In this document: positions 1 to 64,000 of the stretch, piece after piece
Position numbering within the stretch: the stretch's first letter is position 1
How the letters are laid out: every line of letters starts with the position of its first letter
Assembly (NCBI GenBank): GCA_945866095.1
Contig: CAMBGA010000001.1
Coordinates: 36,600 to 100,599 of the forward strand
Source of the DNA: Spirosoma fluviale
GTDB taxonomy: Bacteria; Bacteroidota; Bacteroidia; Cytophagales; Spirosomataceae
Direction: 5' to 3'
Length of the DNA: 64,000 nt
The notes under the pieces: generated by a model
Told to the model about the DNA's origin: nothing
The model's database searches: none
Seen by the model: the letters and a program-made list of their open reading frames with translations, nothing else
Program-made: the position numbers and the translations under genes

Positions 1-489
1 GAATTATATGCGGAAATGGATCCTATTTCATTCCTTCATGGGAGCTCGCGCTATGGTCAAATAAGTGTCTTTGTTTCTGTAGGATTGAATAATGCGGTGC
101 ATGACAACTTCCCTTTAACCTCAGGAGAAAATTTAGCAGGAAAGAAATTGGAAAATGCGCCTCAACAAATTCTTCGCTCTGGACTTACATATACATATCA
201 GCGTTTGTCATTTACATATCAAATGGCTTATACAGCAGAATCTTTTTCTGATGCACAAAATACGGTTAAGCCTACCGCAGCAGGCACGATTGGCCTAATC
301 CCAGCGTATACACTAGGCGACTTTTCATTCACCTATAAATACCGCAAACATTGGCTCTTGAAGGGTTCTGTCAATAATGTAATGAATGTTTCCTATTTCA
401 CAAGAAGGGGAACAGGTGCTTTCCCCGGCTTTGGAATTTTACCTGGCGCCCCTCGAAATGTGAGTTGCACGCTTGGTTTTACTTTCTAA
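1..489 (+). CDS. TonB-dependent receptor, C-terminal fragment (5' end lies outside window)
   Basis: Frame is open from base 1 (ELYAEMDPISF...); beta-barrel C-terminus with terminal aromatic 'LGFTF'; 'GSVNNVMNVSYFTRRGTGAFPGFGILPGAPRNV' is typical of FecA-like TBDR ends. Confidence 0.85.
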   Translation, partial: ELYAEMDPISFLHGSSRYGQISVFVSVGLNNAVHDNFPLTSGENLAGKKLENAPQQILRSGLTYTYQRLSFTYQMAYTAESFSDAQNTVKPTAAGTIGLIPAYTLGDFSFTYKYRKHWLLKGSVNNVMNVSYFTRRGTGAFPGFGILPGAPRNVSCTLGFTF

Positions 490-566
490 ATGAATCATTT
501 TATCAGTAAATTGGTATAAAATTTTAATCTACCAATTTATTTGTATGTCAAGATCTTTAGCTTTGT

Positions 567-574
567 TATATTTG
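567..574 (+). promoter_or_regulatory. Candidate Bacteroidota-type -7 element TATATTTG (matches TAnnTTTG) with TTG at 541-543
   Basis: Direct match to TAnnTTTG; 23-nt spacer to TTG is at the long end of the accepted range; lies upstream of the glucarate operon. Confidence 0.4.
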
Positions 575-683
575 GCGGATCAGTCCATTTTTGGCAAAGC
601 GTAAAAAAGAGCGACACATATTAAATAATCTGTTAAAAAATCAGAGTAAAATCAAAATTTTACATCATGATCAACTTAAACCT

Positions 684-1457
684 ATGAAAAAACTTAAAAG
701 CCGATTAAAAAATGGGGAAACCTTGCATGGTTGTTGGCTCAACCTCGGTAGCCCCTTAACCGCGGAGATTGTTGGCCTATCTGGATTTGATTGGGTGTTA
801 ATTGACCTAGAGCATGGTGCCGGATCAGAAAAAGAGGCTTTGGCGCAGATGCAAGGGCTCCAACATACACCTGCGGGAATCATTGTTCGGGTGGAAAGTA
901 CTGAACCCCAGCGCATTCATCGGGTTTTAGACATGGGAGCCGAAGGAGTTATGTGTCCCAAGATAAATAATCTGGCCGAAGCGAAAAAAGTAGTGAATGG
1001 CTTATATTATCCACCGATGGGCCAGCGCGGCGTAGCAAAAATGGTGAGGGCCACACAATTTGCCCAAAATTTTCAAAGCTATTACGAAACCTCTCAAGAA
1101 AATATTTTAGGAATTGTTCAAATTGAAACCAAAGAGGTCTTAAATCACGTCGACGAAATCGCAAATTTAGACGGGGTGGATGTGCTTTTTATAGGCCCGG
1201 CAGATCTTTCGATGGAGTTGGGTATTTTTGGCCAATTCAATCATCCTGAATTTTTAGCGGCGGTAGAAAAAACGATTAAGGCCGCAAATAAAGCGGGCAA
1301 AGCAACGGGCATTTTATTTTTTAATCCAGAGGAATATTCCAAATACCATCAAATGGGCATACAATTTATTGCCTGCGGCGCCGATGCTACTTTTGTGGCT
1401 GATGGGGCTAAAAACATGGTAGAAAAATTAGCAAAACTTAGATCTCAAGCATCATGA
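684..1457 (+). CDS. HpcH/HpaI aldolase family protein (2-keto-3-deoxy-glucarate aldolase-like)
   Basis: ORF 591-1457; ATG at 684 (MKKLKSRLKNGETLHGCWLNLGSP) fits the family start. Motifs VLIDLEHG, MGAEGVMCPKI, IGPADLSMELG. Confidence 0.88.
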   Translation: MKKLKSRLKNGETLHGCWLNLGSPLTAEIVGLSGFDWVLIDLEHGAGSEKEALAQMQGLQHTPAGIIVRVESTEPQRIHRVLDMGAEGVMCPKINNLAEAKKVVNGLYYPPMGQRGVAKMVRATQFAQNFQSYYETSQENILGIVQIETKEVLNHVDEIANLDGVDVLFIGPADLSMELGIFGQFNHPEFLAAVEKTIKAANKAGKATGILFFNPEEYSKYHQMGIQFIACGADATFVADGAKNMVEKLAKLRSQAS

Positions 1458-2902
1458 TATTAGATCCTATTATTTTATTGGCGATTGGAATAGTTTTAGT
1501 CGTTGGGGGTATTATTGGTTTAAAGCTACATCCATTTTTAGCTCTTTTATTAGGTGCTTTTGTTGTCGCTATTTTGACACCCGCTTCTATATTAGAACAG
1601 TTTGCCCTGTCAAAAGGGATGGACGCAGGCGCTGCATTATCCTTTTCTAAAAAAAGTGTGGGCGAACGAATAGCCACCGAATTTGGGAATACCTGTGCTA
1701 AAATAGGCATATTGATTGCCATGGCTGCGATCATCGGGAAATGCATGTTGGAATCCGGTGCGGCTGAGCGTATCATCCGATCTTTATTAAAATTTACGGG
1801 CGTGGATAAAGCCCCATTTGCCTTTCTTTTTGGCAGCTTCTTTCTGGGAATTCCTGTGTTTTTTGACACGGTGATATTTTTAATGATTCCCCTCGCCAAA
1901 GCCATGACTTTACGAATCGGCAAAAATTATCTACTCTTGATATTGTGTATTATGTCGGGTGCCGCAATGGCAAATTCATTAGTTCCACCAGCACCTGGGC
2001 CACTTTTTTTAATTGGCGAAATGCACATACCGATCGGCTTAATGATGGGTTGCGGAATCGTTGTCGGTTTTTTCACCGTATCAGCGGGCTATATTTTCTC
2101 CGTTTGGGCGAACAAAAAATGGCCCATTGAATTACGGGATTCGGTCGATGCAAAACTGGAGGATCTTAAAAAAATATCAGCCAAAGAAGATCAAAATTTA
2201 CCTGGATTAGGGGTTTCTTTACTGCCAGTCATGATTCCTTTAGTGCTCATTTGTTTAGATACGGCGATTTCAAATTTCTTAAAAGGGGCTAATTCTGTAG
2301 ATGCGGGAAGCTTATTTAATCAATTTGCGGCGGTCGTTAAATTTTTTGGAGATAAAAATATTGCCATCATTTTAGGGGGAGTGGCTGCCCTAGGAGTTAT
2401 GGCAAAAAATAAAAAGGATAAGGGGCAAAGCCTAACGCCATTTGTGCAGACGGCTTTAATGAGCGGGGGAGGAATTATTTTAATTACGGCAGCTGGTGGG
2501 GCTTTTGGTGGGACACTCCAACAAACCGGCATTAGTGCTAAAATTGCCGAATTGACCGCGGGGTACCAAATGGCTTTAATTCCGATGGCATTTTTTATCG
2601 CTGCTGTGGTTCGTACGGCACAAGGTTCGGCCACTGTGGCGCTGATCACGGCTTCAGGAATTTTGTCGGGGATGGCAGGTCAGTCCAATTTAGCGTTTAA
2701 TCCAGTATATATTGGATTAGCGATTGGCTGCGGATCCAAATTAGTCCCTTGGATGAATGATGCCGGCTTTTGGATATTTTGTAAATTGAGCGACCTATCA
2801 GAAAAGGAAGCGCTTAAAACAATTTCCCCGCTCTTAGTAGTGATGGGTTTAACAGGTTTAGTAGTCATTTTAATTGGGGCCAAATTATTCCCCTTGATTT
2901 AA
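1454..2902 (+). CDS. GntP-family gluconate/sugar-acid:H+ permease
   Basis: 482 aa, multiple TM helices, GntP-like 'AQGSATVALITASGI' and 'KLVPWMNDAGFW'; 4-nt overlap (ATGA) with upstream aldolase. Confidence 0.88.
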   Translation: MILDPIILLAIGIVLVVGGIIGLKLHPFLALLLGAFVVAILTPASILEQFALSKGMDAGAALSFSKKSVGERIATEFGNTCAKIGILIAMAAIIGKCMLESGAAERIIRSLLKFTGVDKAPFAFLFGSFFLGIPVFFDTVIFLMIPLAKAMTLRIGKNYLLLILCIMSGAAMANSLVPPAPGPLFLIGEMHIPIGLMMGCGIVVGFFTVSAGYIFSVWANKKWPIELRDSVDAKLEDLKKISAKEDQNLPGLGVSLLPVMIPLVLICLDTAISNFLKGANSVDAGSLFNQFAAVVKFFGDKNIAIILGGVAALGVMAKNKKDKGQSLTPFVQTALMSGGGIILITAAGGAFGGTLQQTGISAKIAELTAGYQMALIPMAFFIAAVVRTAQGSATVALITASGILSGMAGQSNLAFNPVYIGLAIGCGSKLVPWMNDAGFWIFCKLSDLSEKEALKTISPLLVVMGLTGLVVILIGAKLFPLI

Positions 2903-2909
2903 TTTACAC

Positions 2910-3770
2910 ATGGAAAATATTGGATTTATTGGTTTAGGGATCATGGGAAAACCTATGGTATTGAATTTATTGAAAGCAGGCTTCTCTGTTTCTGTACTTG
3001 AAAAAAGTGCTGCGGCAAAGGAGGTGCAATTATCAGGAGCCAAACTTTGTGCTTCTCCTAGATTGTTGGCAGAATCAGCAGACACGATTATTACGATGTT
3101 GCCGGATTCACCTGAAGTGGAGTCGGTTTTGTTTGGAGACGAAGGGATTGTAAGCACGATGAAAGAAGGCCAAATTTTCATTGACATGTCAACAATCTCG
3201 CCCCTAATGGCCCATAAAATTCATGCCAAATTATCGAAAATTGGCGTTGACGCATTGGATGCTCCTGTTTCCGGGGGCCAAGTAGGTGCCGAGGCGGCAA
3301 CTTTATCTATTATGGTGGGTGGATCTTCAGAGGCATTTAACAAGGCATTACCTATTTTTCAAGCGATGGGTAAAAACATTGTTCACATTGGCAAAGCGGG
3401 AGCTGGCCAAATTACGAAGGCCTGCAACCAAATGATTGTCGGCATGACGATACAAGCCGTTTCCGAAGCTTTCACTTTGGCGAACCAAGCAGGGGTAGAT
3501 TTAGAAAAAATGCGCGAAGTTTTACTGGGGGGATTTGCTCAAAGTCGGATTTTGGACTTGCATGGCCAACGGATCATTGATCGAAATTTTAAACCCGGCT
3601 TCAAAATTAAGCTGCATAATAAAGATATGAATATTGCTTTGGAGACTGGAAAAGCATTAAATGTGGATTTAATGGGTACGGCCCAAGTAGCCCAACAAAT
3701 GAAAAAAGCGGTGGACGTGGGGAATGGAGAATTGGATCACAGCTCTTTGGTATTGTTATTAGAAAAATAA
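2910..3770 (+). CDS. garR: NAD(P)-dependent beta-hydroxyacid dehydrogenase, tartronate semialdehyde reductase-like
   Basis: N-terminal Rossmann 'IGFIGLGIMGKPMVLNLLKAG'; 'DAPVSGGQVGAEAATLSIMVGG'; 'GAGQITKACNQMIVG'; genomic context. Confidence 0.85.
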   Translation: MENIGFIGLGIMGKPMVLNLLKAGFSVSVLEKSAAAKEVQLSGAKLCASPRLLAESADTIITMLPDSPEVESVLFGDEGIVSTMKEGQIFIDMSTISPLMAHKIHAKLSKIGVDALDAPVSGGQVGAEAATLSIMVGGSSEAFNKALPIFQAMGKNIVHIGKAGAGQITKACNQMIVGMTIQAVSEAFTLANQAGVDLEKMREVLLGGFAQSRILDLHGQRIIDRNFKPGFKIKLHNKDMNIALETGKALNVDLMGTAQVAQQMKKAVDVGNGELDHSSLVLLLEK

Positions 3771-3777
3771 AATAAAT

Positions 3778-5082
3778 ATGTCGTATACTGCAGGACCCCG
3801 CATTAAGGAAATTCACATTACCCCCATCGCGATTGTCGACCCTCCATTATTGAATGCTGCGGGCTTACATGCTCCTTATGCCTTGCGTACGGTTTTGGAA
3901 ATTGTGACCGAGGATAACATTTCAGGCATTAGTGAAATTCCCGGAACTAAGGATATTGATGCGGCTTTGGAAGAATCAAAAAAATTGTTGATCGGCCAAG
4001 ATGTGTTTCAATTAAACCAAATTCGGCATATTTTAGAACAGGCCTTTGGAACAGATTCGGTGGCTGACCGAGGATTAGCTCCTTGGGACCAACGAAAATT
4101 AGTGCATATTTTTAGTGCGGTGGAGGTGGCTTGCATGGACATCATGGGCAAGGTTACCGGAAAACCGATTGTCGATTTATTAGGCGGAAAGATGCGTGAC
4201 CGGGTTCCTTTTTCGGCCTATTTATTTTACAAATATGAAGGTGCTGGCGGCGAACTAGGTTTCGGCCTCAATCCAAATGCTACGGGTTGGGATGCAGCCC
4301 GACAAAAAAGCGCATTAAATCCAGAAGAGATAGTTGCTCAAGCGAAAGCGATGTGCAAGGAATTTGGTTTTCAATCCATCAAATTAAAAGGTGGAGTTTT
4401 TGAACCTCGTCAGGAAGTGGATGCGGTGATTGCCTTGCATGAAGCATTCGGTAAAAAATACCCCTTACGAATTGACCCAAATGCTCTTTGGACCGTTGAA
4501 ACATCCATAAAATATGGGAAAGAAATGGAGCCATATTTAGAGTATTTGGAGGATCCTGTTCGAGGCCAAGAAAATATGGCGATGGTTCGTAAGGCTTTAA
4601 ACACACCTTTGGCCACCAATATGTGCACAACCTCTTTTGGAGAAATTCCTAGGAGTATTGAAATAGGCGCCGAGGACATCATTTTGAGTGACCATCATTT
4701 TTGGGGGGGCCTACGTGCGTCGATGACATTGACGGGTATTTGTGGAACTTTTGGCCGAGATTTGTCCATGCATTCCAACAGCCATTTAGGCATATCACTG
4801 GCAGCCATGGTGCATTTAGGTGCGGCATTGCCCAAAATGACTTATGCGTTGGATACGCATTACCCATGGCAGTCGGACGAAATTATTATAGGCGGGCGCA
4901 TGAAATTTGAGGATGGTTCGGTCGAAGTGCCTAGCGAACCTGGTTTAGGAGTGGAATTAGACCGAGTGGCTTTAGCGGCCTTGCATCAAAACTATTTGGC
5001 CTGTGGACTAACCAAAAGAAATGATGAAATTGAAATGCAAAAAGTTAATCCGGATTGGACTTTCAAAGCCGTTCGTTGGTAA
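3778..5082 (+). CDS. gudD: Enolase-superfamily glucarate dehydratase-like protein
   Basis: 'LNAAGLHAPYALRTVLEIVTEDN..GISEIPG', KxK motif 'SIKLKGG', 'RIDPNALW', 'EYLEDP', 'SMHSNSHLGISLAAMVHL' match glucarate dehydratase landmarks. Confidence 0.87.
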   Translation: MSYTAGPRIKEIHITPIAIVDPPLLNAAGLHAPYALRTVLEIVTEDNISGISEIPGTKDIDAALEESKKLLIGQDVFQLNQIRHILEQAFGTDSVADRGLAPWDQRKLVHIFSAVEVACMDIMGKVTGKPIVDLLGGKMRDRVPFSAYLFYKYEGAGGELGFGLNPNATGWDAARQKSALNPEEIVAQAKAMCKEFGFQSIKLKGGVFEPRQEVDAVIALHEAFGKKYPLRIDPNALWTVETSIKYGKEMEPYLEYLEDPVRGQENMAMVRKALNTPLATNMCTTSFGEIPRSIEIGAEDIILSDHHFWGGLRASMTLTGICGTFGRDLSMHSNSHLGISLAAMVHLGAALPKMTYALDTHYPWQSDEIIIGGRMKFEDGSVEVPSEPGLGVELDRVALAALHQNYLACGLTKRNDEIEMQKVNPDWTFKAVRW

Positions 5083-5098
5083 TTTAAATTAGATAAAT

Positions 5099-5395
5099 AT
5101 GATTCGCCATTCTGTTATCTTAACACTCAAGTCGAGCTTATCCCCAGCAGATAAATTGCAATATTTTGCAGCGGTCGATGAATTAAAACAAATTCCAGGG
5201 GTTCAAAAATTTGAGGTATTAAAGCAAACCAGTGCCAAAAATCTATTTGAATTTGGCATTTCGATGGAATTTGAAAACCAAGAAGCCTATAATTTGTATG
5301 CGGGTCATTCTTTGCACACGGCTTTTGTCGAAAAATATTGGGCTGCGTGCGTGGAGGATTTTTTAGAAATTGATTATCAAAAGCTTGATCAATAG
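5099..5395 (+). CDS. Dabb (stress-responsive alpha/beta barrel) family protein
   Basis: 98 aa ferredoxin-like; starts 'MIRHSVILTLKSSLSPADKLQYFAAVDELKQIPGVQKFEVLKQTS', typical Dabb pattern. Confidence 0.8.
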   Translation: MIRHSVILTLKSSLSPADKLQYFAAVDELKQIPGVQKFEVLKQTSAKNLFEFGISMEFENQEAYNLYAGHSLHTAFVEKYWAACVEDFLEIDYQKLDQ

Positions 5396-5433
5396 AATCA
5401 GTTTTATAGATTGATTTTTAAGCGCTTGGGCTT

Positions 5434-5466
5434 AGCTTTACTAACTTTTAAAAAGTTAGTAAAGCT
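5434..5466. repeat. Perfect palindrome, 16-bp arms with 1-nt centre; may act as terminator between convergent genes; related to copy at 7703-7734
   Basis: AGCTTTACTAACTTTT-A-AAAAGTTAGTAAAGCT, followed by GGGGGGTGAGGTCCCTTTTTTT. Confidence 0.8.
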
Positions 5467-5527
5467 GGGGGGTGAGGTCCCTTTTTTTCACAATCACATT
5501 TTAATTTTCTAGCGATTTCCCGCAAAT

Positions 5528-7618
5528 TTATTTACCTAAAGCAAAAGCCAAATACTTATCTCCGGATCTAGTTTTTACCTTGCCTCCACCACACGCAATA
5601 ACGATATACTGAACGCCGTCAATCGAGTAAATACTAGGGGAAGCGTATCCGGCAGCGGGCAATTTATATTGCCATAAAATCTTTCCGGTTTGTCGGTCCA
5701 AGGCCCGAAACATTTCATCTTTTGTTGACGCTATAAATAGTAAGCCCCCCGCAGTCACGGCTGGTGCACCATATAAATCGGTCCCCGTAGGCGCAATTCC
5801 CTTAGCCGTTAATTCAGGATATTCGCCCAAAGGAATTTGCCAAAGGTGTTTTCCCGTATTCATTTCAATCGCAGTCAAAGTTCCCCAAGGCGGCCTGCTG
5901 ACCGGATATCCTTTGCTATCATACCAGCGCGTATAGCCAGTAAAGCTAAAGGGGGAAAAGTCTAGCGTCGATTTTTTAACGGGGCCCTCGACGGCTAAAT
6001 TCAATCCTTGGGTATAAGCTAAAATAGCCTTTTTTTCAGCCGCAGAAAGAAAATTAAAAGCGGGCATTCTTCCCCTTCCTTTCACTAAAATTTGATTTAA
6101 AAGGGGTTCCGTATATTTTTTATGGACTTCCCTTAATGTAGGAATGGTCCCGTCTTCACTTCCTTCTCGGTTTACCCCATGGCAACTTTGACAATGTTGC
6201 ACGTATAGTGATTTGCCAGAGTTTTCAATCGATTTTTCTACGGGAACCAAGGAGCTATACACAGGATTTTGTTTGGCAGGAATGTATATGACACTATTTT
6301 CATCTACCGCAGCTCCCCCCCATGTGGCCCCTCCATCCGTTGCTGGGAAAAAAATAGTTTTCTTTGTTATACTTAAGGGGATAAATGGCTGACCCGTTTG
6401 GGAATTGCGTAGTTCAGCGATGATTTCATCCTTATTTGACGCCCATTCATTTACATCTTTTTCGGTAAATGTTTGCTTAACAAATGGCAGAGGCCAAAGT
6501 GGAATGGGCTGTGTTTTAGAAGTTTGTTCCCCGACAACATCCGAAGCGGGGAAAGGCCTTTCTTCAATGGGGAATATAGATTTACCCGTTACCCGATCAA
6601 AAACAAACATAAAACCTAGTTTGCTTAAAATAGAAACGACATCGCGTTTTTTGCCATTTTGTGTAATCGTAAATAAATTAGGTGGCGCAGGAATATCCCG
6701 GTCCCAAATGTCATGATGTACCGTTTGAAAATGCCAAAGCCGTTTTCCTGTTCGAATGTCTAAGGCCAGGAGGCAGTTGGCAAATAAATTATCTCCCTTT
6801 CTATTTCCCCCATAAAAATCAAAAGCAGCTGAACCGGTAGGAACAAAAACAATGCCTCTTTTGGAATCTACCGCCATACCCATCCAGTTGTTAGCTCCGC
6901 CAACATTCTTGTAATTATTCTTTTCCCAAGTTTTATATCCGTATTCACCGGGTTTTGGAATCGTATGAAAAGTCCAAATTAATCGCCCACTTGTAGCGTC
7001 AAAAGCGCGAATATCTCCAAGCAAAGCGGGGGCGGATTCGGACACTCTGGTGCCCACAATCAATGTATTTTTGTAAATGGAAATCGGCGTATTGAGTACC
7101 GTATAATCATCGGAACCAGGACGCCTTATTCCGTCAAGTAAATTTATTTTACCATGTTGACCAAAATTTTCAACGGGCTTTCCCGTCTTAGCATCTAATG
7201 CAAAGAGGTAGGAGCCATAGCCAAAAAATATTTTTGAACGTTGTCCTGGAGATGAGTAAAAGGCCACACCCCGACTATTCATACTGGGCGTTTTTTCTTG
7301 AATAGCTGTTTTCCAAATTTCTCGACCACTTTTCGCGTCTAGAGCAAATGCCTGTGATCCTGCCGAAACGCCATACAAGACCCCTTGAATGATGATGGGA
7401 TTGCATTGAATTTGGGTGGTTTGGTTGACGGTGTCAGCACCCCCGGAAGAATAGGACCAGGCAAGCTTTAAATTTTTGACATTACTAACGTTTATTTGGG
7501 TCAGTGGCGAAAAGTGATTTCTGTTATCACCGCCATTATATCCGCCCCAATCAGTAAATTCAGGTGCGGTAAAAAAGCTAAAAAAGCCAATGAATAATAG
7601 CCCAACGAATAATCTCAT
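5528..7618 (-). CDS. Secreted PQQ-type quinoprotein dehydrogenase with inserted c-type cytochrome domain
   Basis: Signal peptide MRLFVGLLFIGFFSFFTA; repeated propeller motifs (WKTA, LIWTFHT, LWHFQTVHHDIWDRDIPAPPNL); haem motif CQSCHG; 'GHLWQIPLGEYPEL'-type C-terminal blade. Confidence 0.87.
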   Translation of the reverse strand: MRLFVGLLFIGFFSFFTAPEFTDWGGYNGGDNRNHFSPLTQINVSNVKNLKLAWSYSSGGADTVNQTTQIQCNPIIIQGVLYGVSAGSQAFALDAKSGREIWKTAIQEKTPSMNSRGVAFYSSPGQRSKIFFGYGSYLFALDAKTGKPVENFGQHGKINLLDGIRRPGSDDYTVLNTPISIYKNTLIVGTRVSESAPALLGDIRAFDATSGRLIWTFHTIPKPGEYGYKTWEKNNYKNVGGANNWMGMAVDSKRGIVFVPTGSAAFDFYGGNRKGDNLFANCLLALDIRTGKRLWHFQTVHHDIWDRDIPAPPNLFTITQNGKKRDVVSILSKLGFMFVFDRVTGKSIFPIEERPFPASDVVGEQTSKTQPIPLWPLPFVKQTFTEKDVNEWASNKDEIIAELRNSQTGQPFIPLSITKKTIFFPATDGGATWGGAAVDENSVIYIPAKQNPVYSSLVPVEKSIENSGKSLYVQHCQSCHGVNREGSEDGTIPTLREVHKKYTEPLLNQILVKGRGRMPAFNFLSAAEKKAILAYTQGLNLAVEGPVKKSTLDFSPFSFTGYTRWYDSKGYPVSRPPWGTLTAIEMNTGKHLWQIPLGEYPELTAKGIAPTGTDLYGAPAVTAGGLLFIASTKDEMFRALDRQTGKILWQYKLPAAGYASPSIYSIDGVQYIVIACGGGKVKTRSGDKYLAFALGK

Positions 7619-7702
7619 GGGGGAAGTTAAAAAATATTTTTTAAATCAGTTTCATGATCTAGAAAATCAGTTAAAAATAGCAATATGCGGAAGTGGGGCT
7701 TT

Positions 7703-7734
7703 AGCTTTGCTAAATTTAAAAATTTAGTAAAGCT
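7703..7734. repeat. Near-perfect palindrome (15-bp arms, one G/T position), related copy of 5434-5466
   Basis: AGCTTTGCTAAATTT-AA-AAATTTAGTAAAGCT followed by GGGGACTGGG; shares core and GGGG flank with the first copy. Confidence 0.75.
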
Positions 7735-7829
7735 GGGGACTGGGAATCCGTTTAATTTTTAAATTTTTTTCGAAGAAATTGTCATTTACTCGAGAATTTT
7801 TGGCATTTTTATGAGCCTTATTTTTAAAA

Positions 7830-8336
7830 ATGAAAAGACGCGAATTAATAAAATCGATTGGTTTAACTGCTGCGGCCACCACCATATTGCCAAATTGGCT
7901 ACAAGGTTGGTCGGTTCAAAAGCTGACACCTTCTGTCGTTTTTAGTGAAGATCAAAAAGATAAGCTATCTCTAATTGCCGGAACCTTCATTCCCGAAGGT
8001 GCTGAAAAGGGAGCAAATGGAGTTGGAGTAGGTAAATTTTTAGATGTATTATTTGCCGACTGCTTCACGGCGGCAGATCAAAATAAAATTAAGGAATTTT
8101 TATTGGAAGTTGACCAACTCGCCAAACAGTTATTTCAGCAATCATTTGGCCAATCGACCCAAGAACAGCGGGAGAAAGTTCTTCAAAATTTGGCTGCAAA
8201 CTCCACACATAAATGGGTGGCAGACACCTTAAGAAATGAGACGATTCGTGGATATACCACTTCAGAATATGTTATGGTTAATTATTATCACTATGTAATG
8301 GCGCCTGGATTTTATCATGGTTGCGCCGCAGTTTAA
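7830..8336 (+). CDS. Gluconate 2-dehydrogenase subunit 3 family protein (Tat-targeted small subunit)
   Basis: N-terminus MKRRELIKSIGLTAAATTILPNW (twin-arginine-like); 168 aa; directly upstream of GMC oxidoreductase. Confidence 0.85.
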   Translation: MKRRELIKSIGLTAAATTILPNWLQGWSVQKLTPSVVFSEDQKDKLSLIAGTFIPEGAEKGANGVGVGKFLDVLFADCFTAADQNKIKEFLLEVDQLAKQLFQQSFGQSTQEQREKVLQNLAANSTHKWVADTLRNETIRGYTTSEYVMVNYYHYVMAPGFYHGCAAV

Positions 8337-10042
8337 TGATGGCAAATTTCAACATAGATAGCAAAAAGAAATTCACCTATGACGCAATTGTCATTGGCTC
8401 TGGAGCGAGTGGTGGTTGGGCCGCAAAGGAACTTTGTGATCGCGGCTTAAAGACATTGGTTTTGGAGCGTGGGCGCCAAGTGAAACACGTGGAGGATTAT
8501 CCAACTGCCTCTAAGGCTCCTTGGGAATTCCAACATCGAGGAACGGTTCCTTTAGCCGATCGAGAGGGATTTTCGAATCCTATTTTTTTAAGAGAAGAAA
8601 CGAAACATTGGGCATTACCGGATGATGAGCAACCCGTGGTTTACGAAAAACCGTTTCGTTGGACGCGCGGATATCATGTCGGAGGCAAGTCACTTTTATG
8701 GGCTAGGCAAACTCAGCGATGGTCCGATTTTGATTTTGAAGGGCCTATGAGAGATGGTTTTGCAACGGACTGGCCTATTCGATATAAAGATATAGCCCCT
8801 TGGTATGACCATGTAGAAAAGTTTGCGGGCATCGCTGGATTTAATGATAATTTGCCTGAATTGCCTAATAGCATCGTCCAACCGGGTTTCGAGTTGAACT
8901 GTTTGGAATCACATTTTAAAGAAGTTTTAAAGAAGGAATATGGAAATCGTTGGGTGGTCGGTGGCCGTTGTGCCCATTTAATGGATCCTCAAGAAATTCA
9001 TTTCCAACAAGGTCGAGGGCGTTGCATGAGTCAAAAAATGTGTAACCGCGGATGTAATTTTGGGGCATATTTTAGTAGCAATGCTTCCACGTTGCCATGG
9101 GCAGCTAAAACCGGAAATTTAACCCTTCGTCCAAATTCCGTGGTGCATTCCATCATTTATGACAACAAATCGAATAAGGCCGTTGGCGTACAAATCATCG
9201 ATTCTATTTCCAAAGAAATGGTTCCCTATTACGCAAAGGTAATTTTTGTCAATGGTTCGACGATCAATAGCAATGCGATTTTATTAAATTCAGTCTCTTC
9301 TAGGTTCCCCAAAGGGCTTGGAAACGACTCAGGCTTAATGGGTCATTTTATTGCTTGGCATAATTATCGAGGAAGTGCAAATGCCTCCTTTGATGGATTT
9401 AAGGACAAGAAAACGGAGGGAGGAAACCCGAGCAATGCCTACATCCCTAGGTTTAGAAATTTACACAAACAAGAAACGGATTTTTTAAGGGGTTATGCGA
9501 CGGGAATAGGCGGAGGCCGAGGCGAGTATTCTTCTCGAGAAGGAATGGGCGATGATTTAAGGAAAAATTTGTTGGCCCGTAAAATGGGACCCTGGAATAT
9601 ATCGGCTTGGATGATGGGGGAAACGGTTCCGTCCGAGGAAAACCACATCCGACTTCATCAAGATTTGAAAGATAAATATGGAATTCCTCAAATCATTTTT
9701 TCTTGCGATTGGACTGAAAATGATGTGAAAATGGTCCAAGATTTTAGAGATCAAATGCAAGAAATGTTTGAAAAAGCGGGATATAAAAATATACGAACGG
9801 CGGATTCAAAATCTGCGCCAGGTGCTGATATTCACGAGATGGGAGGAGTTCGAATGGGAAAAGACCCTAAAAATTCTATCTTAAATGAATGGAATCAGGT
9901 GCATGGGTGTAAAAATGTTTTTGTCTCGGATGGTGCTTGTATGACATCTACGAGTACTCAAAACCCTACCTTAACCTACATGGCTTTTGCGGCAAGAGCG
10001 GCAAACCATGCAATAGACGAATTAAATAAAAAGAACCTATAA
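8336..10042 (+). CDS. GMC-family FAD-dependent oxidoreductase (sugar/glycoside dehydrogenase-like large subunit)
   Basis: ORF opens at TTG 8321; ATG at 8336 overlaps upstream stop by 1 nt. 'YDAIVIGSGASGGWAAKELCDRGLKTLVLERG', C-terminal 'HEMGGVRMGKDPKNSILNEWNQVHGCKNVFVSDGACMTSTSTQNPTLTYMA'. Confidence 0.9.
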   Translation: MMANFNIDSKKKFTYDAIVIGSGASGGWAAKELCDRGLKTLVLERGRQVKHVEDYPTASKAPWEFQHRGTVPLADREGFSNPIFLREETKHWALPDDEQPVVYEKPFRWTRGYHVGGKSLLWARQTQRWSDFDFEGPMRDGFATDWPIRYKDIAPWYDHVEKFAGIAGFNDNLPELPNSIVQPGFELNCLESHFKEVLKKEYGNRWVVGGRCAHLMDPQEIHFQQGRGRCMSQKMCNRGCNFGAYFSSNASTLPWAAKTGNLTLRPNSVVHSIIYDNKSNKAVGVQIIDSISKEMVPYYAKVIFVNGSTINSNAILLNSVSSRFPKGLGNDSGLMGHFIAWHNYRGSANASFDGFKDKKTEGGNPSNAYIPRFRNLHKQETDFLRGYATGIGGGRGEYSSREGMGDDLRKNLLARKMGPWNISAWMMGETVPSEENHIRLHQDLKDKYGIPQIIFSCDWTENDVKMVQDFRDQMQEMFEKAGYKNIRTADSKSAPGADIHEMGGVRMGKDPKNSILNEWNQVHGCKNVFVSDGACMTSTSTQNPTLTYMAFAARAANHAIDELNKKNL

Positions 10043-10051
10043 ACGAAAAAA

Positions 10052-10903
10052 ATGAAAAAGAACACCATTATCTTGGCCCTTTTGGGAATCATGTTGAGCT
10101 TAGGCACGCTGCAAGCTCAGAAACTTTACACCTACCCGATAGGTGTTCAAACGTATACGTTTAGAAAGCATTTCCCAGTGAAAGGCGTTGAAAAAACACT
10201 TGATTTAATTAAAGAATTAGGCTTTACCGAAGTAGAAGGATCTTCCAATGGAATGGGCTTGGAGGAATACAAAAAATTATGTGATGATAGAGGAATTTCT
10301 ATTCCATCGACGGGAACGGATTTTAACGAACTAATCAAAGACCCTATGGCGGTCGTTAAAAGGGCAAAAACGTTAGGCTCTAAATTTGTCATGTGTCCTT
10401 GGATTCCGCATAAAAAAGGCCAATTCTCGTTAGCTGATGCACAGAAAGCCGTTGAGGTTTTTAATAATGCGGGAAAGGTTTTAAAGGAAAATGGAATAAC
10501 GTTGTGTTACCATGATCATGGATTTGAATTCCAACCTTTTGAAGATGGGACTTTGTTGGATTACATGATTAAAAATACGAATCCACAATTTGTTTCTTTT
10601 GAAATGGACGTGTTGTGGACCATACATGGCGGTGGTGCGGATATGCCAGTAAAGCTGCTGAAGAAATATCCAGGCCGTTTCAAATTGATGCACGTAAAAG
10701 ATCTTCGCAAGGGCATCAAAGGTGATTTGACAGGTGGTACTCCTGCTGAAAATGATGTGGCCGTGGGTGCTGGTCAGGGCAACTGGAAGCAGATCATCAA
10801 ATTAGCTAAAAAAGGAGGAGTTGAGCACTGTTTTATTGAAGATGAAAGCGATAAGGAATTAGAAAATATACCTTTAAGCATTGCATTTTTAAAGAGTTTA
10901 TAA
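10052..10903 (+). CDS. Secreted sugar phosphate isomerase/epimerase-like TIM-barrel protein
   Basis: Signal peptide MKKNTIILALLGIMLSLGTLQAQ; 'GITLCYHDHGFEFQPFEDGTLLDYMI', 'MDVLWTIHGG', 'HVKDL', 'FIEDE' of the xylose-isomerase-like fold. Confidence 0.87.
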   Translation: MKKNTIILALLGIMLSLGTLQAQKLYTYPIGVQTYTFRKHFPVKGVEKTLDLIKELGFTEVEGSSNGMGLEEYKKLCDDRGISIPSTGTDFNELIKDPMAVVKRAKTLGSKFVMCPWIPHKKGQFSLADAQKAVEVFNNAGKVLKENGITLCYHDHGFEFQPFEDGTLLDYMIKNTNPQFVSFEMDVLWTIHGGGADMPVKLLKKYPGRFKLMHVKDLRKGIKGDLTGGTPAENDVAVGAGQGNWKQIIKLAKKGGVEHCFIEDESDKELENIPLSIAFLKSL

Positions 10904-10931
10904 ATTGGACAAATTTATATCGGCTTAGTTG

Positions 10932-10957
10932 AAATGATTAGCGTTTCGCAATCATTT
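10932..10957. other. Inverted repeat / hairpin, AAATGATT-A-GCG TTT CGC-AATCATTT
   Basis: 11-bp stem with a single bulge, in the intergenic region after the TIM-barrel gene; no clear T-tract. Confidence 0.5.
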
Positions 10958-11015
10958 ATGGTATAATATTCCATTTTCGTTAACATATATTTTCTGATAT
11001 AATCGGTATTGATTT

Positions 11016-11027
11016 CGATTATAATCG
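11016..11027. promoter_or_regulatory. Palindrome CGATTATAATCG upstream of arabinose isomerase-like gene; candidate operator
   Basis: Perfect 12-bp palindrome 38 nt upstream of ATG 11066, with another ATAATCG at 10999-11005. Confidence 0.4.
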
Positions 11028-11065
11028 TCTATTAGGTATTAGAAGTGGGTTGACACATCATTAAA

Positions 11066-12481
11066 ATGAAAACAAAAGTAGGGTTATTTGGAATCGGATT
11101 AGATACCTATTGGGCTCAGTTTGAAGGCTTGCTTGACAATTTGAAATCGTATCAAAATTTAATTAAAGATAATATAGGCCAATTTGGCGTTGAGGTTGTC
11201 GATGCGGGCATGGTGGATAATCCCATAAAGGCGCGTGAGGCCGCCGATTTTTTAAAGGTAAATGACGTTGAAATTGTTTTTTTATATGTGTCAACCTATG
11301 CGTTATCATCCACCGTATTACCTATTGCGCAGAAACTGAAAGTTCCTGTTATTATTCTGAATCTCCAGCCAGTAGCCGCACTCGATTACAATAAATTCAA
11401 TCAATTAAAGGACAGGGGTTTGATGACAGGAATTTGGCTAGAAAACTGTCAAGCCTGTTCCGTACCTGAAATTGCTAGCGTATTTAACCGTTCTGGGATC
11501 ACATACGATTTTGTGACCGGATACCTCCAAGACGAAGAAGCATGGAAGGAAATTGAAACATGGGCAGAAGCTGCGCGGGTATCATGCGCTATGCGGAATA
11601 ATCGCTTAGGTGTTTTGGGACATTATTACGGTGGAATGCTTGACGTATATACTGATTTGACTAAACAATCGGCGGTATTTGGAACTCATATTGAATTATT
11701 GGAAATGTGTGAATTGAAGAAATGCCGCGATGAGGTAACTGACATTGAGGTAGAAGCTAAAATTAAGGAGTTTCATCAAATTTTTGATGTGGACCCTACG
11801 TGCGAAAAATATGAAATTGAACGTGCGGCTAAAACGTCGGTGGCTCTAGATAAATTAATTGAAAACCATCATCTTGGTTCAATGGCTTATTATTATGAAG
11901 GTGAGAACGGCAATGAGTATGAAAATATTGTCACTTCCGTTATTGCTGGAAACACCTTGCTCACGGGACGAAATATTCCTGTAGCGGGGGAATGTGAAGT
12001 GAAAAATGCGCAGGCAATGAAAATTATGTCAGAGTTTGGCGCGGGCGGGTCCTTCTCAGAATTTTATCTGATGGATTTCAAGGATGATGTTATTCTGCTT
12101 GGCCATGATGGCCCAGCACATTTTGCTATTGCAGAAGGGCCGGTCGGCTTAGTTCCGCTTCCCATTTATCACGGAAAGCCCGGCAAAGGATTATCTATTC
12201 AAATGACAGTAAAACACGGTCCAGTTACCTTGCTTTCAGTAGTGGAAGGAAAAAATGAGGTATTTCTTTTGCTTGCTCAAGGCGAATCAGTTGAAGGGCC
12301 TATTCTCGAAATAGGCAATACCAATAGCCGATACCGTTTTCCAATAGGCGCGAAACGGTTTATGAATGAATGGTCGAAGCAAGGGCCAGCGCATCATTGT
12401 GCGATCGGTATTGGACACATAGGAAATAAAATTGAAAAACTGGGACAGATTTTAGGTATTGAAGTGGTGACGATTTGTTAA
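11066..12481 (+). CDS. L-fucose/L-arabinose isomerase-family protein
   Basis: 471 aa; 'VFLYVSTYALSSTVLPIAQKLKVPVIILNLQP', 'NRLGVLGHYYGGMLDVYTDLT', 'GEYENIVTSVI..NTLLTGRNIPVAGECEVKNAQAMKIM' resemble the arabinose isomerase family. Confidence 0.8.
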   Translation: MKTKVGLFGIGLDTYWAQFEGLLDNLKSYQNLIKDNIGQFGVEVVDAGMVDNPIKAREAADFLKVNDVEIVFLYVSTYALSSTVLPIAQKLKVPVIILNLQPVAALDYNKFNQLKDRGLMTGIWLENCQACSVPEIASVFNRSGITYDFVTGYLQDEEAWKEIETWAEAARVSCAMRNNRLGVLGHYYGGMLDVYTDLTKQSAVFGTHIELLEMCELKKCRDEVTDIEVEAKIKEFHQIFDVDPTCEKYEIERAAKTSVALDKLIENHHLGSMAYYYEGENGNEYENIVTSVIAGNTLLTGRNIPVAGECEVKNAQAMKIMSEFGAGGSFSEFYLMDFKDDVILLGHDGPAHFAIAEGPVGLVPLPIYHGKPGKGLSIQMTVKHGPVTLLSVVEGKNEVFLLLAQGESVEGPILEIGNTNSRYRFPIGAKRFMNEWSKQGPAHHCAIGIGHIGNKIEKLGQILGIEVVTIC

Positions 12482-12487
12482 GCCCTG

Positions 12488-12508
12488 AAGAACGTAATTT
12501 GCGTTCTT
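12488..12508. terminator. Weak hairpin AAGAACG-TAATTTG-CGTTCTT after the isomerase-like gene
   Basis: Perfect 7-bp stem starting a few nt after the stop; poor T-tract. Confidence 0.35.
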
Positions 12509-12609
12509 TAAAAAATACAGAGTATGTAATGAGGTGCGATTTTTGTTAAATTATTTTCGAATTTACCGCCTTTTATTGGCTTTAAAATTTACAATTAAAC
12601 ATAAAAACG

Positions 12610-13482
12610 ATGAAAAACTGGTTGTTTATCTTTTGTTTTCTGGGCATCAATTCTATAATTTTCGCTCAAGATCGCCCTTTGCAAATCATTATGATTGGCG
12701 CTCATCCCGATGATTGTGATATTAAAAGTGGAGGCACCGCCGCCCTTTTTGTGGCCATGGGTCATCACGTTAAATTTGTTTCCGTCACGAATGGAGACGC
12801 AGGTCATCAAAGCGAAGGCGGTGGAATGTTAGCTAAACGACGCATTGCTGAAACCAAAGAAGTGGCCAAACGCCTCGGGGTTTCTTACGATGTACTCGAT
12901 AATCATGATGGCGAATTACTTCCTACCTTGGAAATACGCCTTCAAATCATTCGCAAAATTAGAGAGTGGAAAGCGGATGTGGTGATTGCCCCACGTTCAA
13001 ATGATTACCACCCTGACCACCGCTATACGGGTGTTTTGGTGCAAGATGCGGCTTTTATGGTGGGTGTCCCAAACATTGCCCCAGATACGCCTCCATTGCG
13101 CAAAAATCCTGTTTTTTTATATTTCCAAGACAATTTTAAGAAGCCAAATCCTTTCCAAGCCGATATTGCTGTGGATATAACTTCAGTTATTGCCAAAAAA
13201 TTAGATGGCCTAGATGCACATCAATCTCAGTTTTTTGAGTGGCTTCCTTGGATCGGAAATTACGAATCTGAAATTCCGAAAGATAAGGCGAAGCAGAGGG
13301 AATATTTATTGAGCAAGCGCGTTACTAAGGTAAATCCTGAAGTAAAAAAGGCGCTTGAAAAATGGTACGGAAAAGAAAAAGCGGAACAGATTAATTATGC
13401 TGAGGCTTTTGAAATTTGCGAGTATGGAAGTATTCCGACGGAAGCTGAAATTCGCAGACTATTTCCAATGTTAGGTCGTTAA
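12610..13482 (+). CDS. Secreted PIG-L/LmbE-family deacetylase
   Basis: 'IMIGAHPDDCDIKSGGTAALFVAMGHHVKFVSVTNGDAGHQ' and 'RSNDYHPDHRYTGVLVQDA'; signal peptide. Confidence 0.93.
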   Translation: MKNWLFIFCFLGINSIIFAQDRPLQIIMIGAHPDDCDIKSGGTAALFVAMGHHVKFVSVTNGDAGHQSEGGGMLAKRRIAETKEVAKRLGVSYDVLDNHDGELLPTLEIRLQIIRKIREWKADVVIAPRSNDYHPDHRYTGVLVQDAAFMVGVPNIAPDTPPLRKNPVFLYFQDNFKKPNPFQADIAVDITSVIAKKLDGLDAHQSQFFEWLPWIGNYESEIPKDKAKQREYLLSKRVTKVNPEVKKALEKWYGKEKAEQINYAEAFEICEYGSIPTEAEIRRLFPMLGR

Positions 13483-13499
13483 CTTATCAAAAATTTATC

Positions 13500-14300
13500 A
13501 TGAAAAAAGCCTTTGTATTTTTAATTCTATGCCTAGGATGTTCTAAGTCAAGTGATCCAGGAACTTCTACGATTCCAACACCCAGTACGGGCGTGACTCC
13601 CGGTGGTTCTACGGGTGGAACAACCACGCCGAGCACTGCTTCCGAAGTACCATCCCATTTTAAATTAATTTATGGGGCCACAAAAATCACTTCTGATGGA
13701 ACTTATGTGACGATTGAAGCCACAGGTGCCCCCGACCATAAAAGTGTATATTATGCTACAAACAGTAGTTTATACGAAACTTTTTCTGGCAAAACCTATA
13801 ATGGATTGAACTTTGCAAAAAACCCTAATAGCATTTCCTCTGGACTGTACACCTTTAAAATACCCGTAAAGCCTGTCGCAGCAACTAAAGTTACCGCTAC
13901 CTCCTTAGGCGCTATTGGGATTTCATTGAACGGGGTTCCATTTTATAATCAATATGCTGGGCCTAACCAGCCATTGACTGGCGAAATGACTTCTTTTGAT
14001 CAATATTATGGTCATCCAGCACCTGGAGGTAAATACCATTACCATGTGGAACCCTTGTATTTGACCACCGTTAAAAAAGATAAAATGGCCTTGTTAGGGT
14101 TTTTACTCGATGGGTTTCCAGTCTATGGGCCTTGGGAAAATGGCAAAGCGGTGACCAATGCAAACCTAGATGTGCTGCATGGACATACACACGCAACCAC
14201 CGAATTCCCTGCCGGAATTTACCATTATCACATTACTCAAGAAGATCCTTATATCAATGGCAATGGTTTCTATGGAACGCCTGGTACGGTATCTCAGTAG
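13500..14300 (+). CDS. YHYH-domain lipoprotein
   Basis: Lipobox-like 'FLILCLGCSKSS'; Thr/Gly/Pro-rich linker; two YHYH motifs (GKYHYHVEPLYL, GIYHYHITQEDP). Confidence 0.88.
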   Translation: MKKAFVFLILCLGCSKSSDPGTSTIPTPSTGVTPGGSTGGTTTPSTASEVPSHFKLIYGATKITSDGTYVTIEATGAPDHKSVYYATNSSLYETFSGKTYNGLNFAKNPNSISSGLYTFKIPVKPVAATKVTATSLGAIGISLNGVPFYNQYAGPNQPLTGEMTSFDQYYGHPAPGGKYHYHVEPLYLTTVKKDKMALLGFLLDGFPVYGPWENGKAVTNANLDVLHGHTHATTEFPAGIYHYHITQEDPYINGNGFYGTPGTVSQ

Positions 14301-14904
14301 TTTTTTTATCGCAATTATTTTTTTTCAATGTTCCTCAAAAGAGAATAATGGGGGCTCTCTTTTTTCTAAATCTTCAAAGAATTCGCCGGACATTTCGGAT
14401 GAAAAAATGCGTACCATTTCAGCGGATAATGCTCAGATTTCATTTGAAAATACTGGAGTTTTTTATGAGGGAAAACCATTTTCAGGAAAACTTTTTCGGG
14501 TAGATCCACAAACCCAAGATACGCTAAAAATCGAATCCTATTTGAAGGGTAATCGGCATGGGAAATGGATTCAATATTTTCCGGGACATGTGCTGAAAGA
14601 ATTTAGAACTTTTGATCAAGGAAAAAAAACAGGGGCGTTTGTTCAATATTTCCCAACGGGCAAAAAACAACAAGCGTATCATTTTCAAAATGACGAATAT
14701 CAAGGTGTCGCAAGTGAATGGAATGAAAGCGGGGTGTTGATTCGAGAAATGCATTATGTGGCAGGTCACGAAGAAGGATCCCAAAAACTATTTTATGACA
14801 ATGGCCAAGTAAGGGCTAATTATGTTATGAAAAATGGCCGTCGCTTTGGTTTATTAGGAACTAAAAATTGTGTCAATGTCTCTGCTGCGCGCTTACTTAA
14901 TTAG
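14272..14904 (+). CDS. MORN-repeat/YwqK-like lipoprotein
   Basis: ATG at 14272 gives a lipoprotein signal (MERLVRYLSSFFIAIIFFQCSS); repeats 'GNRHGKWIQYFPGHVLKEFRTFDQGKKTGAFVQYFPTGKKQ'. Overlaps upstream gene by 29 nt. Confidence 0.78.
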   Translation: MERLVRYLSSFFIAIIFFQCSSKENNGGSLFSKSSKNSPDISDEKMRTISADNAQISFENTGVFYEGKPFSGKLFRVDPQTQDTLKIESYLKGNRHGKWIQYFPGHVLKEFRTFDQGKKTGAFVQYFPTGKKQQAYHFQNDEYQGVASEWNESGVLIREMHYVAGHEEGSQKLFYDNGQVRANYVMKNGRRFGLLGTKNCVNVSAARLLN

Positions 14905-15526
14905 TGGTTTTTTAGGAGTACTTTTTGCCTGTACTACCAATGAGGTAGCGCCCGTTTTGCCCTATTACAATACCCCAGATTTTGAACCCCATTTTTTTGA
15001 GAATAAAGAAAAAGCGGAGGCTAAAATTACGCACCATTTAAAATCTTTTTCATTTTTAGACCAAAACGGTCAGCCCATCAGTGATACTTTAATGCGAGGG
15101 AAAGTGCATGTGGCGAATTTCTTTTTTAGTCGGTGCACGAATATATGCCCAAACATGATCAAGCAAATGCGGGTGATTGAATCTGGATTTGGCCAAAACG
15201 CGGAAGTTGAAATGTTGTCATTTAGCGTAACCCCTTGGCTTGATTCAGTCAACGTCCTCAAAAAATATGCACAGAAAAATAACATCAAAAGTAAACGTTG
15301 GCACCTACTTACCGGAGATAAAAATGCTATTTACACCTTAGCACGCAAATCCTATTTTGCTGAAGAAAACCTAGGATTCACTAAAGACAATAGCCAATTT
15401 TTACACACGGAACATGTGGTGCTAGTCGACAAAACATTACGAATTCGTGGAATTTATAATGGAAGCTTAGGATTAGAAATGGAACAATTAGTGAAGGATA
15501 TCAAATTACTTTTGGCCGAAAAATAG
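14876..15526 (+). CDS. SCO1/SenC-family protein (copper/thiol chaperone-like), lipoprotein
   Basis: 'KVHVANFFFSRCTNICPNMIKQM' (CxxxCP) and 'LHTEHVVLVDKTLRIRGIYNGS'. ATG 14876, or GTG 14870. Confidence 0.9.
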   Translation: MSLLRAYLISGFLGVLFACTTNEVAPVLPYYNTPDFEPHFFENKEKAEAKITHHLKSFSFLDQNGQPISDTLMRGKVHVANFFFSRCTNICPNMIKQMRVIESGFGQNAEVEMLSFSVTPWLDSVNVLKKYAQKNNIKSKRWHLLTGDKNAIYTLARKSYFAEENLGFTKDNSQFLHTEHVVLVDKTLRIRGIYNGSLGLEMEQLVKDIKLLLAEK

Positions 15527-15586
15527 TCGGTCCGCCATATGCATTAAACTAAAATTAATTGCTTATTTACATCAAAATAGAAATGG

Positions 15587-16456
15587 ATGCAAGCTAATTT
15601 TTTGTCCGTAGTCCTTATGCCTTTGGCCCTTGCACTCATCATGATGGGCCTTGGATTATCGCTAACATTGGCCGACTTTAAACGCGTTTATCTTTTCCCC
15701 AAAGCCGTTATCATTGGCCTGTTTTGTCAAATGTTTGTCTTGCCCATCATTTGTTTTTTAATCATCAAGGCGATGGGTATCCCACCGGTATTGGCGGTTG
15801 GCCTTATGCTATTAGCCGCTGCTCCAGGCGGACCCTCAGCTAATCTTTACAGCCATATCGCCAAAGGAGATGTAGCCCTTAATGTTACCCTTACGGCTTT
15901 AAATAGCCTATTTTCCGTGTTTTCCATTGCTGTCATCGTGAATGTATCGATGGCTCATTTTTTGCAGCAAAACACCTATGTCCCTTTGCAATTCAGTAAA
16001 GTCTTGGAAGTATGTTATGTCGTCATTTTGCCTGTCGGCCTAGGGATGATCATCCGAAATCGTGCACCTCAATTCACTAAGAAATTAGAGCAGCCGGTTA
16101 AAATAATTTCCGCTATTTTTTTAGCACTGATCATCATATTAGCAGGCCTTCGCGAACGAGATCATTTGTTGGCCGATCTTAAGACCGTCGGCTTAGCAGC
16201 CTTAACGTTCAATATTTCTTGTTTATTGGTCGGCTATTATATTCCGCTATTTTTCAAGCTTTCCACAAAACAAGCTATTGCCATCGGAATGGAAATTGGA
16301 ATTCACAACGGAACTTTGGCTATTTACATTGCCTTAAATGTGATCGGCAATGGAACGATGACGATACCCGCGGTGGTCTACAGCATTATGATGTTTTTGA
16401 CGGCGGCGGTGTTTGCGTGGTTGGTGAATGTGCGTCGGAATCCAATTTCATCTTAG
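15587..16456 (+). CDS. Bile acid:sodium symporter (BASS) family transporter
   Basis: 'ALIMMGLGLSLTLADFKRVYLFPKAVIIGLFCQMFVLPIICFLI', 'AAAPGGPSANLYSHIAKGDVALNVTLTALNSLF', 'IGIHNGTLAIYIAL'. Confidence 0.92.
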   Translation: MQANFLSVVLMPLALALIMMGLGLSLTLADFKRVYLFPKAVIIGLFCQMFVLPIICFLIIKAMGIPPVLAVGLMLLAAAPGGPSANLYSHIAKGDVALNVTLTALNSLFSVFSIAVIVNVSMAHFLQQNTYVPLQFSKVLEVCYVVILPVGLGMIIRNRAPQFTKKLEQPVKIISAIFLALIIILAGLRERDHLLADLKTVGLAALTFNISCLLVGYYIPLFFKLSTKQAIAIGMEIGIHNGTLAIYIALNVIGNGTMTIPAVVYSIMMFLTAAVFAWLVNVRRNPISS

Positions 16457-16682
16457 CGATTTTCTTGATCGACCAGACATAGAGTACCTCCACTTTCTGT
16501 CTTGCCCAAGGCGTTTTTCTCAAAAATGAAAGACTTGATTTAATGCTAGGTTCGAACGAAAAACAATTAATTCTAATCTTTTTTGACATTTCATCCCAAC
16601 CGTATAGCGCGACTAAATCCGTCAAAATCATTTCTAGTGTTTTTCCATGTAAAGGATCGTTCGACTTTTCTTCCATCTTCAA
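16386..16682 (-). CDS. VF530 (DUF2132)-family small DNA-binding-like protein
   Basis: 'NDPLHGKTLEMILTDLVALYGWDEMSKKIRINCFSFEPSIKSSLSFLRKTPWARQKVEVLYV' is the recognisable VF530 signature; 3' end overlaps the BASS gene antisense. Confidence 0.85.
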   Translation of the reverse strand: MKMEEKSNDPLHGKTLEMILTDLVALYGWDEMSKKIRINCFSFEPSIKSSLSFLRKTPWARQKVEVLYVWSIKKIAKMKLDSDAHSPTTQTPPPSKTS

Positions 16683-16684
16683 AA

Positions 16685-17995
16685 TTAAGGTAATTTTTTG
16701 AAATCAATGATAGGCATTTTATTTGCCGAGGGCCGTTGAAAAATTTGATTTAAAAAAGCAATCCCATTAAAAAATCCCCCATTCTGCAAGTAAAAACACC
16801 CAGCTTTTGCTCCTCCCTCATAGTCTTTTCTATAACCTCGTTTAGCGATGTCATCGCCCGTAAATTTTGCTTCTGTTAACTCAACCCATTGGCCGCTTGA
16901 GTCGGAAACCCATTGATTTTGATAGGTCGCTTGTCTTAAAATATGCCCAAAATTGGGATTGAAATTCTCAACAAACGAATGGGGTCTTTTATACCAAGTA
17001 TCTGTTTTTGGCCGACTAAATGAGGCGATGAGCTTCCAATCCGGTGAACCAGATTCTTTGAAATAGGCGGTATAATTCGTGGAACCAGAACCATCCGGCT
17101 CGACCGAATTTAAAAATTGATACGTCTTTCCCGCATCCCATTTGTATTTTAAATAGCTTTGTCCTCCGGAACCCTCATTTCCAAATTCCCCAGTGTAAAC
17201 TCCTTCGCCCTTTTTTAACAATTTAATTTTTTGATCCTCAGGGATGGACGCGGGATTATCTGTTTTAAATGGGCTCCAAACAGAAAACAAAATGCGCCGC
17301 TCATTTTCGGAATTTACCTGAATGCCAAAATAACCCTCCGCAAATCCATTGGCCATAAAATAGGAACCTATGGGATCTAGGCCCACGGGAATAGTCACCT
17401 CATTATAAAACCATTTGACATTTTTCTCCATCGGCACGGTATAACTCAAATGCACGGAAGGGCCTCTTCGGCCCCAGTAAAATCGATTATCTATATTGTC
17501 TTTAACGAAGCTAAATTCGCCAGGCTCATGGGTCAGGATGATTAAAGAGCTTATGGCTGCAAAATTATTTGTTTCTTTAGAAATGCCCTCAAAAACTAGT
17601 TTTTGATAGCCTGAAGTCAGTACAAAATTCCCAATAAATACAGGATTCTTTTGAAATTTAGTCAGTTGGACTGCTTGAGATTGCCCCCCTAAAGTACACC
17701 TGATTTTACTCGAAAACTCCCCGGGCAATAGCGCAATATATAATGCAGAGCTTCTTGTTTTTTCATTTTTAAAATAAATGTTAAAGGCACTTTTTTCAGA
17801 AGACCAAGTCGTAATTCCATTCTCACTGATGGCATCATTGGGGACACCTTTTGGTTCAAGAAAGGTATTTCCTCCTAGGGGAATGGTCGTGGTATCTGAT
17901 ATGATCGACTTTGTTTGTGGCGCATCATTCAGTTCGCAGGCGGTGGCCGAGATTGAAAAGATCAAACACAGGATTAGTAAAATATTCTTGTTCAT
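16685..17995 (-). CDS. DUF3472 (with DUF5077-like N-terminus) secreted lipoprotein
   Basis: Lipobox 'FSISATACELN'; 'VHLSYTVPMEKNVKWFYNEVTIPVGLDPIGSYFMANGFAEGYFGIQVNSENERRILFSVWSPF' pattern of DUF3472. Confidence 0.78.
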   Translation of the reverse strand: MNKNILLILCLIFSISATACELNDAPQTKSIISDTTTIPLGGNTFLEPKGVPNDAISENGITTWSSEKSAFNIYFKNEKTRSSALYIALLPGEFSSKIRCTLGGQSQAVQLTKFQKNPVFIGNFVLTSGYQKLVFEGISKETNNFAAISSLIILTHEPGEFSFVKDNIDNRFYWGRRGPSVHLSYTVPMEKNVKWFYNEVTIPVGLDPIGSYFMANGFAEGYFGIQVNSENERRILFSVWSPFKTDNPASIPEDQKIKLLKKGEGVYTGEFGNEGSGGQSYLKYKWDAGKTYQFLNSVEPDGSGSTNYTAYFKESGSPDWKLIASFSRPKTDTWYKRPHSFVENFNPNFGHILRQATYQNQWVSDSSGQWVELTEAKFTGDDIAKRGYRKDYEGGAKAGCFYLQNGGFFNGIAFLNQIFQRPSANKMPIIDFKKLP

Positions 17996-18105
17996 AGGTC
18001 AATTAAAATTCAAAAGTATCCATTTTTATTTTTTAATCATTGAAAATAGACAAATTGCGCTACCCGAAAAATTTGCTATGTTTACGAGATAAACCTGTTA
18101 ACTCA

Positions 18106-19404
18106 ATGAAATCACAGAAATTATATTTAAGTATGCTGGTCGTAGCGATGTCGCTAGGGACGGCTTGGGCGATTCGAGGACAATTCGGTCACGAACATGG
18201 TGCGGCCTGGGCTGGCGGGATTGGATCTCTAGCGACTCTTTTAGTTGTGAAAAGAAAAGATTGGTTAGCAAAATCTTTCTCAGTGGTCTTGGCAGGTGCG
18301 TTGGGATGGGGCTTGGGTGGCATGATGAGCTATGGATTGGTGGTAGGTTATGGCCGAGGAAGCGACTGGCCTAATGTATTTTATGGCTTAACCATGTTAT
18401 TTGTGATCGGCGGATTATACGGTTTTTTAGGGGGTGGGCTATTCGGATTAGGCCTTTCCAATACGATTAAAAAGCCAATCAAATGGCCAAAATTGATCTT
18501 GGAAATGACCGCCGGTGGAATCATTTTTTATTTCTTTCTCGTCGAACAATTTGGTTGGAACATGACCCCTCCGCGCTCAGAGGTATGGGCGGTTTGCCTA
18601 GGCATGGCGGTTGCGTTAACCTGGAATATGATTCGGGGGAAACAAAAATCAGCGCTGCGCGTAGCTATATTTTCTGGTTTAGGGGGTGGTTTTGGATTTG
18701 CCTTTGGCAACTTTCTCCAAGTATTAGGCCAAACCACTGAAATTCATTTTAACTTTTGGAATGTCATGGAGTATTCCTTAGGGTTCTTTGGCGGTCTTGG
18801 ATTAGCCTATGGTACGTTGACCAGCGATTGGGGAAAAGAAAAACCGGCGCCAACGAAAAACCAGGTATTCCAATTGATCATGTTGGTACTCGTAATTCCC
18901 GTGATTATGTGGCAACAAAATTTCGAGTGGGAGCGAATCCAGTCTACGTTTGTCAAATTATTGCCGACAGATGATTATGCCTTTTACGATGGGGTTATTT
19001 GGGGATCTGTGGTATTAATTGTTGGCGCAGGCGCTTATTGGATCTTTAGATTTAAGAAATTTGAAACCTTAGATTATACAGAGGTTAAGACCTTTTTCTT
19101 TGGGCATTGGGCCTTATATATTGCTTTAAGTTTCTTGATTACAGGTGCATTTATTAGCACCTATCGTGTCGAGCAGTACTTATACATCGTTAATTTTGTG
19201 GTCATCTTTTTTCTCATAGATCGCACAGAACCTGAAATAATTCCTCGTTCATTAAAGCTTTTTACGGGACTTAAAAACGCAGCTATTGTTCTCGTTTTCA
19301 TCGGCATTCTTGCGGCCATCGCCGTAAGTTCTCATGGAGAAATTAAAGGGGCAAAAAAGAGGTTTGGTGCGGAACCCGTGGTGGTAGATACGTTGAAAAA
19401 ATGA
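18106..19404 (+). CDS. Conserved polytopic membrane protein, unknown function
   Basis: ATG 18106 (MKSQKLYLSMLVVAMSLGTAWAIRGQFGHEHGAAWAGGIG); Gly-rich TM segments. Confidence 0.75.
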   Translation: MKSQKLYLSMLVVAMSLGTAWAIRGQFGHEHGAAWAGGIGSLATLLVVKRKDWLAKSFSVVLAGALGWGLGGMMSYGLVVGYGRGSDWPNVFYGLTMLFVIGGLYGFLGGGLFGLGLSNTIKKPIKWPKLILEMTAGGIIFYFFLVEQFGWNMTPPRSEVWAVCLGMAVALTWNMIRGKQKSALRVAIFSGLGGGFGFAFGNFLQVLGQTTEIHFNFWNVMEYSLGFFGGLGLAYGTLTSDWGKEKPAPTKNQVFQLIMLVLVIPVIMWQQNFEWERIQSTFVKLLPTDDYAFYDGVIWGSVVLIVGAGAYWIFRFKKFETLDYTEVKTFFFGHWALYIALSFLITGAFISTYRVEQYLYIVNFVVIFFLIDRTEPEIIPRSLKLFTGLKNAAIVLVFIGILAAIAVSSHGEIKGAKKRFGAEPVVVDTLKK

Positions 19405-20315
19405 TGAAAAAGCGCTTAATTCTAGCCTTTTTATTACTAATTGGCTTTTCTGTCCAAGCACAAATTTTCCCTGGAAATCCCAAGCGGGTGCTTTTCATCG
19501 GAAATAGCATCACCTATGCGGGGAGGTATGTGCAGATTATCGAGGCATACCAACGAGCCAAATTTCCGAATCAAGAAATTGACATTTACAATGTGGGTTT
19601 GCCCAGTGAAACGGTATCAGGCTTGTCGGAAGATGGGCATGCCAGCGGGCGTTTTCCTAGGCCTGATTTACATGAGCGATTGGTCCGAGTATTAGAACAA
19701 ATTAAGCCCGACTTAGTATTCGCGACCTATGGAATGAATGATGGAATTTATCTCCCTTTGGATTCAGCAAGATTTCTAAAATTCAAAGAGGGGATTTGTT
19801 GGATGCACGACCAAGTAGTATTTTCTGGTGCCAAAATTATTCACATAACCCCTTCCTTGTATGAAGAAAAACCCAATGAAAACATAGGTTATGGGAAGGT
19901 TCTGGATGAATATTCACATTGGCTGACCCAGCAAAAAAATTGGCAAGTCATTGACACCCACAGCGCGCTTCAAAAGTACTTAAGCACGGAGTTAAAAAAG
20001 GATGCCAACTTTCGAATCTCGAAAGATGGGGTACATCCAGGCGACCAAGGTCACTGGATGATGGCCAAAGAAATTTTAAGGTATTTGGGTGCAAAAAAAA
20101 TAAGTCGAATGAATTCCATTGAGGAATTGCTTGAACCGATGAAAGACCCAAAAGCATTTTTTGATGTAGTGGTGGAGCGCCACAATATCCTAAAAGATGC
20201 CTGGCTAACGCAAACAGGTCATAAAAGACCTGAAATGAAAAAGGGATCGCCTTTAACAGAAGCAAATGTAAAAGCGGCGGATTTGATGAAAAAAATAAAA
20301 GAATTTACTCCTTAA
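19401..20315 (+). CDS. Secreted SGNH/GDSL hydrolase-family protein
   Basis: 'RVLFIGNSITYAGRYVQII', 'LVFATYGMNDGIY', 'DGVHPGDQGHWMMA'; 4-nt overlap with upstream gene. Confidence 0.92.
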   Translation: MMKKRLILAFLLLIGFSVQAQIFPGNPKRVLFIGNSITYAGRYVQIIEAYQRAKFPNQEIDIYNVGLPSETVSGLSEDGHASGRFPRPDLHERLVRVLEQIKPDLVFATYGMNDGIYLPLDSARFLKFKEGICWMHDQVVFSGAKIIHITPSLYEEKPNENIGYGKVLDEYSHWLTQQKNWQVIDTHSALQKYLSTELKKDANFRISKDGVHPGDQGHWMMAKEILRYLGAKKISRMNSIEELLEPMKDPKAFFDVVVERHNILKDAWLTQTGHKRPEMKKGSPLTEANVKAADLMKKIKEFTP

Positions 20316-20325
20316 ATAAAGCCAT

Positions 20326-21117
20326 ATGAAAAATTTATTGGTCAGTGTCATCACAGGATTTATCATGATAAACGCCCAAATTTCGTTGAGCGCTCAAAAT
20401 CAATTGACTTGGCCTAAAGGCAAAAAGATGGCCTTAAGCTTGACTTTTGATGATGGCCGAGGGAGCCAGGTGAATGGTGGCACCGCGCTTTTGGATAAAT
20501 ATGGGGTTAAAGCGACTTTATATGTTATGCCGAATGCGATAGAAAAAAACGTAGCGCTTTGGAAAAAAGCGGCGGAGAATGGCCATGAAATAGGGAATCA
20601 TTCGAGCTTACATCCGTGCTCAGGAAATTTCGCTTGGTCTAGAAATAGGGCATTAGAAGAGTATACCTTGGAAAAAATGCAAAAAGAATTGGTTGAATCC
20701 AATGAACAATTGCAAAAGATGATCGGCATAAAACCGGAGTCTTTTGCCTATCCATGTGGACAGAAGTTTGTGGGCAACAATGAAAAAACACAAAGTTATG
20801 TTCCCTTGGTGTTTCAATTATTTAGCTCGGGCCGTGGTTGGCGCGATGAAGCGCCGAATGATCCCGCGTATTTAAATATGGCCCAATTGACCGGAGTCGA
20901 AATGGATGGAAAGAATTTTGACGAGATTTTGCCGATGATCAAAGATGCAAGCGAAAAGGGGTATTGGCTTATTTTAGCCGGACATGAAATGGGCAAGGGA
21001 GGAAATCAAACCACCCGATTAAGCATGTTGGAAGATCTAATACGTTATGCACAAGATCCCCAACATGGTATTTGGATAGCTCCGGTTAGGGAGGTCACAA
21101 AATATTTAAAACAGTAA
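20326..21117 (+). CDS. Secreted polysaccharide deacetylase (NodB-like)
   Basis: 'ALSLTFDDGRGSQVNGGTALLDKYGVKATLYVMPNAI', 'NGHEIGNHSSLHP', 'FAYPCGQ'. Confidence 0.92.
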   Translation: MKNLLVSVITGFIMINAQISLSAQNQLTWPKGKKMALSLTFDDGRGSQVNGGTALLDKYGVKATLYVMPNAIEKNVALWKKAAENGHEIGNHSSLHPCSGNFAWSRNRALEEYTLEKMQKELVESNEQLQKMIGIKPESFAYPCGQKFVGNNEKTQSYVPLVFQLFSSGRGWRDEAPNDPAYLNMAQLTGVEMDGKNFDEILPMIKDASEKGYWLILAGHEMGKGGNQTTRLSMLEDLIRYAQDPQHGIWIAPVREVTKYLKQ

Positions 21118-22404
21118 TTATTTTTTCTCAATCGAGAACATATCCCTCACTACCCCGTCGGCACAAATCCATTGTGCATTTAATTTTTTGTTCACCACAT
21201 CGATCAACATGGATCCTCCTTCGGTTACATTTGAGTATTGTGAGGACTTTAAAGGATAGTCTTTTTGCTTGCCGCCTAATTGGCCCCCAGAACCATTGAC
21301 AATATAAATGGTGCCTTGGCTTTCTCCTTTATTGATCACGTAGGTATTGGGTGCAACTTCATTCGATTTTTTGTGAACGGCAGCGTCATAGGTAGCGCTT
21401 TTGCCCGTATGCCCAACCATCGGATGGTTTCTTTCGTAGCTGTGGCTATGGCCACAAATCACTAAATCGACTTTATATTTTTCTAAGATTGGGGTGATAT
21501 TTTCTCTGACTTTATACATCCAGATTTCGGTATCGGAGTCATGAGACGCTTTTGAGTACGGTGGTTTATGCCAATACACAATCGTCCAAGGCAGTTTATT
21601 TGCTTCTAAATCTTTTTTCAACCAATTCGCTTGTTTCCCATTTTCATTATATAGGTAGCTGCTATCAGATTCCATCGCTTCGCTGTCTAGGGAAATTAAA
21701 TGCACATTTCCGTAGTTGAAGGAATAAAAAGATTCTGTTCCGGAAGGCAAGCCTCCATTTTCGCCTTTGGTGGGCATGGTAAATATTTTAAAATAAGGAG
21801 GTATAGAAGGGTCATGCTTTCCTGCATAATCATGGTTGCCCGGAGATGGCCAAACAGGAAGATTTTTAAAGAAAGTGTCTTGGTAAACTCTGAATACATG
21901 ATTTTGGTATTCCTCTTCTTTCCCGTTTGAATAGGCATTATCACCCATCCAAATCCATGCATCTGGCTTATGCGTTTTTGTCGCATTAAACATCGCATCA
22001 CGCACACCTGCTTGGTTTTTAGAGCTATTCCCAAAATCCCCTAGGGCCCAAATACGCACCGGCTTTGTGGATCCAGCTTTAGGTACGGTATTAAAATAAT
22101 GGGTTTCGTCACCTCCTACTTTAGTTCCTGCTGAAATGATGGCGTAATAGTATTTTTTTCCGGGGCTTAAGTTTTTGATTTCGACTTCATGCTCGGTAAG
22201 TAAGTTGGCATCTGTGACCGATTTATTTAATTGGCCAGGGCTGTTGCCATAAATCACCTGGCTATTGGCCGCGATATCGGTGCGCCAACGAACCACCCCC
22301 GAAGTGGGTGTGAAGTTTTGTAGGTAGGGCCCGCGAATGACTTTGATGTCTTGTGCGCCGCAAAAAAATGTAATTAGAAGCAATAAGAGCGTAAATTTTT
22401 TCAT
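21118..22404 (-). CDS. Secreted metallophosphoesterase with purple acid phosphatase-like N-terminal domain
   Basis: 'RIWALGDFGNS', 'WIWMGDNAYSNG', 'PSPGNHDYAG', 'WTIVYWHKPPYSK', 'VDLVICGHSHSYER'. Confidence 0.92.
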   Translation of the reverse strand: MKKFTLLLLLITFFCGAQDIKVIRGPYLQNFTPTSGVVRWRTDIAANSQVIYGNSPGQLNKSVTDANLLTEHEVEIKNLSPGKKYYYAIISAGTKVGGDETHYFNTVPKAGSTKPVRIWALGDFGNSSKNQAGVRDAMFNATKTHKPDAWIWMGDNAYSNGKEEEYQNHVFRVYQDTFFKNLPVWPSPGNHDYAGKHDPSIPPYFKIFTMPTKGENGGLPSGTESFYSFNYGNVHLISLDSEAMESDSSYLYNENGKQANWLKKDLEANKLPWTIVYWHKPPYSKASHDSDTEIWMYKVRENITPILEKYKVDLVICGHSHSYERNHPMVGHTGKSATYDAAVHKKSNEVAPNTYVINKGESQGTIYIVNGSGGQLGGKQKDYPLKSSQYSNVTEGGSMLIDVVNKKLNAQWICADGVVRDMFSIEKK

Positions 22405-22483
22405 GTTAATAAGGAGTAAATGGGGTAATGAAATTAGGTGGTTTAAAATTACACAACTATTTTTTGGTTTATTTATTTTCAGA

Positions 22484-23353
22484 TTAACTTACGATAAATT
22501 CTTTTGAATATTGTAAGGGTGTTTTTCCGGTGATCTTCTTGAATGCATTATTGAAATTTGGAAAATTATTGAATCCGGCCTCATAGCACACTTGGGTTAC
22601 TTGGTATTGATTTTCCTTGATTAATTTACAGGCGTACTCAACGCGTATTTCATTCAAGAAATGGGAAAAGTGCTTTCGTGTTCTATTCTTAAAATACCGA
22701 CAAAATGAATTAGGACTTAAGTTGGCCACCTCGGCAATTTCCTCGATCGTAATTTTGCGTTTAAAATGTTTAGCAGAAAAATTATAGATCGAATTTAATC
22801 GAGCGGTTTCTTTATCGCTCGGATTATGTTCTAAAATCCGGGTCGCTAACATGTCTATTTCCGGACTTTGAGAAAGGGGGTCTAATAATTTAAGCAGTTC
22901 AAGAATGAGATTGCTTTTGGTGTCGTCCAGCATATGAAGCATTTGCTTGACAACAGCGGCTTTGGTTTTGCCTGTAATTCTTAGGCCAAGTTTTGATTTT
23001 TCAAGCAGTTGCTTGACGTATCTATTTTCAACGAGGTCAAAAAAATCAGGGCCAAAAATAGCTGGATCAAAATGGATCACGACTGCTGACACTCCCAATT
23101 CGGGATTATTCTGGAAATAAATGTTGTCACTTCTCAAATAGTGTGGGCAATTTGACCCGATTAAAAGCAGGTCGCCATCTTGAAAACGTTGGATACTGTC
23201 CCCCACAAACTGAGTTCCTATTCCTTTATCAATTAATAATAGTTCTATTTCTGGATGGTAATGATACTGATTATAAAAATAACTAACGTTGTCTCGTCGA
23301 ATGCTAAAGGAGCGAAGTGACTGAGGAGAAACTTTTAATAGGTGAGCCTTCAT
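22484..23353 (-). CDS. AraC-family transcriptional regulator with N-terminal cupin domain
   Basis: N-terminal 'YHYHPEIELLLIDKGIGTQFVGDSIQRFQDGDLLLIGSNCPHYLRSD'; C-terminal 'ITIEEIAEVANLSPNSFCRYFKNRTRKHFSHFLNEIRVEYACKLI...VCYEAGFNNFPNFNNAFKKITGKTPLQYSKEF'. Confidence 0.93.
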   Translation of the reverse strand: MKAHLLKVSPQSLRSFSIRRDNVSYFYNQYHYHPEIELLLIDKGIGTQFVGDSIQRFQDGDLLLIGSNCPHYLRSDNIYFQNNPELGVSAVVIHFDPAIFGPDFFDLVENRYVKQLLEKSKLGLRITGKTKAAVVKQMLHMLDDTKSNLILELLKLLDPLSQSPEIDMLATRILEHNPSDKETARLNSIYNFSAKHFKRKITIEEIAEVANLSPNSFCRYFKNRTRKHFSHFLNEIRVEYACKLIKENQYQVTQVCYEAGFNNFPNFNNAFKKITGKTPLQYSKEFIVS

Positions 23354-23576
23354 AAATTTAAGTTTGTCACGGATTTTGACATTTCTCTTTTGCCCAATTT
23401 AATATTTATGCCAAAATAATTTATTTAGTTGAATTTTCCATTTAATTATAGCATTAAATAAATCCATTTTTTTGTAAGAATTTTATTATTTCCATTGCCG
23501 ATTAATTATCAGTGTTTAAACCATGGCTTTTAATAGGTACGAGTAAGCCTTATTAATTAGATTTTTTATTAAATTA

Positions 23577-23608
23577 ACCACAGGTATTTTTGCCTGTGGT
23601 TTTTTTTT
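23577..23608 (+). terminator. Intrinsic terminator on + strand immediately upstream of the ceramidase-like gene; candidate leader attenuator
   Basis: ACCACAGG-TATTTTTG-CCTGTGGT followed by T8; the divergent neighbour is on the - strand and no + strand gene lies just upstream. Confidence 0.7.
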
Positions 23609-23627
23609 CTTTTAAATGTTTCAAATT

Positions 23628-24911
23628 ATGATGCATCGCTTTATTTGTCTTTGCTTATTCGTGATGGCTAGCTTGTCGGTTCAAGCGCAAAATATACGTG
23701 TAGGTGCCGCCGTTCGGGTCATTACCCCGGACCCCCTTTTGCCCGTGTCGGGTGGTATCGGGGTGCCACATCCTGTCAAAGAAAAGCGTGGAGATTTGTT
23801 TGCCCGAGCGATGGTTTTTGAACAAGGAGGTACTCGATTTGCGATCGTCAATGTCGATAATTTAGGTTGGACTTCCATCTTAGGCAACCGCTCCCGTGCA
23901 CTCATTAAGGGCATCGCTCCTGAAAATATCTTGATTGGCGCCACTCATACGCACAGCGCTCCTGATGCCTATGGTTTTCCAGATATGTCGGGGAAATCTT
24001 ATGCCGATCTAAAATATTTGGATTGGTGTGTGAAGCAAATTGCCGATGCGGTGAATGAGGCATTAGCTAATCTCCAACCGGCGTTTTTAAAAGTCGCCAT
24101 GGACGATGCGAAAGGTAAAATTGCCTACAACTATTATGCCCCAGCACTTTATGATCCTCGTTGCGGTGTCATTCAAGCGATCGCAACTTCAGGTCCACGC
24201 ACAGGAAAACCAATCGCGACTTTAGTAAATTATGCCGTTCATCCAGAGGTCTTAGGAAATAGTCGGGGAATTTTAAGTCCCGACATGATTGGACCCTTGT
24301 ACCAAAAAATTGAATCTACCATAGGCGGTGTGGCCTTATTTATGAATGGCGCCCAAGGAGGTATGGTTACCGCAGATACCCGATTGGAATATGGAAAGGA
24401 AGGCCAAGGGCAGAAAGAAGCCAACACCTGGGAAGAATGCATTCGAATCGGAGAGCTTTTAGCAAACGAAGCGATGCGCATTGTAGCGGCTGCTCCTGTA
24501 CTCGTTAACCCAGCACTCTATTGTACCTCTAGAAAATTAGAATTCCCCATCGATTCTGAAATCATGCGGTATATTTTGAAAAAATCTCCTTTAAAATATG
24601 AGGGAGGAAAAGAAAATTATGTGACGACTCAGCTCAATCTTTTGAATATTGGGCCCGCACAAATCTTAACCGTTCCTGGCGAGGCATTACCTAATGTGGG
24701 ATATTATGTGAAAAGAAATATGAATACCAAAATGCCATTTCTATTTGGGTTGACCAATGACGCCTTTGGGTATATGTTGGCCAAAGTAGATTTCAATTCC
24801 TTCAAACGATATGAATATGTTTCGCAGACTTCCCTCGGTGAAATGACTGCTGAAATTTATATGGAACAGGCTCTAAAATTAGTGAAGGAAAGTCCCAAAC
24901 CACAGAATTAA
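23628..24911 (+). CDS. Neutral/alkaline ceramidase-like secreted hydrolase
   Basis: ORF from 23616; ATG 23628 or 23631 gives signal MMHRFICLCLFVMASLSVQAQ. 'IRVGAAVRVITPDPLLPVSGG', 'DNLGW', 'IGATHTHSAPD', 'VHPEVLG'. Confidence 0.78.
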   Translation: MMHRFICLCLFVMASLSVQAQNIRVGAAVRVITPDPLLPVSGGIGVPHPVKEKRGDLFARAMVFEQGGTRFAIVNVDNLGWTSILGNRSRALIKGIAPENILIGATHTHSAPDAYGFPDMSGKSYADLKYLDWCVKQIADAVNEALANLQPAFLKVAMDDAKGKIAYNYYAPALYDPRCGVIQAIATSGPRTGKPIATLVNYAVHPEVLGNSRGILSPDMIGPLYQKIESTIGGVALFMNGAQGGMVTADTRLEYGKEGQGQKEANTWEECIRIGELLANEAMRIVAAAPVLVNPALYCTSRKLEFPIDSEIMRYILKKSPLKYEGGKENYVTTQLNLLNIGPAQILTVPGEALPNVGYYVKRNMNTKMPFLFGLTNDAFGYMLAKVDFNSFKRYEYVSQTSLGEMTAEIYMEQALKLVKESPKPQN

Positions 24912-24937
24912 AATAAATCTCCAAACCTATTTACATC

Positions 24938-26008
24938 ATGAATCATCGCTTTAATGTATTGGCCATTTTTTGCTTACTAAGTTTCCAAATATTCGCCCAA
25001 ACCGAGAAAACCTATGCCGAGAAATTAGGATTTCCAAAAGGGAAAAAGGTATTAATTTTCCACGTGGATGATTGTGGTATGTCTTATTCTTCGAATCAAG
25101 GCGCCTATAAATCGATGGAGCAGGGTGTAGCTACTTCTTGTAGCATCATGATGCCATGTCCTTGGGCTGCTAGCTTTATCCATTATTTACAGAAAAATAA
25201 TCCCAAAGCAGATGCTGGATTACACCTGACTTTAACTTCGGAATGGAAGGATTATCGCTGGCCTGCGCTGGCTGGGTTCCAACAAGTTCCCGGATTAAGC
25301 GATGGAGATGGTTGCCTATACCATAGCGTGGAGCAGGTCATTAAAAATGCAAGCCCTGATGAAGTGGAAAGAGAAATTAGAGCGCAAGTAGAACGTGCCA
25401 AACGTTTAGGTTGGGCCCCTTCACATCTAGACTCCCACATGGGAACCCTATTTGCGTACCCTCCGTTTTTGGAGCGCTACGTGAAAGTGGGCATTGAATT
25501 AGGTATCCCAGTGATGTTTCCAGGTGGCAATAATAAAATGATGATTGAGTCGATGAACTTGCCTCTGATCAAGAAAATGAAGGCAGAGGGAACTTGGAAA
25601 GAGGGCACAAAACTAGAAGCTAAACGCTATGGCCTAACGGACTTATTTGGCGAAGCTAGTAAAATGGGCGAGAGACTTTGGAATGCCGGACTTCCTGTGT
25701 TAGATGACCTACATACGTTTAGTGGTGATTGGAAGCCTGCAGGCAATCCTACGGCGGATGAATGGGGGAAATACAAGGCCCAACAATGGATTGAGACGAT
25801 CAAAAATATGAATCCGGGAGTAGCCATGATGATTGTTCACAGCAGCGACATTACGGAAGAATTTAAATATGTATCTGGGTCTGGTGGTTCGCGTTTGGCC
25901 GATATGAACTCGATGATGAACCCTGATTTAAGGGCTTATATTGAAAAAGAGGGAATCATTTTAACGACTTTCCGCGAGTTATTGGAACGACGTAAAAAAG
26001 TCAAATAA
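24938..26008 (+). CDS. Secreted ChbG/HpnK (YdjC-like) polysaccharide deacetylase-family protein
   Basis: 'KVLIFHVDDCGMSYSSNQGAYKSMEQGVATSCSIMMPCPWAASF', 'DAGLHLTLTSEW', 'APSHLDSHMGTLF', 'HSSDIT'. Confidence 0.87.
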   Translation: MNHRFNVLAIFCLLSFQIFAQTEKTYAEKLGFPKGKKVLIFHVDDCGMSYSSNQGAYKSMEQGVATSCSIMMPCPWAASFIHYLQKNNPKADAGLHLTLTSEWKDYRWPALAGFQQVPGLSDGDGCLYHSVEQVIKNASPDEVEREIRAQVERAKRLGWAPSHLDSHMGTLFAYPPFLERYVKVGIELGIPVMFPGGNNKMMIESMNLPLIKKMKAEGTWKEGTKLEAKRYGLTDLFGEASKMGERLWNAGLPVLDDLHTFSGDWKPAGNPTADEWGKYKAQQWIETIKNMNPGVAMMIVHSSDITEEFKYVSGSGGSRLADMNSMMNPDLRAYIEKEGIILTTFRELLERRKKVK

Positions 26009-26009
26009 G

Positions 26010-27191
26010 ATGCGAAGATTATTCGTTTTAATACTCGCCTTAGGATTACCTTTTTTAGCGTTCACACAAAAATCAGCTAGTCCTGTGGTGGAATCCATGC
26101 TTATTTTTCCTGGACAGGAAAAACATGTGCATGGAAGTAGCATGGTGGCTTTGCCGAATGGCGATCTTTTGTCGGTGTGGTTTTATGGCAACGGCGAACG
26201 AAATTCAGACGATGTGAAGTTGATGGGCGCCCGATTACCAAAAGGAGCAAAAGCCTGGAGCGAACCTTTTTTAATGGCCGATACGCCTAACCTACCTGAT
26301 TGCAATCCCGTATTATTTTTAAACCAAAGCGGCAAATTGTTTTTAGTCTGGATCGCGGTGCAATCGAACCGTTGGGAACAATCAATTTTGCGCGTCAAAA
26401 CGACGACTAATTATACGAAACCCGGCGCTCCCATTTGGGAATGGCAAGACAATATCTTGCTAAAAATGGATGATCGGTTTGCCAAGGAAATTGCCACAAA
26501 ACTCAAGGCTTTACCCTCTCATGAGATTGGCTGGGCTGGTTACGCCCCCAAATACGACGAGATGATTAATGCGGCTGCGCTAGATCCCATGAAGCGAAAT
26601 TTGGGTTGGATGACTCGAATCAAACCCTTGCTGATAGGTGAAAACCGAATGGTTTTACCCTTGTATTCAGACGGATTTAACTTGTCCATCATGGCCATTT
26701 CAGATGACCAAGGATCCACATGGCATCCTAGTTTACCTGTCGTCGGTCGCGGACCCATTCAGCCTGCTTTGATCCGTAAAAAAAATGGAAATATCATGGC
26801 GTTTATGCGGGATAGTGGGGATGATCCTCCTCGCGTGCATATCAGTGAATCGACGGATTTAGGAGAAACTTGGACCCCGACGATCAAATCCGAAATACCC
26901 AATACGGCCAGTGTAGAATTGCTCGTTTTAAAAGATGGACGTTTGGCATTTTTAGGCAATGACATTGCAGACGGACGGTATCGGTTCCAATTATATCTTT
27001 CGGAGGATGAAGGGAAAATATGGAAATGGAAAATTCCCATTGAAAATGTAGAACCCGGAAAGGGCGGTTTTTCGTATCCCTCCTTAATTCAAACTCAAGA
27101 TGGGATGTTGCGCATGACGTATTCATCTCATGTGGGTACAGATCAAAAATCAATTAAATATGTGGTCGTTGACCCCTCAAAAATCAAATAA
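26010..27191 (+). CDS. Secreted sialidase-fold (BNR-repeat) protein
   Basis: Signal peptide; Asp-box-like 'SDDQGSTWHP', 'STDLGETWTP', 'SEDEGKIWKW'; 'GGFSYPSLIQTQDGMLRMTYSS'. Confidence 0.82.
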   Translation: MRRLFVLILALGLPFLAFTQKSASPVVESMLIFPGQEKHVHGSSMVALPNGDLLSVWFYGNGERNSDDVKLMGARLPKGAKAWSEPFLMADTPNLPDCNPVLFLNQSGKLFLVWIAVQSNRWEQSILRVKTTTNYTKPGAPIWEWQDNILLKMDDRFAKEIATKLKALPSHEIGWAGYAPKYDEMINAAALDPMKRNLGWMTRIKPLLIGENRMVLPLYSDGFNLSIMAISDDQGSTWHPSLPVVGRGPIQPALIRKKNGNIMAFMRDSGDDPPRVHISESTDLGETWTPTIKSEIPNTASVELLVLKDGRLAFLGNDIADGRYRFQLYLSEDEGKIWKWKIPIENVEPGKGGFSYPSLIQTQDGMLRMTYSSHVGTDQKSIKYVVVDPSKIK

Positions 27192-27192
27192 T

Positions 27193-29412
27193 ATGAAAAA
27201 AAGTATCGCGATATTTTTACTGTTTTTAAGTGTGGGTGTTTATGGGCAAAAAAAATCAACTCAGCCCGTGTATGTAGATAGACCCTACATGCAAGATTAT
27301 AGTGTGAAATACTATGCAAAAGATAGTCAAGTTGCGTTGAAATCTGCCTACGCGGATCGCAACGGGGCGATTAAAATATTTAGTTCGGCGGGGTTGATGC
27401 TGCCACATGATGGCCAATTTTTATACCCAGGCAGCTTGCTTCCAGATAAGCGAAACCGCACCAGTGCCCCTAAAAAAATTCAAAGCTTATTGGCCCATGA
27501 AAACCAATTTGTTTTTGTCGATGACAAAGCTATTTTTAGCCATGCTTGGGCCGGAACTCTGTATTCCACCCACGAATTGCCGGGTGCTAATTTGGCCGCG
27601 GGCGGGAACGATTTTACGTTTTTAATAAGTGATGGATATTCATTGCATTTGGTTAAAAAATCAAAGACTTTGTTTAAAGTGAATGTTCCGGGAGACCCAT
27701 TGTTGGCCATCAATTTTGACAAATCTACCGGGTATTTTTGGGTGCTTACTTCGAAAGGATTGCACCGTTTTGATGCGGCTACGGGCCAACTATCTTTATG
27801 GGTTTCCGGAAATAATTTAACGGCATTTGACGTGAAAGGAAATGAAGCTGTATTGGGAAGTAGTGATGGATTTTTTAAAGTGGAATTAGCTACGAAAAAG
27901 GCGGGGGCGCTCCAACAAAAAATTCCGGTGAAATCGATTTCAGCGGTAAAGATTTTAGGCGATAAAGTTTGGTTTGGATCTGCGAACGGAGCATTTGCTT
28001 TACGCAAAGATGGGAAGTTTGATTATTACCAAGGGGAGCGCTGGCTTCCAAGCAATGCCGTCACATCGATTAGCGAAGGGCCGAAAAATTCCGTATTGGT
28101 TTTAACGAAAGCAGGGCTGGGCCAAATTTGTTTTAAGTCGATGACCTTGCATGAAAAGGCGATGTTCTATGAGGCCCAAGTCCGGGACCGACATATTCGA
28201 AATGGCTTTAATGCACATCTGGATAATATGGATCATGGGAATATTACCACGGGATATTTATCCGATTCAGACAATGACGGTTTATGGACTTCCATGTATT
28301 TGGGCGGAGAGATTTTTAGGTATGCGGTGACGAAGGAAGCGGATGCATTAGCGAATGTACGCGAGGCTTTTGAGTCGATGGAAAGGTTATATACGGTTAA
28401 TCCGGTACCCGGTTTTCCTGCACGATCTTTTGAGAGGCGTGGATTTATTTCACAACTTTCAGATCCTGAGCGCTGGCAACATTCTCCGGAGCCCGAGTGG
28501 GACTGGAAATCTACCACCTCGTCAGATGAGGTGATCGGGCATATTTTTGCCTTTGGCGCTTTGGCAGAATTAGTGGATGTCCCTGATTTGCAAAAACGTT
28601 CCATCGTTTTGATTGACACGCTGATGTCACACATCATTAAAAACAATTGGTATTTAATTGACTATAATGGAAAACCTACTTTATGGGGGCGTTGGAATCC
28701 GGAGTATGTGAATGGCTTTCCGATCAACATTGGCGATCGTAAACTGAATTCATCCAATATTGTGGCGATGTTACAGACGGCTTATCGGTTTACAAAAAAA
28801 CCAATTTACAAGCAGAAGGCTTTTGAACTCATGCAAAAGCACGGATATTATGAGAATTTGATGCGTCCTATCAGCCAAATCGGTCATGCTCCTGATAGCG
28901 CTGATCCAAACGCAAAAAATCTATCCGACGGTTGGAATCACTCGGATGATGAAATGTATTATGTCGGGTATTGGGGTTTATATCGCTATGCTTTCAATGA
29001 TACGTTGAGAGCTAGTTTTAAAAAATCCATCATCGATCATTGGGAAATTGAAAGGCCTGAAAAAGAAGGTGCTTGGAATATTTTTACGGCCTTAACGGGT
29101 ACGGCCAAATTTGATTTAGATGAGGCGGCTTGGTATTTGAGGGAACATCCCATGGACTTGGTTGAATGGTCCATTCAAAATAGCCATCGGGGCGATATTG
29201 AAAAATTAGCGCCCAATTTTAGAGATCAAAAAACGAAAGAAGTTTTGCCTCCAGACGAGCGACCTGTCCAACGCCATAATGCAAATATGTTTAATATGGA
29301 TCGCAATGGTGGCAATGGAAATGCAGAGCATAGTGCGGGAGATATATGGTTATTGCCTTATTGGATGGGCAGATATTTAAAGGTAATTAGTGCTCCAGTA
29401 TCAGGAAAATAA
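27193..29412 (+). CDS. Secreted large protein, unknown function: N-terminal beta-propeller-like, C-terminal possible alpha/alpha-toroid
   Basis: ATG at 27193 with signal peptide (MKKSIAIFLLFLSVGVYGQ); repeated propeller-like blades to about aa 340, then helical region with 'NGFNAHLDNMDHGNITTGYLSDSDNDGLWTSMYLGGEIFRYAVTKE'. Confidence 0.7.
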   Translation: MKKSIAIFLLFLSVGVYGQKKSTQPVYVDRPYMQDYSVKYYAKDSQVALKSAYADRNGAIKIFSSAGLMLPHDGQFLYPGSLLPDKRNRTSAPKKIQSLLAHENQFVFVDDKAIFSHAWAGTLYSTHELPGANLAAGGNDFTFLISDGYSLHLVKKSKTLFKVNVPGDPLLAINFDKSTGYFWVLTSKGLHRFDAATGQLSLWVSGNNLTAFDVKGNEAVLGSSDGFFKVELATKKAGALQQKIPVKSISAVKILGDKVWFGSANGAFALRKDGKFDYYQGERWLPSNAVTSISEGPKNSVLVLTKAGLGQICFKSMTLHEKAMFYEAQVRDRHIRNGFNAHLDNMDHGNITTGYLSDSDNDGLWTSMYLGGEIFRYAVTKEADALANVREAFESMERLYTVNPVPGFPARSFERRGFISQLSDPERWQHSPEPEWDWKSTTSSDEVIGHIFAFGALAELVDVPDLQKRSIVLIDTLMSHIIKNNWYLIDYNGKPTLWGRWNPEYVNGFPINIGDRKLNSSNIVAMLQTAYRFTKKPIYKQKAFELMQKHGYYENLMRPISQIGHAPDSADPNAKNLSDGWNHSDDEMYYVGYWGLYRYAFNDTLRASFKKSIIDHWEIERPEKEGAWNIFTALTGTAKFDLDEAAWYLREHPMDLVEWSIQNSHRGDIEKLAPNFRDQKTKEVLPPDERPVQRHNANMFNMDRNGGNGNAEHSAGDIWLLPYWMGRYLKVISAPVSGK

Positions 29413-29436
29413 TTATTTTAGTCTTTTAATTTTAAG

Positions 29437-30735
29437 ATGATCAGTATTTGGGTGTTCATTAGTGTAGCCATTGTTTTATTGGTACTGTTCATTTCAGTAC
29501 TTAAACTACAGCCATTTATATCCTTTTTACTCGTTTCCCTGGGTTTAGGTTTAGCGAGTGGATTGACGACTAGCGACACGATTGTAGCGATCCAAAAAGG
29601 AATTGGCGGGACATTGGGCTCTATCATCCCCATCATTATTTTAGGGGCGATGATCGGCAAAATGGTCGCTAAAAGTCAGGCGACTACGGTCATTGCCGAC
29701 TGGCTGGTGGATGTATTAGGGCAAAAAAACTTGCCATTTGCCTTCATGATCATTGGCTTTATTGTCGGCCTTCCTCTGTTTTATTCGGTGGCATTTTTGC
29801 TGATGGCTCCTTTGGTTTTGTCTACAGCCCAGCGACATAATTTACCGGTGGTATATTTGGGTATTCCGATGCTCGCCTCTTTGTCCATTACCCAAGGATT
29901 TTTACCGCCTCATCCTGCGCCCTATTATTTAGTGACACATTTGCCAGGGGCCGACATGGGCATTACCTTGGGATTAGGAATCGTGATTTCAATTCCGGCG
30001 ATGCTGGCTTCTGGTTGGCTTTTTGGGAAGACATTGAAAAACATTCCTGCTTCTCCCATGTCTTTTGTGGAACCTCCCACGGCCGCGAAGGCGCCTAGTC
30101 TAAGGTCTAGTTTGTTCGTTTTATTATTGCCCGTGGGTTTGATTGCCATGCAATCTTTTGCCAAAAACCTTCATAATCCATTCCTCGAGTTTGTCGGCGA
30201 GCCGATCGTCGCGTTATTGATTTCATTGGGTGCTGCTTTATATTTATTGGGATTTAATCGGGGCATATCCTGGTCGGAAATGCAAGGTTGGTTATTGGAA
30301 TCCATCAAAGATATTTCTCCCTTAATGTTAACTTTTGGAGGTGCGGGAGCGTTTAAAGAAATATTGCAGGCGATGAAGGTGGGGGATGAGATTTTGAAAT
30401 TAACCCAACAAAGCACCCTGGATCCTTTAATTATTGCCTGGATGATTGCCGGGGTTTTACGGATTGTGACGGGCTCATCGACTGTTGCGGGGATCACTAC
30501 TGCCGGATTAATTCTACCTATTTTAAGTGCGAGTGGCGCTAATCCAAATTTAATGGCGCTGAGCATCGGTGCTGGATCTATGGTGCTATCTCATGTAAAT
30601 GATGCTGGATTTTGGTTATACAAGGAATACTTTGGCGTGACCATCAAAGATTCATTGAGATCATGGACCATTATGGAAACAATTTTAGCGGTCGTGGGAT
30701 TATTAGGAGTGCTCGTTTTACAAAATTATCTATAG
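29437..30735 (+). CDS. GntP-family gluconate/sugar-acid permease (second copy)
   Basis: 432 aa polytopic; 'RIVTGSSTVAGITTAGLILPIL', 'GAGSMVLSHVNDAGFWLYKEYF'. Confidence 0.9.
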   Translation: MISIWVFISVAIVLLVLFISVLKLQPFISFLLVSLGLGLASGLTTSDTIVAIQKGIGGTLGSIIPIIILGAMIGKMVAKSQATTVIADWLVDVLGQKNLPFAFMIIGFIVGLPLFYSVAFLLMAPLVLSTAQRHNLPVVYLGIPMLASLSITQGFLPPHPAPYYLVTHLPGADMGITLGLGIVISIPAMLASGWLFGKTLKNIPASPMSFVEPPTAAKAPSLRSSLFVLLLPVGLIAMQSFAKNLHNPFLEFVGEPIVALLISLGAALYLLGFNRGISWSEMQGWLLESIKDISPLMLTFGGAGAFKEILQAMKVGDEILKLTQQSTLDPLIIAWMIAGVLRIVTGSSTVAGITTAGLILPILSASGANPNLMALSIGAGSMVLSHVNDAGFWLYKEYFGVTIKDSLRSWTIMETILAVVGLLGVLVLQNYL

Positions 30736-30804
30736 GATTTCGCTAATCCTGACGGCTTTTGCCAAATTTTTCTTTTCTTGCAAGCTTAAACTAAACCTAT
30801 TGTT

Positions 30805-31557
30805 ATGAAAAAGTATACTATTTTATTTTTGATGGTATCTGTGGGGGCCATGGCGCAAATTGGCGTTGGCGCTAAAAAACCCAAAAATGCTGATATGATG
30901 TTTGATGGATCTCGGTCCATGTTAGATGAAAAATGGGCCTATTGGGAAGGACCACGCTTTGCAGCTCAAATGCCTATTAAATGGGAAATTGTTTCAGACC
31001 CCGCAGGTAAAGGAACCACGGTTTCGACCAATGATCCTGCTGGAGCTGGCGGAAAATATGGTTCAGCGGATATTGTTACTAAAAGAAAATTCCGCGATTT
31101 CAGGTTACACATCGAATTCTTTATTCCTTCTAAAGGGGGAAACTCAGGCGTTTATTTACAAAACAGATATGAAATCCAAGTCTTAGATGGTGATACCACG
31201 AAGCATGGAATGGCTGCGGTAATTAATGAAACCCCATCGCCTTATTATGCGTATAATGGAATTGGGAAATGGAATGCGTATGATATTCAGTTCCGTGCAG
31301 CCCGATTTAAAGACGGAGTTTTAACTGAAAAGCCGATGGTTACGATGTATTTCAATGGAAAAAAAGTACATAAAAATCAGATCATTAACCAAGTTTGGGG
31401 TGGCCCCAATTCGGGAATTGACGGCGGAAATAATGGCGGAAAAGGGATCACGGATTCTCCTCAAGGGCTGAAATTACAGGCCGAAGGACACGACGTTCGT
31501 TATCGGAATATTTGGATGAAAGATATGGATTTTGTTCAGGCAGCAACGGATTTTTAA
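30805..31557 (+). CDS. DUF1080 / 3-keto-disaccharide hydrolase-family secreted protein
   Basis: 'DIVTKRKFRDFRLHIEFFIPSKGGNSGVYLQNRYEIQVLD', 'GPNSGIDGG', 'GLKLQAEGHDVRYRNIWMKD'. Confidence 0.88.
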   Translation: MKKYTILFLMVSVGAMAQIGVGAKKPKNADMMFDGSRSMLDEKWAYWEGPRFAAQMPIKWEIVSDPAGKGTTVSTNDPAGAGGKYGSADIVTKRKFRDFRLHIEFFIPSKGGNSGVYLQNRYEIQVLDGDTTKHGMAAVINETPSPYYAYNGIGKWNAYDIQFRAARFKDGVLTEKPMVTMYFNGKKVHKNQIINQVWGGPNSGIDGGNNGGKGITDSPQGLKLQAEGHDVRYRNIWMKDMDFVQAATDF

Positions 31558-31602
31558 AAACCATTTTTGCGCATTTTTAGTTAGGTTTTAAAATATATAT
31601 TT

Positions 31603-32646
31603 ATGATTCAAGTTTCAGGCTATGGCGCCTTAAATGCCACGTCTTCTATTGCTCCTATCGAATTTGAACGTAGGGAATTAGGGGAGAAAGATATTCTCAT
31701 TGACATTTTATATTGTGGGGTATGCCACTCTGATATTCACATGGCACGTTCTGAGTGGGGGCCTTCGGTGTATCCCATTGTTCCAGGCCATGAGATTGTG
31801 GGCAAAATTAGCCAAATCGGCTCTGGGGTAACCCAATTTAGAGTGGGCGAAATGGCGGGAGTAGGTGTTTTTATCGATTCGTGTCGGGAATGTCCATCAT
31901 GCAAAAAAGGCCAAGAGCAGTATTGTGATGAAGGGTTTACGCCTACCTATAATGGTTATTATCGAGATGGAGTCACGCCAACTTTTGGAGGGTATTCTAC
32001 TCAATATGTAGTAGATGAAGCATTTACTTTGCACATTCCCTTTACAAAAGAACTAGAACGTGTAGCGCCTTTATTGTGTGCAGGAATCACAACGTATTCC
32101 CCTTTAAAGTACGCAGGCGTAGGAAAAGGACATAAGGTGGCGGTGTTAGGCTTGGGAGGTTTGGGCCACATGGGAGTCAAATTTGCGGTATCCATGGGAG
32201 CGGAAGTGACCATGTTGAGCACTTCGCCTTCTAAAGAAAATGATGCCAAAATGTTAGGGGCCCATCATTTTGCTTTGTCGACCGACAAGGATCAAATGAA
32301 AGCCTTGCGTGGTAAATTCGATTTTATTTTGAACACAGTCGCGGCTAAATATGACTTAAATAAATTTTTGGATTTGTTGACCGTCGAAGGCAAAATGCTT
32401 TTGGTCGGAATACCTCCGGAAGACAATGAATTAGGGAGTGCCAAATTAATTTCGAGGCGTAGAAGCATCATAGGTTCTAACGTCGGCGGCATTGCTGAAA
32501 CGCAGGAAATGTTGGACTACTGTGCAGAGCATAATATTTTATCCGACGTGGAAATGATTCAAATGAAGGATATTAATGAAGCCTATACCCGTATCTCAAA
32601 TTCCGATGTGAAGTATCGATTTGTCATTGACATGGCGTCGATGTAG
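31603..32646 (+). CDS. Zn-dependent alcohol dehydrogenase, NAD(P)H (cinnamyl alcohol dehydrogenase-like)
   Basis: 'ILIDILYCGVCHSDIHMARSEWG', 'VPGHEIVG', 'CRECPSCKKGQEQYC', 'VAVLGLGGLGHMGVKFA'. Confidence 0.94.
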   Translation: MIQVSGYGALNATSSIAPIEFERRELGEKDILIDILYCGVCHSDIHMARSEWGPSVYPIVPGHEIVGKISQIGSGVTQFRVGEMAGVGVFIDSCRECPSCKKGQEQYCDEGFTPTYNGYYRDGVTPTFGGYSTQYVVDEAFTLHIPFTKELERVAPLLCAGITTYSPLKYAGVGKGHKVAVLGLGGLGHMGVKFAVSMGAEVTMLSTSPSKENDAKMLGAHHFALSTDKDQMKALRGKFDFILNTVAAKYDLNKFLDLLTVEGKMLLVGIPPEDNELGSAKLISRRRSIIGSNVGGIAETQEMLDYCAEHNILSDVEMIQMKDINEAYTRISNSDVKYRFVIDMASM

Positions 32647-32672
32647 TCAATAGTCTTTTAATCGTTGATTAA

Positions 32673-32708
32673 ATGCCTTTAGAAATTCATTTTTCTAGGG
32701 GCATTTTT
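32673..32708 (+). terminator. Intrinsic terminator after alcohol dehydrogenase
   Basis: ATGCCTTTAGAAA-ttcatt-TTTCTAGGGGCAT (13-bp stem with two G-U positions) followed by T-tract. Confidence 0.7.
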
Positions 32709-32806
32709 TCAATAGGATTTTGGACATTTTTTAGGTAGACAGTATGATTAGTTTGGTCTATTTGATCAAAATGCCTGACTACTTATTAAACCCGAATAAA
32801 TACTGT

Positions 32807-33307
32807 TTAAGATTTGGGACGGGGCTTCATTTTTAAGCTATCCGCTGGGTAAGTTGCTTTCAACATCGCCATTTGTGATTTGGCCCAGTTGACCAAAACT
32901 TCTCTTTGTTGGTCTGTCAAATTAGCATCTCCATGCAATCCTAAATACGTGTAAGAATGCATGGGCATTTCTTTCTCCTCTACTTGCTCGACAACCTCTT
33001 CTAATTTGTGATTTTGAACTGCGATCGATTTTTTTAAAAAGGTGGAGAAATTCAAATGTTTTTTTCCGTCATTAATATGGTGATTTAACCAAAACCCCAC
33101 AGGTTCAATATTGCTATACCATGGGTACGTAGACTTATTGGTGTGGCAATCATTACACGCGTTTTTCAAGATTACTTGGACGTCAGCAGGGATTTCGTAT
33201 TTTTTTGAAATATCAAATAGTTGATCATCCGAGAGATTTTTCTCTTGGGGGATAAATTGGATTGCGATTAGCAGGCCAATGATGCCAAGGGTTATTTTTT
33301 TAATCAT
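32807..33307 (-). CDS. Haem-binding domain protein (single CxxCH)
   Basis: 'LKNACNDCHTNKSTYPWYSNIEPVGFWLNHHINDGKKHLNFS' and N-terminal TM/signal. Confidence 0.87.
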   Translation of the reverse strand: MIKKITLGIIGLLIAIQFIPQEKNLSDDQLFDISKKYEIPADVQVILKNACNDCHTNKSTYPWYSNIEPVGFWLNHHINDGKKHLNFSTFLKKSIAVQNHKLEEVVEQVEEKEMPMHSYTYLGLHGDANLTDQQREVLVNWAKSQMAMLKATYPADSLKMKPRPKS

Positions 33308-33411
33308 TTTTTATTTCAAAAGGGTTTGTAAAGATGTAATTTACAATTTATCTCAAAAAATATAGCGTAATAGTAGATAAAATCGCGAAATTTTAAGTTG
33401 AAATTATTCTC

Positions 33412-34593
33412 ATGAAATATATAATCTGTTTTTTATTTATGGCTTTTTCTTGCACAAACACACCTTCAACGAAAGGCACTTTTGGTTTTGATCTTGAATT
33501 TCTTCAAAAAAGTGAGCCGGGAATTCTAGTATTGGAGGATTCTAGCGGGGATGCTAAAATCATCATTTCCCCTAATTTGCAAGGTCGCGTGATGACCAGT
33601 ACGGCTGAAGGAGATCATGGAACTTCTTTTGGTTGGCTTAATTATGATTTATTGGCTACGCTTGAGACGACTAAACACATGACGGCATTTGGGGGGGAAG
33701 AGCGGTTTTGGTTGGGGCCGGAGGGGGGCCAATTTTCCACTTATTTTAAGAAAGGCCAAGATTTTACGTTTGAAAATTGGCAAGTACCTGCCGAAATAGA
33801 TTCCGAGGCATTCCAACTCGTTTCCGCGACTAAATCGGAGGCAAAATTTACGAAGGAAATGCATGTTGAAAATTACTTAGGGACCGCTTTGGACTTGCGT
33901 GTGGATCGGGACGTTCGATTATTGGCCAAAGAGAATATTGACCAATTGCTCGGAATTAACCTGTCAAAGGAGGTTAAAATGGTGGGTTTTGAAACGGCAA
34001 ATTCCATCACCAATACTGGAAAAATTTCCTGGAATAAAACGAATGGAATGCTATCCATTTGGATCTTAAGCATGTTAAATGCTTCGGAAAAAACGATGGT
34101 CGTTGCGCCATTTAAACAAGATGCGGAAGGCCCTGTTTATACGGATGATTATTTTGGGAAGGTTCCAGCTGACCGGTTAAGGCATGAAAATGGAGTTATA
34201 TTTTTTAAGGCGGATGCAAAATACCGAAGTAAAATTGGCATTTCTCCGTCTAGGGCTTTGCCTTTTATCGGAAGTTATGATGCGGAAAAACAGGTATTGA
34301 CGGTGGCCCAATTTGATTTGCCTGGGGGAAATTCCCAATATGTCAATGGAAAGTGGGAGCTTCAAAAGGACCCTTTAAGTGGCGATGCGGTGAACGCATA
34401 TAATGATGGGGTCAATAATGGAAACCAATTAGGTAAATTTTATGAGATCGAAAGTTCTTCTCCGGCGGCGGCTTTGGAACCTGGAAAAACGTTAACTCAT
34501 CATCACAGAACGATTCATTTTATGGGGCCTAAGCAAGACCTGAATCAAATCAGTTTGAAAGTTTTTGGCATTCCCGTGGACCAGATTAAATAG
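33412..34593 (+). CDS. Secreted protein of unknown function (DUF6786-like), lipoprotein
   Basis: Lipobox 'FLFMAFSCTNTP'; 'GRVMTSTAEGDHGTSFGWLNYDLLA...FGGEERFWLGPEGGQFS'. Family name recalled, not searched. Confidence 0.6.
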   Translation: MKYIICFLFMAFSCTNTPSTKGTFGFDLEFLQKSEPGILVLEDSSGDAKIIISPNLQGRVMTSTAEGDHGTSFGWLNYDLLATLETTKHMTAFGGEERFWLGPEGGQFSTYFKKGQDFTFENWQVPAEIDSEAFQLVSATKSEAKFTKEMHVENYLGTALDLRVDRDVRLLAKENIDQLLGINLSKEVKMVGFETANSITNTGKISWNKTNGMLSIWILSMLNASEKTMVVAPFKQDAEGPVYTDDYFGKVPADRLRHENGVIFFKADAKYRSKIGISPSRALPFIGSYDAEKQVLTVAQFDLPGGNSQYVNGKWELQKDPLSGDAVNAYNDGVNNGNQLGKFYEIESSSPAAALEPGKTLTHHHRTIHFMGPKQDLNQISLKVFGIPVDQIK

Positions 34594-34595
34594 GT

Positions 34596-35309
34596 CTATA
34601 GTCCGTGAATCTTTTTAGCAAAAGCTAGCGCATTGGGCCCATCCCCATGAATGCAAATAGTGTCAGAGGACAGGAATATTTTATTTCCATAGCTGTCCCG
34701 TACAAAGCCATTTCTTATATCGAGAACTTGTTGGACTACATGGTCCAAGTCTTCATGAACAGCACCTTTTTGGCTTCTGGGCATTAAACTGCCATCCTCA
34801 ACATAAGCTCGATCTGCAAATGTTTCATGCGCGACTTTTAATCCCATTTCTAATGCTTGTGTGATTGAATGACTTTGACTTAGGCCAAATAAAATAAGGG
34901 TTGAATCTAGGTCAAAAACTGCTTTTGCAATCGCATGAGCTACGGTTTCATTTTTAGCAGATTCATTATATAAGGCTCCATGGGGTTTAACATGGTTTAA
35001 TTTAGCTCCTGCTTCCGCGGCTATTTTTTGTAAAATGGAGACTTGTTTGTGGACCAATTGGTATATTTCGGTGGGACTTAATGTGACAACTATTCGGCCA
35101 AAATTTTCACGATCCAAATAGGAAGGATGGGCCCCTATTTTAACTTGATGTGAAAGGCAAATCGCGATGCTTGTTCGCATGGTTAACGAATCTCCTGCAT
35201 GAAATCCACAGGCAATATTCGCTTCGTCGATGAAAGGGATTATGGCCGCATCGTCTGGCATCCCTTCTCCTAAATCACAATTGATTGGAATTTTTTTGAA
35301 AGAATTCAT
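34596..35309 (-). CDS. pxpA: LamB/YcsF family, 5-oxoprolinase subunit A
   Basis: 'INCDLGEGMPDDAAIIPFIDEANIACGFHAGDSLTMRTSI', 'HVKPHGALYNE'. Confidence 0.93.
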   Translation of the reverse strand: MNSFKKIPINCDLGEGMPDDAAIIPFIDEANIACGFHAGDSLTMRTSIAICLSHQVKIGAHPSYLDRENFGRIVVTLSPTEIYQLVHKQVSILQKIAAEAGAKLNHVKPHGALYNESAKNETVAHAIAKAVFDLDSTLILFGLSQSHSITQALEMGLKVAHETFADRAYVEDGSLMPRSQKGAVHEDLDHVVQQVLDIRNGFVRDSYGNKIFLSSDTICIHGDGPNALAFAKKIHGL

Positions 35310-36207
35310 TGAGTTTTAACTGGCTTATATTTTGAATTTGTCTAATGTGTTTTTGTTGGGCTACCCACTCTTTCTCAGCTGTTTCTTGGTCCGTCAGGTG
35401 AAATATGACTTCGTCTCCAGGACTTTTTTGTGCCAGTTTTGGGAGGTCGGCCGAAATGACGTGCGCGATTCTTGGATATCCACCAGTTGTTTGATGGTCG
35501 GCCATTAGCACAATCGTTTGTCCATTGGGAAGGAGTTGGATCGTCCCAAAATTAACGGCCGAGGAAATAATTTCTTCCTTGGTTCTTGTGTGAAAGGGTT
35601 GGTGCTGTAATCGGTAGCCCATGCGATCCGCATGATGGGATAGTTTAAAGGGCTTGCAGCAGAATTGTCTTTGCGATTCTTCATTTAAACGTTCCCATTC
35701 TCGGCCTTGAATGACATGAATTTCGGGGGAATATTTTTGCCAATGGACATCCGCTGACCAAGGAAATATGTGCAAGGAAGAGGAATTCAGTTTGGGCTTC
35801 TTTTTAAATGCTATTTCACTGTTTTTAATGAGACGCCCTTGGCCTACAAGGCCTCCTTGGATAGCTAAATAAACGATTCTGCCAGATTTAGGGGCAACGA
35901 ATTGCAATTTACCATTGGTCGGGACGAGAATGGGTCTGTTCAATGGGAGGTATTTTTCATTTAGTTTGGCAGAAAAATGGGCACCCACGATAGAAATCAA
36001 ACAGGATTTAGTGAAAATGATTTCGCAAGCCGGGAAATGAATTTCCAAAAGGTCTTCATTTAATTTATTGCCCACGAGTGCATTGGCAATGGAAGCGGAA
36101 AATTGGTCCATGACTCCTCCTGGCCGAATTCCTTTTGATTGGAGCCCTTTCACGCCAAAATGTTGGATCGTATCTAAAATGCCTACTTTATGGATAATAA
36201 GGCTCAT
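35275..36207 (-). CDS. pxpC: Biotin-dependent carboxyltransferase family, 5-oxoprolinase subunit C
   Basis: 'DTIQHFGVKGLQSKGIRPGGVMDQFSASIANALVGN', 'HADRMGYRLQ', 'QTTGGYPRIAHVISADLPKLAQKSPGDEV'. Confidence 0.92.
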   Translation of the reverse strand: MSLIIHKVGILDTIQHFGVKGLQSKGIRPGGVMDQFSASIANALVGNKLNEDLLEIHFPACEIIFTKSCLISIVGAHFSAKLNEKYLPLNRPILVPTNGKLQFVAPKSGRIVYLAIQGGLVGQGRLIKNSEIAFKKKPKLNSSSLHIFPWSADVHWQKYSPEIHVIQGREWERLNEESQRQFCCKPFKLSHHADRMGYRLQHQPFHTRTKEEIISSAVNFGTIQLLPNGQTIVLMADHQTTGGYPRIAHVISADLPKLAQKSPGDEVIFHLTDQETAEKEWVAQQKHIRQIQNISQLKLNEFFQKNSNQL

Positions 36208-36881
36208 AATTGATTTAAAGGAATAAATTTTACTCGGTCACCCGCTTGCAGGATGGGCATGCCATTTTCTAAAAGAGGGTAATCGGTATGTCCGATGATG
36301 TTCCAACCACCCGGGGAAAAGGATGGGTAAATACCTGTTTGGAGACCTGCTATTCCAATGCTGCCAGGGATCATGGGCTGTGGAGTAGACTTTCGAGGCA
36401 TTGTTAATTTAGCGTGTAGTTCTCCTAAATAAGCAAATCCAGGGATGAAGCCCAACATATAGACCCGATAGGTAGGTTCCGCGTGTAAACGAATAATTTC
36501 TTGTAGGTCTATCCCTTTTTCCTGGCTCACTCGCAACAAGTCTGATCCATTTTTGCCGCCATAAACCACGGGGACTTCATGTAATTGGGATGAATGAGCG
36601 TGTAATTTGATGGGCTCCTCTAAGCGTGATTTTACTTGGTCTATTAGCGAATGTAAGCCTGATTTTTGTTTGGCGACGACATTTAAATCGTAGCAGAGAG
36701 TCAAAGAATGATAGGAAGGAATGAGGTCTATGACCCCTTTGATAGGAGTTTCTTGAAATTGGTTGAAACGTGAAATGACAAGGTCGTTGGTCTCTGGATT
36801 AATATTTTTCCCAAATTCGATGGTGATTGCCGAATCGCCTAATGCATAAATGTCATAGCCATTAAAGTTTTCAGCATTCAT
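36204..36881 (-). CDS. pxpB: 5-oxoprolinase subunit B / allophanate hydrolase subunit 1 family
   Basis: 'YALGDSAITIEFGKNINPETN', 'YRVYMLGFIPGFAYLGELHAKLTMPRKSTPQPMIPGSIGIAGLQTGIYPSFSPGGWNIIGHTDYPL'. Confidence 0.94.
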   Translation of the reverse strand: MNAENFNGYDIYALGDSAITIEFGKNINPETNDLVISRFNQFQETPIKGVIDLIPSYHSLTLCYDLNVVAKQKSGLHSLIDQVKSRLEEPIKLHAHSSQLHEVPVVYGGKNGSDLLRVSQEKGIDLQEIIRLHAEPTYRVYMLGFIPGFAYLGELHAKLTMPRKSTPQPMIPGSIGIAGLQTGIYPSFSPGGWNIIGHTDYPLLENGMPILQAGDRVKFIPLNQL

Positions 36882-36994
36882 AATAAATTTAGTTTAGCCT
36901 TGTAATTTAGATGATAAAAGTTCTAAAATTTATTAAATTAGCTAAAACAATTTGAAATGAAACCCAAGGGTTTGGCTCAAATTCAAATGAATAT

Positions 36995-38095
36995 ATGACT
37001 AGATTTAAAATAAAGGTTTTATTGGCACTCATTTTTTGCGGGTTTAGTATGTTGGCCCAAACAAAAAAAATACCTGTTTGCCATGTGCCTGTACCCACAA
37101 AAATGGGTTTCATATTGGCTAAAAATGTCAGTAATTCGAACAGCATTAAGGAGATAAATGTGCAGGGAATGGTTCGAATTCCACCGGGTATATTTGGCAT
37201 GGGTTCTCACACCAAAGAGGGAAGAACGGATGAGTATCCTGTTCATATGGTGAAGCTACCCGGTTTTTGGATGGATCAAACGGAAGTGACAAATGCTCAA
37301 TTTCAGGAGTTTGTTCAAGCGACGGGTTATGTGACCACGGCTGAAAGGCCGATTGATTGGGAAGAAATGAAAAAACAGGTCCCTGTTGGCACCCCGAAAC
37401 CCCCGGATTCTTTGTTGGCCGCCAGTTCTTTAGTGTTCATGCCAACGACCGGCCCCGTAAACTTAAGTGATTATAGTCAATGGTGGCAATTTAAACGTGG
37501 GGCGGATTGGCGTCATCCATCGGGTCCACTTTCTGATATTAAGGGAAAGGAAAATCATCCTGTGGTGCAGGTCTCTTGGGATGATGCGCAGGCATATGCG
37601 AAATGGGCGGGTAAACGTTTGCCTACTGAAGCGGAATGGGAATGGGCTGCTCGAGGAGGATTAAAAAACATGGAGTATCCATGGGGAGCCGAGTCTGTGG
37701 ATAAGGGAAAAATCAAGGCAAATACATGGCAGGGAAAATTTCCATATCAAGATGAGGCTAAAGATGGATATAAATTTACCACGGCACCTGTAAAAAGTTT
37801 TCAAGCGAATGGTTTTGGTTTGTCGGATATGGGAGGTAATGTGTGGGAGTGGTGCTTTGATAATTATAGGCCTGATTATTATAAAGTGTTAAAGCCTAAA
37901 CTAGCGATTTCACCTAAGGGGCCTAAGGATAGTTTTGATCCAGATGAGCCAGGAATTCCTAAAAAAGTTATGCGTGGCGGGTCATTTTTGTGTAATGATT
38001 CGTATTGTGCTAGTTACCGAGTGGCGGCTAGAATGAAATCAAGTCCTGATTCCGGTTTGGAGCATACCGGTTTTCGCTGTGTGAAGGATTTATAA
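36995..38095 (+). CDS. Formylglycine-generating enzyme (SUMF1)-family protein
   Basis: 'MVRIPPGIFGMGSHTKEGRTDEYPVHMVKLPGFWMDQTEVTNAQF'; 'GGSFLCNDSYCASYRVAARMKSSPDSGLEHTGFRCV' with both FGE cysteines. Confidence 0.92.
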   Translation: MTRFKIKVLLALIFCGFSMLAQTKKIPVCHVPVPTKMGFILAKNVSNSNSIKEINVQGMVRIPPGIFGMGSHTKEGRTDEYPVHMVKLPGFWMDQTEVTNAQFQEFVQATGYVTTAERPIDWEEMKKQVPVGTPKPPDSLLAASSLVFMPTTGPVNLSDYSQWWQFKRGADWRHPSGPLSDIKGKENHPVVQVSWDDAQAYAKWAGKRLPTEAEWEWAARGGLKNMEYPWGAESVDKGKIKANTWQGKFPYQDEAKDGYKFTTAPVKSFQANGFGLSDMGGNVWEWCFDNYRPDYYKVLKPKLAISPKGPKDSFDPDEPGIPKKVMRGGSFLCNDSYCASYRVAARMKSSPDSGLEHTGFRCVKDL

Positions 38096-38125
38096 TTTTT
38101 TAGATTTTGCTGCAAAGTATTTTAA

Positions 38126-38959
38126 ATGATATTAGCTATGTTAGAACAAATGATTGCTTATTTTGATAACATTCCTAGCTCACATCGAGCGCTTATTTTA
38201 GCTGGGGGAATTACTTTTTTCTGGATCATCGAGGGAGCGATTCCGATGTTTAAAAATGATTATGGGAAGTGGAAGCATGCTAAGTTAAATTTGATTTTCA
38301 CCTTAACGACCATCATCATTAATTTCATTTTTGCTACGATCATCGTTCAAGCGAGTGACTGGACTGTTTTAAATCATTTTGGGCTCTTGCAAATGTACGC
38401 GATGCCCACATGGCTTTTCTTTTTAATGGGCATGTTGTTATTGGATTTAGTGGGTGCTTATTTAATTCATTGGATTGAGCATAAGGTTAAAGTTCTTTGG
38501 AAATTTCATATGGTGCATCATGCAGATACGCACGTGGATACGACGACGGCTAATCGCCATCATCCTGGAGAGAGTGTGTTTCGGGCCATTTTTACGCTGA
38601 TTGGCGTATTTGTTTGTGGAGCACCTATGTGGTTAGTGATGGTCTATCAAAGTGTGAGTGCTTTGTTGTCTCAGTTTAATCATGCCAATATTTCTTTGCC
38701 GGCATCCGTGGATAAAGCGATTTCCTATGTCATTGTTTCGCCTAATATGCATAAGATTCATCACCATGTGGTGAGGCCTCAAACAGATTCTAATTATGGC
38801 AATATCTTTTCTATTTGGGATCATATTTTTGGCACTTTTCAAGTCATGGAATTATCTGAAATTCGCTATGGGCTGGATGTTTTAGATGGAGAGCAGGATA
38901 AAAATATGGCGTACCAATTAGGTTTACCGTTCAATAAAGACATTAAAACGGATTACTGA
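38126..38959 (+). CDS. Sterol desaturase / fatty acid hydroxylase superfamily protein
   Basis: 'WKFHMVHHADTHVDTTTANRHHPGES' and 'MHKIHHHVVRPQTDSNYGNIFSIWDHIFGTF' His-box motifs. Confidence 0.92.
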   Translation: MILAMLEQMIAYFDNIPSSHRALILAGGITFFWIIEGAIPMFKNDYGKWKHAKLNLIFTLTTIIINFIFATIIVQASDWTVLNHFGLLQMYAMPTWLFFLMGMLLLDLVGAYLIHWIEHKVKVLWKFHMVHHADTHVDTTTANRHHPGESVFRAIFTLIGVFVCGAPMWLVMVYQSVSALLSQFNHANISLPASVDKAISYVIVSPNMHKIHHHVVRPQTDSNYGNIFSIWDHIFGTFQVMELSEIRYGLDVLDGEQDKNMAYQLGLPFNKDIKTDY

Positions 38960-38981
38960 TCCGGTCAAATTTTAGAGATCA

Positions 38982-40259
38982 ATGGAAAAAAGAGTCTTTT
39001 TGAAAAATATGGCATTGCTTTCAGGCTTCGCAAGTCTGGATAGTCCTGTCAATAAAATCGAAGAATTACTTGTGTATGCGAAGGATAAAAATCCGGCTGA
39101 TTTAGCTGTTGACGAGGTGTACTGGGCCAAATACCGCAAATTATATCGCTTGAATCCCGCGCATATTAATTTGGAAAGTGGCTATTATAACATACTTCCA
39201 GAAGAGATTTTAGAGCAGCATATTAAGCATATTCGTGAGGTAAATTTACAGGGGGCTTATTACATGCGAACGGCTCAAGTGGCTAATCGGGAAAAAGCGA
39301 CTAGCCAGGTTGCGGAATTAATGGGCTGTTCAGTCAAAGAGTTGACGCTAACCCGCAATACCACCGAATCTTTGGATATGATTATTGGCGGATATCCTTG
39401 GAAATCAGGGGATGAAGCGGTGATGGCCGAGCAAGATTATCCTGCGATGTTGGACATGTTTAAAATGGTCGCCAAACGATATGGTGTGAAAAATAATATA
39501 GTTTCATTGCCTTTGGATCCAGTTTCAGATGATGAAATATTGGCTTTATATGCAAAAGCGATTACCCCAAAAACCAAATTGTTGTTAATTTCACATGTGG
39601 TCAATATTTCGGGCCAAGTGATGCCGGTTAAAAAGATATGCCAAATGGCGCATGAAAAGGGCGTAGAGGTAATGGTGGATGGAGCGCATGCGGTGGCTCA
39701 ACTCATTTACACATTACCGGAGTTGGGTTGTGATTATTATGGAGCTAGTTTACATAAATGGTTGGCTGTTCCTTTAGGCGTCGGAATGTTATATGTTAAA
39801 AAAGAAAAGATTGCGAAGATTTGGCCGTTGATTGCGGAGGCGGAATTTCCAGATGAGGAGTTTGATATTAAGCGTTTAAGTCATTTGGGTACACATCCTG
39901 TGCATGCACATTTAGCTATTTCAAGTTCCATTGAATTTTATAAAAAAATGGGTCCCGAAAATAAGTTGGCCCGATTGCGATATTTGCAAAATTATTGGAC
40001 TTCTCGCGTTCGAAATATTCCTAATGTATTAATGAATACGCCCAAGGATCCTGCGCGCACTTGTGCGATTGCCAATGTGGGAATTAAGGGGATGGCAACG
40101 AAGGATTTAGCCACGAAGCTGTTAGATAAATATGGAATTTATACGGTCGGCATTGATAATTCAAATGTGCATGGATGTAGAATCACGGCCAATGTTTTTA
40201 CCTCCACCGCCGAGTTAGATGTGTTGGTTAAGGCGATTAAAGAAATGGCAACAGTTTGA
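38982..40259 (+). CDS. Class V-fold PLP-dependent aminotransferase (isopenicillin-N epimerase-like)
   Basis: 'ELTLTRNTTESLDMIIGGYPW', 'LLLISHVVNISGQVMPVKKICQMAHEKGVEVMVDGAHAVAQ', 'DYYGASLHKWLAVPLGVGMLYV'. Confidence 0.9.
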   Translation: MEKRVFLKNMALLSGFASLDSPVNKIEELLVYAKDKNPADLAVDEVYWAKYRKLYRLNPAHINLESGYYNILPEEILEQHIKHIREVNLQGAYYMRTAQVANREKATSQVAELMGCSVKELTLTRNTTESLDMIIGGYPWKSGDEAVMAEQDYPAMLDMFKMVAKRYGVKNNIVSLPLDPVSDDEILALYAKAITPKTKLLLISHVVNISGQVMPVKKICQMAHEKGVEVMVDGAHAVAQLIYTLPELGCDYYGASLHKWLAVPLGVGMLYVKKEKIAKIWPLIAEAEFPDEEFDIKRLSHLGTHPVHAHLAISSSIEFYKKMGPENKLARLRYLQNYWTSRVRNIPNVLMNTPKDPARTCAIANVGIKGMATKDLATKLLDKYGIYTVGIDNSNVHGCRITANVFTSTAELDVLVKAIKEMATV

Positions 40260-40396
40260 CAATAGGGCCAAATTAGGATTTAATCAGCTATTTTTCCTAG
40301 TTTTGTGATTGAATATTTTTAATTTAAAAAACATATTTAAACTTTAGTGAAGGGCTCATTGTCGAATCTATTCGTTTATTTTAAGGGAATTTATTA

Positions 40397-41863
40397 ATGA
40401 AAAAAGTAGCGATTATAGGTGCGGGGCCTGCTGGGTTAACGGCAGCATATTTATTAGGAAAGGCCAATGTAGCGGTGACTGTTTTTGAAAAGGACCCTAC
40501 CTATGTGGGGGGAATCTCAAGAACGGAAACTTATAAGGGCTTTCATTTTGATATAGGGGGGCACCGATTTTTTTCTAAATCTCAGGAAGTAGAAGATTTT
40601 TGGACGGAGATTTTGGGAGACGAGATGTTAGAGCGGCCTCGTAGTTCACGCATTTTTTACAATAATAATTTCTTTTCATATCCATTAGTTGCCATGGAGG
40701 CACTGTTGAAATTGGGTATATTCCAAAGTATTTTATGTGTCCTTAGTTATTTGCAGGCTAAGGTCTTCCCAATAAAAGACCCGAAGAATTTTGAAGAATG
40801 GGTGACGAACCAATTTGGAAAGCGCTTATTCAATATCTTTTTTAAGACCTATACGGAGAAAGTATGGGGAATTCCTTGCAATGAAATTTCGGCAGATTGG
40901 GCAGCCCAACGAATCAAAGGATTGTCTTTAAGCTCAGCTATTTGGAATGCCTTATTCCCAAATAAAAATAAAAAGAAGGGGGACGGAGTTATTAAAACGT
41001 TAATAGATTCATTCCGATATCCGAAAAGTGGCCCCGGACTCATGTGGGAAACATGCGTTGAAAAAAGCAAAGCTTTAGGCGTGGAAATTTTAATGGATAA
41101 GGGGGTTAAAAACATCGAACTTAAGGGTGATTTGTGGAGCGTTCATACGTCTAAAAATGAAGTTTTAGATGGTTTTTCTCATGTACTTTCTTCTGCTCCA
41201 ATGAGGGAATTAATTCCATGCATAATCCCTGCATTGCCTCAAAAATCGTTGACCGCCGCCTCTAAATTAGGCTATCGCGATTTCCTTACTGTGGTTTTGA
41301 TATGTAAGGATGAAGATGCTTTTATTGACAACTGGATTTACATTCATGATCCTAAAGTTAAGGTAGGCCGAGTACAGAATTTCAAATCATGGAGCCCTTA
41401 CATGGTGCCCGATCCTTCCATGGCATGTTACGGACTTGAGTATTTTTGTTTTGAAGGGGACGGTTTGTGGACTAGCTCCAATGAAGATTTGATTGCATTG
41501 GGAAAAAAGGAAATCTCCCAAATAGGATTAACTAAAGAGAATTCGGTTGTGGATGGGTATGTGGTACGCCAACCAAAAGCCTATCCTGTTTATGACCAAG
41601 ATTATAAAGAGCATTTGTTAGACATTCGCGAAGGACTTAATTCCTATCCAGGATTATATTTAGTAGGCCGAAACGGAATGCATAAATACAATAATCAAGA
41701 CCATAGCATGATGACCGCTATGCTAGCCGCTAAAAATATTATTTCAGGCAGTCAATTATACGACGTTTGGGATGTCAATGAGGATGCCGAATACCATGAA
41801 GGAGGCGACCGTGGAGCTGAATCAGGCATTGTAGGACGCGCTGTTCCTGGCAAAATAAATTAA
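40397..41863 (+). CDS. NAD(P)/FAD-dependent oxidoreductase (amine oxidase / UDP-galactopyranose mutase-like)
   Basis: '[32 protein letters not shown]', '[29 protein letters not shown]', '[28 protein letters not shown]'. Confidence 0.88.
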
Positions 41864-41904
41864 ATAGTTCATTCTCTGCAGCTAAATTTTATTCAATATG
41901 GTGG

Positions 41905-43449
41905 CTACTTTAACTCCACCACCATGTCGATTTCCACGGCCACATTATTAGGCAACACATTCACGCCGATAGCTGAACGGGTATGTCGGCCACGTTCTGC
42001 AAATATCTCTACCATCAGATTAGAGAACCCATTCATCACGACAGGCTGTTGGGTAAAATTAGATTCTGAATTCACAAATCCATTCACTTTTACAATTCTT
42101 TTCACCCGATTTAAATCACCAATGTTTGCCTTTAGGGTTGATAGTAAATTAACGCCCACGAGCCTTGCCGCTGCTTGACCTTGCTCAACACTGAGTTCTT
42201 TACCCAATTTTCCAACCACCTGGCCACCCTCAGGTTTGTCTGGAATATGCCCAGATAAATAAACCATTTTTCCAGAAACCACACATTTTATGTAATTGGC
42301 CATGGGAGTTGTAGGCGCTTTCAATGCTATTTTTAACGCTTTGATTTGTGCTTCTGCATTGATTTCTTTTTCAATGAAATGCAGGCTGACAGGTGCCTGC
42401 ACCATAATGTCTTGGTGCGTATTTGTTAATTCCCCTGTTTGATCGTTAAAGGAATATACTTCCACTTTATGATCATCTTGACTCGCCACATAGACAAAAT
42501 GGCCTGTTGGGTCGAAATTAAAATTCCTAGGTTTGCGCGCAACAGTCAAATGTTTCACTTTTTTTAATAGCCCATCGGCTTGCACGGCGAAAATAGTTAG
42601 CTCATTGGAACTGATCCGATTAGAACTGATTAGCCATTTCTCATTAGGGGATAGGTGAATATCGGCACTTCCTTTATCTGGAGATTTTGCCGTATCTGCA
42701 TCCAATGTTTGAACTAAATTTAATTGATTGTCGCTTACTTTAAACACATCGACCTGCCCCTTTAATTCGGTAATCAAATAGGCGTTAGTGCCAGCTTTGT
42801 TAAATATTAAATGCCGAGGACCTTGGCCCGCCGGAACGGTTGTGGCTGTAAATTTTTCTTCCAATGTTCCATCCGCAAAAATTTTATGTTGGTATATTTT
42901 ATCCGTCCCCAAATCATTCACATAGAGGTAATTTTGATCAGGAGAAAGGATGGCCATGTGTGCATGTGGTTGCTTTTGCCGCGACGGATGAGCGCTTGAT
43001 CCTGTATATTGGATGAGCTGAACAATGGGAGAAATACGGCCCTCAAATGTTTTAAAAATACTTAAACTTCCACCGGAATAATTGGCCAAATACAAGGTTT
43101 TGCTCGCCTCTCGGTATAAAACATAACAGGGACCAGGGCTGACGGTTAAGCTTGAATTTATTTTCTCAAATTGGCCTTTTGCATTTTTTACGAATGAACT
43201 AACGGCCGACTTACCTCCCGCTTCCTCCGTAATAGAATATAAATATTGGCCATCCGCAGAAATATGTTGGAACGATGCGGCAGGCGCTTTCAAATCGTAG
43301 GCTTTTCTTGATTTTCCACTTTGGAGGCTGACGTCAAAGACTTCAATGCCAGGATTTCCAGTTTGTGTGTAGGAACCTACCACGAGCTGATGTGTCAAAG
43401 AATCTGCAGGAACAAAACTTAATAAGCTAAGGGCGATCGTTAAAAGCAT
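41905..43449 (-). CDS. Secreted fusion: lactonase-family beta-propeller (6-phosphogluconolactonase-like) + C-terminal RidA/YjgF domain
   Basis: Single 514-aa frame: signal peptide, 'VVGSYTQTGNPGIEVFDVS', 'KQPHAHMAILSPDQNYLYVNDLGTDKIYQHKI', then 'KMVYLSGHIPDKPEGGQVVGKLGKELSVEQGQAAARLVGVNLLSTLKANIGDLNRVKRIVKVNGFVN...HTRSAIGVNVLPNNVAVEIDMVVEL'. Confidence 0.88.
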   Translation of the reverse strand: MLLTIALSLLSFVPADSLTHQLVVGSYTQTGNPGIEVFDVSLQSGKSRKAYDLKAPAASFQHISADGQYLYSITEEAGGKSAVSSFVKNAKGQFEKINSSLTVSPGPCYVLYREASKTLYLANYSGGSLSIFKTFEGRISPIVQLIQYTGSSAHPSRQKQPHAHMAILSPDQNYLYVNDLGTDKIYQHKIFADGTLEEKFTATTVPAGQGPRHLIFNKAGTNAYLITELKGQVDVFKVSDNQLNLVQTLDADTAKSPDKGSADIHLSPNEKWLISSNRISSNELTIFAVQADGLLKKVKHLTVARKPRNFNFDPTGHFVYVASQDDHKVEVYSFNDQTGELTNTHQDIMVQAPVSLHFIEKEINAEAQIKALKIALKAPTTPMANYIKCVVSGKMVYLSGHIPDKPEGGQVVGKLGKELSVEQGQAAARLVGVNLLSTLKANIGDLNRVKRIVKVNGFVNSESNFTQQPVVMNGFSNLMVEIFAERGRHTRSAIGVNVLPNNVAVEIDMVVELK

Positions 43450-43491
43450 TTTTTATAGGTTTAGATAGACCAAATTATTAAATTTTTTCAA

Positions 43492-46400
43492 TTAAACCCT
43501 CGGCGGGATCAATTTATAAACAACCGGAGTGATTATTCGGGATAAAAGGGTGGATGAAATCAGTCCACCAATCATCACGATGGCCAAAGGAGAAATCAAT
43601 GGATTAGTCGAAATCGCGATTGGAATTAAGCCACCTATTGCCGTAAATGTGGTTAAGATAATGGGCAGGAATCGAACCTCTCCAGCTTCCCGAATCGCTT
43701 CTTCCATCGGCATTCCTTCTCGCCTTAATTGGTTCGTAAAGTCCACCAACAATATGGTATTTTTTACTTCAATACCGGCTAATGCAATCATGCCGATCGT
43801 TGCGACAAATGACATCGAATTTCCCGTAAAATAGAGGGCTAATAAGGCTCCTACTATGCCTAATGGGATCACCGATAGCACAATTAACGTACTTTTAAAA
43901 GTGCCAAATTCTAGGATTAGCACGGCGATAAATATAAAAATAGTCACTAGGATAATGGTCTCAAATCCGCCAAATGAATCATTGCGACTTTCCACTTCTC
44001 CGCCCATTTGGAAGTGATACCCCAGGGGTAATTTTATACTGTTTAAGGAGGCCTCCACTTCAGTAATCACCTCTGAATTTAGAAATCCTTTTTTAACAAA
44101 AGAACTCACGGAAACCACACGGGATTTATTTAAATGACTGATACTTTGTGGGGAAGTCTCTAGCCTCAACTGGGCAACTTGGGATAATGGGATGGCGGCT
44201 CCTTGAACATTGTTGACATATAAATCATCAAAAACACGGAGGTCTGGTTGATTTGAATGGGGCTTAGAAACCTGGATCGTAAACTCATTCCCATCTACAT
44301 CCGTCATTTTCCCCAGGTCAAATCCCGAAATAACCATTCGAACCATTCGGTCGATACTGACCGTGGGGATGCCCAACATGCTCGCTTTAGTTTTGTCAAT
44401 GTCGACACGGATGTCCGATTTCAGATTTTTTAAAGGGTTATTGATGTAAATACTGGCTTTGTTTTTCGCTAATAAATTTTCGACTTTACCCGCTAAAATT
44501 CGAAGGGTATCGATGTTTTTTCCCAAAATTCTCACTTCGACAGGCGCAATGACCGGTGGGCCCTGCTCAAAATCTTTTACCTCCACTTTAGCTCCCGGAT
44601 ATGGGGTCCATTGGCTTCTAAGTTGGTCTATAATCTCCATTTTCCGATCAGCTCCTGTCCCTTCTTTGAGTTGGACAAATATCCCAGCGTAATCACTTCG
44701 CTCATTTAGAGGAATAACATTATAATAGATTCTTGGATTGCCTTTTCCTACATTGGATGACACGTATTGGACCTCGGGGACCAACTTTAATTCGTGTTCA
44801 ATTTTTTTGCAAATAGAATCTGTATAGGCAATATTGGATTGCATCGGGCTGAAAATATTGACTAAAAACTGAGGTTTTTCAGAAGAGGGAAATAAACTAA
44901 AACCTAACACGGGAAACAATTGCAAGGATGCAATAAATATACTTAAGGCAATTAATAGCGTAATGACTGGTTTTTTAATCGCTATGTCAAGGAGTTTGGT
45001 ATAGCTTCCTGAAATCATTTTTTTGATTAATCGCATGAAAATATTGCCTTCAGGATTGCCCTCATGATTTTTTAAAATCCGACTAGATAAAAAGGGTACG
45101 ACGGTTAGGGAGACCAACAAGGAAGCTAAAATGGAGGAAATAACCGCCATAGGTAGACTTCTAATAAAATCTCCAGAGGAATCAGGTAAAAATACCAGCG
45201 GCATAAAGGCGACAATTAATGTCACGGTACACCCTAATACCGCCATGCCTATTTGGTTGGTGGCTTTTAAGGTAGCGTCTAGCCTTGAGTGGCCTTCGCG
45301 CATCCAGCGTTCGATATTTTCAACGACCACGATGCTGTCATCCACTAATAATCCTAAGGCAACCACAAAACCCACAATGCTTAATTGGTTCAAACTATAG
45401 CCCAATAAATTCAACATTATGATTCCTATCGCGAGAGAAAGTGGAATGGAAATCATCACGATTAAAGAGGCTCGCATTCCCAAAGGCAGAAGCGTTATGG
45501 CGACCAACAATATGGCAATCAAAAAGTCTTTAAATAAACCACTGAGTCTTTCGTTAACCTGGTTGGCCTGGTCAAAATTAACCACCAAATCAATATTAGA
45601 TGGCAAGGTTTTTTTGAAATTTTCAATGACGGGGAGATAAGCTTTTTGCGTGTTGGCAATGTTCTCATCCGCTTTTTGAGCCGCAGAAACAAACACACAA
45701 CGGTTGCCATTGATTCGAGTAATATGTTTGTTGGCGCCATAACTAAAATAGACTGCTGCCACATCTTGTAACAAAACGTTTTTGCCTTGAAAGGCAAACA
45801 CCACTGTATTTTTAATTTCGTCGATGTTGGTATAATGCCCACTCGTTTTAATGTTAAATGATTTGTTGTTTTCGACTAAATTTCCTCCAGGAATATTGGC
45901 GATTTCACTTTGAATGGCTTGTAAAACACGATCTGGAGTGATCATCATTTGGGCCATTTTTTCGATGTTTAAATCAACCTTCACAAACTCCTCGGGCAAC
46001 CCTGAAACAGTCACTTTTTTTAATCCGGGGACCTTTTCTAAATCTTCTTCCAATTGTTCAGCAAATATTTTCAATTTATTCTGTGGCGCATTATTGGACA
46101 CCAAAGCCATTTGTAAAACATTCGTGCCGGTAGGCGTCACTTTTTGTACCTCTAGCCTAACAATATCTTTTGGTAATTCAGCACTCAGGCTGTTAATTTC
46201 CCGAACTAATTCGCTATACTTTTCATCTACATCTACACTGTATTTACAGTAAACCGCCATAATCACCACTCCATCTGAAATCGTGGTATTAATCCGTTTG
46301 ATATCTTCTAATTCGAACAATTTTTTTTCGATGGGCTTTACCACCATTTCCTCTAAATCTTCTGGACTCGTACCTGGATAAACCACAATGATGGGATACT

Positions 46401-46530
46401 GCGGCGCATTCATTTCTGGGTCTTCCGCACGCGGCATCGTTAAGACCGTACTGATCCCGACCACCACAATCATTAAGAATATGATGAGGGTAAATTGATA
46501 ATTTTTGACGGCGTAATTGGATATCTTCAT
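43492..46530 (-). CDS. RND efflux transporter permease subunit
   Basis: 1012 aa; 'VVVYPGTSPEDLEEMVVKPIEKKLFELEDIKRINTTISDGVV', 'VGFVVALGLLVDDSIVVVENIERWMREG', 'IGMIALAGIEVKNTILLVDFTNQLRREG'. Confidence 0.95.
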   Translation of the reverse strand: MKISNYAVKNYQFTLIIFLMIVVVGISTVLTMPRAEDPEMNAPQYPIIVVYPGTSPEDLEEMVVKPIEKKLFELEDIKRINTTISDGVVIMAVYCKYSVDVDEKYSELVREINSLSAELPKDIVRLEVQKVTPTGTNVLQMALVSNNAPQNKLKIFAEQLEEDLEKVPGLKKVTVSGLPEEFVKVDLNIEKMAQMMITPDRVLQAIQSEIANIPGGNLVENNKSFNIKTSGHYTNIDEIKNTVVFAFQGKNVLLQDVAAVYFSYGANKHITRINGNRCVFVSAAQKADENIANTQKAYLPVIENFKKTLPSNIDLVVNFDQANQVNERLSGLFKDFLIAILLVAITLLPLGMRASLIVMISIPLSLAIGIIMLNLLGYSLNQLSIVGFVVALGLLVDDSIVVVENIERWMREGHSRLDATLKATNQIGMAVLGCTVTLIVAFMPLVFLPDSSGDFIRSLPMAVISSILASLLVSLTVVPFLSSRILKNHEGNPEGNIFMRLIKKMISGSYTKLLDIAIKKPVITLLIALSIFIASLQLFPVLGFSLFPSSEKPQFLVNIFSPMQSNIAYTDSICKKIEHELKLVPEVQYVSSNVGKGNPRIYYNVIPLNERSDYAGIFVQLKEGTGADRKMEIIDQLRSQWTPYPGAKVEVKDFEQGPPVIAPVEVRILGKNIDTLRILAGKVENLLAKNKASIYINNPLKNLKSDIRVDIDKTKASMLGIPTVSIDRMVRMVISGFDLGKMTDVDGNEFTIQVSKPHSNQPDLRVFDDLYVNNVQGAAIPLSQVAQLRLETSPQSISHLNKSRVVSVSSFVKKGFLNSEVITEVEASLNSIKLPLGYHFQMGGEVESRNDSFGGFETIILVTIFIFIAVLILEFGTFKSTLIVLSVIPLGIVGALLALYFTGNSMSFVATIGMIALAGIEVKNTILLVDFTNQLRREGMPMEEAIREAGEVRFLPIILTTFTAIGGLIPIAISTNPLISPLAIVMIGGLISSTLLSRIITPVVYKLIPPRV

Positions 46531-46535
46531 GATGA

Positions 46536-47594
46536 TTAGCGAATTATTTTAATGGCCGAACCATCATTTAAATAGGCGTTTCCGCTGGTAATAATTCCCT
46601 TAACGCCCGATAATCCCTCGGAAATTAACACTTTCCCATGCTCTATTTGGCTAATTTTAACGGGTCGTTTTTCAGCTGTTTTTCCATCTGTAGTGACAAA
46701 CACAAACCCTTGATTTTGATTTCCATCGATGATGGCGTCAAAGGGTACAACCCAAGCCATTATTTTTTTATTCGGTAGGATGTTGGCCTTTCCAAATATC
46801 CCCAAAGCAATCTTTTTTGAGGGGATTCCTTTCGTTTTTAACGTGACCCATAAAGTCCCCGTAATCGGATCAACCCCTTCTGATTTTGCCACGACGTTTG
46901 CCGAGAAATTCTGCTCTTTTTCTGTGTCAATGGTCACTGAGGCGCGGTCGCCGAGGGAAACGGACGACCAATCTTGGTCGCTTAGACCGACTTTCAATAC
47001 CCAATTGTCTTTGTTTGCTCCATTAATCTGGAGGATTGGGGTTCCTGGGCCAACGACCTGTTCATCATTGGCAAATTTTTTCAAGACATATCCGGATTTT
47101 ACTGCTCTGATTTCCGCATAATTTTGATTGAATTTTAACACTGAAATTTGTTGCCTGGCTAGATCCAAAGCAGATTTACTGTTTTGGAATTGTTCCAAGG
47201 TTGCCACACTATCTTTATATAAATTTCCCGCCCTCGTAAAATCGCGTTCCGCTTTTTCCAAACCAATCTGAGCTTGTTGTACTTGTGCCTTGATCTCAGT
47301 CAAATTTAAGGTGGCTAACAATTGGCCCGACTTAATAGCGTCCCCCTCTTTAACCAAAATGTGTTGGATGACACCGCCAATTTTAAACCCTAAATAGGTT
47401 TCATCCTCCGTGGTAAAAACGCCCGAAGCGTGGATCGTTTGACCTATGGATTCCTGATTTATCTCGATGACTTTAACCGGAATCACATCAGATGCGATGT
47501 TGGTTTCTTCTGCCTTTTTCTTCCCGCAGGCGGATAGGCAAAAGACCAAAATAATGCTTGGAAATATGTATTTGATCAGATTCATATTATTCAT
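46536..47594 (-). CDS. RND efflux periplasmic adaptor (MFP) lipoprotein
   Basis: Lipobox 'CLSACGKK'; 'GGVIQHILVKEGDAIKSGQLLATLNLTEIKAQVQQAQIGLEKAERDFTRAGNLYKDSVAT'. Confidence 0.93.
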   Translation of the reverse strand: MNNMNLIKYIFPSIILVFCLSACGKKKAEETNIASDVIPVKVIEINQESIGQTIHASGVFTTEDETYLGFKIGGVIQHILVKEGDAIKSGQLLATLNLTEIKAQVQQAQIGLEKAERDFTRAGNLYKDSVATLEQFQNSKSALDLARQQISVLKFNQNYAEIRAVKSGYVLKKFANDEQVVGPGTPILQINGANKDNWVLKVGLSDQDWSSVSLGDRASVTIDTEKEQNFSANVVAKSEGVDPITGTLWVTLKTKGIPSKKIALGIFGKANILPNKKIMAWVVPFDAIIDGNQNQGFVFVTTDGKTAEKRPVKISQIEHGKVLISEGLSGVKGIITSGNAYLNDGSAIKIIR

Positions 47595-48942
47595 TTTTTA
47601 ACGGATAGGAGGCCGCTTCTCGCTCTACTTGGGCTGCGGCTATTAAAATTTTAAATTGATTTATATTCAATACCAAATGCGCATTCGTCCATTGACTTCT
47701 CGCATCTAATGTTTCTATATACGTATTTACCCCTTCTTTATAGCCTTTGTCGATCAACTTCTGATAAGTATTCGCTACGTCGATTTGCTTCTGGCTGGCC
47801 CGAAAAGCCATCCATGTTTGTGTCAGGTTTTTTTGAGCGATTTGTAGGGCCAAACTTACTTGTTTGCTGGTTAGGTCGAGTGATTTTTTAGCCATGTCAA
47901 CGTCCATCGCCGACTGCTTTATTTTGTTCAAATTTCGCTTGCCAGAAAAGATCGGAATGTCTACTTGCATGCCCAATAAATAGTAGGTGGATTTCTGATT
48001 GAAATCCCAGTTGGACGATTGAGAACCTAAATTTAAGTAGCCATTTAATTTAGGTAAATAAAAGCTCTCATTCATTTTTACGACGGACTGTTGTAATGAA
48101 ATGGCCTGTTTCAGCATGCCCAATTCTTCTCTTTGATCTACCTCAGCGATTTGATTTTTTTTCAAAATGTCTAAAGCTTCTTGCTCATCAAAATTCGTTT
48201 TAATCTCCGTTTGCAATTCGCGATTTAGCAGAAAATTGAAATACATTTTGGCTGATTCTGCTTGTTTTTCGGCTTCAGATAATTGGGAGGCTATTTGGAC
48301 CACCTCGTTTTCCGATCTAAGAATGTAGGCGGGCAAGCCCTTGCCATTGGCCAATAATTTCTCATTTATTTTCTTTCCTTCTTGGGCCAAAAGCAATCCA
48401 TTTTGATAGATGCCAATCGCCTTATGGGCCATCAAATAATTGAGGTAGGCTGTCTTAATATTTTTGACTAACTCCCTTTTATACACTTGAATATCCGCTT
48501 TTTGAATACCCAATGTTTGACTTTGAATTTCTTTGTTGATGGAGATATCCCGATTGTAAATAGGCATTACACTCGTCAGTTTCACATCATAGAAATTACG
48601 CGGGAAGAAGTTCGTTTCTACATTAGCGATTTGAGGAAAGGCGGAGCTTTTTGTCAACTGGTTTAGCGTGGCATATACCGGATTGAGCATGTCGCCTACC
48701 GGAAATGAAATGCTTCGTCCTCCTTCACCCGTTTGATATCCTCCTTGAAAAGCAAACGTCGGCTGATAAAGACTTTGTGCGGATTGCAAAGACAAAAGGG
48801 CCTTTTCCGCCGAAATAAGTTTTTGTTGGACGACAATATTTTGCTGAAATCCCATTTCGATGTATTCATCCAAAATGGACTTTTGGCCCAAGATGCAGGC
48901 AAAGGGCATTAATAAAAGGAATAGACTTAAAGGTAACTTCAT
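47587..48942 (-). CDS. TolC-family outer membrane efflux protein
   Basis: 451 aa secreted, coiled-coil helices, 'QLDV.IFSGKRNLNKIKQSAMDVDMAKKSLDLTSKQVSLALQIAQKNL'; operon context. Confidence 0.9.
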   Translation of the reverse strand: MKLPLSLFLLLMPFACILGQKSILDEYIEMGFQQNIVVQQKLISAEKALLSLQSAQSLYQPTFAFQGGYQTGEGGRSISFPVGDMLNPVYATLNQLTKSSAFPQIANVETNFFPRNFYDVKLTSVMPIYNRDISINKEIQSQTLGIQKADIQVYKRELVKNIKTAYLNYLMAHKAIGIYQNGLLLAQEGKKINEKLLANGKGLPAYILRSENEVVQIASQLSEAEKQAESAKMYFNFLLNRELQTEIKTNFDEQEALDILKKNQIAEVDQREELGMLKQAISLQQSVVKMNESFYLPKLNGYLNLGSQSSNWDFNQKSTYYLLGMQVDIPIFSGKRNLNKIKQSAMDVDMAKKSLDLTSKQVSLALQIAQKNLTQTWMAFRASQKQIDVANTYQKLIDKGYKEGVNTYIETLDARSQWTNAHLVLNINQFKILIAAAQVEREAASYPLKNE

Positions 48943-48946
48943 TTTC

Positions 48947-49567
48947 TTAGGCTTTTTTCAGTGTATTAATCATCCAACGAATAGACTCATGCATGGATTG
49001 TACTACTTTATCCGGTTCTACCAGGCGCTCTAATCGTTGGCGTATTGCCAACGAGACCAGTCCGTGGGCCACCGCCCAGACTGCCATGGATATGGTGGCG
49101 ACATCGCCTTTCGGAATTAATTCCTTATCCATACACTCTTGAATAATATGTTTTAAGGTTTCTAACGCGACATCTCCGTTAGGCCAATGCCCCAAATTTT
49201 GCTCTCTAATCGTTTTCATGGGAGCATTTTGTATGAACATTAAATCATAATATTCAGGATTCTCTAAACCAAAATTGATGTAGTTCTCGCCTAATAAATA
49301 CAATCGGTCAATCGGATTTTCAATTTGAACTAGCGCCAAATTACTGGCAATCATTCGCTCGAATCCCATCTCACAGAGGTGAAATAAGATTTCATTTTTA
49401 TCCTTATAATAAATGTACAGGGTAGTCGGGCTATATTCAACCAGATCGGCAATTTTACGAATCGATACGTTTTCAAAACCCTCCTTGACAAATAATTGCA
49501 TGGAAGCTTCCAAAATCATTTTCCTGATTTCATCCCTTTGCTTCTCTTTTCTTTCTAAAATTCCCAT
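48947..49567 (-). CDS. TetR/AcrR-family transcriptional regulator
   Basis: 'ILEASMQLFVKEGFENVSIRKIADLVEYSPTTLYIYYKDKNEILFHLCEMGF'; heads the efflux operon. Confidence 0.94.
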   Translation of the reverse strand: MGILERKEKQRDEIRKMILEASMQLFVKEGFENVSIRKIADLVEYSPTTLYIYYKDKNEILFHLCEMGFERMIASNLALVQIENPIDRLYLLGENYINFGLENPEYYDLMFIQNAPMKTIREQNLGHWPNGDVALETLKHIIQECMDKELIPKGDVATISMAVWAVAHGLVSLAIRQRLERLVEPDKVVQSMHESIRWMINTLKKA

Positions 49568-49664
49568 CGCTTTTATTTACATCGCAAATATAATGAACAG
49601 TGTTAATAAATCGATTAAATTTGATAACTATTGTTATTATTTATCTGTTAACAGCTTGGTTATT

Positions 49665-49691
49665 TTGTACCAATTTTATGATATAGTACAA
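49665..49691. promoter_or_regulatory. Inverted repeat TTGTAC-N15-GTACAA upstream of tetR-efflux operon; candidate operator
   Basis: Perfect 6-bp arms; nearby palindromes AACAGTGTT (49596-49604) and CTGTTAACAG (49645-49654). Confidence 0.35.
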
Positions 49692-49782
49692 GAAAGGTTA
49701 GATTAAATATTTATTTATTTTAATTTTCAGCCTAAATTATATTAATTATAAACTCCGTCATCTAAGTAGAAATAATAAATCA

Positions 49783-50109
49783 ATGAATAGTACAACACAA
49801 ACTCAATTGTGGGAAACAGGACTATTTTTTAATCCTAATCCGGAAAAAAATTATGGTATGCCCACACGAATAAATCATGGCCAAGCCTGGATTTTACCAG
49901 CTAATTTTTTTATTCGTTCTCAAGACTGGACCATTGTATTTGAATTAGATGAGATTCGCATTTACCTCAATATGGAATTGGGCACTCATATTTGCTTGCA
50001 TAAAAAGATGAGCGTCTCAGAGATGAAACAATTTGAAAGGGAATGGGTGGCTTTTCAATCCTCTAATGATGAAACATTTGATCTACAGGAGTTCCACTTC
50101 TTAAATTAA
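49783..50109 (+). CDS. Small hypothetical protein (108 aa)
   Basis: Open frame with coding-like composition in a non-overlapping intergenic slot; no family recognised. Confidence 0.55.
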   Translation: MNSTTQTQLWETGLFFNPNPEKNYGMPTRINHGQAWILPANFFIRSQDWTIVFELDEIRIYLNMELGTHICLHKKMSVSEMKQFEREWVAFQSSNDETFDLQEFHFLN

Positions 50110-50168
50110 AATTCGTTTTTCTAATAATTGTGTAATTTCATTTAAATTTGCAAACCAAATCGATTTAC

Positions 50169-51854
50169 ATGATTCGCTTATTATTCGTTTTTGTTTTTAT
50201 TTTAACATGGTCCACAAGTACTTTTGGACAGTTTCAAGTAAGCGAAAATCGTCGATTTATCACACGAGAGGGTAAGCCATTTTTCTGGCTTGGAGATACA
50301 GCCTGGGAACTTTTTCATCGACTTTCCAAAGAAGATGCTTCCTATTATTTCAAGAAAAGAAGTGAGCAAGGATTCACTGTGATCCAAGCGGTGGCCTTTG
50401 CGGAATTGGATGGATTGCAAACACCGAATGCCAATGGTGACTTGCCCCTCATCGATTTAGACCCCACAAAACCCAATGAAAAATATTTTGCGCACGTAGA
50501 TAGTTTAATTACCATTGCGGGCAAATTTGGGCTCACTATTGCACTCCTTCCGACGTGGGGTGACAAAGTGGACAAGTCGACCTGGGGAAAAGGACCCGAA
50601 ATTTTTAATGCCAAAAACGCAAATTTCTACGGAAAATGGATCGGCCAGCGTTTTGAAAAAAAGACTAATTTGATTTGGATTATGGGCGGGGATCGTAATC
50701 CTAAGAATGCCCAACAAATAGAAATTTGGAATGCTTTAGCTGAAGGAGTTAGCGCCGGCGCCGGTGGGCCCAATAAGGTCCTGATGAGTTTTCATCCACA
50801 ACCTAATGCCCTAGGTTCAGCCGAATGGTTTCATCAAAGCGATTGGCTCGATTTCAATATGTTTCAAAATGGTCACTGCCGAGATCAAGAGCATTATTTA
50901 AAAATAGCGACTTTATATAACAAGGCCCCCTTTAAGCCGATCATCGACGGCGAACCGATGTACGAAGATCATCCCGTTTGTTTTAATGCGAAAGATTTGG
51001 GGACCTCTAGTGCTTACGACATCAGAAAATATGCCTACTTAGATTTATTTGCTGGCGCATTTGGTCATACCTATGGCTGCCATGATGTGTGGCAAATGTA
51101 TGATTCCACACGTGTCGGAATTAATGGCCCCCATTTTCCATGGAAAATCGCCTTAGATTTACCTGGTGCAAACCAAATGAAATTTGCCCGAGAATTAATG
51201 GAATCTAAATCCATGCTCGACCGAATCCCTGACCAATCCATTTTAATTGAGTCCGATGAAACACCCGGCGAACGCATTCAAGCCACCCGTGGTAAAGATT
51301 ATGTTTTTGTGTACTCGTGCATAGGGAAAAGATTCCGTCTCAAAATGGGTCAAATACCCGGTGAAAAATCGGCCTACTTTTGGGTCAACCCAAGGACAGG
51401 AGAAAAGTCAAGCAAAAACAACATCAATAATACCGGGATTCAGACGTTCACCCCACCTACGAAAGGCTACGGATTGGACTGGGTGATGGTGTTAGAATCT
51501 ATCCCAGATCCTAAACCCGAGGTTAAAGTTGAACCCGCTGCTACAGAGGTAAAACCAAGCTTGGAGACCAAAGCTCCTGCGACGCCATTAACACCGGCCA
51601 ATGCTCCAGAGGTAAAAGTTGACAATAAACCACAAGCTTCGTCGACGAGTCCTTTGCAAACGAGTGCACCAACAACTACGCCCGCCGTAGTCCCTGAAGT
51701 AAAACCTCAAGCTTCGCCAACGAGCACTTTACAAACAAGTCCAGCGACTGCGCCTACGGCTCCCACAGCAAATACAGCAGTAGGAAATAGTTCAGCGACT
51801 ACCGTGAATGCAGTCCAACCCGTCAATCAGGCAGAGGTAAAGGCCCCAAATTAA
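50169..51854 (+). CDS. Secreted DUF4038 / GH140 (apiosidase-like) glycoside hydrolase with low-complexity Pro/Thr/Ala C-terminal tail
   Basis: Signal MIRLLFVFVFILTWSTSTFGQ; 'RFITREGKPFFWLGDTAWELFHRLSKEDASYYFKKRSEQGFTVIQAVAFAE', 'LIWIMGGDRNP', 'WFHQSDWLDFNMFQNGHC', 'PIIDGEPMYEDHP'. Confidence 0.88.
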   Translation: MIRLLFVFVFILTWSTSTFGQFQVSENRRFITREGKPFFWLGDTAWELFHRLSKEDASYYFKKRSEQGFTVIQAVAFAELDGLQTPNANGDLPLIDLDPTKPNEKYFAHVDSLITIAGKFGLTIALLPTWGDKVDKSTWGKGPEIFNAKNANFYGKWIGQRFEKKTNLIWIMGGDRNPKNAQQIEIWNALAEGVSAGAGGPNKVLMSFHPQPNALGSAEWFHQSDWLDFNMFQNGHCRDQEHYLKIATLYNKAPFKPIIDGEPMYEDHPVCFNAKDLGTSSAYDIRKYAYLDLFAGAFGHTYGCHDVWQMYDSTRVGINGPHFPWKIALDLPGANQMKFARELMESKSMLDRIPDQSILIESDETPGERIQATRGKDYVFVYSCIGKRFRLKMGQIPGEKSAYFWVNPRTGEKSSKNNINNTGIQTFTPPTKGYGLDWVMVLESIPDPKPEVKVEPAATEVKPSLETKAPATPLTPANAPEVKVDNKPQASSTSPLQTSAPTTTPAVVPEVKPQASPTSTLQTSPATAPTAPTANTAVGNSSATTVNAVQPVNQAEVKAPN

Positions 51855-51923
51855 GAATTCATCAAGCGCATTAAATACTGATATTATTTATTAATTTGGC
51901 ATCGCTAAACCTAATTATATCAT

Positions 51924-52736
51924 ATGTTGACCCCAGCTCAAATCGACTCCTATCATCAGGATGGTTATGTCCAAATTCCTGGCATGTTTAATCAATCAGA
52001 AATTGACCTATTGTACGGTGTGGCGACGGATGACTCAGTGGTCAGCAACTCATTTGACCTAAATGATCAAAACGGAAAGAAAACAAAACTAACGCTTTGG
52101 TTTACGGCAGGGGATGATTCTTTCGGTTTAATGTCTCGTTGCGCGCGACTAGTTCAAGGAGTTCAAAGCCTGCTAGGACCCGGCGAAGTATGCCATTTTC
52201 ACTCAAAAGTAATGCAAAAAGAACCTCGAGTTGGAGGCGCTTGGGAGTGGCATCAAGATTATGGTTATTGGTATAAAAATGGATTTCTATATCCCGAAGA
52301 TATGGTTTCAGTGATGGTCGCTTTGACGGATGCTACCATCGAAAATGGATGTTTGCAAGTTTTGAAAGGCACCCATAAAATGCAAAGAATCGAGCATCAT
52401 TTTGCGGGGGAGCAACAAGGTGCCGACATGGATTTTGTCCAAGAAGCGGAAAAAGTTTCAGAGCTTATTTACTGTGAATTAAAAGCGGGAGACGTTCTGT
52501 TTTTCCACCCGAATGTCCTTCATCGCTCCGAAGCAAATCTTTCTGATACGGCCCGTTGGTCTGTCATTTCTGCCTACAACCTTGCCCACAATATTCCGTT
52601 CAGGGAAAAAAACACCTCTTGCATTACGCCGGTAGCGATGGTGCCTGATGGAGCCTTGCTTGCCAGCGGGAAAAAGGAAGTTAATCAGGCCGATTTTCTA
52701 TTGAAAGAAAAGGAAATTACTCTTTCATTCAAATGA
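51924..52736 (+). CDS. Phytanoyl-CoA dioxygenase-family protein
   Basis: 'DGYVQIPGMFNQSEIDLL', 'GAWEWHQDYGYWYKNGFLYPEDMVSVMVALTDATIENGCLQVLKGTHK', 'LFFHPNVLHRSEANLSDTARWSVISAYN'. Confidence 0.92.
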   Translation: MLTPAQIDSYHQDGYVQIPGMFNQSEIDLLYGVATDDSVVSNSFDLNDQNGKKTKLTLWFTAGDDSFGLMSRCARLVQGVQSLLGPGEVCHFHSKVMQKEPRVGGAWEWHQDYGYWYKNGFLYPEDMVSVMVALTDATIENGCLQVLKGTHKMQRIEHHFAGEQQGADMDFVQEAEKVSELIYCELKAGDVLFFHPNVLHRSEANLSDTARWSVISAYNLAHNIPFREKNTSCITPVAMVPDGALLASGKKEVNQADFLLKEKEITLSFK

Positions 52737-53635
52737 TGACGAAGCCATTTTCTAGACGCGAATTTTTACTCATGTTGCCAGTAGGAGCCTCGCTTTTTTA
52801 TCCAAGTCCAGCGCAAAAAGCCATCTCTAGTAACGGTTACAATTGGATTACTTTTTACCAACGAGCTGGGAAAGTTTGGGGCCAAGATTGGGATGCTTGT
52901 ATTCAAGACTATGCGCGTTCAGGTTTGAAGGCTTTGGAGCCATCCATCGGACATGTAGACGATTTAAATAAGTTAATTCCTGCCTTAAAAAAATACGATA
53001 TTTCTCTGCCTTCCATTTATGTGGGCAGCATTTTGCATGAGCCGAAGGAAGCTGATTTATCGATCCAACGAATCTTAGCGATTGCAGACCGATTGAAATC
53101 GGAAGGGACCAAGATCTTCGTGACGAACCCAAGTCCATTAAAAAATGGAGCCCGTAAAAGTGATGCAGAACTCGCATGCCAAGTGGAAAAACTGAATATA
53201 CTTGGAAGTCAATTAAAACAAAGAGGAATCACGCTAGCCTACCATACCCATGATGTGGAGTTTCGGGAAAGTGCTCGGGAATTTCACTATGTTTTGCAAC
53301 ATACAAAACCCGAAAATCTTGCTTTTTGTATGGACGTACATTGGGTTTATCGGGGTGCTGGAAACTCAGAACAAACGGTTTTTGATACATTAAAAACGTA
53401 TGGAAATAGGATTGTGGCCTTGCATATTCGACAGTCCCAAAACGGAATATGGACCGAAACCTTTTCAGGGAAAGGTGACATTGATTATGTTCGCTTTGCC
53501 AAAGAATTAAAAAAACAAAAAATAAAACCGCATTTAGTTATCGAGCAATGCCTCGAAACTAAAACAGTGCAAACGATGGATGCCGCTCAAGCGCATGCCA
53601 TCGATTTAAAAATAGTCAACGCATTATTTAATTAA
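52733..53635 (+). CDS. Tat-targeted sugar phosphate isomerase/epimerase-like TIM-barrel protein
   Basis: N-terminus MMTKPFSRREFLLMLPVGASLF (SRREFLL Tat motif); 'GITLAYHTHDVEFRESAREFHYVL', 'FCMDVHWVYRGAGN', 'LHIRQSQNG', 'LVIEQCLE'. Confidence 0.88.
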   Translation: MMTKPFSRREFLLMLPVGASLFYPSPAQKAISSNGYNWITFYQRAGKVWGQDWDACIQDYARSGLKALEPSIGHVDDLNKLIPALKKYDISLPSIYVGSILHEPKEADLSIQRILAIADRLKSEGTKIFVTNPSPLKNGARKSDAELACQVEKLNILGSQLKQRGITLAYHTHDVEFRESAREFHYVLQHTKPENLAFCMDVHWVYRGAGNSEQTVFDTLKTYGNRIVALHIRQSQNGIWTETFSGKGDIDYVRFAKELKKQKIKPHLVIEQCLETKTVQTMDAAQAHAIDLKIVNALFN

Positions 53636-53643
53636 AAAAGATT

Positions 53644-54843
53644 ATGGCTAAAGTATGTATTTTAGGAGGGGGCTTCATCGGCCGATTTTATGCAGAATCC
53701 CTTTGCGGCAGACGCGGAAAAGATATAGTCACCGTAGTTTATGCACGTAAAAAAGAAACGGCGATTCGCTTTGCGACGGACTATCAAGTTGCACATTTTA
53801 CTACTGAAATGGAAGAGGCCATCGCCCATGCGGAGACGGAATTTGTAGTGATTGCTTTGCCTAATTACCTTCATGAGGAGGCGGTGATGCTTTGTGTGAA
53901 ACATAAAAAAGCGGTGTTATGCACCAAGCCATTAGGTCGGACTGCCGCGGAGGCATTGCGGATGACATTGGCCTGTGAGGAAGCTGGCGTTTTTGCTGGA
54001 TATTTAGAAGATCTTTGTTATACCCCCAAATTTTTAAAGTCGGTGAAAAGTGTGGAAGCTGGTTCCATAGGCCGAGTACTTTGGGCGAAGTCGAGGGAAA
54101 CGCATCCAGGTCCGCATTCCGATTGGTTTTGGGATATCGAGAAAGCAGGGGGTGGAGCCGTGTTGGATTTAGGTTGCCATTGCATTGAAATTGCACGAAA
54201 TTTTATCGGGAAAGATATTTTGCCTGTCGAGGTGATGTGCTGGGCCGACACCCAAGTGAAGCCGATCGACGCGGAGGATCATGCGATCGGATTAGTGAAA
54301 TATGAGAATGGAGCGATAGGCCAATTTGAAGTTTCTTGGACTTTTCGTGGAGGCATGGATTTAAGAGATGAGGTGATGGGAACCGAAGGAACGATTTGGG
54401 TGAATTCATTTTTACGCACAGGTTTTGAAATGTTTACCACCGGTGCGGGTACGGATTATGTGGCGGAAAAGGCAGAATCGACAAGCGGTTGGCAATTTCC
54501 CGTGGGGGATGAGGCGCATGAATTAGGCTACCCGACCATGTTTAATGACATGTTTGATTCATTTGAAAAAGGAGTTCAACCGCGTGAAACTTTTTACGAT
54601 GGATATGTAGTGAACGCCATCGTGGATGCAGCTTACAAATCAGCCAAAACTAAATTATGGGAGCCGGTGAATTTACCCGTTTGGCGCGGTCAAACAGGCG
54701 TACAAAAACCGTCGGTGTTTCAAGAATATGATGCGGAACATTGGTTTATCAAGGACGAAATTTTGCCCAACGGGGATAAAAAAGTGATTTTGAAGAATAA
54801 AAAAACAGGTGAAATTTCTGAAAAAGAAACCTGGAAAAAATAA
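53644..54843 (+). CDS. Gfo/Idh/MocA-family oxidoreductase
   Basis: 'KVCILGGGFIGRFYAESLCG', 'VVIALPNYLHEEAVMLCVKHKKAVLCTKPLGRTAAEALRM', 'GGGAVLDLGCHCIEIARNFIG'. Confidence 0.93.
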   Translation: MAKVCILGGGFIGRFYAESLCGRRGKDIVTVVYARKKETAIRFATDYQVAHFTTEMEEAIAHAETEFVVIALPNYLHEEAVMLCVKHKKAVLCTKPLGRTAAEALRMTLACEEAGVFAGYLEDLCYTPKFLKSVKSVEAGSIGRVLWAKSRETHPGPHSDWFWDIEKAGGGAVLDLGCHCIEIARNFIGKDILPVEVMCWADTQVKPIDAEDHAIGLVKYENGAIGQFEVSWTFRGGMDLRDEVMGTEGTIWVNSFLRTGFEMFTTGAGTDYVAEKAESTSGWQFPVGDEAHELGYPTMFNDMFDSFEKGVQPRETFYDGYVVNAIVDAAYKSAKTKLWEPVNLPVWRGQTGVQKPSVFQEYDAEHWFIKDEILPNGDKKVILKNKKTGEISEKETWKK

Positions 54844-54848
54844 ATTAA

Positions 54849-54875
54849 ATGGGCGAAGTGTCGAGCTTCGCCCAT
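54849..54875. terminator. Bidirectional terminator hairpin between convergent genes
   Basis: ATGGGCGAAG-tgtcgag-CTTCGCCCAT, perfect 10-bp stem, followed by CGTTTTATTT (+) and TTTAATTTA (-). Confidence 0.8.
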
Positions 54876-54879
54876 CGTT

Positions 54880-57870
54880 TTATTTCTTAATATAAGCGAG
54901 TAAATCAGCCATAGCTTTCAGATTGATGTTACCTTCTAAGCCATTAGGCATAGCTGAAACACGCATATCTCGCTTCGATTTAATTCGAGTCTTTTCGATG
55001 TTTTGAACCGTTCCACCCATTAATTTTAATGCGATGGATTGATTATTTTCTGAGGTGATAATTCCCGTTAATCGACTTCCATCCGTCATCTCCACTTCCC
55101 ATTGGCCATATTTATCGGCAATGGAATTATTCGGATTGATGATTTCTGTGACAATAGATAAGGCATTTCTGCTTTTCAACGTCGACAAATTAGGCCCAAA
55201 CTCCACGCCTTTTACATCCTTAATGATGTGGCATGTAGTACAATTCGCCTCAAAAACTTTCTTTCCGTTATCTGCGTTTCCGGCCATTTCCGCCGCCGGC
55301 AAATAGTTCTGTAAAATAGCCTTTCGATCTTCTGCGATGGCCAAAACTTTTCTCGCAAAAGCGCGAACTCCCTTCTCGTAATAATTCATTAACTCGACAA
55401 ACTGTGGCCAAGCCAAATCGCTTTTGGGGATGTTATTTTTTTCAACCTCCTTGAGCAAGGTGGTGATGTAGGTATCATTGAAAAGCATGTATTTAATCCA
55501 TTCTTTTTTAGCCTTGGGTGCCATAGAAGAATACGCTCGATTGATTGCTATTAAATCGGCAGGCTTTAAAATTTTAGGCAAGGACGTGATGGCGGCAACC
55601 TGTAAATGTTCCGGATTTTTTTGGTTTAATAGGCCCACGAGTTGCGCTTCTATTGCGGGTGTTTTAGATAAGGCGGCCAACTTTAATGAACTGGCTTGCA
55701 ATTCTTTGTTGGCAGATATACTCGCTTTTTTATTTCCCTCAGCAATGATGGAGGCATTTTTCGGCAAGGTGCTGTTGGCAAATATGCGAATAATTGACCC
55801 CCTCAATTCATTGTTTTCAGTTGCATAAAATGAACGTGCGATGGATTCTTTTTGAGTTTCAGATAAACTAAGTTCAGAGTGTGTTTCATGCACATATTCG
55901 GCTACCCCTTTTAAAATGGCGGCCTGCCACCAGTCATTTTTAGGATTGTTGTCTATGGCTAAATTTAAAAATTCAGTATCTCCCTTCTTCACTAAAGTAG
56001 CGGCTAGGTATCCCAAAAATTCAGATTTTCCCTCGCTAGCTGTGGCTCCCATAGCCTTTGTGCTAAATTTTAATAATTCATATTCTGCACCTTGTGATGA
56101 GGCTATCGCCGCGATTCCAGTCCAATGATCATCGATGTCCTTGGTCAAAATCTTTGCTTTTAATTCAGCCATTTTAGGTAGACTTAAATAGCTCGACGAG
56201 CATATCCACTGAAATCTGACACGGGCAGAAGGGTCGTCAGCTAATTTAATTAAGGACTCATTTAACGCTAAGTTTCCTTTAAAACCAGGCTTTTGCATCA
56301 TGCGATCTGCGAGTTGCAAGGCATTTTCACGAACCCCTTCTAAACCCGATTTTAAGGCATATTCAAGATCTTTTGGACTTAAAATTCCCCAGTCGTGGAG
56401 CAACCATAATGCTGCGACAGGACCATATTCCGCATCAGAACGGACTACATCGGACAGAGCAGAAGCTATATTTTTATCGCCTCTTTGAAATAAAAGTCGT
56501 TGGGCTGTTTTTCTAAACCAACCATTTTCATGGCTTAATAATTTCACTAAATCCTCCGAAGATTTTTCACTCAAGCGGACAGATTTCATCCAATCCATCG
56601 GATCGCTTCCTTTCTTAGTTACGCGGTATATTCGGCCTTTCGTTGATCCGTTATACAATGCCCCACTTTTATTTACCTCATCCGACATCCACTCCGGATG
56701 CTCAATCAATTGGCGATAATAATCAACCACATAAAGCGCTCCATCAGGGCCTACGTAAAAATTAACAGGACGAAACCATGGATCTTTTGACGCTAAAAAT
56801 TCCTTTTTTTCTAGGAGTCTTTTGCCTGAAAAAGTAGCGCCTTTTGACTCAATGATGTCGGCATGAACCAGGTTGTGTGTGGGCTCGCCTATGAAGGTTA
56901 CATTTTTAAAGTCTTTTCCAAAAGCCCCGCCATCATACCAAGTCACACTGCAACTGGAAGACACCACGCCGATGTCGGTGAGCAATTGATGATTTGGATT
57001 TTCTGAAATGGGATACACTTCACACGCATCTCCATGATCTGGAATTTTCGACATGGCCTCAGAAATCACTAAGTTTTTGTTGGCATTTACATAGCGCGCG
57101 TCGATCACTTCATGAAAAAGGTGGTCGGCATTATCGGTATAAAAACGTCGGCCCCACGGATCCGTCGTATGTCCATATTGAGTCTCCCCAGATAAGGACT
57201 CGATCTCAAATGAGCCAGGCTTAAAACGAACATTTCGGCCATTCCCGTTTTGTGGTAATTTAGGAGCATTGGGATTGCCAGCGAAAGTGATTTCTTTTCC
57301 TTTATCTCCAAAAATATTTTCATAGCTGAAGGAATTGATGGCTCCCGAATGGCCTAAATAAATCCAATTGTCTATCCCAAATTTTGGGCTATTCATATTA
57401 TGTTGCGGGTTTGATAAAGAGAATCCCGTCAAAATCACTTCTCGTTTATCGGCTATATTATCTCCATCCGTATCTTCTAAATAAAGGATGTTGGGCGAAT
57501 CTGCGACTAAAATTCCCTTTTTCCAATTCATGATTCCCATCGGAAGCGTAAGGCTGTCGGCAAATAAAATACTCTTATCTGGGTAGCCGTCTTGATTCGT
57601 GTCCACCAACTTTTTAACGTGTCCTTTTTTGCTTAAGTCTAATGGATAGCCCGACATTTCTAATACGTACCAATTGCCATCTTCGTCGATTTCCATCGCC
57701 ACTGGATCTGCGATTAAGGGATCAGCGGCCACTAATTCTACTTCAAATCCATCCATCACTTGAATGGAATTTAATGCTTTTTGATGCTCCTCCGTAAGCT
57801 TTATGTTGGGATGCTCTTTGCTCTGACACGCGATGATCAATAGGCTAATCGCTAAAATTAAGTATCTCAT
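54880..57870 (-). CDS. PVC-type haem-binding CxxCH protein / membrane-bound dehydrogenase-like (NHL-type propeller, HEAT-like region, cytochrome c)
   Basis: Lipobox 'LLIIACQSKE'; 'FEVELVAADPLIADPVAMEIDEDGNWYVLEMSGYP', 'WFRPVNFYVGPDGALYVVDYYRQLIEHPEWM', C-terminal 'GKKVFEANCTTCHIIKDVKGVEFGPNLSTL'. Confidence 0.9.
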   Translation of the reverse strand: MRYLILAISLLIIACQSKEHPNIKLTEEHQKALNSIQVMDGFEVELVAADPLIADPVAMEIDEDGNWYVLEMSGYPLDLSKKGHVKKLVDTNQDGYPDKSILFADSLTLPMGIMNWKKGILVADSPNILYLEDTDGDNIADKREVILTGFSLSNPQHNMNSPKFGIDNWIYLGHSGAINSFSYENIFGDKGKEITFAGNPNAPKLPQNGNGRNVRFKPGSFEIESLSGETQYGHTTDPWGRRFYTDNADHLFHEVIDARYVNANKNLVISEAMSKIPDHGDACEVYPISENPNHQLLTDIGVVSSSCSVTWYDGGAFGKDFKNVTFIGEPTHNLVHADIIESKGATFSGKRLLEKKEFLASKDPWFRPVNFYVGPDGALYVVDYYRQLIEHPEWMSDEVNKSGALYNGSTKGRIYRVTKKGSDPMDWMKSVRLSEKSSEDLVKLLSHENGWFRKTAQRLLFQRGDKNIASALSDVVRSDAEYGPVAALWLLHDWGILSPKDLEYALKSGLEGVRENALQLADRMMQKPGFKGNLALNESLIKLADDPSARVRFQWICSSSYLSLPKMAELKAKILTKDIDDHWTGIAAIASSQGAEYELLKFSTKAMGATASEGKSEFLGYLAATLVKKGDTEFLNLAIDNNPKNDWWQAAILKGVAEYVHETHSELSLSETQKESIARSFYATENNELRGSIIRIFANSTLPKNASIIAEGNKKASISANKELQASSLKLAALSKTPAIEAQLVGLLNQKNPEHLQVAAITSLPKILKPADLIAINRAYSSMAPKAKKEWIKYMLFNDTYITTLLKEVEKNNIPKSDLAWPQFVELMNYYEKGVRAFARKVLAIAEDRKAILQNYLPAAEMAGNADNGKKVFEANCTTCHIIKDVKGVEFGPNLSTLKSRNALSIVTEIINPNNSIADKYGQWEVEMTDGSRLTGIITSENNQSIALKLMGGTVQNIEKTRIKSKRDMRVSAMPNGLEGNINLKAMADLLAYIKK

Positions 57871-58091
57871 TTTTACTGATTTTTACGAAATAAATATATA
57901 AAAATTATTGAATTAATACATGATAACTCAAATTTTAATCTAATGTTTGTTATTCTTCTTTACCCAAATGTTTTTTTAATTTAGTTATTATTTAAGAGAT
58001 ATGTTGAATTTTGACGATAGAAAATGTGTGTGAAACATTCCTTTAAGTATCATTTATTTTTTTCTAACTTGCGAATAAACCTATTTAAACC

Positions 58092-59105
58092 ATGATTAAA
58101 TATATTCAAGCTTTTGCATTTTGCATATTCATGCAGCCAATTTTTGCGCAAAAAATCACTTCGGAGTTTATCTACGAAAAGGCACCCTTCCCTTCTTGCC
58201 ATGCTTCCACCCTGGAAGAAACTCCACGGGGAATCATTGCTTCTTGGTTTGGAGGAACCGCCGAAAAAGATAAGGATGTGGGAATTTGGGTAAGCCGATT
58301 GGAAAAAGGAAAATGGACAGCACCGGTGGAAGTGGCGAATGGAGTTCAAAATGAATCTTTGCGCTACCCAACTTGGAATCCCGTATTATTTAAAATGCCA
58401 AAAGGCGAATTGATCTTATTCTATAAAGTGGGTCCCACACCTTCTACTTGGTGGGGAATGTTAAAACGCTCGAAAGACAATGGATTAACTTGGTCTGCCG
58501 CGGAAAAATTGCCAGATGGCATTTATGGGCCGATTAAAAATAAACCCGTGATGTTAAAGAATGGAACCATGTTATGTCCTACTTCTTCGGAAGATCAGGG
58601 CTGGCGGGTACATTTTGAGATGACTAAAGATGGCGGCCGTACCTGGTCTCGCACCGAAGCGATCAATGATGGAAAAGAATTTTCTGCGATTCAGCCCAGC
58701 GTTTTATTTCTACCCGACGACCGTTTGCAATTGCTTTGTCGGAGTAAAAATGGGCTGATTTTAGAATCCTTTTCAGTCGACCAAGGAAAAACTTGGTCGG
58801 CGCTAAAAGCAACTTCATTACCTAACCCGAATTCAGGGACTGATGCGGTGACCTTACAGGATGGCCGACATGTACTTGTGTACAATCACGTAACCAAAGA
58901 ATCCCAAGCCTGGGGCGGAAGACGCTCGCCACTTAATGTCGCGATCTCAAAAGATGGGCAGAAATGGGATGAGATTTCAGTACTAGAAAATGAACCAAAA
59001 GCAGAGTTCTCCTATCCAGCGGTCATTCAAACAAAGGATGGTAAAATTCACATTACGTATACATGGAAGCGTGAGAAAATTAAGCACGTGGTAATCCAAT
59101 TATAA
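58092..59105 (+). CDS. Secreted sialidase-fold (BNR-repeat) exo-enzyme
   Basis: 'FPSCHASTLEETPRGIIASWFGGTAEKDKDVGIWVSRLEKGKWT', 'SKDNGLTWSAAEKL', 'TKDGGRTWSRTEAIN', 'VDQGKTWSAL'. Confidence 0.88.
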   Translation: MIKYIQAFAFCIFMQPIFAQKITSEFIYEKAPFPSCHASTLEETPRGIIASWFGGTAEKDKDVGIWVSRLEKGKWTAPVEVANGVQNESLRYPTWNPVLFKMPKGELILFYKVGPTPSTWWGMLKRSKDNGLTWSAAEKLPDGIYGPIKNKPVMLKNGTMLCPTSSEDQGWRVHFEMTKDGGRTWSRTEAINDGKEFSAIQPSVLFLPDDRLQLLCRSKNGLILESFSVDQGKTWSALKATSLPNPNSGTDAVTLQDGRHVLVYNHVTKESQAWGGRRSPLNVAISKDGQKWDEISVLENEPKAEFSYPAVIQTKDGKIHITYTWKREKIKHVVIQL

Positions 59106-59106
59106 T

Positions 59107-60609
59107 ATGAGCCTTCCCATCTTAGACCTCCTGATCATTATTGCCTATTTAATCGCGATGGTGTCGATCGGTTTTTATTTTTCCAGAAAAAACAAAAGTT
59201 CCGAGCAGTTTACTACGGCATCAGGATCTATCCCTGGATGGGCGCTTGGCCTCAGTTTTTACGCGACTTTTTTAAGTGCGATTACCTTTTTAGGGGATCC
59301 TGGAAAATCGTTTGGAAGCAATTGGAATCCCTTTGTTTTCAGTCTTTCCATCCCATTTGCCGCCTTTGTGGCCACCCGTTATTTTGTACCCTTTTATCGA
59401 AATAGTGGCGAGATTAGCGCCTATACTCACTTAGAAAAACGTTTTGGATCTTGGGCGCGGACCTATGCCATGTTGTGTTTTATCATGACCCAATTGGCCC
59501 GCATGGGAACCATATTTTATGGCATTGCTTTGACGCTGAATGCGCTTACAGGATTAGACATGCGATTGATTATCATCGTATCTGGTTTATGCATTATTTT
59601 TTACACGGTCCTTGGCGGCATGGAAGCGGTGATCTGGACGGAGGTGATCCAAGCGGTCATCAAGACCATGGGGGCTTTGTTGATTTTGGGGATTATTTTT
59701 TCTCAAGTGGGCATAAGCCAAGTGGTTGAAACGGGTGTGGCAGAGCATAAATTTGACCTAGGGGATTTCTCTTTGGATTTTTCCACCAGTTCTTTTTGGG
59801 TGGTTTTGATGTATGGATTTTTTATCAATTTGACCAATTTCGGCATTGATCAAAATTATATTCAGCGATATCATACCGCAAAAAATACGCAGGATGCGGC
59901 CAAAAGTGTTTGGCTATGTGCGATGTATTTTCTGCCTGTTTCCTTTATGTTTTTTCTGATCGGCACCGCGCTGTATGTTTTTTATGGCCAAAATCCAGCC
60001 TTAATATTTGAGTTAAAACAGCAAGTGGCTGCGGAAAAAGGGATCGCGATCGAAGCCTTAAAGGCCGCCGATTACGGAGATAAGGTTTTGCCTTTTTTCA
60101 TGAAGACTCAGATACCTACAGGCTTTTTGGGCTTGTTGATGGCGGCATTATTATCTGCCGCGATGAGTACGATGAGCAGCGGGATGAACAGTTCGGCGAC
60201 CGTCTTTTTGAATGATGTTTATATGCGTTATGTGGATAAGGATGTAGCACCGAAAAAGCAATTGCGCATTTTACATGTGGCTACGGCGGTGATGGGAATC
60301 ATGGGAATCACGTTTGGGATTAGTATGATTGGCGTAAAAAGTTTGTTGGACGTCTGGTGGAAATTGTCTGGTATTTTTGCTGGGGGTATGTTGGGGATTT
60401 TCTTGATGGGCTATTTGGCTAAAAATGTTGTCAACTGGCAAGCCAAGATTGCAGCGACCATCGGAGTTATAATAATCGCGATGATTTCCTTTAAAGATAA
60501 TTTACCTGAGGCGTATCGTTTGCCATTGGATTCCAAGATGACGGTGGTAATAGGAACCTTAAGTATCGTAGGGACCGGATTTGTTTTATCAAAAATTTTC
60601 AAAAAATAA
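59107..60609 (+). CDS. Sodium:solute symporter (SSS family)
   Basis: 500 aa; 'GSIPGWALGLSFYATFLSAITFLGDPGKSFG', 'YTVLGGMEAVIWTEVIQAVIKTMGAL', 'ALLSAAMSTMSSGMNSSATVFLNDVY'. Confidence 0.94.
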   Translation: MSLPILDLLIIIAYLIAMVSIGFYFSRKNKSSEQFTTASGSIPGWALGLSFYATFLSAITFLGDPGKSFGSNWNPFVFSLSIPFAAFVATRYFVPFYRNSGEISAYTHLEKRFGSWARTYAMLCFIMTQLARMGTIFYGIALTLNALTGLDMRLIIIVSGLCIIFYTVLGGMEAVIWTEVIQAVIKTMGALLILGIIFSQVGISQVVETGVAEHKFDLGDFSLDFSTSSFWVVLMYGFFINLTNFGIDQNYIQRYHTAKNTQDAAKSVWLCAMYFLPVSFMFFLIGTALYVFYGQNPALIFELKQQVAAEKGIAIEALKAADYGDKVLPFFMKTQIPTGFLGLLMAALLSAAMSTMSSGMNSSATVFLNDVYMRYVDKDVAPKKQLRILHVATAVMGIMGITFGISMIGVKSLLDVWWKLSGIFAGGMLGIFLMGYLAKNVVNWQAKIAATIGVIIIAMISFKDNLPEAYRLPLDSKMTVVIGTLSIVGTGFVLSKIFKK

Positions 60610-60615
60610 TTGTTT

Positions 60616-61521
60616 ATGAGCCAATTACCCGAGGGATTTATCCCCGTTATGTTGACCCCTTTTACGCCTACGGGACATATTGATTTTAAAGGACTTGTGC
60701 GCTTGACCGATATGTACATTCAGGTGGGAGCCAAAGGATTATTTGCCAATTGCCTTTCGAGTGAAATGTATGAATTGTCGGAGCAGGAGCGTTTAGATGT
60801 AGTGAAAACGGTGATGGAAACGGCGGCTGGCCGAGTGCCTGTCGTGGCGACTGGGACCATCGAAGGGACCATGGAACAGATGGCTGATTTTTCGAAAAAA
60901 TTACATGCTTTGGGTGTACAGGCAGTAATTGTCCTGAATAATATTTTGACTCAAGAACATGAATCGGATGCTGTTTTTTTAGAACGCATGCATCAGTTTA
61001 TGGATTTGACTCCGGCAATTCCCTTGGGAATTTATGAATGTCCTGTTCCGTACAAGCGATTAATTACGGTGGAGATTTTGGAAGATTTATTGCCTACGGG
61101 CCGTTTGGTTTACCATAAAGATACCAGCTTGGATATTGAACAAGTGAGGGCTCGAGTGCGGGCTGGCGCCGGGTATAATTTTGGTTTGTATGATGCGTAT
61201 ATGGGCCATGCACTTTTATCCTTGCAAGCTGGAGCCAAAGGACTTTCCTGTATCCAAGGAAATTTATTTCCGGAATTAATTGTGTGGCTTTGCACGCATT
61301 TCAACGATACGGGAAAATCAGCGCAGGTCGCTAAGGTTCAAGCATTTTTTGCAGACAACATGGATGTGATGCACACGTCTTATCCGACAGCCGCGAAGTA
61401 TGTGTTACAAAAAACGGGATTTGACATCGACCTATATACCCGCCGTGATGTGGGAGAATTAACCGATGCGATGAAAGCGGATTTGGATCTTTTGATTGAG
61501 GAGTCAAAAAAGGTTTTGTAA
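60616..61521 (+). CDS. Dihydrodipicolinate synthase (DapA)/N-acetylneuraminate lyase superfamily protein
   Basis: ATG 60616; 'GFIPVMLTPFTPTGHIDFKGLVRLTDMYIQVGAKGLFANCLSSEMYELSEQERLDVV'; Schiff-base-type Lys in 'RLVYHKDTSLD'; 'LGIYECPVPYKR'. Confidence 0.9.
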   Translation: MSQLPEGFIPVMLTPFTPTGHIDFKGLVRLTDMYIQVGAKGLFANCLSSEMYELSEQERLDVVKTVMETAAGRVPVVATGTIEGTMEQMADFSKKLHALGVQAVIVLNNILTQEHESDAVFLERMHQFMDLTPAIPLGIYECPVPYKRLITVEILEDLLPTGRLVYHKDTSLDIEQVRARVRAGAGYNFGLYDAYMGHALLSLQAGAKGLSCIQGNLFPELIVWLCTHFNDTGKSAQVAKVQAFFADNMDVMHTSYPTAAKYVLQKTGFDIDLYTRRDVGELTDAMKADLDLLIEESKKVL

Positions 61522-61566
61522 AAGCTTTGCGTTTATATTTTTTGACCCAATTCCAATACTCCCACC

Positions 61567-64000
61567 TTAAAACTCTACAATCAATCCAAACGTAGGCGTA
61601 ACAGAAGGCTTGTCGTTGTTCAACAACACAGGGATGCCATTGCTTCCGTTCGTTTGTATCGATTTTCCATCGGTGGTGGCAAAACCTTTATTATCATCCG
61701 TTCTTTTAAACGCAAAATAGGGAACGGCGTCGGCTGCGGCGATGTACCAATTGGTCACATCCAAAAACACATCAATGGTGATCGATTTTAAATTATATTT
61801 CTTGTCAATTCGAACATCGCTTGAATGGAAACTTCTTAATCTCCGGGTATTTAATTGTGTGTAGTCGAAAATTCCACCCCCTTGTGTCATGAAATTAGCT
61901 TGGGAAGCAAGCGCGTCAAAAGGAGTATAAGGCGCCCCGCCTTGGTATCTGAATTTTAAACCTAACTCCCAATTGCGAGGAAATTTATATCCCCAGGTGA
62001 GGCTAAGTAAATGTCTATTATCCCAACTGCTTGGTTTTAATACTCCGTCTAAACCGCTATATGAACTGTTGTAATATGTGTAAGAAAGTATCCCAAAGAA
62101 TTTATCCGTTAATTTCTTTTGAGCAAAAAACTCAAAACCATAGGCCTCTCCTTTTCCCGTAGTAGTCACGGGTTCATTTCCAAGCACGTTGAAATCCCCA
62201 CCTAAATTGGCCAACGAAATCCCCTTGCTGATCGAGATAGGCACTTGGCTATAATTTTTCACAAAAGCCTCTGCAGTAAATCTTAATCCATCGTTCACTA
62301 AATATTCAAGCCCCGCAACGTAATGATCGCTCGCTTGATATTTGGCATTTTTATTGACCAATTTCCCGTTATTATCCGCAAATCCTAAAATAGTGTAAGG
62401 CGCTAATTTATAATAGCGACCTATTGATCCATTTAAAGTCCATTTGTCGGATAAAACATAGCTTAGAGACAACCTGGGTGATAAGGTTTGAAGGGGATCA
62501 CTTCCTTGGTCTGTAAAGGAATTCATGTCGGTTCTTAATCCTGCACTTAGCCCTAGTCGGGTATCAAAAAATACTTTACTTACTTGGCCAAAAGCCCCAT
62601 ATTTTGCAAATGATCCAAGTGGGCTTGTGAACGTATATTTTAATTCTGGTTGAATGATGGTTCCCGCGGCATTCGTTAGTTTTTTTCGAACAACCGTATT
62701 TGAAATGTTGGTGTAATCAACTAATTGCGCCGACAAGCCATAACTAATTTTCCATCCGTTTTGACTGGTATTAAAATCGAATCGCAATTTATTTTCGGTT
62801 TCTCTCGACTGAAGTGATAGGTTCACGAGATTCGGATCCTTAATTTGATTGTCTTCGTATTTTCTGATGTCATTATCAAACGTATTTCGACTGATGGCCA
62901 AATTAAAATATCCGTTTTCTGTTAGTCGTTTAAGGGTAATTCCAGTCGTGTAATTCCACTGGTTGATGAGTGGATTTGAGTTATATACATACAGTTTTTC
63001 AGGAGTCTCTTCTTTGATGGCAGAAAAACTGAATTCGTCAATCGCCCCCAAAGCCATAAATGAAATGGAGGTTTTATTGTCAATTTGATGCGTAATCTTG
63101 GTTTGAAAATCCCAGAAATTAGGTCTTATGGGAATATCTAATGCCTGAAAAAGAAACTGCAAATAAGACCTTCTTGCGGATGCCAAAAAAGTTGTTTTCC
63201 CACTTTTTGATAAAGGTCCTTCCGAAGTTAAAACAAATTCTGTGGCGCTTAATCGTACATTTCCTTGAAATTTATTGGGATTTCCGGTTCTTTGACGAAA
63301 CTGAAATACGGAACTTAATGCATTGTCATATCGCGCGTCAAATGCTGAAGAGTTCAATTTAACGTCTTCGATGAAGGAAACATTTAGCATGCCTTGAGGC
63401 CCACCACTGGATCCTTGTGTTTGAAAGTGGTTGAGTACGGGAATTTCAATGCCATCTAGGTAATAAACATTTTCATTTGGCCCACCTCCTCGAATAATAA
63501 TGTCATTTCTGAAACTGCCTCCCTGAGCCCCTCCACCTACGCCAGGTAGTGCTTGTATCACTTTACTAATATCAAAATCTCCGCCTGGGTTGCTTTTTAT
63601 TTCCTCCGTGGTCAACCTTTGAACACTTAATGGGGATTCAAGCGTAGCCACTTTTGCTGTTTTTCGGTTTTGAGTGACAATGACTTCGTTGAGTTCATTG
63701 TTGGCAGATTCTAATTCTATATTGAAAAAGCTTTCATTCCCTGCATTGACAATAACATTAAATAGCGTTTGCTTTTTATACCCGACCATGGACAAAACAA
63801 GGTTATAGGATTTTAAGGGAATACCTGTGATTCTGAATTTTCCTAGGCTATCGGTCTGTCCTACTTTATTGGTCAACTCTAAATTTATGTTGACTCCCTC
63901 GATGGGCTTCTGAGTTAATTTATCTACAACCTTTCCCGAAATTCTGCCATTGGTCTGAGCCCAAGCAATATTCATGGAAGAAAATAAAAGGAAAAAAATG
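61567..64000 (-). CDS. TonB-dependent receptor with CarboxypepD_reg-like N-terminal domain (5' end outside window)
   Basis: 'GRISGKVVDKLTQKPIEGVNINLELTN', plug 'RLTTEEIKSNPGGDFDISKVIQALPGVGGGAQGGSFRNDIIIRGGGPNENVYYLDGIEIP'; frame stays open past 63975 through a hydrophobic IFFLLFSSMNIAWAQ signal. Confidence 0.92.
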   Translation of the reverse strand, partial: IFFLLFSSMNIAWAQTNGRISGKVVDKLTQKPIEGVNINLELTNKVGQTDSLGKFRITGIPLKSYNLVLSMVGYKKQTLFNVIVNAGNESFFNIELESANNELNEVIVTQNRKTAKVATLESPLSVQRLTTEEIKSNPGGDFDISKVIQALPGVGGGAQGGSFRNDIIIRGGGPNENVYYLDGIEIPVLNHFQTQGSSGGPQGMLNVSFIEDVKLNSSAFDARYDNALSSVFQFRQRTGNPNKFQGNVRLSATEFVLTSEGPLSKSGKTTFLASARRSYLQFLFQALDIPIRPNFWDFQTKITHQIDNKTSISFMALGAIDEFSFSAIKEETPEKLYVYNSNPLINQWNYTTGITLKRLTENGYFNLAISRNTFDNDIRKYEDNQIKDPNLVNLSLQSRETENKLRFDFNTSQNGWKISYGLSAQLVDYTNISNTVVRKKLTNAAGTIIQPELKYTFTSPLGSFAKYGAFGQVSKVFFDTRLGLSAGLRTDMNSFTDQGSDPLQTLSPRLSLSYVLSDKWTLNGSIGRYYKLAPYTILGFADNNGKLVNKNAKYQASDHYVAGLEYLVNDGLRFTAEAFVKNYSQVPISISKGISLANLGGDFNVLGNEPVTTTGKGEAYGFEFFAQKKLTDKFFGILSYTYYNSSYSGLDGVLKPSSWDNRHLLSLTWGYKFPRNWELGLKFRYQGGAPYTPFDALASQANFMTQGGGIFDYTQLNTRRLRSFHSSDVRIDKKYNLKSITIDVFLDVTNWYIAAADAVPYFAFKRTDDNKGFATTDGKSIQTNGSNGIPVLLNNDKPSVTPTFGLIVEF

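Follow-up and report, generated by a model that had tools for sequence, protein, structure and literature searches.

An AraC-linked locus of exported enzymes in Aquirufa has probably lost its SusC/SusD pair through a recent deletion

In the window, the whole 64,000-nucleotide stretch of DNA analyzed, a gene for an AraC-family regulator diverges from a run of genes for exported proteins. The window spans positions 36600-100599 of contig 1 in a genome whose genus includes Aquirufa aurantiipilula 15D-MOB, which identifies the source as a freshwater Aquirufa of the Spirosomataceae. Open reading frames and Pfam assignments agreed with the initial annotation on the coordinates, strands and types of all seven genes it had described. 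The features of the locus, including those belonging to a SusC/SusD deletion relative to the closest relative, genome G308, are:

22484..23353, minus strand: AraC-family regulator, divergent to the operon (Pfam HTH_18, 71 bits)
23354..23516, plus strand: araC-susC intergenic remnant, the former susC promoter region (94.9% identity to G308)
23514..23518, no strand: deletion junction, where two BLAST segments meet; about 5.04 kb (susC and nearly all of susD) is missing
23518..23556, plus strand: last 12 codons of susD, KPWLLIGTSKPY, and its stop; the translation is that of the G308 susD C-terminus
23576..23601, plus strand: hairpin with an 11-pair stem, then a T run, at the same position between susD and Cer in relatives
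23616..24911, plus strand: Cer, exported protein of the neutral-ceramidase fold (Foldseek E 9e-20 to 2zws; Pfam 30.0 bits)
24938..26008, plus strand: YdjC-family carbohydrate deacetylase, predicted to be exported (PF04794, 185 bits; PDB 8jqe, E 4e-40)
26010..27191, plus strand: BNR, exported sialidase-like beta-propeller of the BNR_2 family (PF13088, 138 bits; PDB sialidases, E 4e-7)
27193..29412, plus strand: NOV, exported protein with a beta-propeller and a helical domain (no Pfam family; AF2 model, pLDDT 88.6)
29437..30735, plus strand: GntP-family permease (TIGR00791, 402.8 bits; Pfam GntP, 402 bits)
30805..31557, plus strand: exported protein of the DUF1080 / 3-keto-disaccharide-hydrolase family (3keto-disac_hyd; PF06439, 94.7 bits)
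31603..32646, plus strand: zinc alcohol/aldehyde dehydrogenase (ADH_N, ADH_zinc_N), co-linear within the window's clade

The genes are closely spaced, with 26 bases between Cer and YdjC, a single base on either side of BNR, 24 bases between NOV and GntP, and 69 bases between GntP and DUF1080. The start of NOV was set at 27193; the listing of open reading frames extends it to 27130, into BNR. Downstream of DUF1080, the alcohol dehydrogenase gene is followed by genes for a haem-binding protein and a DUF6786 protein. At 32646-32807, between the dehydrogenase and the haem-binding gene, a segment of about 2.1 kb present in loci L052-L055 is absent; its ApbE-like and PepSY-like genes were named by judgement of their sequences, not from a search.

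Five of the products carry Sec-type signal peptides without a lipobox, in line with the secretion originally proposed for five proteins, and a profile search reported no T9SS C-terminal family for any of these five. Therefore, action in the periplasm is likelier than the extracellular degradation that had been suggested; the substrate would be an N-acylated amino-sugar conjugate.

The model of Cer (pLDDT 73) had significant PDB matches (<1e-3) to neutral ceramidases only. In common with these enzymes (PF04734; PDB 2zws, 4wgk) are the predicted fold and the motifs THTHS, HPE and PGE, the latter found in 11 of 11 Cer members. However, Cer comprises 431 amino acids rather than about 650-690, and its score with Ceramidase_alk (PF04734) is below the gathering cut-off of 32.1 bits. 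Moreover, G[DN]xSPN, the catalytic serine box of ceramidases, was present in none of the 11 members, which does not support a true ceramidase. Since the three motifs are present and the serine box is absent, Cer is probably a zinc hydrolase that has the ceramidase fold but a different substrate or mechanism.

The YdjC protein matched its family strongly (185.4 bits with PF04794, gathering cut-off 29.7), and the PDB entry it is close to, 8jqe, is itself a YdjC-family protein. It differs from YdjC/ChbG deacetylases in having a signal peptide and in scoring 67.6 bits where the ChbG equivalog cut-off is 227. BNR shares with GH33-like sialidases and BNR_2 proteins an Asp-box propeller, with three Asp boxes in each of 20 members, and its C-terminal half aligns with sialidases in the PDB. 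On the other hand, its N-terminal half is unaligned, and the RIP motif, which bears the first arginine of the triad, was found in 0 of 20 members, so that a true sialidase is not supported.

NOV was modelled confidently, with a propeller at residues ~32-317 and a helical domain at ~319-739. The propeller is related to Reg_prop sensor domains (3v9f/4a2l), such as those of BT4663 and BT4673 (PDB 4a2l, 3ott), but NOV has no kinase or DNA-binding part and is fused instead to a helical domain of no described family. Acidic and aromatic residues are strongly conserved in the latter. For this C-terminal domain, Pfam searches with 24 members gave nothing above noise even at E 10, no PDB sequence matched at E 10, and a structure search with the whole model returned matches to the propeller alone. 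Judged by its sequence, NOV thus appears to represent an undescribed family.

The GntP permease exceeded the subfamily cut-off of TIGR00791 (292.75 bits), and in the profile search it reached no single-substrate equivalog cut-off. The DUF1080 protein scored far above the gathering cut-off of PF06439 (26.8 bits). In other bacteria, 3-keto-glycosides are the substrates of DUF1080 proteins (PMC9007349), and the window protein resembles the 3-ketoglycoside hydrolases BT2157 and CCNA_01705 (PMC9007349) in having a single PF06439 domain and a signal peptide; unlike in those systems, no 3-dehydrogenase gene directly adjoins it. At 7830-10903, some 21 kb away from the DUF1080 gene, lie genes for a Gluconate_2-dh3 subunit, a GMC oxidoreductase and a xylose-isomerase-like TIM barrel, a cluster resembling LacABC-type 3-keto-sugar pathways. 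The window also contains a glucarate-type operon at 591-5082, encoding an HpcH/HpaI (GarL-like) aldolase, a second GntP permease, a GarR-like reductase and a GudD-like dehydratase, and a cluster at 58092-61521 encoding a BNR_2 protein, an SSF symporter and a DHDPS-family aldolase.

The initial annotation considered the absence of SusC and SusD to be a property of the system. The interval 22484-31557 indeed contains no intact pair, but it does hold a remnant of susD. In G308, intact susC-susD lies between araC and Cer, and sister genomes likewise carry susC (1130 aa) and susD (547 aa) there; the SusD of the intact loci belongs to the SusD-like_2 family. Positions 23514-23640 of the window match the 3' end of G308 susD and the susD-Cer spacer with 98.4% identity, and the AraC protein is 100% identical to the G308 copy adjoining intact susC. 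The missing pair is thus the result of a recent deletion that left a scar, while sister genomes keep the pair in place. The hairpin retained in the spacer keeps its position in relatives and differs in sequence; it possibly attenuates the enzyme genes relative to susCD.

Relocation of SusCD was rejected in view of the best SusC match in the organism's own assembled genome (G000), which is 49% as compared to at least 81% for orthologues in pair-keeping genomes, although this genome is a 2.48 Mb draft of 81% completeness in which a relocated pair might escape notice. A mobile element as carrier was rejected, as no plasmid match longer than 51 bases was found.

Three other Aquirufa genomes, G299, G307 and G295, are also devoid of the pair, and the deletion endpoints differ: in G308 coordinates, they are 2731/7776 in the window, 2799/7695 in G299, 2670/7781 in G307 and 2132/7301 in G295. 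The susC start and susD codons 509-547 are retained in G299, and susD codons 374-547 in G295. The pair is adjacent in G308, G315, G323 and the A. aurantiipilula group. The deletions of the window, G299 and G307 are nested; that of G295 falls outside this nesting. By endpoints alone, a single loss followed by later erosion would fit the window, G299 and G307, and the independence of the losses rests on trees. G308 with its intact pair was placed as sister to the window with bootstrap support of 99% in the tree of the YdjC-BNR-NOV block and 100% in the araC tree, which indicates that the loss recurred; the simplest reading is that the pair was lost at least twice, and probably three or four times.

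These data bear on the possibility that the locus was originally a catabolic system independent of SusCD and that the pair was inserted in relatives. The window and the three relatives without the pair would agree with such an origin. However, the in-frame 3' end of susD in the window and the susD fragments in G299 and G295 exclude it, since an insertion would have left no such remnants, and SusCD adjoins the core genes in other Spirosomataceae genera as well. An original design without SusCD is therefore ruled out by the remnant, and we assign this explanation a negligible probability.

Alternatively, the pair could be missing through errors of assembly or binning in draft genomes of mixed populations. 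G299 and G295 are metagenome assemblies according to their titles, G000 is incomplete, and in bin G324 the 5' region of Cer occurs twice, with one copy next to SusCD. Nevertheless, the longest string common to the parental breakpoints is 8 bases and out of register, too short for an assembler to join, so the collapse of a repeat during assembly is unlikely. Four genomes have four different junctions, and the flanking contig is continuous; an artefact is thus quite improbable.

It is also conceivable, albeit not what we favour, that the locus has been decaying since the loss of SusCD and that its other enzymes are now unused relics. The window has an intact regulator gene, as does G299 in the part covered, but an in-frame internal stop interrupts this gene in G307 and its N-terminal half is gone in G295; the ApbE-PepSY pair of relatives is another absence in the window. 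Against decay, the Cer, YdjC, BNR, NOV and GntP genes are open in all four deletion genomes, with low pairwise dN/dS values (0.01-0.09), which mostly reflect the time before the deletions and are no proof that the enzymes still work; a locus that lost the pair recently would look alike.

The set of genes is not confined to one strain. Neighbourhood comparison showed that synteny extends well beyond it, so the restriction to a single strain named in the initial annotation as a refutation does not apply. NOV was found in 145 and BNR in 110 of 223 Spirosomataceae genomes, and their co-occurrence (NOV in 104 of the 110 BNR-positive genomes versus 41 of the 113 BNR-negative ones; Fisher P = 9e-22) is not due to chance. 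When 290 genomes of the class were sampled evenly, full-length matches to NOV came solely from Spirosomataceae, and a scan of 85,462 species revealed at least 570 NOV-related stretches across Bacteroidota. Among 60 loci compared, BNR directly precedes NOV in 10 of 14 from Aquirufa and 22 of 46 others. The genes often stand in the order NOV-paralogue, YdjC, BNR, NOV; in many genera, susC-susD-Cer lies upstream of them or diverges from them. Spirosomataceae conserve YdjC-BNR-NOV as a core, which is often accompanied by SusCD, Cer and paralogues of NOV. Several Spirosomataceae carry two or three NOV paralogues in tandem, for example at L067:7923-14869. In G298, G292 and G310 (L056, L057 and L127), Cer is directly followed by NOV, and YdjC, BNR and adjoining SusCD are absent. 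GntP and DUF1080, which had been counted as parts of the system, lie next to the conserved set solely in the window's clade and are additions of this clade. The data do bear out one part of the original reading: together with the AraC regulator, the exported carbohydrate-linked proteins form a conserved set of catabolic appearance.

The operon encodes a protein of the YdjC deacetylase family and the sialidase-like BNR, and Pfam revealed no characterized glycoside hydrolase or lyase. In other genera, the neighbours of the locus include GH92, GH127 and DUF3748 proteins, as well as an SSF symporter with a DHDPS-family aldolase; they suggest complex heteroglycans, without settling the substrate. 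One candidate is a conjugate of an ulosonic acid of the sialic acid or Kdo type, where BNR would free the acid for use by the symporter and the aldolase. In favour of it, BNR is sialidase-like, and in Emticicia (L140, L148, L164) YdjC-BNR-NOV has as neighbours homologues of the SSF and DHDPS-family genes found at 59107-61521 of the window. But BNR is devoid of the RIP motif, and the aldolase falls below every equivalog cut-off, with mixed closest solved relatives, making this substrate unlikely.

Taken together, the locus is probably a SusC/SusD-fed glycoconjugate utilization locus of Aquirufa from which a single recent deletion of about 5.04 kb removed the pair. The ancestral order, as shown by comparison with relatives, is araC, divergent from susC-susD-hairpin-Cer-YdjC-BNR-NOV, followed by GntP-DUF1080-ADH in the window's clade. 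Like polysaccharide utilization loci (PULs) of the SusCD type in Bacteroidota, its ancestral form combined a regulator and a susC-susD pair with a series of exported enzymes linked to carbohydrates; the locus differs in the loss of the pair from the window, in the absence of characterized glycoside hydrolase or polysaccharide lyase families, and in NOV, for which no family has been described. SusCD would have brought in a glycoconjugate or oligosaccharide carrying N-acylated amino sugars. Once this is in the periplasm, YdjC and Cer may strip acyl groups, BNR and NOV may process the glycan, and GntP may take up a small sugar-acid-like product. Without SusCD, the enzymes would be limited to small substrates passing through porins, or the locus would be in early decay.

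As the initial annotation had supposed, the literature searched contains no named system of such composition; neither a published paper linking Aquirufa and PULs nor one combining ceramidase, Spirosoma and SusD was found, and there was nothing on point about SusCD loss or SusC as a phage receptor. The gene set is conserved and undescribed, yet it is a SusCD-type set from which SusCD itself was lost secondarily. More speculatively, NOV might be a new class of carbohydrate-active enzyme with a beta-propeller and a helical catalytic domain, defining together with the ceramidase-fold and YdjC proteins an undescribed Spirosomataceae pathway for an N-acylated amino-sugar conjugate, and the loss of SusCD in Aquirufa might have been repeatedly selected, for instance because SusC serves as a phage receptor or upon a switch to small porin-borne substrates; we hold this combined proposal to be doubtful.

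A locus read in a single genome can thus seem to be a new system, while a short scar and one sister genome reveal a lost importer. NOV represents a widespread Bacteroidota family whose C-terminal domain has neither a described family nor a solved relative. Whether the repeated loss of SusCD with retention of the enzymes in these freshwater bacteria reflects scavenging of small products, escape from phages or mere decay is a testable question.
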